38,443 nucleotides of DNA from Streptomyces hainanensis (GTDB taxonomy: Bacteria; Actinomycetota; Actinomycetes; Streptomycetales; Streptomycetaceae): NCBI RefSeq assembly GCF_004348415.1, contig NZ_SMKI01000008.1, positions 1 through 38,443 of the forward strand, given 5' to 3'. Shown piece by piece: positions 1-38,443 of the stretch. The notes beneath the pieces are model-generated. The model saw only the letters and a program-made list of their open reading frames with translations. It was not told the DNA's origin and did not search any database. How positions within the stretch are numbered: the stretch's first letter is position 1; each line of letters starts with the position of its first letter. The position numbers and the translations under genes were made by a program.

Positions 1-95
1 GGACGGGCACCCGGCGTTCGCACCCGTGACGCCGACGCCGACCGGGTGGTACGCATGGGGCAGCCGTTGTCCTCGACCAATGGAGCCACCGCGAC

Positions 96-947
96 ATGCG
101 ATTCGTCCGCCTCGGCGAGCCCGGCGCCGAACGTCCCGCCGTCCTCGACGACACCGACCAGGCGCACGACCTGACCCCGCTCACCCCCGACATCGACGGC
201 CGGTTCCTCGCCGCCGACGGGATCGCCGCCACCCGCCGGGCGCTGGCCGCCGGCGAGTTGCCGGTCATCGCGTCCGAGGGCCTGCGACTCGGCCCGCCGC
301 TGGCCCGCCCCGGCGCCGTGCTGTGCGTCGGCATGAACTACGCGGCGCACGCCGCCGAGTCGGGCAGCGCGCCGCCCGAGCAGCCGGTGATCTTCTTCAA
401 GACCCCGAACACCGTCGTCGGCGCCCACGACGCGGTGCTGATCCCCCGCGGCTCCGAGAAGACCGACTGGGAGGTGGAGTTGGCCGTCGTGATCGGCCGC
501 CGGGCCCGCTACCTCGACTCGCCGGCGGAGGCGCTGGCCCACGTCGCCGGCTACACCGTCTCCAACGACGTCTCGGAACGGGCCTTCCAGACGGAGCACT
601 CGGGCGGCCAGTGGTCCAAGGGCAAGTGCTGCGAGACGTTCAACCCGCTCGGGCCCTACCTGGTGCCGGCCGACGAGGTGCCCGACCCGCAGGCGCTGCG
701 GCTGCGGTCGTTCGTCAACGGCGAGATCCGGCAGGACTCGTCGACCGCCGACATGATCTTCTCGGTGGCCACCCTGGTGCACCACCTCAGCCAGTACCTG
801 GTGCTCGAACCGGGCGACATCGTCAACACCGGCACCCCGCAGGGCGTCGCGCTCTCCGGCCGCTACCCCTATCTCGCGCCGGGCGACGTGATGGAGATCG
901 AGATCGAGGGGATCGGCCGCCAGCGGCAGGTGCTCACCGCGGCCTGA
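96..947 (+). CDS. Fumarylacetoacetate hydrolase (FAH) family protein
   Basis: This 283-residue protein has the FAH/2-hydroxyhepta-2,4-diene-1,7-dioate isomerase fold signature. Visible elements are the GMNYAAHAAE segment near residue 80, the metal-binding stretch DWEVELAVVIG near residue 125, the NDVSERAFQ segment, and the C-terminal GDIVNTGTPQGV loop that is nearly invariant in the family. Family members bind Mg2+ or Mn2+ and hydrolyse or decarboxylate acylpyruvates or isomerise aromatic-degradation intermediates in the cytosol; the substrate here cannot be told. The ATG is preceded by a modest GGAG about ten bases upstream. Its end overlaps the convergent ATPase gene by 14 bases, so the two have no room for a separate terminator. 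No aromatic-degradation partners are visible beside it, so acylpyruvase-type activity is as likely as any catabolic role. Confidence 0.9.
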   Translation: MRFVRLGEPGAERPAVLDDTDQAHDLTPLTPDIDGRFLAADGIAATRRALAAGELPVIASEGLRLGPPLARPGAVLCVGMNYAAHAAESGSAPPEQPVIFFKTPNTVVGAHDAVLIPRGSEKTDWEVELAVVIGRRARYLDSPAEALAHVAGYTVSNDVSERAFQTEHSGGQWSKGKCCETFNPLGPYLVPADEVPDPQALRLRSFVNGEIRQDSSTADMIFSVATLVHHLSQYLVLEPGDIVNTGTPQGVALSGRYPYLAPGDVMEIEIEGIGRQRQVLTAA

Positions 948-1392
948 GCGGAAGCCAACACACCAGTTGCTTGCCCAGAGGCGTTACCCGCACCTGCCAA
1001 CCGGGAGCGAGGTAGTCCACCAGGCCAAGGCCGCGCCCCGACTCGGCGACGTCGTCGTCCAGTGGCATGGCCGAACGCTCGGGCAGCCGGTCCGCGTCGG
1101 GGTCGTGAACCTTCACCCAGACCCCGGCGGGCCCGGCGTCGACCTCCACGACCAGCGGCACGTGATCACCGCAGGCCCGCACCGAGTTGCCGATCAACTC
1201 GGAGGCGACCAGCTGCACGTTGTCGCACATCCCCGCGTCAACGCCGGCCTCGCGCAGCGTCAGCGCCGTCAGCTGACGCACCAGACGCAGGTGGGCGGCT
1301 GAGGCCGACAGGTAGGCCGCGAACCCTATCGTCCGCGGCTTGACGTAGAAGCCCTGCGCCGCGATGACCGGCTGCTGGAACGTGTGAAGCAC
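934..1392 (-). CDS. RsbW-like ATP-binding protein (HATPase_c_2)
   Basis: This 152-residue protein is a stand-alone GHKL ATPase of the RsbW/SpoIIAB anti-sigma type that is abundant in Streptomyces. The N box is seen as ELIGNSVRA around residue 65, a G1-like DPDAD around residue 97, and the G2 glycine motif GRGLGLVDYL near residue 120. It starts with GTG at 1392 behind a near-perfect AGGAGG six bases upstream. It is divergent from an XRE regulator plus DUF397 gene, the arrangement seen at whiJ- and abaA-like loci in Streptomyces, where such ATPases are companions of the regulator. Family members sequester a sigma factor or phosphorylate an anti-anti-sigma factor; no sigma or antagonist gene is adjacent, so the partner is unknown. 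Confidence 0.85.
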   Translation of the reverse strand: MLHTFQQPVIAAQGFYVKPRTIGFAAYLSASAAHLRLVRQLTALTLREAGVDAGMCDNVQLVASELIGNSVRACGDHVPLVVEVDAGPAGVWVKVHDPDADRLPERSAMPLDDDVAESGRGLGLVDYLAPGWQVRVTPLGKQLVCWLPLRPR

Positions 1393-1477
1393 AACTGCCT
1401 CCTACCTGCGGCGCTTTGGCCGCTCCACCTCAGCAGCCAAGAATGCCCATTTTCCCATGAGGCCGCAACCTTTCTCA

Positions 1478-1491
1478 TTCATTCGAATGAA
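1478..1491. promoter_or_regulatory. 14-bp perfect palindrome, candidate operator of the XRE gene
   Basis: TTCATTCGAATGAA is a perfect AT-rich palindrome in otherwise very GC-rich DNA. It lies in the divergent gap between the ATPase gene and the Scr1-type XRE regulator, 50 bases before the XRE start. Position and symmetry suggest autoregulation by the XRE protein; this is inference. Confidence 0.5.
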
Positions 1492-1541
1492 GGACCAGCC
1501 CAACCAAGTCGAATTGCAGCAGGAGGTGTAAGACTGCGGCC

Positions 1542-2408
1542 ATGACCCATCAACCCTTCGAACCGACCTTCCGCCACCTCCGCCTGGGCACGACTCTGCG
1601 GACCTTGCGCACCCAGGCCGGCATGACGCTGGAGGGCGCGGCCACCGCCGTGGGCTGGCAAACGCCCAAGCTGTCGAAGATCGAAAACGCCCGGCAGCAA
1701 GTCCGCCCCGCCGAGGTCACGGCGTTGCTCGGCGTCTACGGGGTTACCGATCCTGACGCTGTCACCGCGTTGGAGAACCTGGCCCGCGATGCCCGCAGGC
1801 GGGGCTGGTGGCAGAACTACCGCGCCGTGGTTTCGCGGGCATACACGGACTACATCTCGCTGGAAGACGAGGCGGAGCGAATTTGCGAGTGGTCGCCGCT
1901 GCTCGTTCCCGGCCTGCTGCAGACCGCCGCTTACGCGCGCGAGACGATCGGTGCCGCAGCCAGTTCCACGCCACCCAACGAGGTCGCCGCGCTCGCCGAG
2001 GTACGCCAAGCCCGCCAAGCGGTGCTGTCGCGTCCCGACCGCCCGCTTCAGTTCTGGGCGATCGTCCACGAAGCCGCCTTGCACCACCGGTTCGCCATCC
2101 GACCTACTGTCATGCGCGAACAACTACAGCGCATCCTGGATGCCGCTGAGTTGCCCAACGTCACCGTCCAGGTCATGCCGCTGGACTCCACGCCCCATCC
2201 CGGCATCGTGGGCGGCTTCTCGCTGGTCAGCTTCCCCGGCTCCATTCCTGACGTCGTGCTGGTGGAGAACCTTGGAGGCGACATCTACCTTGAAGGAGAC
2301 GCCACCTCGCCCTTCACCACCGCAGCCCAGCGCATTAGCGCTGCTGCCCTGTCGGTGGAGGACTCGCTGGTACGCATCACACAGCTGAAAGAAGGACACC
2401 GGAAGTGA
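1542..2408 (+). CDS. XRE-family regulator with DUF5753 (Scr1/WhiJ type)
   Basis: This 288-residue protein has an N-terminal helix-turn-helix of the XRE/Cro type at about residues 15-70, with the recognition segment around WQTPKLSKIENARQQ. A C-terminal DUF5753 (Scr1) domain follows, recognisable by the segment around VPGLLQTAAYARETI near residue 125 and by LPNVTVQVMPL near residue 205. Homologues such as WhiJ and Scr1 of Streptomyces coelicolor pair with a DUF397 protein and control development or act as antitoxin-like partners. The next gene is exactly such a DUF397 gene, joined by a GTGA stop-start overlap. An AGGAGG is present, but 15 bases from the ATG, unusually far; a GTG nearer to it is followed at once by a stop. 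The function in this strain is inferred from family and context only. Confidence 0.9.
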   Translation: MTHQPFEPTFRHLRLGTTLRTLRTQAGMTLEGAATAVGWQTPKLSKIENARQQVRPAEVTALLGVYGVTDPDAVTALENLARDARRRGWWQNYRAVVSRAYTDYISLEDEAERICEWSPLLVPGLLQTAAYARETIGAAASSTPPNEVAALAEVRQARQAVLSRPDRPLQFWAIVHEAALHHRFAIRPTVMREQLQRILDAAELPNVTVQVMPLDSTPHPGIVGGFSLVSFPGSIPDVVLVENLGGDIYLEGDATSPFTTAAQRISAAALSVEDSLVRITQLKEGHRK

Positions 2409-2602
2409 ACGAAGCCCAACCAAAGTTGCGCTGGCGAAGGGCTACGGCCAGCGGGCCGCAAAACAACTGCGTGGAGGTCGCCAACCTCCCGCCGCGACAG
2501 GTCGCGGTCCGCGACTCCAAGGACGTCGAGCACGACTGCCTGAGATTCCCCGCCGGCGAATGGTCGGCCTTCCTGGGGGCTATATCCCGGGGCACGCTCT
2601 GA
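2405..2602 (+). CDS. DUF397 domain protein (partner of the XRE regulator)
   Basis: This 65-residue protein shows the DUF397 pattern: a short W/R-rich start, NNCVEVANLP in the middle, VAVRDSKD after it, and the closing segment around FPAGEWSAFLGAI. It begins with GTG inside the stop of the XRE gene (four-base overlap), so translation is coupled. DUF397 proteins are small partners of Scr1/WhiJ-type regulators; in S. coelicolor one pair was described as a toxin-antitoxin-like module. Whether this one is toxic or modulates the regulator cannot be read from sequence. Confidence 0.88.
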   Translation: MNEAQPKLRWRRATASGPQNNCVEVANLPPRQVAVRDSKDVEHDCLRFPAGEWSAFLGAISRGTL

Positions 2603-2691
2603 CGGCACCCAGGCGCTGTTGACGGCCAGGACCGCCTGCGTCACGATGAACGAGCAACTTTCTTTGACTTGGAGCAAGGAAGGATCAAGCC

Positions 2692-2928
2692 GTGCGCGCT
2701 CACTTCCTGGGTAAGGACCCCGAGTCCATGGAGGGCGAGTCCCCCACCCTGTTCGCCACCGACCGCACCGACCGCGTAACGTACATCGCGCAGGGATGGA
2801 AGGTCACCGACCCCCAGGTGCTCGCCGACGTCGGCCCGGTGCCCGACCACGAGACCCTGATCGAAATCCCGGAGGAAGTCCTCAAAATGTACGCCCGTCG
2901 CTACCTGGAGCGGGAGGGAGAGCTCTGA
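2692..2928 (+). CDS. Small conserved unknown protein upstream of the DUF6879 gene
   Basis: This 78-residue acidic protein starts with GTG at 2692 behind a GGAAGGA-like site. I do not recognise a domain. It contains a segment with alternating charged residues and a YIAQGWKV stretch, and ends in a helix-like KMYARRYLEREGEL. It is followed after two bases by the TTG start of the DUF6879 gene, so the two are almost certainly cotranscribed. The position between two XRE systems suggests it belongs to the second one (DUF6879 plus XRE). No membrane segment or signal peptide is seen. Confidence 0.65.
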   Translation: MRAHFLGKDPESMEGESPTLFATDRTDRVTYIAQGWKVTDPQVLADVGPVPDHETLIEIPEEVLKMYARRYLEREGEL

Positions 2929-2930
2929 GC

Positions 2931-3446
2931 TTGCTCATCGGGGACGACTTCAGCAAGCTGTTCCGCACCTTCGAGCACACGGCGTTCCGCTTGGAGGTGC
3001 GGGAGAGCTATAACGCACCGCGTGAGGTCGAGTCATTCCGACGGTTCCGAGCTGGCGAGCCGGTTGACTTGTCATGGGCCGAGACCTGGTTCAGCATGAT
3101 TCGCCAGGCGACCGCGGAGGGCCGGCGCTTCGCACGAGTGCGCGTCGTGAGCGTGCCACTCTCGGACTACAGCCGCTTCGGCCTATGGGCGGCTCACCAC
3201 ACCTGCGATGCGGGCGAGGACATTCGCTATCTTCCCCGTGATGTAGCCGAGCGGCTTGATCTACCCCATCATGACTACTGGCTGTTCGACTCACGCAAAT
3301 TGGTGCGGATGCACTTCGATGAAGCCGACAAGTTTCAGGGCGGCGAGATCATTATGGATACCGCCGAGATCGTACAGCACAACCATTGGCGCGATGTAGC
3401 CCGGCACCACGCCATTCGACGGGACGATTTTGAGGCCAAGGTCTAG
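2931..3446 (+). CDS. DUF6879 family protein
   Basis: This protein of about 171 residues matches the DUF6879 layout known from actinobacterial regulator clusters: an N-terminal FSKLFRTFEHTAFRLEVR, a central segment RFARVRVVSVPLSDYSRFG, and a C-terminal YWLFDSRKLVRMHFDEA. I chose TTG at 2931 because conserved-looking sequence begins there and a GGGAGGG lies about ten bases upstream; the open frame extends upstream to 2796 only as the shadow of the preceding gene. Its stop overlaps the start of the following XRE gene by 17 bases, so the two are a unit. Codon use is more relaxed than in the flanking core genes (many A/T third positions), consistent with acquired DNA. The biochemical function is unknown. 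Confidence 0.75.
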   Translation: MLIGDDFSKLFRTFEHTAFRLEVRESYNAPREVESFRRFRAGEPVDLSWAETWFSMIRQATAEGRRFARVRVVSVPLSDYSRFGLWAAHHTCDAGEDIRYLPRDVAERLDLPHHDYWLFDSRKLVRMHFDEADKFQGGEIIMDTAEIVQHNHWRDVARHHAIRRDDFEAKV

Positions 3447-4305
3447 TGGTTCGAGCGGGGTCGAGGAAGCCAGAGGCGCCCTAGGTCAACGACTCCGCGA
3501 GCTCCGCCGTCAAGCGCACCTCAACGGCAAAGAGCTTGCGGAGTCGTTGTCGTGGCAGCCATCGAAGGTCAGCAAGATTGAAAACGGCAAGCAGACGCCC
3601 ACCAACGACGACATCAAGGCGTGGACGCGGGCAACGAACGCCGAGCCCGAGACAGAAGCCCTCCTAGCCTCGCTGCACACGCTTGAGGTCCAACATGCTG
3701 AGTGGCAACGAGTACTCAAGGCCGGGATGGTCGGCCACCAGCTTGAGCTGTCCGAGCAGGACGCCAGGACCAAGCTGTATCGGTCGTTCGAGCCGGCCGT
3801 AGTGCCTGGGTTACTTCAGACAGCCGAGTACGCGCGCGCGTTGTTCTCAAGGGCCGTCACAGTACATCGGGTGCCCAACGACGTTAGTGATGCCGTGGCA
3901 AAAAGGATGCTACGGCAAGAGATGTTGTATCGCGCCGACAAAGCGTTTCACTTCGTCATCACCGAGGGGACGCTCCGCAACAGGGTTTGTTCGGTAGACA
4001 TCCTACTTGGACAACTTGACCGCCTGGTTTCGCTGACCTCACTGCGGAACGTGCGTCTTGGAGTCATCGGGTACGAAACACAGTACGTTGTCGATCCTCG
4101 TCACGGCTTCATGCTGTACAACTCCGAACTCGTGCGGGTCGAGACTTACTCCGCCGAGCTGAACCTTCGGCAGCCACACGAGATCCATCTGTACACATCG
4201 ACGTTCGAGAAATTGGCTGCCGTCGCCAGCTACCGCGGGGCTGCGCGGGCGATCATCAACCGGGCCATCCATGACCTGACGCCTGACCAGCCCGAGGACG
4301 GCTAA
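3430..4305 (+). CDS. XRE-family regulator with DUF5753, second copy
   Basis: This protein of about 291 residues has an XRE helix-turn-helix at about residues 17-72, with the recognition segment around WQPSKVSKIENGKQT, and a DUF5753 (Scr1) domain recognisable from VPGLLQTAEYARALF near residue 125 and from the LRNVRLGVIGYET segment. The only reasonable start is the TTG at 3430 inside the end of the DUF6879 gene; no ATG precedes the HTH in frame. Unlike the first XRE gene, it lacks a DUF397 partner and instead follows DUF6879. It lies immediately upstream of the radical SAM operon with a 175-base gap that holds repeat elements, so it is the prime candidate regulator of that operon. Its base composition is lower in GC than its surroundings. 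Confidence 0.87.
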   Translation: MRPRSSGSSGVEEARGALGQRLRELRRQAHLNGKELAESLSWQPSKVSKIENGKQTPTNDDIKAWTRATNAEPETEALLASLHTLEVQHAEWQRVLKAGMVGHQLELSEQDARTKLYRSFEPAVVPGLLQTAEYARALFSRAVTVHRVPNDVSDAVAKRMLRQEMLYRADKAFHFVITEGTLRNRVCSVDILLGQLDRLVSLTSLRNVRLGVIGYETQYVVDPRHGFMLYNSELVRVETYSAELNLRQPHEIHLYTSTFEKLAAVASYRGAARAIINRAIHDLTPDQPEDG

Positions 4306-4370
4306 CTGGCAGTAGTTCCGGCTTGCGTTGGCGCTGGCTCGATCTTGCTTTCACCTTCACACCTTCGTGG

Positions 4371-4393
4371 GCTTGCAAGCAATAGCTAGCAAT
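4371..4393. promoter_or_regulatory. Palindrome and helical-turn direct repeat before the rSAM operon
   Basis: GCTTGCAAGC (4371-4380) is a perfect 10-bp palindrome. It runs into a direct repeat of AGCAAT at 4378-4383 and 4388-4393, one helical turn (10 bp) apart. The AT-rich block is in the gap between the XRE gene and the rSAM gene, about 90-110 bases before the GTG start. I read it as a candidate operator or promoter region for the operon; no convincing -35/-10 pair was assigned. Confidence 0.4.
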
Positions 4394-4480
4394 TTGCTTT
4401 TCAGCTCCGATACTCCTTCCTACTCTCCCGTCAGGGACGCCGAACCGCGTCCGTCCTCAAGGGATTCGGGAGTCAGCCAG

Positions 4481-5641
4481 GTGGTCACCCATGTTGCCCT
4501 GCTGAGCAGGGATCAGATCGATCAACTACCGGAGCGCGCCCGCGAAGTCGTGGAGTACCGCAAGAGCGGCCTCAGCCTGAACCACATCCAGGGTTGCCCG
4601 CTGGACTGCGCGTACTGTATCCGGCACACCTACGGCCTGTGGGACCAGCGGGTACCGCGAGCGCTCATGTCCGATGCCCAGGCCGTCGAAGAGCTCGTGA
4701 CTCATCGGTACTTCCAGCCGCACGTGACCCCGGTACAGGTGTTCAACCGGGCCACGGACCCGTTCCTGCCGGTCGTCCGGCCGCACACCCTCGCTGTGCT
4801 GGAAGACCTGGACGAGCTCGGGCTGACCAATCACGTCCTGATCATCACGCGGCACCAGATGAAGCCGGAAGACATCGAGCGCCTGAACCAGCTTCGGTAC
4901 CTGAAAGTGACACTGCTGTTCACCTACTCCGGCATCGAGAACTCGGACATCGAGCCTTATCCGTCGCATGTGGCCGCCGAGTCACTCAAGCTCATGAGCA
5001 GGCCGGCGCATCGCCGGTATCGGACAGTTCTGTACTGGCGTCCGCTGGTGCCTGGTCTCAACGACTCACCGGAACACCTCGATTCGGCGTACCGGCTGGC
5101 TGCTCACGCCGACGCGACAGTGTTCACTGGCCTCTTCTACCGGAACGAGATCGCGGACTACTACAAGGCGAACGGCTTGCCCGAGCCGTACGACGACACC
5201 GCGCGCCGCAAGATCGTGCCCGAGACGCTGGAACAGCGCGTGCTCGCCACGTTCGACGCCGCAACCCCGTTGTTCCGTAAGACCTCGTGCGCGGTCGCCT
5301 ACGCGCATGGTCTGCCGGACTACAACGGCCACTACGGCATTGGGCACGAGCTGTGCGATATCTGCCCGTTGAGTCAGCTTGAGCTCTGCGCCAATGCCCA
5401 TCGCCCCCCGTCACCCGAGCGGTTGCGGGAGGTCGCCAGCACCTTGCCCGAGGCTCGTGGTCTTGTGGTCGTGGACATCACCGAGCGGGCGGCCGTGGTG
5501 TCTGGCCTGGAGATCGAGCAGCCGCGCTACTACCTGCAACACTCACTCGGCTTCCAGGTGCACGACGCGCGCCACCCGCACCGCGAACGTCGGCATGGTC
5601 GCGCCGACATCGGATGGAAGGACGAGAGGCAAGATGACTGA
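4481..5641 (+). CDS. SplB-like radical SAM enzyme
   Basis: This protein of about 386 residues carries the radical SAM cluster motif CxxxCxxC at residues 39-46 (CPLDCAYC), directly after NHIQG. The following NRATDPFLP, HVLIITRHQM and RPLVPGLNDSPEHL segments match the general layout of COG1533 (spore photoproduct lyase and relatives). A second cysteine cluster lies near the C-terminus (C292, C295, C303 in CDICPLSQLELC, perhaps with an earlier Cys near 270), which may bind an auxiliary Fe-S cluster. I placed the start at GTG 4481, with CGGGAG eight bases upstream; an in-frame TTG at 4328 has no support. The gene overlaps the exonuclease gene by eight bases. The family makes a 5'-deoxyadenosyl radical from SAM; the substrate is unknown, but the nuclease and nucleotide kinase neighbours point to nucleic acid or nucleotides. 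Confidence 0.83.
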   Translation: MVTHVALLSRDQIDQLPERAREVVEYRKSGLSLNHIQGCPLDCAYCIRHTYGLWDQRVPRALMSDAQAVEELVTHRYFQPHVTPVQVFNRATDPFLPVVRPHTLAVLEDLDELGLTNHVLIITRHQMKPEDIERLNQLRYLKVTLLFTYSGIENSDIEPYPSHVAAESLKLMSRPAHRRYRTVLYWRPLVPGLNDSPEHLDSAYRLAAHADATVFTGLFYRNEIADYYKANGLPEPYDDTARRKIVPETLEQRVLATFDAATPLFRKTSCAVAYAHGLPDYNGHYGIGHELCDICPLSQLELCANAHRPPSPERLREVASTLPEARGLVVVDITERAAVVSGLEIEQPRYYLQHSLGFQVHDARHPHRERRHGRADIGWKDERQDD

Positions 5642-6215
5642 CTGGACGAGCGTGAGCTTCGTGGTCGTGGACGTCGAGGGCAACGGCCAGCAGCCGCCGG
5701 ACCTGGTGGAGGTGGCCGCCGTACCGATCGTTGGCGGAGTCATCGGGGAGCCGGTGAGCTGGCTGGTTCGTCCGGAGTCGCCTATCAAGTTCTACGCCAC
5801 CAGGATTCACGGCCTGACCAACCAGGACGTTGCCGACTGCCCGACCTTCGAGACAGTCAAGGTGGATGTCCTTCACGCCTTGTCGCACCCGGCGCTCATC
5901 GCGCACAACGCCCACGTCGACCTGGACGTCCTCCAGCGGAAGATGACCGGCTGGGAACCGCCGGAGGTCTTCGACACGCTCAAGCTCGCCCGCCGGTTGG
6001 TGCCTGGTCAACGCGGTTACCGGCTTGGTGAATTGGTCGAGGCGTTCGGCCTCGCCGATGGTCTGCCGGACGACCTCTCGCCCCACCGTGCGACCTACGA
6101 CGCGCTGGTTGCCGCCCGGCTGTTCGTCCTGCTCGCCACCAAGGCGCACGACTTGGAAGAACTGCGCAGCCAGCGACCAGGAGAGGGCGAGGATGAACAT
6201 CCGGCGCTCTTCTGA
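5634..6215 (+). CDS. DnaQ-like 3'-5' exonuclease (DEDDh)
   Basis: This 193-residue protein has all five DEDDh catalytic positions: Exo I as VVDVEGNG with D13 and E15, Exo II in AHNAHVDLDVL near residue 90-97, and Exo III as HRATYD near residue 155. Its length is that of a bare exonuclease domain, like DNA polymerase III epsilon or ExoX-type proteins, without a polymerase-binding tail. It starts at ATG 5634 within the end of the radical SAM gene and ends 23 bases inside the kinase gene, so all three genes are translationally coupled. Family members remove nucleotides from the 3' end of DNA or RNA using two metal ions. Its pairing with a SplB-like enzyme and a dNMP kinase suggests damage or modified-nucleotide processing; that is inference. 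Confidence 0.9.
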   Translation: MTDWTSVSFVVVDVEGNGQQPPDLVEVAAVPIVGGVIGEPVSWLVRPESPIKFYATRIHGLTNQDVADCPTFETVKVDVLHALSHPALIAHNAHVDLDVLQRKMTGWEPPEVFDTLKLARRLVPGQRGYRLGELVEAFGLADGLPDDLSPHRATYDALVAARLFVLLATKAHDLEELRSQRPGEGEDEHPALF

Positions 6216-6834
6216 CCACCACCGCGGCTTGTTCGTCAGCGTCGACGGGCCGAGCGGCGCCGGGAAGTCCACGATCGTGCACCACCTGGCGCAACTGCTC
6301 GTGGCCGCCGGCGAATACGTTCACACCACCGCGGAGCCCAGCGACGGCCCTATCGGCGCACTATGCCGCGAGGTGACCGAGTCGACCACCGGACACGCCC
6401 TGGCCTGCTTGTACGCAGCTGACCGCTACCACCACCTTCAGGCGGAGGTCCGGCCGAACCTCGAAGTCGGCCGCATGGTCCTGAGTGACCGCTACATCCC
6501 GTCCGGCCTGGTAATGCAGCGCTTCGACGGCGTTGATCCGGCCTTCCTCTGGCGCGTGAACGCCGAGGCTGACCGGCCCGACCTGGCCGTGATCCTGGAA
6601 GCTGCCCCCGAGGTCATCGCGGAGCGGCTGAGCGAACGCGGCCCGCATAACCGCTTCCAGATCTCGCCCGGCAGCAGTCACGCCGAGGTCCGCTTTTACC
6701 GGCCGGCCACTGAGCGGTTGATCCAAGCCGGTTTCGACGTGCTGCGGGTGGACGTGAACCACCTGCCTCCCGAGCAGTCCGCAGCGCTCATCCGTGACCG
6801 CCTGCTCACCTTCTTCGCTTCCGCTGCGGGGTGA
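6193..6834 (+). CDS. Thymidylate-kinase-like nucleotide kinase
   Basis: This 213-residue protein has a Walker A loop GPSGAGKS at residues 19-26, the DRY-type motif LSDRYIPSGLVMQ near residue 96 that is typical of dTMP kinases, and the usual family length. A dTMP kinase converts dTMP to dTDP using ATP. An actinomycete normally has a housekeeping copy elsewhere, so this operon copy may be specialised, perhaps for a modified nucleotide. The ATG at 6193 follows a GAGGGCGAGG site located inside the exonuclease gene, with a 23-base overlap. It is the last gene of the operon and is followed by a rho-independent-type hairpin. Confidence 0.87.
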   Translation: MNIRRSSDHHRGLFVSVDGPSGAGKSTIVHHLAQLLVAAGEYVHTTAEPSDGPIGALCREVTESTTGHALACLYAADRYHHLQAEVRPNLEVGRMVLSDRYIPSGLVMQRFDGVDPAFLWRVNAEADRPDLAVILEAAPEVIAERLSERGPHNRFQISPGSSHAEVRFYRPATERLIQAGFDVLRVDVNHLPPEQSAALIRDRLLTFFASAAG

Positions 6835-6884
6835 GGCCGCGCCTTTCCATGCGGCCGTGTGGTGCTCACGGAGCACAACCCGGC

Positions 6885-6940
6885 TCGGCCGTCACCGTTC
6901 CCCCCGAGAAGGAGCGGTGACGGCCGAAGAAACGTTTTTT
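6885..6940 (+). terminator. Stem-loop with T-tract after the kinase gene
   Basis: A perfect 13-bp stem pairs 6885-6897 (TCGGCCGTCACCG) with 6915-6927, with a 17-base loop, followed by six T residues at 6935-6940. It ends the rSAM operon on the plus strand and may also serve the convergent P450 gene, which stops at 6955. A smaller GTGCTC/GAGCAC hairpin precedes it at 6862-6876. Confidence 0.75.
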
Positions 6941-6954
6941 CGCCTTATCGGCGG

Positions 6955-8169
6955 TCAGGCCAGATAGACCGGGATCTCCGCGTTGCCCAACGAGATCAGC
7001 GAGTCGACCTGCCGCAGCTCGGTCTTCGCCAGCCGCATCGCCGGGAAGCGGTCGAAGAGCGCCGGCAGCGCGGTGCGGGCCTCCAGGCGCGCCAGTGGGG
7101 CGCCCAGGCAGTAGTGCGCGCCGTGGCCGAAGGCCAGGTGCTCGCCGGCCGGCCGGGTGATGTCGAAGCGGTCCGCGGTCGGGCCGTGCTGCTCGGGGTC
7201 GGTGCCGGCCGCGAACAGGCCCATCAGGATGGGCTGGTTGGTCTCGATGACGAGGCCGTCCTCGATCTGGATCGGCTCGGTCGCGTAGCGCAGCGGCAGG
7301 TTGGCCACCGAGGGCGCCCAGCGGAGCGTCTCGTCGATCACCGCGTCCCAACTCGCCTCGCCCGAGCGGACCATGGCCAGCTGCTCGGGGTGGGTGAGCA
7401 GCGCGTGCACCGCGTTGCCCAGCAGGTGGACGGTGGTCTCGTGCCCGGCGGTCAGGATGAGCAGCAGGGTGTCGAAGAGCTCTTCCTCGGTGAGCCGGTC
7501 GCCGTCCTCGTCGCGGGTGCCGATCAGGGCGCTGGCCAGGTCGTCGCCCGGGTTCTCGCGCTTCTCGGCCGTCATCTCGCCGAGGATCCGGTAGAGGCTC
7601 TGGTACGCCGTGCCCATCTCCTCGGGGGTGGCCGAGGTGCGGAACAGGAAGTCGACGGAGTGCTGGAACTCGGCCCGCGACTCCTGCGCGAGGCCGTAGA
7701 GCTCACAGATCATCCGGATCGGCAGCGGGTTGGTGAAACCGCCGAAGAGGTCGGCCGGTTGGCCGGCCGGCGTGGCGGCCAGGCCGTCGAGCAGCTCGGC
7801 CGTGATGCTCTCGACCCGCTCCGTCATGGCCACGGTGCGGCGGTGGGTGAAGGCGGGCGCCACCAGCCTGCGCAGCCGGGTGTGGTCCTTGCCGTAGGCG
7901 GTGAACATGTTGTTCGCCGCGACCCAGAGGTAGAGCGACCAGCCCTCGGGTATTCGGCCGGCCTGGAAGTCCGGCCAGTGCTGGCTGGCGTCCTTGGAGA
8001 CCCGGGGGTCGGTGAACAGCCGCTTGGCCACGGCGTGCCGGGTTATGAGCCAGGCCTCGACGCCCCCTGGGAGGGTTATCGGGACTGCGGGGCCGGTGTC
8101 GCGGAAGGCTGCGGACTCGGTTCGGATGTCGCTTCCGCTGGGGTCGATGACTCGAGGTTTGAGGTCCAC
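6955..8169 (-). CDS. Cytochrome P450, CYP154-like
   Basis: This protein of about 404 residues has all P450 hallmarks: the I-helix segment LTAGHETTVHLLGNA, the K-helix EXXR as ETLRWAPS, and the heme-binding loop FGHGAHYCLGAPLAR with the cysteine ligand. The N-terminal region with RVSKDASQHWPDF and EGWSLYLWVAANNMFTAYG resembles CYP154 proteins, which in Streptomyces often sit beside CYP157 at conservons. I chose GTG at 8169 with AAGGGA about nine bases upstream; the open frame continues upstream to 8256 only as a shadow. The start lies 94 bases inside the upstream P450 gene in another frame. It is presumably a monooxygenase that needs ferredoxin and reductase from elsewhere; the substrate is unknown. 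Confidence 0.92.
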   Translation of the reverse strand: MDLKPRVIDPSGSDIRTESAAFRDTGPAVPITLPGGVEAWLITRHAVAKRLFTDPRVSKDASQHWPDFQAGRIPEGWSLYLWVAANNMFTAYGKDHTRLRRLVAPAFTHRRTVAMTERVESITAELLDGLAATPAGQPADLFGGFTNPLPIRMICELYGLAQESRAEFQHSVDFLFRTSATPEEMGTAYQSLYRILGEMTAEKRENPGDDLASALIGTRDEDGDRLTEEELFDTLLLILTAGHETTVHLLGNAVHALLTHPEQLAMVRSGEASWDAVIDETLRWAPSVANLPLRYATEPIQIEDGLVIETNQPILMGLFAAGTDPEQHGPTADRFDITRPAGEHLAFGHGAHYCLGAPLARLEARTALPALFDRFPAMRLAKTELRQVDSLISLGNAEIPVYLA

Positions 8170-9416
8170 GGGCTGGTTCCCTTCTGATCCGGGGCGATCG
8201 GCGTGAAGCGGGCGGGCAGGGCGACCAGACCCCGGTGGAAGGGTCCTGGCCGCCACGACAGCTCTTCATAGGGAACCGACAGCGTGATGTCGACCAGCCA
8301 ACTGGTCAGTCGGTCGATGGCGGTGGTCGCGATCATCACGGCCGGCTGCTTGGCCGGGCAGCCGTGCGGCCCGGCGGCGAACGCCAGGTGGGCGCCGGCG
8401 TCCGCCCGCGAGCCGGGCGGCAGTTCGGCGGCGGCTCCCGCGTTGGCCGCGGCGTAGGAGACCAGGACCGGGGTGCCGGCCGGAATCCAGGTGCCGTGCA
8501 GGTCGACGTCACGACGGGGGAAGTGGGTCGAGTAGTTGGCCATCGGCGGGTCGTTCCACAGGACGTCGACGACGGCGTCGGACGAGGAGAGCGAACCGGC
8601 GGACAGCGTGCGGTAGTAGCGCGAGTCGGAGAGCATCCTGGCCAGCGCGTTGCCGATGAGGTTGGAGGTCGGCTCGTGGCCGGCCGTGGTCACCATCAGC
8701 AGCTGCCAGACCAGCTCCTCCTCGGTCAGCTCGGCCGGGTGCTGGAGCAGCCAGGACGTGAGGTCCTCGCGAGGCTGCTCCCGCTTGAGCGTCGTCAGGT
8801 TGCCCATGTAGGCGTTGAGGTCGTTTATGGCCGTGATGGCCGCCTCGGGCGCGCTGGAGTCCATCAGGCTGGTCATCGCCGAGACCAGCCGGGCGCTGTA
8901 GGAGTCCGGCAGGCCGAACAGCTCGTTGAAGATCAGCAGCGGCAGCACCCGGGCGTACTCGCCGATCAGCTCCGCCTCGCCGCGCTGCGCGAAGTTCCGG
9001 ATCAGCCGGTCGGCCGACCTGTGCACCATCTCGCGCAGGTCGTGCGGCTCGATCAGGTCGAGGCTGTCGGTGACCGCCTGCCGGTAACGGGCGTGCACGT
9101 CCCCGTCGTTGAAGAGCAGGTTGGGCCGCCAGGCCATCATCGGCATGATCTGGCTGTCCTGCGGGACGGTGTGCTGCCACACCCGCGGGTCCTTCGAGTA
9201 CGTCTCGGTGTCGTGCAGCACCTCGAGGGCCGCGCGGTAGCTGGTGACCAGGGTGGCGACCACCCCGGGCGCCAGCTCCACCGGGGCACACGCGCCGAAC
9301 TCGCGCAGCCGGGTGTAGACCGCGCGCGGGTTCTCGGCGAAGTCCGGCCCGTAGAGGGGGACCGGGCCCCGGGCGTCGGCCGTTTGCGGTGCGGGCCCCG
9401 GTGTTGGGTGGGTCAC
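8076..9416 (-). CDS. Cytochrome P450, CYP157-like, conservon component lacking EXXR
   Basis: This 446-residue protein keeps the I-helix segment TTAGHEPTSNLIGNAL and a heme loop FAAGPHGCPAKQPA with the cysteine, but the K-helix position reads DVLWNDPP instead of ExxR-W-x-P, so the EXXR motif is missing, and the residue two after the cysteine is Ala instead of Gly. Loss of EXXR is a published property of the CYP157 family, which accompanies cvn operons. It starts with GTG at 9416 in a four-base GTGA overlap with cvnD. The last ~30 residues (Ser/Pro/Ala-rich) lie beyond the usual P450 end and overlap the next P450 gene in a different frame. Catalytic activity is uncertain; a structural or signalling role with the CvnD GTPase is possible. 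Confidence 0.9.
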   Translation of the reverse strand: MTHPTPGPAPQTADARGPVPLYGPDFAENPRAVYTRLREFGACAPVELAPGVVATLVTSYRAALEVLHDTETYSKDPRVWQHTVPQDSQIMPMMAWRPNLLFNDGDVHARYRQAVTDSLDLIEPHDLREMVHRSADRLIRNFAQRGEAELIGEYARVLPLLIFNELFGLPDSYSARLVSAMTSLMDSSAPEAAITAINDLNAYMGNLTTLKREQPREDLTSWLLQHPAELTEEELVWQLLMVTTAGHEPTSNLIGNALARMLSDSRYYRTLSAGSLSSSDAVVDVLWNDPPMANYSTHFPRRDVDLHGTWIPAGTPVLVSYAAANAGAAAELPPGSRADAGAHLAFAAGPHGCPAKQPAVMIATTAIDRLTSWLVDITLSVPYEELSWRPGPFHRGLVALPARFTPIAPDQKGTSPWTSNLESSTPAEATSEPSPQPSATPAPQSR

Positions 9417-10012
9417 GACTGCTCCAGAACGGGAAGGTTCAGCAGATGCTCGGCGAGCCCCAGCAGCGCGGCCAGGGAGGAACTCCGGTCGCGCGCGTCG
9501 CAGGTGATGAGGGGGGTCTCCGGGGCCAGGTCGAGGGCCTGCCGCAGCTCCTCCTCAGGGTACTGGGGCGAGTCGGGGAAGATGTTCAGCGCCACCGCGT
9601 AGCGGATCTCCTGCTCCTCGATCAGCCCCATGACCTCGTAGGAGTCGGCGATGCGCCGGGTGTCGGCCAGTATCAGCGCCCCGAGGGCGCCCTGGGTCAG
9701 GTCCTCCCACAGGGCGTGGAACCGCTTCTGGCCGGGTGTGCCGAAGAGGCAGAGGGCCAGGTCGTCGCTCAACGACATGCGGCCGTAGTCGAGTCCGACG
9801 GTCGTGGTGGTCTTGTCGCGGACCCCCTCCAGATGGTCGACCACCGCGCCGGTGGCGGTCATGACCTCCTCGGTGCGCAACGGCGGGATGTCGGAGAGGG
9901 TGTTGATGATCGTGGTCTTGCCGACGCCGAACGGGCCGCTGACGATGACCTTCACCAGGCGCTGGTCAGGGTTGCGCAGGTAGATGCCACTACTGGAGCG
10001 CTCGGAGTCCAC
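9413..10012 (-). CDS. cvnD: CvnD: small Ras-like GTPase of a conservon
   Basis: This 199-residue protein has the P-loop SGPFGVGKTT near residues 25-34, a switch II-like LCLFGTPGQKRF near residue 80, and a modified G4 region VALNIFPD in place of NKxD. That combination is typical of the ATP/GTP-binding CvnD (MglA-like) proteins. In Streptomyces, CvnA to CvnD form a membrane-associated complex likened to eukaryotic G-protein signalling. It starts with GTG at 10012, 23 bases inside cvnC, and its stop overlaps the CYP157-like gene by four bases. Confidence 0.93.
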   Translation of the reverse strand: MDSERSSSGIYLRNPDQRLVKVIVSGPFGVGKTTIINTLSDIPPLRTEEVMTATGAVVDHLEGVRDKTTTTVGLDYGRMSLSDDLALCLFGTPGQKRFHALWEDLTQGALGALILADTRRIADSYEVMGLIEEQEIRYAVALNIFPDSPQYPEEELRQALDLAPETPLITCDARDRSSSLAALLGLAEHLLNLPVLEQS

Positions 10013-10337
10013 GGATCACCCTTTCAAGGAGCTGCTGGTCTGGCATGCGGTCGTCCTGCGCGGGGGTGGGCGCTCTGACGATCAGCCAGCCCTCGTCGAA
10101 GAGGTCGCTGACCACGACCTTGACGAAACTGACGGGCAGGGAGAGATGGGCGGCCACCTCCGCCAACGGCAGGGCTCCGTCGAGCAGTATCTCCAGCACC
10201 CGCCGACCGGCGGGGGACAGGCTGGCGGGCACCTGGTCGGTAGCCGCGCGCAGCACGGTCAGCCGGTCGAGCACGTTCCGGCTGGGACGGGTACGGCCGC
10301 CGGTCCACACGTACGGCGGAATCAGCCGCCGGTTCAT
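9990..10337 (-). CDS. cvnC: CvnC: DUF742 protein of a conservon
   Basis: This 115-residue protein matches DUF742: an N-terminal RLIPPYVWTGGRT, a central winged-helix-like segment RRVLEILLDGALPLAEVAAHLSLPVSFVKVVVSDL, and a C-terminal QQLLERVIRGLRAL. DUF742 proteins are the invariant third member of conservons and carry a predicted helix-turn-helix. The ATG at 10337 overlaps the cvnB stop (ATGA). The open frame extends upstream to 10859 only because the region is GC-rich; order and overlap fix the start. Confidence 0.92.
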   Translation of the reverse strand: MNRRLIPPYVWTGGRTRPSRNVLDRLTVLRAATDQVPASLSPAGRRVLEILLDGALPLAEVAAHLSLPVSFVKVVVSDLFDEGWLIVRAPTPAQDDRMPDQQLLERVIRGLRALQ

Positions 10338-10771
10338 GCCGGGAAGCCGTCTCCGCCGCCGAGGTCGGAGCGCGGCGGGCTGCCCATGGCCTTGCCCAAC
10401 GTCTGGACCTGCTTCTGCATCTCGTAGCTCACGTTGTCCATGGCCACGTTGGGGCCGGTGAACACGGCGAGATAGGTGTTCTCGGCCGCCGGGATCACGA
10501 ACACGTAGCCCTCGTACGTCTCGACCATCACGAGGCGCAGCAGGGAGCGGCCGCCGAAGTAGGTGTGGCTGGTGCCGCGGCTGGAGGCGAGCAGGGAGGC
10601 GAGCACGGCGGACAGCTTCTCGGCCGTCTCCGCCTCCAGGCCCGAGTGGGCCTCGAAGAAGCCGTCGGCCGTGACCACCATCGCGTGCTGGACGTTGGGG
10701 ATCTCCAGGATGGGTGTCAGGACGAACGACAGGTCGACCTTCGGCCTGCTGACGGGCACTCGGGCATTCAT
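10334..10771 (-). CDS. cvnB: CvnB: roadblock/LC7 protein of a conservon
   Basis: This 145-residue protein has the roadblock/LC7 pattern: a long N-terminal helix region, IPNVQHAMVVTADGFFEAHSG, a helix ending in LASLLASS, and LLRLVMVETYEGYVFVIPA. Roadblock proteins act as regulators or platforms of the cognate small GTPase, here CvnD. The ATG at 10771 overlaps the cvnA stop by four bases. The C-terminal ~30 residues are Gly/Pro-rich and probably flexible. Confidence 0.93.
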   Translation of the reverse strand: MNARVPVSRPKVDLSFVLTPILEIPNVQHAMVVTADGFFEAHSGLEAETAEKLSAVLASLLASSRGTSHTYFGGRSLLRLVMVETYEGYVFVIPAAENTYLAVFTGPNVAMDNVSYEMQKQVQTLGKAMGSPPRSDLGGGDGFPA

Positions 10772-12363
10772 CGGCTATCCCTCTCTGACTGATCCGCATC
10801 ATCTGCGGGGGTGGCGGCGGGCTCCTCGCCGATCTCCGCGCGCCCACGCGCCGTGCCACGCTGCAGCGCGCCCATCCGGGACGCGGCGTCCTCGGGGTCG
10901 CGGTGGTACATGTCGGGCGGCGGCGGGCTCTGCGCCGCGTGCCGGCCCGACCGCTCGGGGCGGCGGTGCCGGCGCTGGGGCAGCCCGGACAGCGTGCCGC
11001 CCGCCTCCGCCTCCGCCGCCGGGTCCGCCGCGTGCGGGTCGTCGACGGCCTCGGGCGCCGGTGCCTGGCTCACCGGCCAGGCGGTCGGCGGCGCCTCGGC
11101 GGGCGGCACGGGGGCCATCGGCGCCGACGGCGCCACCGGGGAGCCGAACGAGGCGGGCGCGAAGCCCAACGGGGCCATCGAGGCCGGGGACTGGGACGAC
11201 GCCGTCCGCATGGTCGGCGGCGCCGGCACGTAGGGCACCGGGGCCGTCGGCAGGTGGGGCGCCGCGCCGGTCGGCGCGGGGCTCGGGGTGATCAGCGAGC
11301 GCGGCGCGTCGCCCGAGACGGCGTGCAGTAGGTCGCCGGGGATGAACAGCACGGCCTTGATGCCCGCGTAGTGCGAGGGCTCGACGGAGACCTTGAAGCC
11401 GAACTGCTTGCAGAGCTGGCCGATGGCCGCGAAGCCGGTGGCCGGCGGGTCGCCGAGCTCGGAGAGGAAGACCTTGGCCTCGCCGGTGAGCAGCCGCCGT
11501 GCCTTGCCGAACTCGTCGGCGTTCATCCCGATGCCCGCGTCGTTCACCACGACGACGGCGCCGTTGTGTGCCTGGTGCAGGCCGACCTCGACCGGCAGCG
11601 AACCGTGCGAGTGGTGCACGGCGTTGGCGAGCAGTTCCGCCACCACGACGGCGACGGACTCGGCGGCCCGGTCGGCGACGGCGACGGCGCGCGGCAGGTG
11701 GTTGTCGATCCGCACCCGGTCGTAGCTCGGGATGCGGGAGCTGGCGCCGAGCACGAGGTCGGGCAGCAGCGTCTTGGTCCGCACGAGGCCGGCGCCGGCG
11801 CCGCAGACCACGCGGGTGGCCTGGAGGCGGCGCAGGATCTGCTCGTTGAGGTAGTCCAGAGCGGCCAGCTTCTCGGCGAGGTCGGGATCGTCGTACTTGT
11901 GCAGCAGTTCGTCCACCGCGGTCTGCATCTGGTAACACATCGTCTGCAGTTTGGTGGTCGCACCGCGCATCGCGGACTGTGCCGCGCCGTCGATCCGGGC
12001 CCGTTCGTCGAGAATCGCCCTGGTCGCCTGGTCGAGGACGGTGTCCAGGGTCGCCCCCGCGGCGCCGCCCGCCAGCTCGGGTTGCAGGGGCCCCGGCACC
12101 CGGATGTGGGGGTGTCGGGAGTTACGGGCCAGGGCGGGCATCCGGGTCTTGGCCAGATGGCCGATCTCGGCCCACATCATCTGCTCGCGCCGCTCGGCCT
12201 CGGACAACCGGCCCCGCAGTACGGCAAGCTCCGCGTCCGCGGTGTCCGCCCTGCGCCGGAGGCCCACGACCATCCGACGTCGGGGTGGCCAGAGGACGGC
12301 GAGGAACACCGCCGCCACCGAGGCCACCACGAGGCACGCCACCGCCGCCGCCGGTATCTGCAT
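10768..12363 (-). CDS. cvnA: CvnA: sensor-kinase-like membrane protein of a conservon
   Basis: This 531-residue protein has a single N-terminal transmembrane segment at about residues 4-25, then a coiled-coil-like region rich in Arg, Ala and Glu (about 32-75), and a GHKL ATPase domain with the N box VVVAELLANAVHHSHG and the G1 box NDAGIGMNADEF near residue 265. No clear histidine phosphoacceptor box is evident, consistent with CvnA proteins being kinase-like but possibly not true histidine kinases. The last ~170 residues are Pro/Ala-rich and likely disordered. It starts with ATG behind CGGGAG at about seven bases and is the first gene of the conservon. The intergenic region upstream is shared with a divergent ABC exporter gene. 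Confidence 0.92.
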   Translation of the reverse strand: MQIPAAAVACLVVASVAAVFLAVLWPPRRRMVVGLRRRADTADAELAVLRGRLSEAERREQMMWAEIGHLAKTRMPALARNSRHPHIRVPGPLQPELAGGAAGATLDTVLDQATRAILDERARIDGAAQSAMRGATTKLQTMCYQMQTAVDELLHKYDDPDLAEKLAALDYLNEQILRRLQATRVVCGAGAGLVRTKTLLPDLVLGASSRIPSYDRVRIDNHLPRAVAVADRAAESVAVVVAELLANAVHHSHGSLPVEVGLHQAHNGAVVVVNDAGIGMNADEFGKARRLLTGEAKVFLSELGDPPATGFAAIGQLCKQFGFKVSVEPSHYAGIKAVLFIPGDLLHAVSGDAPRSLITPSPAPTGAAPHLPTAPVPYVPAPPTMRTASSQSPASMAPLGFAPASFGSPVAPSAPMAPVPPAEAPPTAWPVSQAPAPEAVDDPHAADPAAEAEAGGTLSGLPQRRHRRPERSGRHAAQSPPPPDMYHRDPEDAASRMGALQRGTARGRAEIGEEPAATPADDADQSERDSR

Positions 12364-12683
12364 GGTTCAACTCCCGAGAAAATGCGACGTGGATGCACAC
12401 AGCGCCCAGGCAACCACCCGGGAGTCGACCGAGCACACCAACCCCGGCCGGGGAGCTCGCCACAGCCGACCCACCTGTTCAACGCGCGCCACGGGGGTGC
12501 CGGTTCGCAACGCCAGGGCAGCAGGGGCCAAATTCAAACAGTCGCCATCCCAGCACGCAAGGCGGCGGCCGTTGTGTGCTGGCCGAGTGGGGCGTGCGCC
12601 GGCGCAAACAACCCGCAGAGCGCAAGCCGCGTCTTCACAAAAAGGAGGGGTGGTGAGCGCCCCCGGTCTGAAAGGCTTCTCGC
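12364..12683. other. Divergent intergenic region between cvnA and the ABC exporter
   Basis: This 320-base gap separates the divergent cvnA and ABC exporter genes and must hold both promoters; I could not assign convincing -35/-10 boxes. It contains a strong AAAGGAGG at 12641-12648. The GTG codon four bases after it (12653) is not in the exporter frame: the exporter frame has stops at 12654 and 12669, so the exporter cannot start there. Confidence 0.5.
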
Positions 12684-14528
12684 GTGGCCACCACCAGCAC
12701 GGACTCCGCACCCGCCCCGTCCGCCGACTCGCCGACCGCCCCACCGACACGCCCGCCGTCCGAGGCACCGTCCGATCGTCGTACGGACCCGCCGGCCTGG
12801 CGGGTGCTCCTCGGATATGTGCGGCCGCACCGTGGTGCGCTGCTGGCCGGCGCCCTGCTGTCGCTGGTCACCAGCGGCACCGGGCTCGCCCTGCCGCTGG
12901 TGGCCAGGAGCCTGATCGAGAACCTGTCGGACGACGGCCCGATCGGGGCCGCCCTGGTGTTGATGAGTTTCCTGGTGATCGCCAACGCGGGAGTGGGGGC
13001 CCTGGGTTCCTACGTGCTCCAGCGCACCGCGGAGTCGGTGGTGCTGACCGCCAGGCGCTCGCTCATCGGCCTCCTCATCCGGCTGCGGATCTCCGCGGTG
13101 GACGGCACGGAGCCCGGCGACCTGCTCTCCCGCGCCACCTCGGACACCACGCTGTTGCGCGCCATGACCACCAACTCGCTGGTCGGCTTCGGCACCGGCG
13201 GCCTCACGCTCGTCGCCACGCTGGTGATGATGTGCTTCGTCGACCTGGTGCTGCTCGGCGTGACGCTGACGGTGATCGCGCTGGCGGCCGTCGTGATCGG
13301 CCTCATCGTCCCGCTGATCAACCGGGCGAGCAAGCGGGCCCAGGAGTCGGTGGGGCAGATGGGCGCGGCCCTCGAAAGGGTGCTCGGCGCGCTGCGCACG
13401 GTGAAGGCGTCGGGTGCCGAGCGGCGCGAGGAGGAGGCGGTGCGCCGGGCGGCCGAGGCGTCCTGGCGGGAGAGCGTCCGGGCCGCCAAGTGGTCGGCGC
13501 TGGCCGGCAACACGGCGGGTCTCTCGATGCAGATCGCCTTCATCACGGTGCTCGCGGTGGGCGGTGCCCGGGTGGCCACGGACAGCATCTCCGTCGGCAC
13601 GCTGGTGGCCTTCCTGCTGTACGTCTTCTATCTGATGGCCCCGATCCAGGAGGTCGTGCAGGCGGTCACCCAGTACCAGGTGGGCGCGGCGGCGATCAGC
13701 CGGATCCAGGAGGTGGCGGCGCTGCCCGCCGAGCCGGACGGCGGCGCGGTGCCGGCGCCGGCACCCGGCGCGGCCCTGGCGCCCGCCTCGGTCGCCTTCG
13801 AGAATGTGCGCTTCCGCTACGCGGAGGGGTTGCCTGAGATCCACCACGGCGTCACCTTCACCATTCCCTCACGCGGCATGACCGCCTTCGTCGGCCCGTC
13901 GGGAGCCGGCAAGACCACCGTCTTCTCGCTCATCGAGCGGTTCTACGACCCCACCGAGGGCCGGGTGTCGGTGGACGGCGTCGACGTGGCGGCCTGGGAC
14001 CTCACGGAGCTCAGGGGCGCCATCGGCTACGTCGAGCAGGACGCGCCGGTGCTCTCCGGCACGCTCCGGGAGAACCTGCTGTTCGGCGCCCCCGACACCG
14101 AGGAGGAGGCGCTGCGGGAGGCCGTGCGCACCACCCGGCTCGACGGCCTGGTGTCCCGCCTGCCGGACGGCCTCGACACGGTGGTGGGGCACCGCGGCAC
14201 CAAGTTGTCCGGCGGCGAGCGGCAGCGGGTGGCGATAGCCAGGGCCCTGCTGCGCCGGCCCCGGTTGTTGCTGCTCGACGAGGCCACCTCCCAGTTGGAC
14301 GCGGTGAACGAGGCGGCGCTGCGCGACACGGTGGCGGAGGTGGCCAGGGAGACCACGGTGCTGGTGGTGGCCCACCGGCTGTCCACGGTGACCTCGGCCG
14401 ACCGGATCGTGGTGATGGACGCCGGCCGGGTCCTGGCGGTCGGCACCCACGGCGAACTGGTCGCCGGCAGCCCGCTCTACGCGGAGCTGGCGGCCACTCA
14501 GTTCCTGGCCACCGCGGAGCTCGGCTGA
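12684..14528 (+). CDS. ABC exporter, fused membrane and ATPase domains
   Basis: This 614-residue half-transporter has a Pro/Ser/Asp-rich N-terminal tail (about 40 residues), a six-helix type I ABC membrane domain (about 45-340), and an ATPase domain with Walker [10 protein letters not shown] near residue 405, the signature [16 protein letters not shown] near residue 510, Walker [14 protein letters not shown], and the H-loop in [10 protein letters not shown]. The layout fits ABCB/MsbA-like or LmrA-like homodimeric exporters of drugs, lipids or peptides. The GTG start at 12684 has GAAAGG eight bases upstream, and no other in-frame start is possible because of a stop at 12669. A MerR-family regulator follows after 61 bases, suggesting a drug- or metal-responsive efflux module; the substrate is unknown. 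Confidence 0.92.
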
Positions 14529-14589
14529 CCTGCGGCGGGGCGCCCCGTGGCCGAATCCCGGCTCTTGCCACGTCCATATCCTTGGAGAC

Positions 14590-14922
14590 ATGCGTATTGG
14601 CACGCTGGCACACGCCGCAGGGGTGACCGCCAAGACCATCCGGTTCTACGAGCGGGCCGGGTTGCTTCCCGAGCCCCCGCGTACGCCCTCGGGGTACCGG
14701 GACTACCCGCCCGAGAGCGCCGACCGGCTGGTCTTCATCCGGGGGGCCCAGGCGGCCGGGCTCAGCCTGGCCGAGATCCGCGACGTGCTCACCATCCGGG
14801 ACAGCGGCCAGCCGCCCAACGGCGCGGTGGCGGACCTGCTGGCGGCGCAGTTACGTCAGATCGAGACCCGGCTGGAGGAACTGACGCTCGCCAGAAACGC
14901 GTTACGCGAGCTGGCGCGCTAG
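14590..14922 (+). CDS. MerR-family transcriptional regulator
   Basis: This 110-residue protein begins MRIGTLAHAAGVTAKTIRFYERAGLL, the classic MerR helix-turn-helix, followed by the wing TPSGYRDYP and a dimerisation coiled coil with LRQIETRLEELTLARNALRELA at the end. I see no cysteine in the sequence, so a thiol-based metal site as in MerR or CueR is unlikely, although the layout resembles heavy-metal-type regulators. It follows the ABC exporter on the same strand with a 61-base gap and its own GGAG, so it may be cotranscribed or have its own promoter. The inducer is unknown. Confidence 0.9.
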   Translation: MRIGTLAHAAGVTAKTIRFYERAGLLPEPPRTPSGYRDYPPESADRLVFIRGAQAAGLSLAEIRDVLTIRDSGQPPNGAVADLLAAQLRQIETRLEELTLARNALRELAR

Positions 14923-14963
14923 TCGGCCCGCCGCGGTCGGCCCGCCGCGGTCGGCCCGCGCGG
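14923..14963. repeat. Three tandem copies of a 14-bp GC-rich unit
   Basis: The unit TCGGCCCGCCGCGG occurs at 14923-14936 and 14937-14950, with a third imperfect copy from 14951. It starts directly after the MerR stop and lies in the 50-base gap before the convergent WYL gene. It may simply be low-complexity GC-rich DNA; pairing of the copies could form terminator-like structure. Confidence 0.6.
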
Positions 14964-14972
14964 GGGCGGCCG

Positions 14973-15935
14973 TCACCGGCTCCCGGTCCCCGACGCCGCC
15001 CGGAGGCGGTCGGCCAGCACGCCGATCCGCTCGACCAGTTCCGGCGGCTCGTGCGCCTCGAACCCGACGTCCGCCAGGGCGACCCACACGACGATCTCGT
15101 CGAGGCTGTTCGCGCCGCACCTGAGGACGCAGGTCTCCGCGTCGAGCGGCTCCACCGTCCCCACCGTCGGCGCGATGCGCCGGGCCACGGTCTGCGCCGG
15201 GGCGTGCAGGGTGAGGCGCGCCCGGTAGCGGTACGGAGCGCTGGAGACGGCGCGGGAGGTGTAGGCCGCGAGGTCCTCGGCCGGCGGGTCCCGGGGGGCG
15301 AAACGCGGCCCGTTCGGCGTCCTCGGCCGCAGCCGGTCGACCCGGTAGGTCCGCCAGTCCGCCCGGTCGACGTCCCAGCCCACGAGGTACCACCGGCGCC
15401 CGGAGTGCACGAGGCGGTGGGGCTCGGTCGCGCGGCGGCTCTCCTCCCCCTGGTGCGAGCGGTAGTCGAACCGCAGCACCTCGTGGTCCCGGCAGGCCGC
15501 GGCGATGGTGGTCAGTACCTCGGCGTCCACCGGTGCCGCCCCTCCGGCCATGGGCACGGTCATCGACCGCAGCGCGTGGACGCGGCGCCGCAGGCGTGGG
15601 GGCAGCACCTGCTCGAGCTTGGCGAGCGCCTGTACGGACGCCTCCTCGATCCCGGCGACCGAGCCGCCGGCGGCCGTCCGCAGCCCGACCGCGACGGCGA
15701 CCGCCTCGTCGTCGTCGAGCAGCAGCGGGGGCAGGTCGGACCCGGCGCCCAGCCGGTAGCCGGGGGTGCCGGCCGTGGCGTGCACGGGATAGCCCAGTTC
15801 CCGCAGTCGGTCCACGTCCCGCCGTACGGTGCGCGTCGTGACGTCGAGCCGCGCCGCCAGCTCCGGGCCCGACCAGTCCCGGTGGGCCTGGAGGAGGGAG
15901 AGCAGTCTGAGAAGTCGAGCCGAGGTCTCCAGCAT
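14973..15935 (-). CDS. WYL-domain (YafY-type) transcriptional regulator
   Basis: This protein of about 320 residues has an N-terminal winged helix (HTH_11/DeoR-like) with RLDVTTRTVRRDVDRLRELGYPV at residues ~27-50, followed by the WYL domain with RWYLVGWDVDRADWRTYRVDR near residue 190, and a C-terminal extension (WCX). WYL regulators sense ligands or single-stranded nucleic acid and often regulate the divergent gene, here an epoxide hydrolase. I chose ATG 15935 over ATG 15944: a GCAGGA lies eight bases before it, and with this start the distance to the intergenic inverted repeat is 21 bases, exactly as in the paralogous WYL gene at 23779. The two WYL proteins share the N-terminal SARLLxLLSLLQ and are clearly paralogues. 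Confidence 0.9.
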   Translation of the reverse strand: MLETSARLLRLLSLLQAHRDWSGPELAARLDVTTRTVRRDVDRLRELGYPVHATAGTPGYRLGAGSDLPPLLLDDDEAVAVAVGLRTAAGGSVAGIEEASVQALAKLEQVLPPRLRRRVHALRSMTVPMAGGAAPVDAEVLTTIAAACRDHEVLRFDYRSHQGEESRRATEPHRLVHSGRRWYLVGWDVDRADWRTYRVDRLRPRTPNGPRFAPRDPPAEDLAAYTSRAVSSAPYRYRARLTLHAPAQTVARRIAPTVGTVEPLDAETCVLRCGANSLDEIVVWVALADVGFEAHEPPELVERIGVLADRLRAASGTGSR

Positions 15936-15956
15936 GCGCTCCATCCTGCCGTCCCC

Positions 15957-15977
15957 CTAGGACCGAATCCGTCCTAG
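15957..15977. promoter_or_regulatory. Inverted repeat CTAGGAC-N7-GTCCTAG, candidate WYL operator
   Basis: The 7-bp arms at 15957-15963 and 15971-15977 are perfect inverted copies with a 7-base spacer. The element sits symmetrically in the gap, 21 bases from each of the divergent starts (15935 and 15999). A further TCCTAG half-site is at 15983-15988. The likely binder is the WYL regulator; this is inference from position and symmetry. Confidence 0.65.
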
Positions 15978-15998
15978 CCGGCTCCTAGCGTTCCGGGC

Positions 15999-17141
15999 AT
16001 GACGAGCACGAGCATCAACCCGTTCCGCATCGACGTTCCGCAGGCCGACCTCGACGACCTCCGCGACCGCCTGGCCCGCACCCGCTGGCCTGACGAGCTG
16101 CCCGGCACCGGCTGGTCGTACGGCGTCCCCACCTCGTACGCGAGGGAGTTGGCCGAGTACTGGCGGACCGCGTTCGACTGGCGGAAGCAGGAGGCGGCGC
16201 TCAACGCGTACCCGCAGTTCACCACCGGGATCGACGGGCAGAACATCCACTTCCTGCACGTCCGCTCCCCCGAGCCGGACGCGCTTCCGCTGATCCTGAC
16301 GCACGGCTGGCCGGGCTCGGTCGTCGAGTTCACGAAGGTCGTCGGCCCGCTCACCGATCCCCGTGCGCACGGCGGCGACCCGGCCGACGCCTTCCATGTG
16401 GTGGCGCCCTCGCTGCCCGGTTTCGGGTTCTCGGGGCCCACCCGCGAGACCGGTTGGAGCCCGAGCCGGGTGGCCCGCGCCTGGGCCGAGCTGATGCGCC
16501 GCCTCGGCTACGACCGGTACGGCGCCCAGGGCGGCGACACCGGCGCGGTGGTCTCCCCCGAACTCGGCCGCGTCGCGCCCGAGCACGTCGTCGGCGTCCA
16601 CGTCAACGGCGCGCTGGGCTTCCCGACCTTCGCCCCCGACGAGTCGGAGGGGCTCACCGCGGCGGAGTTGTCCCGGCTCGCCGAGTACACGAACCAGGAC
16701 CGCGCCGGCTACGCCATGATCCAGTCCACCCGCCCGCAGACGCTGGCCTTCGGCCTGCACGACTCCCCCGCCGGCCAACTGGCCTGGATCGTGGAGAAGT
16801 TCAAGGAGTGGACCGACCCCGCCCACGAGCTTCCCGAGGAGGCCGTGGATCGCGACCAGTTGCTCACCGACGTCACCGTGTACTGGCTCACCGGCACCGC
16901 GGCCTCGTCCGCCCGCCTCTACCGGGAGGGCTCGGCCGACTGGGGCCGGCCCGTCGAGCGGTCGGAGGTGCCCACCGGGGTGGCGGTGTTCCCCGGCGAC
17001 GCCGCTGTCCGCCGTGTCGCCGAACGCGAGCACCACGTCGTCCACTGGTCGGAGTTCGACCGGGGCGGCCACTTCGCCGCGATGGAGGCGCCCGACCTGC
17101 TGGTCGCCGACGTCCGGGCGTTCTTCCGGCGGGTCCGCTGA
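15999..17141 (+). CDS. Epoxide hydrolase (EHN plus alpha/beta hydrolase)
   Basis: This 380-residue protein has the N-terminal EHN domain ([28 protein letters not shown] pattern, residues 5-33) followed by an alpha/beta hydrolase core: the oxyanion motif HGWPGS near residue 104, the nucleophile elbow GGDTGA near residue 180 with Asp as nucleophile, and the catalytic His in [10 protein letters not shown] near residue 362. The pattern is that of microsomal-type epoxide hydrolases that add water to epoxides. The [10 protein letters not shown] segment is diagnostic. It is divergent from a WYL regulator across a 21-bp inverted repeat and is probably its target. Confidence 0.93.
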
Positions 17142-17159
17142 CCCTGCCCCCTACCGGGG

Positions 17160-17195
17160 GGCGTTCCCGGCGGCCGGGGGGCCGCCGGGGACGCC
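17160..17195. terminator. 16-bp hairpin between epoxide hydrolase and eccC
   Basis: Positions 17160-17175 pair with 17180-17195 around a GGGG loop, with only one T-G wobble in 16 pairs. It lies between two convergent genes, so it likely serves both strands. No T-tract follows on either side. Confidence 0.7.
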
Positions 17196-17202
17196 TCCGG
17201 GA

Positions 17203-20200
17203 TCACGGCGCGGGCGTCGTCACGGTGAACGGGGTGCCGTCGCCGAGGTGCAGGATGCCCTTGCCCGGCGTGGGCTGCTCGACGGCCGCGCTGCGCGGCA
17301 GCTTGGTGCCGATCAGCTCGCCGACCCGGTGGCTGCTCGGCGAGAGCAGCACGCCGCGCCTGGCCTTCTTGACGTCCACCTGCCAGCCGGAGAAGCCGCT
17401 GCCCAGGTCGGCCTCGTCGCCGCCGAGGATCAGGTAACGGCCCAGCTCGGAGCCCTGGTTGAGGATGGTCTTGAGCTCGTCGCCGGCGTCGCAGCGGCGC
17501 AGGTCCTCGCCGTCGTCCATCACGAAGACGATGGGGTCCGCCAGCGAGGAGGTGCCCATCGCCTCGCGCACCTCCTTGTTGGTGAGGTTGTCGCCGGTGA
17601 ACACCTGCACCACGCCCTCCTGGCCGGCCAGTTCGCGCAGCGGCGAGGGCCGGGGGGCGGCGATGACCAGTCGGATGCCGCGCTTCAGGTAGGACTTGGC
17701 GAGCATCGTCAGCACCGTGGAGCGGCCGGACTTGGCCGGGCCGCCGACGACGAACGCCGGGGTGCCCTGCCCGAGGTCGGGGCCGTAGCCCATCAGCTCG
17801 TCGCCGCCGACGCCGACCAGGCCCCAGAGGCGGGACTCGGAGGCCTCCGGGTCGCGCATCTCCCAGGCGTCCTCGAAGGTGAGCCGGCTGGGCAGCACGT
17901 CGACCCGCAGCGGCCGCTTCGCCCGCGGCACGGCCGCGTCCCGCTCGTTGGCCCAGGCGCCGATGGCCTCCAGGGCGGCGGCCTGGGCCTGCCCCGACAG
18001 TTCGTCGGCGAGTACCGCGACCTGGATCTGGGTGGCGACCTGGTTGCGGATCATCCGGCCGTCCGGGATGTTCTCCGGCACCTTGCGGGCGCTGAGGCCG
18101 ACGTTGCTGTAGTCGCCGCGGTCCGGGAGCCGCAGCGCGTACCGGTCCTCGGTGAGGGTGGCGATCCGGCCGGAGAGCACGGAGCGGTCGCCGGCGATGA
18201 TCAGGTGGATACCGACGCTCGCGCCCTCCCGCATCAGGGTGTACAGCTCGTCGGTCAGGGCGCCGTGGTCGATCTCGCCCAGCGTGTTGCCCCAGCCCTC
18301 CCAGCGGTCGAGGAGCACCACGATGTGCGGCAGCCGGTTCTCCTGGGCCGCCACCGAGCGCTGTTCGCTGATGTCGGCGAGGGCGTCCCTGGCCAGCAGC
18401 TCCTGGCGCCGGTCGAGCTCCTGGCGCAGCCGGCGCAGCAGCCGGCGGACCCGCTCGATCTGGGTGCGGCTGACCACGGCGCCGCAGTTGGGCAGCTTGG
18501 TCAGGGCGTTGAGCGCGCCGTTGCCGCAGTCGATGCCGTAGATGTGCACGTCGGCGGCGGAGTGCACCCAGGCGAGGGAGCCGGCGATGGTGCGGAGCAG
18601 CTGGGAGCGGCCGCTGCGCGGCTGGCCGCCGACCAGCATGTGGCTGAAGGTCTTGAAGTCGATGGCCAGCGACCGCCTGGCCTGCTGCTCGGGCAGGTCC
18701 TCGACGCCGAACGGGGCGGCCCGCAACGCGCCGACCGGAACCGGGTGTTCGAGCTCGGCGAGCAGCGTCTTCTCGGGCAGCGCGGGCAGCCACGGGCTGT
18801 GCTGCTTGGGGTAGCCGAGCTGTTGGTCGGCCTCGATGACGGCGTCGACCAGCACCTTGAGGTCGGTGATCTCCTCCTCCTCGGACTTCTGGCCGGCCGG
18901 GCGCCGCAGTTGGGCGCGGCCCAGGTCGTGCCAGTCGAGGCGGCCGAACCAGGGCCGGGAGATCGTGGTGTCGACGGCGCCGGGGCGGCGGCCGCCGACG
19001 CGTCCCGACTGGAACGGCACGAGGGAGGCGTGGCCGAGTCGGACGTAGGCGCGGCCCGGCGTGGACTTGGCGATGAAGCCGGCGTCGGGCGCGTCGATGA
19101 CGTCCGTGGACTCGCTGCCGTCGGTGACCCGCAGCGCGATCCGCAGGTTGGTGTTGGCGCGGATCTCCGGGGAGACGACGCCGCTGGGCCGCTGGGTGGC
19201 GAGCAGCAGGTGGATGCCGAGCGAGCGGCCTCGCTGAGCGATGTTGACCAGGCCCTTCACGAAGTCCGGCAGTTCGCGGACCATCGAGGCGAACTCGTCG
19301 ATGACGATGAGGAGTCGGGGCAGCGGGGGCAGGCTGCCGGGGTTGCGGCGCAGCAGGTCCTGGTAGTCCTCGATGTCCTTGGCGCCGACGCCGGCGAGGA
19401 TGTGCTCGCGGCGGGTCAGCTCGGCGCCGAGCGACGCCAGGGCGCGCTCCACCAGGTAGTTGTCGAGGTCGGTGACCATGCCGACGGTGTGCGGCAGTTG
19501 CACACAGTCCTTGAACGCGGAGCCGCCCTTGTAGTCGACCAGCACGAACGTCATGTTCTCGGGCGTGTTGGCCACGGCGAGTGAGGCGACGATCGTCTGG
19601 AGCAGCTCGGACTTGCCGGAGCCCGTGGTGCCGGCGATCAGGCCGTGCGGGCCGTCGCGGCGCAGGTCGATGGCGAAGGCGCCGTCGTAGGACTCGCCGA
19701 TGACGGCCTCGGTCGACTGGCCGCCGAGCCGCCAACGGGCGGCGATGGCGCCCGAGGAGGGCGGCTCCATCTCGATGACGTCGAGCAGCCGGCTGGACGA
19801 GGGCAGCGCCGCGTCCTCCGACTCGCCGCTGATGTCGCGGATGGGGGCGAGCGAGCGGGACAGCAGCTCGCACCACTCCGGCAGCACCCAGTCGGGGCGC
19901 ACGCCCCTGATCCGCCAGGCGCCGGCCTGTTCGACGCGCAGCCGGTCGGCGACCTGGGTGAGGGTGGAGCTGGCGGGCTGGCCCATGCCGGGCGTCGGCG
20001 GGCCGGCGGCGGGGGCGCCGCCCGGGGTGGCGAGGAAGGTGTGGAAGCCGGTGGCGTAGCCGGCCTGGCGCGGGCCGCTGTCGGCGACCCGGTCCGGGTT
20101 GGGCTCGGCGACGACGACGGCCTGGCACTCGCCGGGCAGGAAGCGCTCCTCGTCGTCCAGGCAGATCGCGAACATGGACGCGTCGCGGCCCTCGGTGAGC

Positions 20201-21753
20201 AGCCGGATGACGCCGGGCAGCGAACGCATCCGCCGGGAGCCGTCGAAGACCACGACGATGTCGGGGTCCTTGAAGGTGGTCTGGCCCTTGCTGCGGGCCT
20301 CCTTGCGGGCCTTCTGGCGGGCGTCGAGCAGGGCGGTCAGCTCGGCGATGCGGGCGCCGATGGTCTCGGCGTCGGTGCCGACCAGCACGTTGGTGTTCTG
20401 CTCGGGCAGCGGGCGGGCGTGCGGCAGCCAGCGCACCCAGTTCCAGCTGTGCTGTCCCGAACCGTCGGTGAGGACGAACAGTTGGACGTCGACGTGGCTG
20501 TGCAGCACGGCGATCTGGCCGACCGCCCAGCGGGCGAGGGCGCGCGCCGTGTCGCCCTGGCCGGCGAAGCCGACGACGCCGAGGGTGCGCAGCGGCAGCG
20601 TGATGGGGGCGTCGGCGATCTTCCACAGGACCTGCCGCTTGTGCTCGTCCTGTTCGGGGTCGTTGAGCATGACCTCCGAGTCGAGCTGGGCGGTGCCGAT
20701 GCGGAGCAGCAGATGGTCGTTGTCGGTGCGGCGGCGCTCCCACAGCCGGGTGCGCGGGCCGGTGGCCTGGGCGAGCACGGTGGCCGGGTCGGGCGCGGCG
20801 TGCCGGCGGGCGAACCGCTCGGCGATCAGCGCGGTCCTGGCGTCGGCCTCGACCCTGGCCTTGCGCGCCCCGTACTCGGCGACCTTCTGGGCGTGGGTGA
20901 CGCGGCCCCGCTTCTTGTCCATGAAGTAGTTGCCCAGCAGCATCACGGGGCTGAGGAACGCCAGCGCCAGGAAGTACCAGCGCCCGGTGAAGGACGCCAT
21001 GGCGACGGCGCCGACGATCGGCAGCAGGGCCATCAGCCAGGGCATCGGCCGGCGTTCGCGCTCCCCGGGGGGCCTCGGCAGGGTGAACTTGGTCTCCCGC
21101 TCGGGCGGCAGCAGCCGGGGTGGCCGGTTGTAGTCGAGGCCCGCGCCGTCCTCCGAGACCTTGAGGGCCGCGTTCGGCGGGCCGTACGGGGTGAGTTCGA
21201 ACAGCGAGTCGCCGATGGCGATCTGCTTGCCGAACTTCCAGTCGGCCCGGTCGCCCTCGTCGTGCGTGAACGGCTCGCCGTCGATCAGCGGCTGCGTCTC
21301 GGTGTAGACGGTGACCTTGGCGGTGGCGTCGGCGGCGACGCGCAGCGTGAAGGCGCGTTCCGGCAGGGTCGGGTCCTGGACGCGGACGTGCACGTTCTGG
21401 CCGCTGCCGACCTCGACCTTGCCGACCCCGACGCGGTGCACGGCGCCGGCCGCCGGGCCGCCGACGACCCGCAGTTCGACGGCGCCGGCCGGCTCGCCCG
21501 GCCAACTGCCGGTGGGGTTGTGGAGGCTGACGACGCTGCCCTCGCGCAGCGACGACTGGGCGAGGGTGAGCGAGGGATCCAGATACTCGCCGTTGGCGAA
21601 GAGATGTACGGGCTCGCCGCCATAGCCGCCGGAGCCCACGACCTGCGCGAACTCCGGGGCCAGATCGGCCAGCTGAGTCTCGGCGGCCGCGTCGACCACC
21701 GTGTCGGCGGCGTGTCCCCCCACCGGGTCGACGACTGTCAGCGTCAGACGCAC
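17203..21753 (-). CDS. eccC: EccC-type FtsK/SpoIIIE ATPase of type VII secretion
   Basis: This protein of about 1516 residues has an N-terminal region with FHA-like features (about residues 1-220), two transmembrane segments at about 240-275, and three FtsK/SpoIIIE ATPase domains. The first has an intact Walker A GTTGSGKSEL near residue 705 and Walker B LLIVIDEFASM. The second (GQPRSGRSQLL near 1040) and third (GGPAKSGRSTVL near 1335) have Arg replacing the P-loop Lys, as in EccC proteins where only the first domain hydrolyses ATP. The start is GTG 21753 behind GGGGAGGAG; the open frame extends to 22002 without support. It diverges from a WXG100-like gene, which is the expected substrate. Further Esx machinery (EccB, EccD, EccE, MycP) is not in this window. 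Confidence 0.93.
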   Translation of the reverse strand: MRLTLTVVDPVGGHAADTVVDAAAETQLADLAPEFAQVVGSGGYGGEPVHLFANGEYLDPSLTLAQSSLREGSVVSLHNPTGSWPGEPAGAVELRVVGGPAAGAVHRVGVGKVEVGSGQNVHVRVQDPTLPERAFTLRVAADATAKVTVYTETQPLIDGEPFTHDEGDRADWKFGKQIAIGDSLFELTPYGPPNAALKVSEDGAGLDYNRPPRLLPPERETKFTLPRPPGERERRPMPWLMALLPIVGAVAMASFTGRWYFLALAFLSPVMLLGNYFMDKKRGRVTHAQKVAEYGARKARVEADARTALIAERFARRHAAPDPATVLAQATGPRTRLWERRRTDNDHLLLRIGTAQLDSEVMLNDPEQDEHKRQVLWKIADAPITLPLRTLGVVGFAGQGDTARALARWAVGQIAVLHSHVDVQLFVLTDGSGQHSWNWVRWLPHARPLPEQNTNVLVGTDAETIGARIAELTALLDARQKARKEARSKGQTTFKDPDIVVVFDGSRRMRSLPGVIRLLTEGRDASMFAICLDDEERFLPGECQAVVVAEPNPDRVADSGPRQAGYATGFHTFLATPGGAPAAGPPTPGMGQPASSTLTQVADRLRVEQAGAWRIRGVRPDWVLPEWCELLSRSLAPIRDISGESEDAALPSSSRLLDVIEMEPPSSGAIAARWRLGGQSTEAVIGESYDGAFAIDLRRDGPHGLIAGTTGSGKSELLQTIVASLAVANTPENMTFVLVDYKGGSAFKDCVQLPHTVGMVTDLDNYLVERALASLGAELTRREHILAGVGAKDIEDYQDLLRRNPGSLPPLPRLLIVIDEFASMVRELPDFVKGLVNIAQRGRSLGIHLLLATQRPSGVVSPEIRANTNLRIALRVTDGSESTDVIDAPDAGFIAKSTPGRAYVRLGHASLVPFQSGRVGGRRPGAVDTTISRPWFGRLDWHDLGRAQLRRPAGQKSEEEEITDLKVLVDAVIEADQQLGYPKQHSPWLPALPEKTLLAELEHPVPVGALRAAPFGVEDLPEQQARRSLAIDFKTFSHMLVGGQPRSGRSQLLRTIAGSLAWVHSAADVHIYGIDCGNGALNALTKLPNCGAVVSRTQIERVRRLLRRLRQELDRRQELLARDALADISEQRSVAAQENRLPHIVVLLDRWEGWGNTLGEIDHGALTDELYTLMREGASVGIHLIIAGDRSVLSGRIATLTEDRYALRLPDRGDYSNVGLSARKVPENIPDGRMIRNQVATQIQVAVLADELSGQAQAAALEAIGAWANERDAAVPRAKRPLRVDVLPSRLTFEDAWEMRDPEASESRLWGLVGVGGDELMGYGPDLGQGTPAFVVGGPAKSGRSTVLTMLAKSYLKRGIRLVIAAPRPSPLRELAGQEGVVQVFTGDNLTNKEVREAMGTSSLADPIVFVMDDGEDLRRCDAGDELKTILNQGSELGRYLILGGDEADLGSGFSGWQVDVKKARRGVLLSPSSHRVGELIGTKLPRSAAVEQPTPGKGILHLGDGTPFTVTTPAP

Positions 21754-22046
21754 GGCGCTCCTCCCCGTTCCTGCCCTACGTTGCCTGCTTGTCCGTGATG
21801 GACATGCCCATAATTGCATCCCCCGGCACGGCGGGATTCGGGCGTGCACGACTGCAACCGCCGCGGCCCGCCTCGCGTCCAGGCTGGTGACGATGGCGCG
21901 GGGGACGACCCTTGACGGGGGTGTCGGCTCGTGCTTCCCGGGCATAGGCTGCCAGGTGCGTGGTTGTGCCGGGAAGTCGGTGCACCGCGTCAGACAGAGC
22001 AATCCCGCGGGGGGACGGGCCTCCGCAGAACGAGGAGGGGGTCTTC

Positions 22047-22343
22047 GTGGCCGACCTGAATATCACTTATGACCAGATGCGGGAAGCCGCCAACCGGCTC
22101 AAGTCCGAGTACCAGACCATGGACGCCAAGCTCGACGAGCTGCGCGGCTACATCGAGGGTCTGATCGAGGACGGTTACTCGGCGCGTTCCGGCCGTGCGT
22201 TCGGCGAGTCCTTCACCGAGTTCACCACCGGTGCCCGGCAGATGCTGGAGGGCCTCGACGGCCTGGGCGGCTTCCTCAACACCGCCGCGGACGCCATGGA
22301 GGAGACCGACACCTCCCTCGAGAGCGGCATCCGCGGCGGCTGA
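22047..22343 (+). CDS. WXG100-family (EsxA/EsxB-like) secreted protein
   Basis: This 98-residue protein starts with GTG at 22047 behind GAGGAGGGGG. It is predicted to form two helices, about residues 8-40 (TYDQMREAANRLKSEYQTMDAKLDEL) and 55-95 (AFGESFTEFTTGARQMLEGLDGL and onward), joined by a loop with DGYSARSG where the WxG motif would sit. Length, two-helix hairpin and position opposite an EccC protein support the WXG100 call, although the tryptophan is replaced. The YxxxD/E-type export signal is not obvious at the C-terminus, which ends in SLESGIRGG. It is a single copy rather than the usual esxA/esxB pair. Confidence 0.82.
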   Translation: MADLNITYDQMREAANRLKSEYQTMDAKLDELRGYIEGLIEDGYSARSGRAFGESFTEFTTGARQMLEGLDGLGGFLNTAADAMEETDTSLESGIRGG

Positions 22344-22420
22344 CCGTCATCCGGTCGCCCGATGCGGGGCGGTGTCGCGGCGCCGGGTGTGCGCCGGGGC
22401 ACCGCCCTTCGGCTTCTCAC

Positions 22421-22439
22421 CGGATCTCCCCGAGATCCG
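22421..22439. terminator. Small perfect hairpin after the WXG100 gene
   Basis: CGGATCTC (22421-22428) and GAGATCCG (22432-22439) pair perfectly around a CCC loop, 78 bases after the WXG100 stop and in the gap to the convergent AlkZ-like gene. There is no T-tract, so the terminator role is tentative. Confidence 0.45.
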
Positions 22440-22582
22440 CCTGAACGCTCCGCTGGAAGAGCCGCCACGGGCCGTTCCTCGTCCGCGGCGCCGTCGTGGC
22501 TGGTCGCCCAGTTCCCCGCGCCCCGCCGGGGCTCCGCCGGACTGAAGCGCCCCGACACCGAAACGGACCGCGCCCGACCTGC

Positions 22583-23683
22583 TCAGTGCGGAGAATCCAT
22601 GACCGTCGCCCGGTCGCTCTCGCCGTCGGAGAGGAACGCGGCCATCCGCCGGCCCTCCTCGGCGACGGCGGCGCGGTCGGTGGGGGCGAGCCGGCGCAGC
22701 GGGGCGACGGTCACGGTGCCGGCGGCGACCGTCCAGGTCGCGGCGACCCGGCCGTCGACCAGCACGACGCGCGCGCCGGCGACCGACAGGCCGCGGTGGG
22801 CGTCGTCGATGATCCGCCCGCGGTCCTGGTAGCCGAGGATCGCGTTGTCGAACGCCGGCAGGAACCGCACCGGCGCGGGCGTCCCGGGATCGGGACGTGG
22901 CGCGTCCGGTAGGTCGAGCAGTTCGCGGCCGTGCTCGTCGCGGAAGGACAGCAGCTCGTCGCGGATCGCCGCCACGGCGGCCGGCATGCCGGCCAGGCCG
23001 CACCAGGCCCGCAGGTCCGCGGTGGTCGCCGGGCCGTACGCGGCCAGATAGCGCCGGACCAGCGCCCGGCCGACCGGGTCGGTGCCGGCCGGTGCCGGCG
23101 GGTCGTTCTCGCGGCCGAGCCAGGCGGCGAGCGGCAGGTAGCGCGCGGCCGCGCCGGTGCGCCACAGCCCGCGCGGCGGCAGCTGCGCCACCGGGACGAG
23201 CGCGACGACCAGCACCTCGCCGAGGGCCCGTGGCGCGGGGGCCGGCCAGCGGTCGGCGACGGCCGCGGCGAGCTCGCGCAGCGAGCGCGGCTCGCCGTCG
23301 GCCAGCACCGCCCGGCCGGCCGCGGCGAGTTCGTCGAGGTCCACGCCGTCGAGTTCGCGGCGGTAGGCCGCGGCCGCGCGCTTCCGCAGCATGGGCTCGT
23401 GCCTGGCCCACCAGGCCACCACGTCGTCGGCGGTGAGCAGGTGCACGGTGCAGCGCATGAGACGGGTGCGCACCACCCGCCGCGCGCTCAACAACTCGTC
23501 GAGCGCTGTGGGGCGGAAATCGCGCAGCCGCGACCAGAGCCCGACGAAGGGCTCCTGCGGCTCCTGGGCCTGGAGGCCACCGAGGTGCGCCACGGCGTCG
23601 AGCGGCGGCAGCTTCGCGCGGTCGAGCAGCAGCTGCCTGGCGAGCGTCGCGCGGTTCAACGCCCGGGCGTCCAGCACGGTCAT
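22583..23683 (-). CDS. AlkZ-like winged-helix (HTH_42) protein, putative DNA glycosylase
   Basis: This protein of about 366 residues belongs to the HTH_42 (DUF1006) family of tandem winged helices. In this family AlkZ and YcaQ unhook alkylated or cross-linked DNA bases. Residues 34-42 read LGGLQAQEP, so the QxQ catalytic motif described for AlkZ-type enzymes is present (Q38, Q40). Other family marks are RLMRCTVHLLTADD near residue 80, WRTGAAARYLPLAAW, and the late PAFDNAILGYQDRGRIIDDAHR. The start is ATG 23683 with GAAAGG about six bases upstream; the longer frame to 23797 runs into the neighbour. It is divergent from a WYL regulator across an inverted repeat. The glycosylase role is a family-level inference; many members are of unknown activity. 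Confidence 0.8.
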   Translation of the reverse strand: MTVLDARALNRATLARQLLLDRAKLPPLDAVAHLGGLQAQEPQEPFVGLWSRLRDFRPTALDELLSARRVVRTRLMRCTVHLLTADDVVAWWARHEPMLRKRAAAAYRRELDGVDLDELAAAGRAVLADGEPRSLRELAAAVADRWPAPAPRALGEVLVVALVPVAQLPPRGLWRTGAAARYLPLAAWLGRENDPPAPAGTDPVGRALVRRYLAAYGPATTADLRAWCGLAGMPAAVAAIRDELLSFRDEHGRELLDLPDAPRPDPGTPAPVRFLPAFDNAILGYQDRGRIIDDAHRGLSVAGARVVLVDGRVAATWTVAAGTVTVAPLRRLAPTDRAAVAEEGRRMAAFLSDGESDRATVMDSPH

Positions 23684-23736
23684 CGAGGGCCTTTCGGTGG
23701 TGCGGTTCGACTGGCACGGGCCACGATCGCAGGAAT

Positions 23737-23757
23737 AGCGGACAGGAAGTGACCGCT
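23737..23757. promoter_or_regulatory. Inverted repeat AGCGGAC-N7-GACCGCT, candidate WYL operator
   Basis: The arms at 23737-23743 and 23751-23757 match at six of seven positions and are separated by seven bases. The geometry (7-7-7) and the 21-base distance to the WYL start are identical to the element at 15957-15977. The shared core is GGAC-N7-G(A/T)CC. It is the likely operator for the divergent WYL regulator and AlkZ-like gene. Confidence 0.6.
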
Positions 23758-23778
23758 TCTCGCGGGAGTATGGGCGCC

Positions 23779-24753
23779 ATGCCGAAGACCTCAGCACGCC
23801 TCCTCTCGCTGCTCTCGCTCCTCCAGGCCCGCCGGGACTGGCCGGGCGGCCTGCTGGCCGAGCGGCTCGGGATCAGTGAGCGCACGGTGCGGCGCGACGT
23901 GGACCGGCTGCGCGAGCTGGGCTATCCCATCGCCGCCAGCCGGGGCCCGGACGGCGGTTACCGGCTGGGCGCCGGCGCGGACCTGCCGCCGCTGCTCTTC
24001 GACGACGAGCAGGCCGTGGCGCTGGCCGTGGCACTCCAGGCGGCCACCGTCAGCGGCGCCGACCTCGCCGAGGCGGCGGCCCGCGCGCTGACCACCGTCC
24101 GACAGGTGCTGCCGGCCCGGCTGCGCCACCGCGTCGACACCCTCCGCTTCACGGCCGTCGACGGGCCCGCGTCCCGGCCCCGGGTCGACGGGGGCGTGCT
24201 GACGGCACTCAGCGCCGCCGTACACGCCCGCGAGGTGCTGCGCTTCGACCACCGGCCCGCCGATCCGGTCGAGGACGGCGCGCCGCCGCCGCCCCGCAGG
24301 GTCGAGCCGCACCACGTCGTCACCTGGGGCGGCCGCTGGTACCTCGTCGCCTGGGACCTGGACCGCGAGGACTGGCGCACCTTCCGCGCGGACCGGATCA
24401 CCCCGCGCACCCCCACCGGGCCCCGGTTCACCCCGCGCGAACTGCCGGGCGGCGACGTGGCCGCCTTCGTGGCCGCCAGGTTCCGGGGCGGGGACCAGGC
24501 CGGCGGCTGGCCCTGCCGCGGCGAGGTGATCCTCGACCTGCCGGCCACGGCCGTCTCCCCCTACGCCGGCGACGGGGTGGTCGAGGCGCTCGGTCCCGAC
24601 CGCTGCCGGCTGGTGCTCGGCGCGTGGTCCTGGCCGGGACTCGCGGCCACCATCGGCAAGTTCGACGCAGACGTCGAGGTCGTCGGCCCTGCCGAGCTCA
24701 GGGACGCCTTCGCGCTCCTGGCCCGCCGCTACGCCAGGGCGGCCGCCGGTTGA
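23779..24753 (+). CDS. WYL-domain (YafY-type) transcriptional regulator, second copy
   Basis: This protein of about 324 residues has an N-terminal winged helix with RLGISERTVRRDVDRLRELGYPI and a WYL domain with RWYLVAWDLDREDWRTFRADR near residue 195, closely parallel to the WYL protein encoded at 14973-15935. I chose ATG 23779 because GGGAG is ten bases upstream; ATG 23770 is too close to that site and a GTG at 23749 lies inside the operator-like repeat. It is divergent from the AlkZ-like gene and probably controls it. A WYL regulator next to a DNA-repair-type protein recalls DNA-damage regulators such as PafBC, but no orthology is claimed. Confidence 0.9.
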   Translation: MPKTSARLLSLLSLLQARRDWPGGLLAERLGISERTVRRDVDRLRELGYPIAASRGPDGGYRLGAGADLPPLLFDDEQAVALAVALQAATVSGADLAEAAARALTTVRQVLPARLRHRVDTLRFTAVDGPASRPRVDGGVLTALSAAVHAREVLRFDHRPADPVEDGAPPPPRRVEPHHVVTWGGRWYLVAWDLDREDWRTFRADRITPRTPTGPRFTPRELPGGDVAAFVAARFRGGDQAGGWPCRGEVILDLPATAVSPYAGDGVVEALGPDRCRLVLGAWSWPGLAATIGKFDADVEVVGPAELRDAFALLARRYARAAAG

Positions 24754-24768
24754 CGACACGCGACCGGA

Positions 24769-24783
24769 TGGACAGACTGTCCA
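24769..24783. promoter_or_regulatory. 15-bp palindrome TGGACAG-A-CTGTCCA, candidate operator
   Basis: Two perfect 7-bp arms flank a single central A, 46 bases before the start of the PLP-enzyme gene. The downstream operon encodes a DauR/YheO-type regulator, which would be the natural ligand. The site also lies 16 bases after the WYL gene, so it may instead be part of that gene's 3' end structure, but the arms are too close for a hairpin. Confidence 0.6.
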
Positions 24784-24828
24784 GAGTTGGCTGAACCATC
24801 CAAGAGCATCGTACGGGGGCACACCCGC

Positions 24829-25989
24829 ATGTCGACCACCGCCACGCCCCGTTATCTCGACGAACGGTCGGGGCGCACCTACGAGTTGACCGCCGAGCGA
24901 TGGCGCGGCGACGACGGGGCGCCGTTGACGGTCACCCCGCTGACCGGCCTCGCGCCCGCCGACGTCGACACCGCCGAGCGGTCCCTGTGGCGCTACCGGG
25001 CCGCCCTGCCGGGTGGCGCGCGCCCGGTCTCGCTCGGCGAGGGGCGCACCCCGCTGGTCGCGGGCGAATGGGGCGGCGCCGACGTCCGGTTCAAGCTGGA
25101 GTGGTTCGCCCCGACCGGCAGCTTCAAGGACCGCGGGGTCGGCGTGCTGGTCTCGTTCCTGGCCGCCGCCGGCGTCACCGAGGTCGTCGAGGACAGCTCG
25201 GGCAACGGCGGCGCCTCGCTCGCCGCCTACTGCGCCGCGGCCGGCATCCGCGCCCGGATCCTCGTGCCGGCCGGCACCTCGCCGGCCAAGATCCTGCAGA
25301 GCCGCGCCTACGGCGCCGAGGTCGAGGAGGTGCCGGGCGACCGGGACGCCACCGCGGCCGAGGCGCTGCGCCGCGCCGCCCACACCGTCTACGCCAGCCA
25401 CAACTGGCACCCGCTCTTCCTCCAGGGCACCAAGACCATCGCCTACGAGCTGTGGGAGGACCTGGGCTTCACCGCGCCCGACGCGATCGTCACCGTGGCC
25501 GGCGCCGGCAGCCTGGTGCTCGGCTGCGACATGGGCTTCGGCGAACTGCTCGCCGCCGGCCGCATCGCCCGCCGCCCCCGGCTGCTGGTCGCCCAACCGG
25601 CCAACTGCGCGCCCCTGCACGCCGCCCACCAGGGCGTGGAGCCGGCGGAGTTCGCCCCCACCATCGCCGAGGGCGCCGCCATCCGCCGGCCGGTCAGGGC
25701 GCCCGAGGTGCTGGCCGCCATCCGCCGCTCGGGCGGCGACACGGTGGCGGTCCCCGAGGCCGACATCGCCGCGGCCGTCCGCCGGCTCGCCGCCACCGGC
25801 CTCTACGCCGAGCCGACCAGCGCCACGGCCGCGGCGGCCGTCGACGCGTTCCGCGCCCGCGGCGCGATCCGCCCCGGCGAGACGACGGTGGTGCTGCTCA
25901 CCGGCAGCGGCCTCAAGGCCCCGCACCTGATGGGCCGCCTGCTGGACACCGACGCCGCCGGACGCGGCGGCGCCGGGAGCCCCGCATGA
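24829..25989 (+). CDS. PLP-dependent threonine-synthase-like enzyme
   Basis: This protein of about 386 residues is a fold-type II PLP enzyme. The Schiff-base lysine is in PTGSFKDRGVG near residue 103, the substrate loop is SSGNGGASLAAY near residue 124, and the C-terminal LLTGSGLKAPHL matches the TGxGLKxP motif of threonine synthases. The start is ATG 24829 with GGGGG about nine bases upstream. Unlike a housekeeping thrC, it is coupled by an ATGA overlap to a DauR/YheO-type regulator gene, a family known for controlling D-amino-acid catabolism. A lyase or ammonia-lyase acting on an amino acid (for example a diaminopropionate or hydroxy-amino-acid substrate) is therefore as likely as threonine synthesis. 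Confidence 0.88.
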   Translation: MSTTATPRYLDERSGRTYELTAERWRGDDGAPLTVTPLTGLAPADVDTAERSLWRYRAALPGGARPVSLGEGRTPLVAGEWGGADVRFKLEWFAPTGSFKDRGVGVLVSFLAAAGVTEVVEDSSGNGGASLAAYCAAAGIRARILVPAGTSPAKILQSRAYGAEVEEVPGDRDATAAEALRRAAHTVYASHNWHPLFLQGTKTIAYELWEDLGFTAPDAIVTVAGAGSLVLGCDMGFGELLAAGRIARRPRLLVAQPANCAPLHAAHQGVEPAEFAPTIAEGAAIRRPVRAPEVLAAIRRSGGDTVAVPEADIAAAVRRLAATGLYAEPTSATAAAAVDAFRARGAIRPGETTVVLLTGSGLKAPHLMGRLLDTDAAGRGGAGSPA

Positions 25990-26612
25990 CCGAGGACGAG
26001 GTGCTGCTGCGCGAGGCCGAGAAGATCGTCACGGCGCTCGGCCGGATGTTCCCCGGGGTGTGCGAGGTGGTGCTGCACGACCTGCGCTCCCCCGAACACG
26101 CCGTCCGCGCCATCGAGGGCGGGCTCTCCGGCCGCACGGTCGGCGACCCGGCCACCGAGCTCGGCCTGGCCAGGATCCAGGACCCCGACTTTCCCGAGAT
26201 CCTGCAGAACTACCCCAACCGCTTCCCGGACGGCCGCCCCGCCAAGAGCACCTCCATCGGCATCCGCAACGGCGCGGGCGAGTACGTCGGCGCGATCTGC
26301 CTCAACCTGGACGTCTCGGTGCTGGGCGGCGCGGCCAGGGCCCTGGCCGAGCTGGTGCGGACGGACGACGCCGACCGCCCGCCGGCCGAGACCCTCCGCG
26401 CCCGCACCGCGGACGAACTCCGCTCCGCGGCCGAGGAGTTCGCCACCGCACGCGGCAGCCTCACGCCGCGCGCCCTGCCCGCGGCGGAGAAGCGGGAGCT
26501 GGTCCGCGACCTGTACGCCCGCGGCTTCCTCCAGGTCAAACACGCCGCCACCGCCCTCACCGAGGTGCTGGGCGTCTCCCGGGCCACGGTCTACAACTAC
26601 CTGCGGCAGTGA
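25986..26612 (+). CDS. DauR/YheO-type regulator (PAS plus HTH)
   Basis: This protein of about 208 residues has an N-terminal YheO-like PAS domain (about residues 8-120; GMFPGVCEVVLHDL-type and SIGIRNGAGEYVGAICLNLDVS segments) and a C-terminal helix-turn-helix (about 168-208) with HAATALTEVLGVSRATVYNYLRQ at the very end. The layout is that of DauR of Pseudomonas, repressor of the D-arginine utilisation operon, and of E. coli YheO. It overlaps the PLP-enzyme gene by four bases, so the enzyme and its regulator are made together. A ligand-responsive control of the upstream operon via the palindrome at 24769-24783 is plausible. Confidence 0.88.
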   Translation: MTEDEVLLREAEKIVTALGRMFPGVCEVVLHDLRSPEHAVRAIEGGLSGRTVGDPATELGLARIQDPDFPEILQNYPNRFPDGRPAKSTSIGIRNGAGEYVGAICLNLDVSVLGGAARALAELVRTDDADRPPAETLRARTADELRSAAEEFATARGSLTPRALPAAEKRELVRDLYARGFLQVKHAATALTEVLGVSRATVYNYLRQ

Positions 26613-26681
26613 GACGCACGCTTATGCGGGCGCGCCTGCCGACCATGGCCGGTGGCCGGTGGGCGGCCGTTGAATCGAGGT

Positions 26682-27179
26682 ATGCAACTCACCACCTCAT
26701 CCGCCGCCACCGGCTCCCTGGCGCTGACCGCCGCCGTCCTGACCCTGGTGGCGGCCGGCGCCATGGCCGGCCTCTTCTTCGGCTTCTCGGTGGCCGTGAT
26801 GCCGGGGCTCGACTCGCTCGACCCCGAGGCCGCGGCCGAGGCCATGCGGCGCGTCAACGGGCGGATACTCAACCCGGTGTTCCTCACCGCCTTCACCGCC
26901 GTGCCGTTCACCGCGGGCGCGGCGGGCGGGCTCCTGCTGGCACTGGGCCACCGGGCCGCCGGCTGGGCCTTCCTGCTGGCCGCCGTCGTCTACCTGCTCG
27001 GCACCTTCCTGCCCACCGCCGCCGTCAACGTCCCCCTCAACGACGCCCTCGCGGCCGGCGGCGACTGGGCGTCGTTCCACCCCCGCTGGACCACCTGGAA
27101 CACGGTCCGCGCGGCGTTCGCCACCCTGACCCTGCTCCTCTCCGCCGGCGGCCTCTGCCTGTGGTCCCGCGACGCGTAA
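26682..27179 (+). CDS. DUF1772 membrane protein
   Basis: This protein of about 165 residues has four predicted transmembrane segments (roughly residues 10-40, 65-88, 92-115 and 140-162). It shows the DUF1772 marks AGLFFGFSVAVMPGL near residue 28 and FLPTAAVNVPLNDAL near residue 107. Some members are anthrone oxygenase-like, but most are uncharacterised membrane proteins. I chose ATG 26682 because the first helix follows normally; a further in-frame ATG lies at 26652. It lies 69 bases after the DauR-type gene on the same strand and may or may not be in its operon. Confidence 0.82.
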   Translation: MQLTTSSAATGSLALTAAVLTLVAAGAMAGLFFGFSVAVMPGLDSLDPEAAAEAMRRVNGRILNPVFLTAFTAVPFTAGAAGGLLLALGHRAAGWAFLLAAVVYLLGTFLPTAAVNVPLNDALAAGGDWASFHPRWTTWNTVRAAFATLTLLLSAGGLCLWSRDA

Positions 27180-27364
27180 CGCGACGCCGGCCGCGGGCCG
27201 GAGCGCGCCGCGCGAGAGGCGCTGTCGGCAGGCCGTGCAAGGCAGACGGCCACCGGCCGATCCGCCAGCCGGCGCCGCAGGCGCTCGCCACACGCGCCGG
27301 TACGGCGCGGACGGCCGCCGGTAGACGTTGGCCCCCGGGTCCGGCCCCGGCCGCAGGCCGCCCG

Positions 27365-28516
27365 TCAGGCGCCGGTGCCGCCGGTCGGGAACTCCTCGTC
27401 GAGCGCCGCCAGTTCGGACTCGAAGCGGGCGCGGGCCGCCGCCCTGTCGGCGGCCGGCAGCCAGGCGGCCTCGATCGACCGCAGGGACATCTCCCGCAGC
27501 CTGGCCCGCGGCACGCCGATCGTCTCGGCGGCGATGCGGTACTCGTCGGCCAGCGAGGTCGGGAACATGCCGGGGTCGTCGGAGGCGAGGACGACGTTCA
27601 GGCCGGCGTCCACCATCGCCGCGATCGACGCGCGGCGCCACGGCCGCCAGGAGCGGCGCGAGGTGGTCGAGATCACCGTGAACGGCACGCCCTCGTCGCG
27701 GCAGCGGGCGACCAGGTCGTCGTCCTCCAGCACGTAGTAGCCGTGGTCGATGCGGTCGCAGCCCAGCAGGTCGAGGCAGGTCGCGGTGTTGACCGCCACC
27801 GGCGCGTGTTCGGAGGCATGCGCCGTGCGGCGCAGCCCGGCGTCGCCCGCCAGCCGGTACGCCTCGACGAACCGCTCGGGCGGGCCCGCCAGTTCGAGGT
27901 TGACCAGGCCGATGCCCGCCAGGTACTCGTGCGGCCGCTCCACCGCCCGCCGCACGTAGTCCAGCGCCCACTCGGCGTCCCGGCTGCGGTCGATCGAGGC
28001 GATCAGCCGGCCCGTCATCCCGAAGTCGCGCTCGGCCAGCCTGATGCCCTCGGCGCACGCCTCCACCAGGCCGTGGAAGCCCAGGCCGGCCTCGGCCAGC
28101 CGCGGCGGCACGTCGTCGACGTGCAGCTCCAGGTGGCGGACGGCGCCGCGGTGCGCGTCCTCGAACGCCTCGTAGGTGATCCGGGTGAGGTCGTCCGCGT
28201 CGCGCAGCGCCTCCTCCACCCAGCCGCTCGCCCGGAACAGCGAGTACGACACCTCCGGCTCGTCCGGCGACCGCTCCTGCGGCACCGGGATCCGGGTGTT
28301 CCGGTACAGCTCCGGGTCGGGCGGCAGGGAGTTGATGTCACGCCAGATGGCCTCGGGGGCGTCCGGCAGGTCGAGCCCGGCCCGGCCGGCGAGCTCGGCG
28401 AAGGTCGACGCCCGCACCGTGCCGATCAGATGGACGTGCAGGTCCGCCTTGGGCATCCGCGCCAGGTATGCCGCCGGCGTCGGTTCGTTCGTCGGTTGGT
28501 TCTCTGTCTCTCGCAT
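27365..28516 (-). CDS. Adenosine-deaminase-family metalloenzyme
   Basis: This 383-residue protein has the amidohydrolase zinc site pattern of adenosine deaminases: HVHL near residue 27, the HASE tetrapeptide (HAGE in classical ADA) near residue 232 with catalytic Glu, DRIDHGY near residue 254, and ASDDPGMFPTSLADEY near residue 312 with the double Asp. Such enzymes deaminate adenosine, adenine or related aminopurines. It lies downstream of the Pot-type transporter operon on the same strand, separated by a strong stem-loop, suggesting that it deaminates an imported purine-like substrate. That link is inference. The ATG at 28516 lacks a strong ribosome binding site. Confidence 0.9.
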   Translation of the reverse strand: MRETENQPTNEPTPAAYLARMPKADLHVHLIGTVRASTFAELAGRAGLDLPDAPEAIWRDINSLPPDPELYRNTRIPVPQERSPDEPEVSYSLFRASGWVEEALRDADDLTRITYEAFEDAHRGAVRHLELHVDDVPPRLAEAGLGFHGLVEACAEGIRLAERDFGMTGRLIASIDRSRDAEWALDYVRRAVERPHEYLAGIGLVNLELAGPPERFVEAYRLAGDAGLRRTAHASEHAPVAVNTATCLDLLGCDRIDHGYYVLEDDDLVARCRDEGVPFTVISTTSRRSWRPWRRASIAAMVDAGLNVVLASDDPGMFPTSLADEYRIAAETIGVPRARLREMSLRSIEAAWLPAADRAAARARFESELAALDEEFPTGGTGA

Positions 28517-28538
28517 GGCTCACTAACGGGGTGGAACA

Positions 28539-28577
28539 CCCGGGCCGGCGAGGGTGACTCCGCATCGCCGGCCCGGG
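28539..28577 (-). terminator. 13-bp stem-loop between binding-protein and deaminase genes
   Basis: CCCGGGCCGGCGA at 28539-28551 pairs perfectly with 28565-28577 around a 13-base loop. It lies after the stop of the substrate-binding protein gene and 22 bases before the deaminase start, within the same transcription direction. It may attenuate readthrough or protect the transporter mRNA 3' end; no T-tract follows. Confidence 0.6.
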
Positions 28578-28617
28578 GGCCTGGGTGGGGGTGGGATCGG
28601 ATCGGTGGGTGTCCGGC

Positions 28618-29718
28618 TCAGCCGCCGGAGACCTCGCGGGCGAACCGCTCCACCCACTCGGTGCGGTTGTCCACCAGCTGCCGCGGGTCGAGCGTCTGGT
28701 AGCCGGCCGCGATCGGGTCGGTGGCCGCCTCGCCCATCAGCTCGGCGAACGTCTCGGACGGCGCGACCTCCGGGTTCACCGGCAGGTCGGACTCCACGCT
28801 GGCCTGCTGCGCCTCGACCGACAGCATGTAGTCGATGAAGGCGTACGCGCCGGCGGTGTTGGGCGCGCCGTCCGGGACCATCAGCCGGTTGGTCGCCAGG
28901 TAGCGGCCCTCGGCCGGCGGCACCCAGTCGACCGGCTCGCCGGCCGCGATCAGCGGCGGGACGAAGGCGCTGATGGTGGGCACGGCCGCGATCTCGCCCT
29001 GGGAGATCAGGTTGGTGACCTCGGTGGTCGAGCTGTAGAACTGGAGCACTCCGGACGACCAGCCGCCCATCGTCTCGAAGGCGGTGTCCATGTCGTAGGG
29101 CCCGTCGCCGAACTGCTCGCCGATGCCGGAGGCGGTCAGCTGGCCGGCGGTGGCGGAGATGTCGGGCAGCGCGACCTTCCCGGAGTAGGCCGGGTCGCCG
29201 AAGACGCTCCAGTCCGCGGCCTCCTCGGCGCTCAGCTGGTCGGTCCGGTAGAGCACGCCGTTGAGCTGGTAGGTGTAGGCGGGCCCGGCGTAGGCGTCGT
29301 CCGCCGCGAACTCGGCGATGGCGTCCAGGTTGGGCACGTCGCCCGAGTCGAACTCCTGGAACAGGCCCTGGTCCTGGCCGAGCGCGGCGAAGGTGTCGGA
29401 GATCAGCATGACGTCGATGCCGGGGTCGCCGCCGGCCAGCTGGAGCTGGGTGAGGCGGTCGGCGTTGCTGCCGCTCTCGATCTCGACGGTGGCGCCGGTG
29501 GCCTCCTCGAACGGCTCGACGACGTTGGCCTCGAAGTCCTCGACGCCGAACGGGAACGTCGACACCACGATGGTGGCGCCCTCGAGACCGTCGCCGCCCT
29601 CGCCGCCGGAGCCGGCGTCGTCCGAGGAGTCCGAGCCGCAGGCGTTCAGGGTCAGCACGGTGGCGAGCGCGCCGGCGCCCACCGCGAGCCTGGGCAGTCT
29701 TCGTACAGTCCGCTTCAT
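28618..29718 (-). CDS. ABC transporter substrate-binding lipoprotein (PotD-like)
   Basis: This 366-residue protein begins with a lipoprotein signal: KRTVRRLPRL, a hydrophobic stretch, and the lipobox LNAC at about residues 24-27, followed by a Ser/Asp/Gly-rich linker. The mature part resembles polyamine-type (PotD/PotF, SBP_bac_8) binding proteins: VVSTFPFGVEDFEANVVEPFEEATG at its start and YQLNGVLYRTDQL in the middle. It is the last of four transporter genes on the minus strand and lies 49 bases after the ATPase gene. The substrate is not readable; the deaminase next door suggests a nitrogen compound or purine derivative. Confidence 0.92.
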   Translation of the reverse strand: MKRTVRRLPRLAVGAGALATVLTLNACGSDSSDDAGSGGEGGDGLEGATIVVSTFPFGVEDFEANVVEPFEEATGATVEIESGSNADRLTQLQLAGGDPGIDVMLISDTFAALGQDQGLFQEFDSGDVPNLDAIAEFAADDAYAGPAYTYQLNGVLYRTDQLSAEEAADWSVFGDPAYSGKVALPDISATAGQLTASGIGEQFGDGPYDMDTAFETMGGWSSGVLQFYSSTTEVTNLISQGEIAAVPTISAFVPPLIAAGEPVDWVPPAEGRYLATNRLMVPDGAPNTAGAYAFIDYMLSVEAQQASVESDLPVNPEVAPSETFAELMGEAATDPIAAGYQTLDPRQLVDNRTEWVERFAREVSGG

Positions 29719-29767
29719 GGGGGTTGTGCTCCGTTCGTACGTGTGGCCGGAGAGAGGCTTCGGCGGT

Positions 29768-30784
29768 CTAGCCGGCGAGCGACACCAGGTGGTCGGGGCG
29801 CGCGGAGACCGTCACCCTGCCTCCCGGGTGCAGCGCGGCGCGGTCCTCGGGGGTGAGCGCGTCGCCGCGCAGCGAGGCGACCAGCGGGGTGGTCGCCCCG
29901 CCGGCCCCGGTCGTCGCGTCGAGCGCGACGCGGACCTCGACCCCCCGGTAGGCGATCGACCGCACCGTCGCGGACACCGCCGTCTCCCCGCCCCCCACGT
30001 CCCCCGGCGCGACGGTCAGCAGCTCGGGCCGCACCGTCACCAGGCCGCGTTCGGGCAGGGTGAGGAAGTTCTCGTAGCCGAGGAACTCGGCCACGAACCG
30101 GTTGGCGGGCGCCGGGAACAGCTCGTCGGGCGCGCCCTGCTGCATCACCCGGCCCGCGTTCATCACGACCATGTGGTCGGACATCTCCAGGGCCTCTTCC
30201 TGGTCGTGGGTGACCAGGACGACGGTGAGGCCGGTCTCGGCCTGGATGCGGCGGATCTCGCCGCGCATCTGCACCCGCAGCCGGGCGTCCAGGTTGGACA
30301 GCGGCTCGTCGAGCAGCAGCAGCCGGGGCCGGATGGCGATGGCGCGGGCCAGCGCGACCCGCTGCTGCTGGCCGCCGGAGAGCGCCTTGGGCCGGCGGTC
30401 CCCGAGGTGTCCTAGGCCGACGAGCTCCAGCGCCTCGGCGACCCGGCGGGCCCGCTCGGCCCTCGGCACCTTGCGCAGCTTGAGGCCGAAGCCGACGTTG
30501 CCGGCGACCGTCATGTGCGGGAAGAGCGCGTACGACTGGAAGACCATGCCGAGGTCGCGCTTCTCCGGCGGGGCGTCGGTGTGGTCCTTGCCGCCGATCA
30601 TGATCTTCCCGGCGGAGGGCTCGATGTACCCGGCCAGCATCCGCAGCGACGTCGTCTTGCCGCAGCCGCTCGGCCCGAGCAGCGTGGTGAGCGCGCCCTC
30701 CCGGATGGCGAGGTCGAGGGAGTCGACCGCGGTGAAGTCACCGAAGTGCCGGCTGACCGCCACGAACTCGGCTGCGGTGGTCAT
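29768..30784 (-). CDS. ABC transporter ATPase (PotA-like)
   Basis: This 338-residue protein has Walker A GPSGCGKTT near residue 41, signature ALSGGQQQRVALARA near residue 139, Walker B LLLLDEPLSNLDA near 160, the H-loop VLVTHDQEEALEMSDH, and a C-terminal TOBE-like domain (about residues 245-338), as in PotA and other importer ATPases. ATG 30784 overlaps the stop of the permease gene by four bases, so expression is coupled. It energises uptake by the two permeases encoded just upstream. Confidence 0.94.
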   Translation of the reverse strand: MTTAAEFVAVSRHFGDFTAVDSLDLAIREGALTTLLGPSGCGKTTSLRMLAGYIEPSAGKIMIGGKDHTDAPPEKRDLGMVFQSYALFPHMTVAGNVGFGLKLRKVPRAERARRVAEALELVGLGHLGDRRPKALSGGQQQRVALARAIAIRPRLLLLDEPLSNLDARLRVQMRGEIRRIQAETGLTVVLVTHDQEEALEMSDHMVVMNAGRVMQQGAPDELFPAPANRFVAEFLGYENFLTLPERGLVTVRPELLTVAPGDVGGGETAVSATVRSIAYRGVEVRVALDATTGAGGATTPLVASLRGDALTPEDRAALHPGGRVTVSARPDHLVSLAG

Positions 30785-31578
30785 CTGTTGATTCCTCCGA
30801 AGATGCGGGCGAAGCCGAGGATCCGTTCGGCGACGACGGCGAGCACCACGGTGGCGGCGAGCAGCAGCGTGGACATCGCGGCGATGATCGGCGTGTAGTT
30901 CTGCTGGACGTAGTCGAGCATCGTGACGGGCAGGGTGCGGAAGTCCCGCGACTGGAGCAGCAGCGAGATCGGCACGTTGTTGAACGAGGTGACGAAGCTC
31001 AGCAGCGCGGCCGAGATGATGCCGGGCCGCAGCACCGGCAGCGTCACGGTGAAGAAGGTGCGCAGCGGCGAGGCGCCGAGCCCGCGCGCCGCCTCCTCGA
31101 GGGCCGGGTCCGCGAGCACCAGCGAGGCGCCGGTGACCCGGACCGCGTAGGGCAGCAGCAGCGCGGTGTGGCCGATGAGCAGGGCCTGGAAGTTGTCGAG
31201 TTCCAGCTGGAGCATGAGCTGCTGGAACAGGGCGAGGCCGACGACGAGTTCCGGGAGGATCAGCGGCGAGAGGAAGAGCCCCTCGACCAGCGACCTGCCA
31301 GGCAGCCGGCCGCGCATGATCGCCAGCGTCGCCGGAATGCCGACGGCCAACGCCAGCACGGTGGCCAGCAGGGCGAGTTGGAGACTGGAGAGCAGGGCGT
31401 CCGTGAACGGCTGGTAGCTGGTGGCCTCGTCGAACCAGCGGAGGGACAGGCCCTCGGGCGGGAACCGCAGGGTCTCGCCCTCGGTGAACGCGGTGGCGAC
31501 CACGAACAGGATCGGCACGATCATCACGAGGTAGCCGAGCACCGCGAGCGAGGCGGCCACCGGGCTTGAGCGCTTCAC
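30781..31578 (-). CDS. ABC transporter permease (PotC-like)
   Basis: This protein of about 265 residues has six predicted membrane helices and the EAA loop DPALEEAARGLGASPLRTF near residue 165, matching PotC-type permeases. GTG 31578 is chosen because it overlaps the upstream permease stop (GTGA) and begins the KRSSPVAASLAVLGYLVMI signal-anchor-like segment; the open frame to 31839 is a shadow. It pairs with the second permease to form the channel. Confidence 0.92.
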   Translation of the reverse strand: MKRSSPVAASLAVLGYLVMIVPILFVVATAFTEGETLRFPPEGLSLRWFDEATSYQPFTDALLSSLQLALLATVLALAVGIPATLAIMRGRLPGRSLVEGLFLSPLILPELVVGLALFQQLMLQLELDNFQALLIGHTALLLPYAVRVTGASLVLADPALEEAARGLGASPLRTFFTVTLPVLRPGIISAALLSFVTSFNNVPISLLLQSRDFRTLPVTMLDYVQQNYTPIIAAMSTLLLAATVVLAVVAERILGFARIFGGINR

Positions 31579-32405
31579 TGGATCCGCCCCCTCGTCCTGG
31601 TCGCCAGGGTCGACGCGACGTAGACCAGCACCACCAGGATCGTCATCACGATGGCCGTCGCGGAGGCGGCCGCCCAGTCGAGGGTGACGCCCGAGTAGCT
31701 GAAGAGCTGGGTGGAGAGCATCCGTTGCCGGGAGCCACCGAGCAGGTAGGGGGTGGTGTAGGCGGTGACGGCGCCGGCGAAGACGAGCGTGGCAGCCATC
31801 GCGATGCCCGGCATGGAGAGCGGGATCACCACGCTCCACATCGTCCTGGTGCGCCCGGCGCCGAGCCCGCGCGCCGCGTCGTCGAGGCCGGCGTCGACCT
31901 GGGCGACGGCGGAGTAGCAGGTGACGATGGCCAGCGGCAGGAAGAGCTGCACCAGGCCGAGCACCACGGCGAGTTCGGTGTAGAGCAGCTGCGGCGCCTC
32001 GTCGGTGAATCCGAGGGCGACGAGGGTCTTGCCGACGACGCCGTTGCTGCCGAGGACCACCAGCCAGCCGTAGGTCCGCACCACGTTGCTCAGCAGCAGC
32101 GGGAAGATGGCCAGCGCGAGCAGCGGCCCGGCCCAGCGGGACCGGGAGCGGGCCAGCAGGAAGGCGGTCGGGAAGCCGAGCAGCACGCAGATCGCGGTGA
32201 CGACCAGGCCGACGCGGAGCGTGCGCCAGACGATCTCCAGGTCGTAGGGATCGCTGAGCATCCGGCCCAGCCGGTCGAGGACTTCGCCCGTCTCCACCCG
32301 GGGTGGCGACAGCAGCATCACGAGGGAGGGCGCGACGACGCCTCCGACGAGAAGCGCCAGGCCGGGCAGCAGCAGCGCGAGCGCTATTCGGCGCGAACGG
32401 ATCAA
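31575..32405 (-). CDS. ABC transporter permease (PotB-like)
   Basis: This 276-residue protein has six predicted membrane helices and the EAA loop VDAGLDDAARGLGAGRTRTM near residue 180, as in PotB-type permeases. It starts with TTG at 32405, with AGGA about seven bases upstream; no ATG or GTG lies suitably before the first helix. It is the first gene of the four-gene importer operon and is divergent from the LacI regulator, with an operator-like palindrome 40-60 bases upstream. Confidence 0.9.
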   Translation of the reverse strand: MIRSRRIALALLLPGLALLVGGVVAPSLVMLLSPPRVETGEVLDRLGRMLSDPYDLEIVWRTLRVGLVVTAICVLLGFPTAFLLARSRSRWAGPLLALAIFPLLLSNVVRTYGWLVVLGSNGVVGKTLVALGFTDEAPQLLYTELAVVLGLVQLFLPLAIVTCYSAVAQVDAGLDDAARGLGAGRTRTMWSVVIPLSMPGIAMAATLVFAGAVTAYTTPYLLGGSRQRMLSTQLFSYSGVTLDWAAASATAIVMTILVVLVYVASTLATRTRGRIQ

Positions 32406-32445
32406 AGTGTGTCCTGATGGCTCTCTGGGTAGCTCTCTGTACTCA

Positions 32446-32467
32446 CAACCGGTTGCGCAACCGGTTG
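32446..32467. promoter_or_regulatory. Composite LacI-type operator, two CAACCGGTTG boxes
   Basis: CAACCGGTTG occurs at 32446-32455 and again at 32458-32467, separated by CG. Each box is a perfect palindrome, the joint GGTTGCGCAACC is one too, and the whole 22-bp element is symmetric around the central CG (32456-32457). LacI-family operators typically centre on CG. It lies between the importer operon and the LacI gene, so the LacI protein is the likely binder. Confidence 0.75.
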
Positions 32468-32584
32468 CGGTGACAGTAGTTTGCCGAGAGGTGCGGCGTA
32501 CAGGGGGCGTTATTAACTCTTTGTAAAAGTCCCCGAGTCCGCCTCACGCTGGGTAAGATCACCTGCACACGCCCGAGGAGTCCG

Positions 32585-33547
32585 GTGCCCACGCTCGACG
32601 ACGTCGCCCGCGCCGCCGGCGTCTCCAAGTCCACGGCCTCGCGCGCCCTTTCGCGCCCGGCCCTGGTGGCACCCGAGACCGTGTTGCGGGTGCGGGAGAG
32701 CGCCGAGCGGCTCGGCTTCGTGCCCAACCGCGCCGCCACCGCGCTGGCGCGCGGCCGCACCGGCGTCGTCGCGGTGGTGGTGCCGACCCTGGAGAACGCG
32801 TTCTTCACCCCGATCATCGGCGGCGCCCAGCGCCGCGCGGCCGAGTCGGGCCTCCAGCTCACCGTCGTGGTCAACGCGTTGCGCCACGACGCGGACCTGG
32901 AGGCGCTGACCCAGCTCTCCGCCCAGGTCGACGGCTTCCTGTTGACCGCCCCGCTCGGCTCGGAGTCCCGCACGCTGGCCGCCTGCCAGCTCAAGCCGAC
33001 GGTGCTCGTCGACCGCGAGATCCCCGGCGTCTCCTCGGTGATAGCCGACACGGCGACGGCCTTCGCCGCCGTCGCCCGCCACTTCATCCGGCGCGGCCAC
33101 CGGCGGATCGCCCTGGTGGGCGGCTCCAACCGCTCCTGGCAGAACGAACAGCGCACCGAGGCCGTCAGCGCCGCCACCCGCGGCCTGGCCGAGCTCGCCA
33201 TCCTCGACCCGATGCCGCCGACCTTCGCGGCCGGCACGGAGGTCGCCCCCGCGATCGCCGACCGCGACGTGACGGCCGTCATCCCCTACGCCACGGCGCT
33301 CGCGCTCGGCATCATCTTCGCCCTCGGCGCGCGGGGCATCTCCGTCCCCGACGACATGGCCATCACGATCGAACGCCAGGTGGCCACGGCTCTCGGCCTC
33401 ACCACCATGCCCACCATCGACGTCGACGGCCCCGAACTCGGCCGCACCGCGATGTCCACCCTCCACGACCTGATGACCCGCGACACGGCGGAGACGGCGG
33501 CCCGCCTGCGCCTACCGGTGCCGGTGCTCTACCCCGCCGGGGGGTGA
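32585..33547 (+). CDS. LacI-family transcriptional regulator
   Basis: This 320-residue protein starts TLDDVARAAGVSKSTASRALSRP, the canonical LacI helix-turn-helix with the hinge helix RAATALARGRTG near residue 55, followed by a periplasmic-binding-protein-like ligand domain (VVAVVVPTLENAFFTPIIGGAQ, then residues to the end). GTG 32585 has GAGGAG four bases upstream. It is divergent from the PotABCD-type importer operon, and the 22-bp palindrome sits between them, so it most likely represses the importer and perhaps the deaminase, with derepression by the transported compound. LacI ligands are usually sugars or nucleosides. Confidence 0.93.
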   Translation: MPTLDDVARAAGVSKSTASRALSRPALVAPETVLRVRESAERLGFVPNRAATALARGRTGVVAVVVPTLENAFFTPIIGGAQRRAAESGLQLTVVVNALRHDADLEALTQLSAQVDGFLLTAPLGSESRTLAACQLKPTVLVDREIPGVSSVIADTATAFAAVARHFIRRGHRRIALVGGSNRSWQNEQRTEAVSAATRGLAELAILDPMPPTFAAGTEVAPAIADRDVTAVIPYATALALGIIFALGARGISVPDDMAITIERQVATALGLTTMPTIDVDGPELGRTAMSTLHDLMTRDTAETAARLRLPVPVLYPAGG

Positions 33548-33580
33548 GACCGGCGCGGTCCGCGAAGGCTCAGGCCGCCT

Positions 33581-33604
33581 GCCGCGCGCCGGGCGGCGCG
33601 CGGC
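33581..33604. terminator. 10-bp GC hairpin between lacI-type and chitinase genes
   Basis: Positions 33581-33590 (GCCGCGCGCC) pair perfectly with 33595-33604 around the loop GGGC. It lies between two convergent genes and can serve both. No T-tract is present. Confidence 0.6.
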
Positions 33605-33618
33605 TGACGCGTGTTCTC

Positions 33619-34638
33619 CTAGAGGCCGCGCACGTGCGGGCCGACGACGTTCGACCAGGCGTTGCCGCTGTGCGCGTCCCAGTTGACCGACCAGGTCATC
33701 GCCCCGCGCAGGTCGGGCCAGGTCCGGTCGGGCACGAAGGCCCCGCAGCGGGTGCCCTTGGTCAGGCAGTCCAGCGCGGCGGTCACCACACTGGGCGAGA
33801 CGTAGCCGGAACCCGCCGCGTTGGGCGAGGCCGGGACACCGAGGCCCACCTGCGAGGGTGCGAGGCCGTTCTCCAGTTGGATACAGGCCAGCGCGGTGAG
33901 GAAGTCCACGCTGCCCGACGAGTAGACCTGGCCGTCGCACCCCAGCATCGAGCCGCTGTTGTAGTACTGCATGTTGACGACGGTGAGGAAGTCCCTGGTG
34001 TTCAGGGCCAGTTGGAAGTAGGGCGTGCTCGTGTTCTGCATGTCCAGCGTCTGCGGCGCCATCGTGTAGACGAGCCCGGCCCCCGCCCCGGCGCGAATGG
34101 CCTCCATGGCCTGGGTCAGGTACTGCGCGTTGATGCCGTGTTCGAGGTCGATGTCCACGCCGTCGAACCCGTACTCGTTCATCAGGCCGAGGGTCGAGTT
34201 GGCGAACGCCTGGGCCGAGGCGCTGTCGGTGACCGAGACGCTCGCGTTCTGGCCGCCGACCGAGATGATGACGGAGACGCCTTCGGCCTGCTTGGCGGCG
34301 ATGTCGTCCTTGAACTCCTGCTCGGACGCGTATCCGAGCACCGGGTCGAGGGTGAAGTCGATCCCTCCCGGGGTCGACGTGGATTCGGCGAACGCCACCG
34401 CGATGATGTCGTACTCGTCCGACACGTCGCGCAGCTTCTGCACGACGGACCCGTTGCTGAAGTTGTGCCAGTAGCCGGTCAGGGCGTGCTCGGGGACCGC
34501 GGTCGGCGCGACGGCTTCCGCCGCGGCCTCGGCCGTTCCCAGGTCGTTCGCGCCCGCGGTCGGGGCGGCGCCGGTGAGAGCCAGGGCGCCGGCCAGAGCC
34601 GTCGCGCCGAGCAGCCGGCGCAGGTTGGTGCTGTCCAC
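33619..34638 (-). CDS. Secreted GH18 chitinase
   Basis: This protein of about 339 residues has an N-terminal signal peptide (STNLRRLLGATALAGALALTGAAPTAGA) and a GH18 catalytic domain. The active-site motif DGVDIDLE (DxxDxDxE) is intact near residue 168, and SVGGQ precedes it near residue 132. The C-terminal YNSG and MTWSVNWD motifs fit bacterial chitinases. There is no chitin-binding module, so it is a catalytic-domain-only enzyme acting outside the cell on chitin. The start is GTG 34638 behind GGAGG; an upstream ATG extension lacks support. A DasR-type box lies about 70 bases upstream, so control by N-acetylglucosamine signalling is likely. Confidence 0.93.
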   Translation of the reverse strand: MDSTNLRRLLGATALAGALALTGAAPTAGANDLGTAEAAAEAVAPTAVPEHALTGYWHNFSNGSVVQKLRDVSDEYDIIAVAFAESTSTPGGIDFTLDPVLGYASEQEFKDDIAAKQAEGVSVIISVGGQNASVSVTDSASAQAFANSTLGLMNEYGFDGVDIDLEHGINAQYLTQAMEAIRAGAGAGLVYTMAPQTLDMQNTSTPYFQLALNTRDFLTVVNMQYYNSGSMLGCDGQVYSSGSVDFLTALACIQLENGLAPSQVGLGVPASPNAAGSGYVSPSVVTAALDCLTKGTRCGAFVPDRTWPDLRGAMTWSVNWDAHSGNAWSNVVGPHVRGL

Positions 34639-34708
34639 GCTCGCCTCCGTAGCGTCAAGTGGTGGGGGTGCTGCGGGAGGAAACGGTGGCCACCGCTGGG
34701 CAGCCAGA

Positions 34709-34722
34709 TTGGTCCAGACCAA
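34709..34722. promoter_or_regulatory. DasR-type box (dre) upstream of the chitinase gene
   Basis: TTGGTCCAGACCAA closely matches the published DasR-responsive element (ACTGGTCTAGACCACT core TGGTCTAGACCA) and the direct-repeat element known upstream of Streptomyces chitinase genes. It lies 71 bases before the chitinase start. DasR is a GntR-family GlcNAc-sensing repressor encoded elsewhere in such genomes; its gene is not in this window. Confidence 0.8.
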
Positions 34723-34820
34723 CGAAGGTGTCAATAGGCCGGACCGCGGCCCCGACCCTCTCCCCCACCGGGGCGTGAGGCCAGCGCCGTCCGCGAGGCC
34801 GGCAGCGCGCCTGGCCCAGA

Positions 34821-34840
34821 ATATTAGCCCGTGCTAATAT
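34821..34840. promoter_or_regulatory. AT-rich inverted repeat at the toxin-antitoxin promoter
   Basis: ATATTAGC (34821-34828) and GCTAATAT (34833-34840) are perfect inverted arms separated by CCGT. The right arm contains TAATAT (34835-34840), a good -10 box, six bases before the toxin GTG at 34846. A leaderless transcript overlapped by an autoregulatory operator is likely. Confidence 0.65.
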
Positions 34841-34845
34841 CGGGT

Positions 34846-35235
34846 GTGAACGGACCGTACGAACTGAGGTTCTTCGCGGATGTCCTTGACTGGCTCAACG
34901 ACCTCGCCAAGGAGGACCGCGACAGCTATCTCCACGTCCTGGCCGCATTGGAGCGTCTTCAGCAGGAGGGGCCAGCGTTGCGCCGCCCCACTGTCGGCGC
35001 GATCAACGACAGCCGTTTCCGAAACATGCGCGAGCTCCGTCCACGAAACGGTTCGACCGTCTGCATTCGGATGCTCTTCGTGTTCGATCCAGCGCGACGG
35101 GCGATCTTCCTCGTGGCGGGGAACAAAGCAGCCAAGCGGCACTGGAACGCCTGGTATCCCGGGGCCATCCGGGAAGCTGACGCGAGATATCAGGCCTATC
35201 TCGAGGCACTCGAAGAGGAGGATGAGGACCGGTGA
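34846..35235 (+). CDS. RelE/HigB-like toxin (Gp49-like family)
   Basis: This protein of about 129 residues matches the phage-derived Gp49-like/HigB family: ELRFFADVLDWLNDL at the start, then SRFRNMRELRPRNGSTVCIRMLFVFDPARRAIFLVAGNK and a C-terminal helix with WYPGAIREADARYQAYL. Such toxins are mRNA interferases that cut ribosome-bound mRNA. I prefer GTG 34846 over GTG 34831, which lies inside the operator arms. No ribosome site precedes it, and TAATAT lies six bases upstream, so the mRNA may be leaderless. Its stop overlaps the antitoxin GTG by four bases. Confidence 0.88.
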   Translation: MNGPYELRFFADVLDWLNDLAKEDRDSYLHVLAALERLQQEGPALRRPTVGAINDSRFRNMRELRPRNGSTVCIRMLFVFDPARRAIFLVAGNKAAKRHWNAWYPGAIREADARYQAYLEALEEEDEDR

Positions 35236-35537
35236 ACCTGAGCGGCATGGAAGACCTCCCGGCTGCGGTCGGCCCTGAGGAGCGGGCCCGCATCGAAGCC
35301 ATCAAGGAGAACATGCTCAACGCCGAACGCGGATACGAACTGGCGTCGCTCCGCAAGGCGCAAGGCATCACACAAGGACAGGTAGCGAAGGCCATGGGGG
35401 TCACCCAGGGGCGCGTCAGTCAGATCGAGCTGGGCCAGGACCGTCTGGATACCGCCACGATGGCGGCGTACCTGCAGGCGATCGGCGGCGAGCTGACCAT
35501 AGTGGCCACGGTCGGGAACGTCTCCGTGCGCCTGTGA
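35232..35537 (+). CDS. HigA/XRE-type antitoxin
   Basis: This 101-residue protein carries an XRE helix-turn-helix (LASLRKAQGITQGQVAKAMGVTQGRVSQIELGQ, about residues 37-70) preceded by a helical N-terminus. Order toxin-antitoxin, as in higBA, and the GTGA overlap with the toxin gene support a type II toxin-antitoxin pair. It is the likely ligand, alone or with the toxin, of the inverted repeat at 34821-34840. Confidence 0.9.
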   Translation: MNLSGMEDLPAAVGPEERARIEAIKENMLNAERGYELASLRKAQGITQGQVAKAMGVTQGRVSQIELGQDRLDTATMAAYLQAIGGELTIVATVGNVSVRL

Positions 35538-35847
35538 CACGGAAGCGGTGGCCGCGGGGCCGCAGGATGAGGAGCGGCCCTCACTCCCCAGCGTCGCCCA
35601 TGTGATGCTCACACTCCCTGGCTCCGGCTCGTCGAGGCCTCGGGTGTCGTTCGAGGCGAACTCGCCCCGGGAAGCACGCAACTCGCCGAGGCACGTGCGC
35701 GACAGCAGATCGGAGCCTGCCAGCCGTCATGCGAGGCTCCGCGGGTCGGGCGCGGGGCCGTGGTCCTCGTCGTGGTCCCGCTTCAGGGCAGCCAGCGGCA
35801 CGCCATCGCCTGTCCGGGTGAACACCGGGAGGAACGCAGGCCGCGCC
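35538..35847. other. Gene-poor gap after the toxin-antitoxin pair
   Basis: This 310-base stretch contains no gene I can support. On the minus strand, the frame just after the stop at 35848 reads on for about 40 residues (to 35727) in a natural-looking segment (RPAFLPVFTRTGDGVPLAALK and a charged tail), which may be a remnant of a lost gene. No terminator was recognised. Confidence 0.4.
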
Positions 35848-36246
35848 TCAGGAGCCCGTGAGCCAGTCCCGGAGGCGTGCGCCGAGCACCACGTCGTGTG
35901 GCAGTCGCGCCAACTCCCGCGGATCCGCGTCCACGCCCTGCCGCGCGAGGATGTCGGCGAGCGCCGACCAGTGGGCGGCGGCCGCCTGTTCCTGGCTCTG
36001 CCCGTCGATCGGCTCGTCGGGGCCGACAACCGTCCGGGCCGTGTCCACGATGTCCTCGACCGAGGTCCCGTCGCGGAGGTCCGCCGCGCCGATCAGGGAC
36101 GAGCTCCAGCCACGGTCGGCGAGCAGCACCAGGGCGCGACCGTCCGCGAGGACGGCTTCGAGCCGCGCCGACACCGAGAGCTGCCGCGCGGCCGTGTGCG
36201 CCTCGTCCAACTCGGCGTGGGTGACCAGCCGGTTCACGACCGTCAC
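35848..36246 (-). CDS. Conserved unknown protein coupled to DUF397
   Basis: This 132-residue protein starts with GTG at 36246 inside the stop of the DUF397 gene (four-base overlap). It has an N-terminal helix region, a central RALVLLADRGWSSSLIG strand region, then TSVEDIVDTARTVVGPDEP and a C-terminal HWSALADILARQGVDADPRELARLPHDVVL. I recall proteins with this layout beside Streptomyces DUF397 genes but know no function. It shows no membrane segment or signal. Confidence 0.75.
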   Translation of the reverse strand: MTVVNRLVTHAELDEAHTAARQLSVSARLEAVLADGRALVLLADRGWSSSLIGAADLRDGTSVEDIVDTARTVVGPDEPIDGQSQEQAAAAHWSALADILARQGVDADPRELARLPHDVVLGARLRDWLTGS

Positions 36247-36452
36247 AACGCGCCGCTCACCACGGCCGAGACGAAAGCGGACCAGCCGCCGTGGGTGTGG
36301 ACCAGCATCGGCCCCTGGGCCTTGGAATCACGCACGGGTATCGCGCCGCTCGGCGCGAACGTGCGGGAGAACTCGACGCACTGTCCGCCGTTGGCGTCGC
36401 TGTAGGAGGACCTGACCCACTCGACGGCGGTGCGGTCCATGTCGCTGCTCAT
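36243..36452 (-). CDS. DUF397 domain protein
   Basis: This 69-residue protein shows the DUF397 layout: VEWVRSSYSDANGGQCVEFS, then AIPVRDSKAQGPMLV and the closing WSAFVSAVVSGAL. ATG 36452 overlaps the stop of a truncated XRE/DUF5753 reading frame by four bases, so it was once coupled to that regulator, as the DUF397 gene at 2405 is to its own. With the partner regulator broken, this copy may be orphaned and perhaps controlled by the first pair, or unexpressed. Confidence 0.9.
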   Translation of the reverse strand: MSSDMDRTAVEWVRSSYSDANGGQCVEFSRTFAPSGAIPVRDSKAQGPMLVHTHGGWSAFVSAVVSGAL

Positions 36453-36658
36453 GCCCGGAACTCCTTCAACAGGCTGGTGATCATGGCCGGTGTCGCGTCT
36501 GGGGAAAGCGCGTTCGCCCTGAGCAGATCATAGTCATCCCGCGCCGCGGCGACCGTGCGGGCGGCGTCGTGCATCCGGCCGCCCACCCGGGTCTCGGTGT
36601 ACAGGAAGGATCTCGGATCTGTCGGACCGGCGGCGTACCCTGAGCCCCGCCCGAACGA
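36449..36658 (-). pseudogene. Remnant of a DUF5753 (Scr1-type) XRE regulator, C-terminal fragment
   Basis: A 69-codon open frame on the minus strand reads YAAGPTDPRSFLYTETRV and, further on, RDDYDLLRANALSPDATPAM with a closing SLLKEFRA, which looks like the C-terminal end of DUF5753 proteins. It is preceded immediately by an in-frame stop (36659-36661), and the rest of the regulator, including the helix-turn-helix, is missing; the VOC gene begins ten bases further on. There is no plausible start codon for a functional protein. The frame ends in ATGA overlap with the DUF397 gene, preserving the original operon joint. The loss probably came from a deletion or rearrangement that brought the VOC gene here. 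Confidence 0.75.
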
Positions 36659-36670
36659 TCAGGGAGAGTT

Positions 36671-37066
36671 ATGACAAGCAGGTTCACGGAGTTGGCGATT
36701 GACTGTCGTGATCCGGAGCGGCTCGCGACCTTCTGGTGCGAGGTGCTGGACTTCGAGGTGATCGACCGGAGCGAGGGCAAGGTCGAGATCGGCTCCTGGG
36801 TGCCGACCGTCGAGGATGTTCGGGCCCGCCAGATGCCGCCCACCGTGCTGTTCGTCCAGGTGCCCGAGGGCAGGGCCGTGAAGAACCGGCTTCACCTCGA
36901 CGTGAGCCCGATCGACGGCAGCACCGAGGACGAGGTGAACAGACTGCTCCGCCTCGGCGCCACCAGGGCGGATGTGGGCCAGGGCGCGGACCGGAGCTGG
37001 GTGGTCATGGCAGATCCCGAGGGCAACGAGTTCTGCGTCCTCCGCACCCTGGCACCGCGGGCCTGA
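36671..37066 (+). CDS. VOC-superfamily (glyoxalase-like) protein
   Basis: This 131-residue protein starts FTELAIDCRDPERLATFWCEVLDFEV, the usual start of glyoxalase-like VOC proteins, with a second beta-alpha-beta unit around NRLHLDVSPIDGSTEDEVNRLLRLGAT and the final WVVMADPEGNEFCVL. Members bind metals and act as dioxygenases, isomerases or resistance proteins that bind drugs. AGGGAG stands five bases before the ATG. Its start lies just past the truncated XRE remnant, so it may have been inserted at this point. Convergent with the esterase gene. Confidence 0.9.
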   Translation: MTSRFTELAIDCRDPERLATFWCEVLDFEVIDRSEGKVEIGSWVPTVEDVRARQMPPTVLFVQVPEGRAVKNRLHLDVSPIDGSTEDEVNRLLRLGATRADVGQGADRSWVVMADPEGNEFCVLRTLAPRA

Positions 37067-37081
37067 GCCGCGACCGCCCAC

Positions 37082-37885
37082 TCACCCCTCGGGCCAGGTG
37101 ATCCACGATTCGGGGATGTCGTCGTCGAGGCGGCGCACGTCCGGTCGGCGGAGGACCTCCTCGGCCGCCAGGCGGCCGGCGGTGAGGCGGGCGATCTCGA
37201 TGGCGCCCAGGGGGCTGAAGTGGGTGTTGTCCTGCACGGTGCCGGTCCAGTTGAAGTACCGCTTGGTCTCCTCGGCGCCGAGCTTCTGCCAGAGGGACAG
37301 GGAGATCCGCTGGATGTCGAGCAGCGGGACCCGCTCCTCGGCCGCGAGGGCGCGCATGGCGGCGGGGTAGTCGCCGTGCGTGGGGACCGCGTCGCCGGCG
37401 GCGTCGAAGCGGCGGCGTTCGACGGAGGTGGCGAGCACCGGTCGGGCGCCGCGCGCCCGGGCCTCGGTGACGTACTGGCGCAGGTGGTCCTGGTAGGTGG
37501 TCCACGGCTCGGTGTACCGCGTGGGGTCCTCGATCTTCTCGTCGTTGTGGGCGAACTGGACGAGGAGCAGGTCGTCGGGGCGGATCGACTCCAGGATGGC
37601 GGCCAACCGGCCCTCGTCCACGAAGCTCTTCGAACTGCGGCCGTTCATCGCGTGGTTGGCGACCGTGAGGGTGGGGCGAAGGAAGAAGGGGAGGGCCATG
37701 CCCCAGCCCGTCTCCGGTGCCGCGGTGGCGTACTTCTGGGCGGCGGTCGAGTCGCCGGCGATGTAGAGGGTGCGCGGCACCGGTCTGTTGTCCTCTCGGG
37801 GGGCGGCGAGTGCGATGGGGGCCGTGGCGAGTCCGAGCGGTAAGCCGAGCAGGGAAGCGAGCAGGGTCCGGCGCGTGCTGATCAC
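37082..37885 (-). CDS. Secreted SGNH esterase, rhamnogalacturonan-acetylesterase-like (CE12)
   Basis: This protein of about 267 residues starts with GTG 37885 behind GGAGGGAG. It has a twin-Arg-containing signal peptide (STRRTLLASLLGLPLGLATAPIALA). Family motifs are block I YIAGDSTAA with the catalytic Ser, NGRSSKSF (block II/III Gly), QFAHND (block III Asn), and DNTHFSPLGA with the Asp-His pair. Rhamnogalacturonan acetylesterases of CE12 remove acetyl groups from pectin outside the cell. The TRRTL segment suggests Tat export. A LacI-type site lies 30 bases upstream. Confidence 0.9.
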   Translation of the reverse strand: MISTRRTLLASLLGLPLGLATAPIALAAPREDNRPVPRTLYIAGDSTAAQKYATAAPETGWGMALPFFLRPTLTVANHAMNGRSSKSFVDEGRLAAILESIRPDDLLLVQFAHNDEKIEDPTRYTEPWTTYQDHLRQYVTEARARGARPVLATSVERRRFDAAGDAVPTHGDYPAAMRALAAEERVPLLDIQRISLSLWQKLGAEETKRYFNWTGTVQDNTHFSPLGAIEIARLTAGRLAAEEVLRRPDVRRLDDDIPESWITWPEG

Positions 37886-37914
37886 AGGATCTCCCTCCGG
37901 AGCAACGGACAACG

Positions 37915-37926
37915 GTAAGCGCTTTC
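37915..37926. promoter_or_regulatory. LacI-type palindrome GTAAGCGCTTTC before the esterase gene
   Basis: The core AAGCGCTT (37917-37924) is a perfect palindrome with central CG, and on the gene's strand the site reads GAAAGCGCTTAC, a typical operator for LacI-family sugar regulators. It lies 30 bases before the start of the esterase gene. No LacI gene is adjacent, so control would be in trans. Confidence 0.6.
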
Positions 37927-38036
37927 GAGGCGGCGAAACCTCGTTGACGTTAGGAGTGGACCGGTGGCACGTCAATGCCGCGTCCGCGCCGGGAAAAGCG
38001 GGTGCGGACGCGCGCGCGGCGTGACACGCTCCGGCG

Positions 38037-38443
38037 ATGCATCGTGAACAGCTGTCTCGCCTCGCCCACACGAACCACCCGATCGGGGCACCGCTCGACG
38101 ACGACGCGGTGGCGGAGCTGCTCCACCACGCCGTCGCACGCGGCGACGGCCGGGTGCTCGACCTCGGGTGCGGCGGCGGCGAGTGGCTGCTGCGCGCCCT
38201 CGCGGCGCATCCCGGGCTGCGGGCCGAGGGCGTCGACGTCGCCGAGGCCGCGCTGGACCGGGCCTGGGGGGCCGCGCGGGAGCTGGGGGTGGACGAGCGG
38301 CTGGTGCTGCATCGGGGAGAGGCGGCCGGGTTCACCGCGCCGCACCGATTCGACCTGGTGCTCTGCGTCGGTTCCACGCACGCCTTCGACGGCCTGGCCG
38401 CCACCCTGGCGGCGGCCCGCCGGCACCTGGCGCCGGGTGGGCG
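38037..38443 (+). CDS. Class I SAM-dependent methyltransferase, cut by the window edge
   Basis: The first 135 residues are visible. After an N-terminal helix region (MHREQLSRLAHTNHPIGAPL) comes motif I VLDLGCGGGEWLL near residue 50, then the acidic end of strand 2 in AEGVDVAEAALDRA, and motif IV FDLVLCVGSTHAFDG near residue 110, followed by the motif V region RRHLAPGG. This is the class I methyltransferase fold that transfers a methyl group from SAM. The ATG at 38037 has no strong ribosome site. The frame is open to the end of the window, so the C-terminal half is missing and the substrate cannot be judged. Confidence 0.88.
   Translation, partial: MHREQLSRLAHTNHPIGAPLDDDAVAELLHHAVARGDGRVLDLGCGGGEWLLRALAAHPGLRAEGVDVAEAALDRAWGAARELGVDERLVLHRGEAAGFTAPHRFDLVLCVGSTHAFDGLAATLAAARRHLAPGG

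What the first reader, a model, noticed from the sequence alone, without database searches (positions are those of the whole stretch)
4481..6834. Three-gene operon: SplB-like radical SAM enzyme, DEDDh exonuclease, dTMP-kinase-like enzyme
Seen in the sequence: CxxxCxxC plus a second C-terminal Cys cluster in the first protein, complete DEDDh residues in the second, a P-loop and DRY motif in the third, and overlaps of 8 and 23 bases that make the three a translational unit with its own terminator and a preceding XRE regulator. Known: SplB relatives reverse DNA lesions by radical chemistry, DnaQ-type enzymes trim 3' ends, and dTMP kinases charge nucleotides. Inferred: a pathway that recognises, excises and recycles or synthesises an altered nucleotide, for example DNA repair, nucleotide hypermodification, or anti-phage defence by nucleotide handling. 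I know of no described system with this composition.
Basis: partly seen in the sequence, partly recalled or inferred. Interest (0 to 1): 0.75.

Follow-up and report, generated by a model that had tools for sequence, protein, structure and literature searches.

The report
Mobile radical-SAM, exonuclease, kinase cassette
Three overlapping genes in this soil bacterium form an apparently undescribed mobile cassette, shared by very distant bacteria, that probably makes an abnormal building block of DNA or RNA, activates it and protects its owner from it, much like natural antiviral or antibiotic nucleotides.

Summary
In detail: the three genes (4481-5641, 5634-6215, 6193-6834; overlaps of 8 and 23 bases) are intact. 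They belong to a conserved, mobile cassette. Of 97 radical-SAM (rSAM) loci examined, 94 have the DEDDh exonuclease and 81 a nucleotide kinase nearby in the same orientation. They span Actinomycetota, alphaproteobacterial and Nostoc plasmids, Myxococcota, Nitrospirota and Acidobacteriota. Two kinase families with thymidylate-kinase fold alternate and never coexist there. One branch, mainly actinobacterial, adds a relative of the CMP 5-hydroxymethylase MilA and a nucleoside-diphosphate kinase. The rSAM has seven near-invariant cysteines, no close family model and a generic rSAM core, so "SplB-like" is not specific. Upstream lie a regulator pair (DUF6879, XRE) and a 25-bp operator, matched exactly once in the 8-Mb genome and found in 32 of 37 such loci. 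On alphaproteobacterial plasmids the cassette sits among defence genes (CBASS, Gabija, Shedu); 20 actinobacterial loci showed no such enrichment. Best reading: it makes an altered pyrimidine nucleotide, the kinase activates it and the exonuclease protects the host, by analogy with viperin and 4'-thiothymidine. The product is unknown. The literature searches listed no description.

The parts
2796..3446 (+). DUF6879 gene, partner of the XRE regulator
   Evidence: PF21806 E 9.4e-56; found near the cassette in 37 of 97 loci
3463..4305 (+). XRE/DUF5753 regulator of the cassette (start uncertain, a TTG lies at 3430); one TTA codon (codon 117 counted from 3463)
   Evidence: HTH_31 4.8e-13, DUF5753 1.1e-31; a residue of the HTH co-varies with the operator; TTA
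4373..4397 (+). 25-bp operator TTGCAAGCAATAGCTAGCAATTTGC, proposed XRE binding site
   Evidence: pattern present in 32 of 37 DUF6879/XRE loci, mononucleotide-shuffle expectation 0.02; only exact match in the 7,991,366-base genome
4421..4426 (+). -10-like TACTCT after the operator; similar hexamers at this place in many relatives, judged by eye
   Evidence: a sigma-70 consensus scan found no promoter
4481..5641 (+). radical SAM enzyme with a second four-Cys cluster in its C-terminal part (fold of that part not tested on its own)
5634..6215 (+). DEDDh 3'-5' exonuclease with all catalytic residues
6193..6834 (+). thymidylate-kinase-like nucleotide kinase; the Tyr of the DRYxxSxxAYQ motif is Met (M/V/I in 33 of 33 readable sequences, 4 gapped)
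6885..6927 (.). 17-nt inverted repeat, 9-nt loop, terminator-like, between convergent genes
   Evidence: not listed

Best explanation
A regulated, horizontally moving cassette that makes a toxic or altered pyrimidine nucleotide. Shown by sequence: regulator pair DUF6879-XRE, a dedicated operator and the overlapping genes rSAM, DEDDh exonuclease and TMK-fold kinase. Inferred: (1) the rSAM, with its SAM-binding cluster (C39/C43/C46) and a probable auxiliary Fe-S cluster (C270/C292/C295/C303), carries out radical chemistry on a pyrimidine nucleotide, perhaps a ribonucleotide; (2) the kinase phosphorylates the product, and a host or cassette-encoded NDP kinase completes the triphosphate; (3) the analogue enters growing nucleic acid and blocks it; (4) the DEDDh exonuclease removes it from the owner's 3' ends, giving self-protection. 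Accessory enzymes (MilA-like CMP hydroxymethylase, NDP kinase, aldo/keto reductase, HD protein) diversify the product or control pools. On alphaproteobacterial plasmids the target is probably phage replication; in Actinomycetota it could be phage or competitors.
For: Exonuclease beside the rSAM in 79 of 80 loci and 94 of 97 of the enlarged set; kinase in 81 of 97, TMK-type 37 and KIN2-type 44, never both. The kinase type changes once on the rSAM tree (quick tree, 15 rows without kinase not counted), and KIN2's best structural match is thymidylate kinase (4edh, E 1.5e-7). rSAM and exonuclease distances correlate at r 0.91, against at most 0.10 in 500 permutations. A sister branch carries a MilA relative (5jnh, E 1.2e-72) with MilA-type residues (K 26 of 26, A 22 and G 4 of 26, D 26 of 26) plus an NDP kinase. 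The window-type kinases lack the sugar-side Tyr of TMKs (role of the Tyr recalled). Published analogues: a three-gene rSAM-kinase-NTPase cluster makes 4'-thiothymidine and its NTPase gives resistance (PMC12691670, section 7 read); a 3'-5' exonuclease removes the viperin product ddhCMP from RNA 3' ends (PMC9415739, abstract read). Defence genes flank the cassette on alphaproteobacterial plasmids.
Against: No chemistry is known for any member; substrate, product and target are inferred. The window's own locus has no TS-like, NDP-kinase or aldo/keto reductase gene beside it. 16 of 97 loci gave no kinase by the profile search (some sit at contig ends; L042 had a tblastn match). Actinobacterial flanks are not enriched in defence models (70 families against 56 in controls), and the window's own flanks look ordinary. 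No exporter was looked for systematically. The aldo/keto reductase label needs 20 changes on the tree, so it is not core. Structure search gives only a generic rSAM core. The direct profile comparison of KIN2 with the window's kinase is weak (probability 33 percent).
Confidence: 0.5

Rival explanations
1. Nucleic-acid damage response: the rSAM recognises or reverses a lesion (as spore photoproduct lyase does), the exonuclease trims the 3' end and the kinase returns the released nucleotide to the pool.
For: Spore photoproduct lyase is among the top structural matches of the rSAM core (Z 15.1); exonuclease and kinase fit excision and recycling; rSAM and exonuclease are the tightest pair.
Against: Equal or near scores for PFL-activating enzyme (15.3), NifB (14.0), RlmN (13.7) and viperin (12.9); no SplB family model among the matches at E <= 1. 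Repair does not explain CMP hydroxymethylase and NDP kinase or the patchy, often plasmid-borne distribution.
Confidence: 0.18
2. Secreted nucleoside-antibiotic cluster: same enzymes, but the product is exported against competitors and the exonuclease is only self-resistance.
For: Closest published composition is the 4'-thiothymidine cluster; MilA belongs to mildiomycin biosynthesis (passages of PMC5175136); actinobacterial copies are not in defence islands; DUF6415 'natural product biosynthesis' genes sit nearby on three Streptomyces plasmids.
Against: Alphaproteobacterial copies lie among CBASS, Gabija and Shedu genes and consist of the core with or without an HD protein or aldo/keto reductase; none of the twelve most widespread neighbour families is an exporter.
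Confidence: 0.2
3. Base hypermodification of the host's or element's own DNA or RNA, in which the exonuclease removes unmodified or wrongly modified ends.
For: TS-superfamily enzyme, nucleotide kinase and NDP kinase in one branch resemble phage base-modification sets (recalled); mobile setting, and eight IMG/VR contigs carry the cassette.
Against: The TS-like enzyme has MilA-type ribonucleotide residues and is absent from 71 of 97 loci; none of 50,697 phage records matches the rSAM at E 1e-5.
Confidence: 0.08
4. The rSAM acts on a peptide or other metabolite and its neighbours are coincidental or only indirectly linked.
For: No substrate is known, and PFL-activating enzyme and peptide-modifying rSAM enzymes (SkfB, SuiB, anSME) are among the structural matches, some with ranges that reach the C-terminal part.
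Against: Adjacency to nucleic-acid enzymes is conserved across phyla, with two alternative kinases in the third place.
Confidence: 0.04

Closest known systems
4'-thiothymidine cluster thmABC of Photorhabdus asymbiotica (PMC12691670)
   Same: Minimal three-gene set: an rSAM enzyme, a nucleoside kinase and a third gene that can be self-protective; flanking genes differ between species.
   Different: Third gene is an NTPase, not a DEDDh exonuclease; the paper reports it only in gammaproteobacteria (Enterobacterales and Vibrio). Homology of ThmA to this rSAM could not be tested because its sequence was not at hand; no gammaproteobacterium is among the 39 plasmid records matched.
Viperin and prokaryotic viperins (ddh-nucleotides)
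   Same: rSAM chemistry on a nucleotide; a 3'-5' exonuclease is known to remove the product (PMC9415739, abstract). The link to a nucleotide kinase is recalled.
   Different: rSAM Z 12.9, tied with other families; four extra C-terminal cysteines; no PADLOC model matched the rSAM at E <= 1.
MilA, CMP 5-hydroxymethylase of mildiomycin biosynthesis
   Same: The TS-like enzyme of the sister branch is its relative (E 1.2e-72) with the same selectivity residues.
   Different: No such gene beside the window's cassette; the rest of the mildiomycin pathway was not looked for.
Spore photoproduct lyase (SplB)
   Same: rSAM core fold, CxxxCxxC.
   Different: Tied with other rSAM families; no SplB family model among the matches; four further invariant cysteines in the C-terminal part.

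Membership tests
Radical SAM superfamily | CxxxCxxC and partial TIM-barrel core | tested here: met
   C39/C43/C46 in 94 of 95 relatives, one gapped; rSAM structures fill the 50 rows shown, Z 11.2-15.3; Pfam score 21.4 is below its cut-off 29.5
Spore photoproduct lyase (SplB) | match to a SplB-specific family model, or a structural score clearly above other rSAM families | tested here: not met
   no such model among matches at E <= 1 in Pfam or NCBIfam (that these libraries hold one is recalled); Z 15.1 against 15.3 for PFL-activating enzyme
Viperin | match to a viperin model of the defence library | tested here: not met
   no PADLOC family for the rSAM at E <= 1 (that PADLOC holds a viperin model is recalled)
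Viperin | conversion of a nucleotide to its ddh form | not testable with these tools
   needs biochemistry
DEDDh exonuclease | Exo I DxE, Exo II D, Exo III HxxxxD | tested here: met
   D13, E15, D/E96, H151, D156; RNase_T
dTMP kinase | score above the family cut-off | tested here: met
   TIGR00041 101.9 bits, cut-off 83.25
dTMP kinase | Tyr of DRYxxSxxAYQ that lies by the deoxyribose (role recalled) | tested here: not met
   M/V/I in 33 of 33 readable sequences; aligned with Tyr of Thermus TMK
4'-thiothymidine-type cluster (thmABC) | rSAM homologous to ThmA | not tested
CMP 5-hydroxymethylase (sister-branch gene, not in the window) | Lys133 and Ala176 in place of the TS Arg and Ser; Asp in place of the TS Asn | tested here: met
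   K 26 of 26, A 22 and G 4 of 26, D 26 of 26; residues 133 and 176 from PMC5175136, mapped on the alignment; the meaning of the Asp is recalled
Known anti-phage defence system | cassette matches a PADLOC system | tested here: not met
   rSAM none; exonuclease only DEDDh and PDC-S48, kinase PDC-M51B and weak P-loop matches
Anti-phage defence in general | enrichment beside defence genes | tested here: inconclusive
   alphaproteobacterial plasmids: 222 models matched by 90 proteins against 80 by 108 control proteins; Actinomycetota: 70 against 56 in 120 proteins each

The most novel reading that the evidence does not exclude
A new type of bacterial innate immunity, or of chemical weapon turned inward: a plasmid-borne rSAM enzyme makes a chain-blocking pyrimidine nucleotide, a TMK-fold kinase loads it to the active form, and a dedicated DEDDh proofreading exonuclease protects the host's own 3' ends, so that selectivity lies in who owns the exonuclease. 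This would mirror, on the host's side, what the coronavirus nsp14 exonuclease does to the viperin product.
Probability: 0.28. Interest if true: 0.88.

Novelty: new variant of a known kind. Interest (0 to 1): 0.72.

Why it matters
If right, it is a widespread, uncharacterised source of natural nucleotide analogues with a built-in resistance enzyme, found from Streptomyces to a rhizobial symbiosis plasmid. It would link two fields (nucleoside antibiotics and anti-phage defence). Its three-gene core is small enough for direct test, the rSAM-exonuclease pair allows genome mining, and the operator-regulator pair offers a way to switch the actinobacterial copies on.

Tried and rejected
Rejected: a specific SplB assignment. 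Rejected as general: a defence-island setting, since actinobacterial flanks are not enriched. Considered and dropped: a conserved leader hairpin between the -10-like hexamer and the rSAM start; folds differ between relatives. The phage collection gave no rSAM match, and sequence search of solved structures gave no rSAM relative. The rSAM has one weak PHROG match (phrog_13321, unknown function, E 1.2e-6), not followed. The C-terminal part of the rSAM was not modelled alone; some lower structural rows (SkfB, SuiB, anSME, Z 11-13) have ranges that reach it, so a SPASM-like relation is not excluded. Sampling of 396 Actinomycetota genomes found only the window's own copy and of 296 genomes of the phylum of L044 only L044's own, but only 4 and at most 6 candidates per genome were scored there, so rarity is indicative. 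PADLOC family counts count models, several of which hit one protein, so they are not counts of proteins. Operator-regulator covariation ignores relatedness: positions 13 and 43 of the aligned regulator piece score as high as 36.

Limits and dropped rows: gene calls come from a home-made codon model trained on the rSAM genes. The operator pattern was read from 10 loci and then counted on 37 that include them (hold-out 22 of 27, of which L075 is a near-copy of L026). L090 (distant, 26 percent) was counted in the 97 but left out of the tree and Mantel tests with L075. The plasmid enrichment used 7 of the 9 alphaproteobacterial plasmids opened; L085 (near-copy of L109) and L110 (rSAM gene shortened beside an IS30) were left out, and further near-copies in the list were not opened; these plasmids had been seen before the control rule was set. 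Cassette genes, cut genes and some very short genes were left out of both sets. The actinobacterial test sampled 120 of 204 flanking and 120 of 290 control proteins (120-1500 aa); no sampled control protein came from L137. The rSAM tree is a quick one with long-branch warnings.
Full report
What is there. The window is part of an 8.0-Mb genome (G000:C885). The first is an rSAM protein of 386 aa that reaches only sub-threshold family scores (Pfam Radical_SAM E 3.2e-4, 21.4 bits against a cut-off of 29.5; NCBIfam PA0069 and Rv2578c families at about 20 bits against cut-offs of 360 and 430) and one weak match to a PHROG of unknown function (E 1.2e-6). The second is a DEDDh exonuclease and the third a dTMP-kinase-like enzyme. 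Directly upstream are DUF6879 and an XRE/DUF5753 regulator; an XRE-DUF397 pair lies further up at 1542-2602.

Conserved adjacency. A search of genome contigs with the rSAM gave 123 related stretches, of which the best 80 loci were kept. In 79 of 80 an exonuclease homologue follows the rSAM at once; L044 is the exception. With eight plasmid loci (of 39 plasmid records that match), eight viral-contig loci and the window the set is 97. Within 7 kb and on the same strand it has: exonuclease 94, kinase 81 (37 TMK-type, 44 KIN2-type, none with both), TS-like 26, NDP kinase 27, aldo/keto reductase 42, DUF6879 37; TS-like and DUF6879 never occur together. The three loci without an exonuclease are L044, L086 (Nostoc plasmid) and L090 (distant homologue). 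In the loci with gene calls, a possible exonuclease start lies within 30 nt of the rSAM stop in 78 of 80, and a kinase start within 40 nt of the exonuclease stop in 57 of 65; in six of the other eight (L003, L004, L005, L015, L016, L017) an aldo/keto reductase gene lies between.

Who has it. Besides many Actinomycetota, record titles name Myxococcus, an Acidobacteriota MAG, a Nitrospirales MAG and an Obscuribacterales MAG, and plasmids of Sinorhizobium, Rhizobium, Mesorhizobium, Agrobacterium, Roseibium/Labrenzia, Gluconobacter and Nostoc. In 396 sampled Actinomycetota genomes only the window's own had it, and none of the 11 other genomes listed as of its genus (four candidates scored per genome). 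The G+C of the five cassette genes is 60-68 percent against 71 percent for the window. Distribution and composition point to horizontal transfer.

The enzymes. Forty-two rSAM sequences share 62 percent mean column identity, and each of the seven cysteines is conserved in 94 or 95 of 95. An AlphaFold2 model (mean pLDDT 89.4) matches the rSAM core of many families: PFL-activating enzyme Z 15.3, spore photoproduct lyase 15.1, NifB 14.0, RlmN 13.7, viperin 12.9. The two best families align over residues up to about 268; some lower rows (SkfB, SuiB, anSME) have ranges that reach the part with the four extra cysteines, which was not modelled alone. The exonuclease keeps D13, E15, H151 and D156 in 93 or 94 of 94, and position 96 is D in 75 and E in 19. 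The KIN2 kinase was modelled (pLDDT 93.1); its best structural matches are thymidylate kinases, with NadR at rank 6. Profile comparison with P0003 is weak (E 4.5e-4, probability 33 percent). The switch between the kinase types needs one change on a quick 95-row rSAM tree. Pairwise distances of rSAM and exonuclease correlate at r 0.91, of rSAM and KIN2 at 0.77, and of rSAM and TMK at 0.62 (permutation maxima 0.10, 0.22, 0.35).

Substrate hints. In the sister branch the TS-like protein is a relative of MilA, CMP 5-hydroxymethylase (5jnh E 1.2e-72; thymidylate synthases from 5e-11). MilA prefers CMP through Lys133 and Ala176 (PMC5175136, abstract and passages). Here Lys is kept in 26 of 26 and Ala in 22, Gly in 4 of 26; Asp stands in 26 of 26 where TS has Asn (that this Asp marks cytidylate enzymes is recalled). 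In the window's kinase group the Tyr of the DRYxxSxxAYQ motif, aligned with Thermus TMK, is Met, Val or Ile in 33 of 33 readable sequences, four being gapped; that this Tyr guards against a 2'-OH is recalled. Both hints point to a pyrimidine ribonucleotide, as inference only.

Regulation. Upstream of the rSAM, at 4373-4397, lies TTGCAAGCAATAGCTAGCAATTTGC. The pattern TTKCN2GMAAN6GMAANTTKC occurs with at most two mismatches within 260 nt upstream of the rSAM in 32 of 37 DUF6879/XRE loci (expectation 0.02 from mononucleotide shuffles) and in 1 of 43 others (L007, near a contig end). It was read from 10 of these loci; of the remaining 27, 22 have it. In the whole genome it matches exactly once, here, and the reversed control pattern never. 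In L003, L004 and L005 further sequence lies between XRE and rSAM, yet the site stays 105-106 nt before the rSAM. In 31 loci compared, sites of TTGC/GCAA type go with Gln or His at one position of the HTH (8 of 9; the Gln of SWQPSK in the window, which I place in the recognition helix from memory of the fold), and TTTC/GAAA types with Pro, Val or Ala (22 of 22). The window itself (Gln, TTGC) differs from its near rSAM relatives L003-L006 and L008 (Pro, TTTC) in both, which suggests that regulator and operator changed together. Relatedness is not corrected for, and other regulator positions correlate as strongly. A sigma-70 consensus scan found no promoter there.

Setting. On alphaproteobacterial plasmids the core is followed by an HD protein (L083, L085, L107, L108, L109), an aldo/keto reductase (L084), a WYL protein (L106) or a convergent helicase (L087); in L110 an IS30 element follows a shortened rSAM gene. 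Neighbours include CBASS, an anti-phage dGTPase and an AAA-helicase pair, and Shedu and ABC-three-component genes. Ninety flanking proteins of seven plasmids matched 222 PADLOC models at 1e-10, among them Cyclase, E1-E2, GajA, GajB, SduA, LmuB, dGTPase and RmrA; 108 proteins from the far side of the same plasmids (place fixed by rule before they were seen) matched 80, among them AbiEi, SoFic and PDC-M02. The scan does not say which member matched which model beyond the first; I take the A. vitis pair to be the GajA/GajB matches. In Actinomycetota, 120 of 204 eligible flanking proteins of 20 loci matched 70 models and 120 of 290 control proteins 56, with largely similar names; the controls even hold a PIWI-type system. 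The defence setting is therefore shown for the plasmids only, and the window's own flanks (a cytochrome P450, HATPase genes) look ordinary.

Mechanism. I take the cassette to be a maker, activator and self-protector for an altered nucleotide. Precedents: 4'-thiothymidine is made by thmABC, and thmC alone gives resistance (PMC12691670, abstract, passages and section 7); SARS-CoV-2 nsp14, a 3'-5' exoribonuclease, removes ddhCMP, the viperin product, from RNA 3' ends (PMC9415739, abstract). That nsp14 is of the DEDDh superfamily is recalled. DNA repair, base hypermodification and a secreted antibiotic remain open.

Novelty. Literature searches with combinations of radical SAM, spore photoproduct lyase, thymidylate kinase, exonuclease, defence island, nucleoside diphosphate kinase, viperin and biosynthetic gene cluster listed no paper that describes this composition; most listed papers were seen as titles and abstracts only, and the library holds open-licence papers only. 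PMC10853773 (passages) discusses a nucleotide kinase domain in Dnd systems, not this cassette.

Noticed in passing
window 1542-2602: A second XRE/DUF5753 gene followed by a DUF397 gene, a pair known in Streptomyces as regulators (listing and abstract starts of PMC10364602 and PMC6262351).
   Followed up: partly
window 6955-12363 (minus strand): Two P450-like ORFs (only 6955-8169 tested by Pfam) followed by a small GTPase-like and an HATPase gene, resembling a 'conservon' (label recalled).
   Followed up: partly
window 17203-22002 (minus strand): A 1599-aa ORF that looks like an FtsK/EccC-type ATPase of type VII secretion (by eye, not scanned).
   Followed up: no
L061 and L064: Nearly identical cassettes in MAGs labelled Acidobacteriota and Nitrospirales (end branches 0.02 and 0.01): recent transfer or mis-binning.
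   Followed up: no
genomes of L025 and L068 (G702, G712): Two rSAM copies per genome.
   Followed up: no
L098-L105: The cassette occurs in eight contigs listed as viral in IMG/VR; whether these are phages or misjudged plasmids was not checked.
   Followed up: no
L090 (6010-7125): A distant rSAM homologue (26 percent) without exonuclease or kinase, beside MurA-like, glycosyltransferase and NUDIX genes; similar low-identity hits on other Streptomyces plasmids.
   Followed up: no
L110 (9953-12019): An IS30 element lies right after a shortened rSAM gene on a Roseibium plasmid, and no exonuclease or kinase gene is listed there.
   Followed up: no
window 3463-4305: A single TTA codon (codon 117) in the XRE gene, none in the other four cassette genes; TTA codons in Streptomyces often mean bldA control (recalled).
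   Followed up: no
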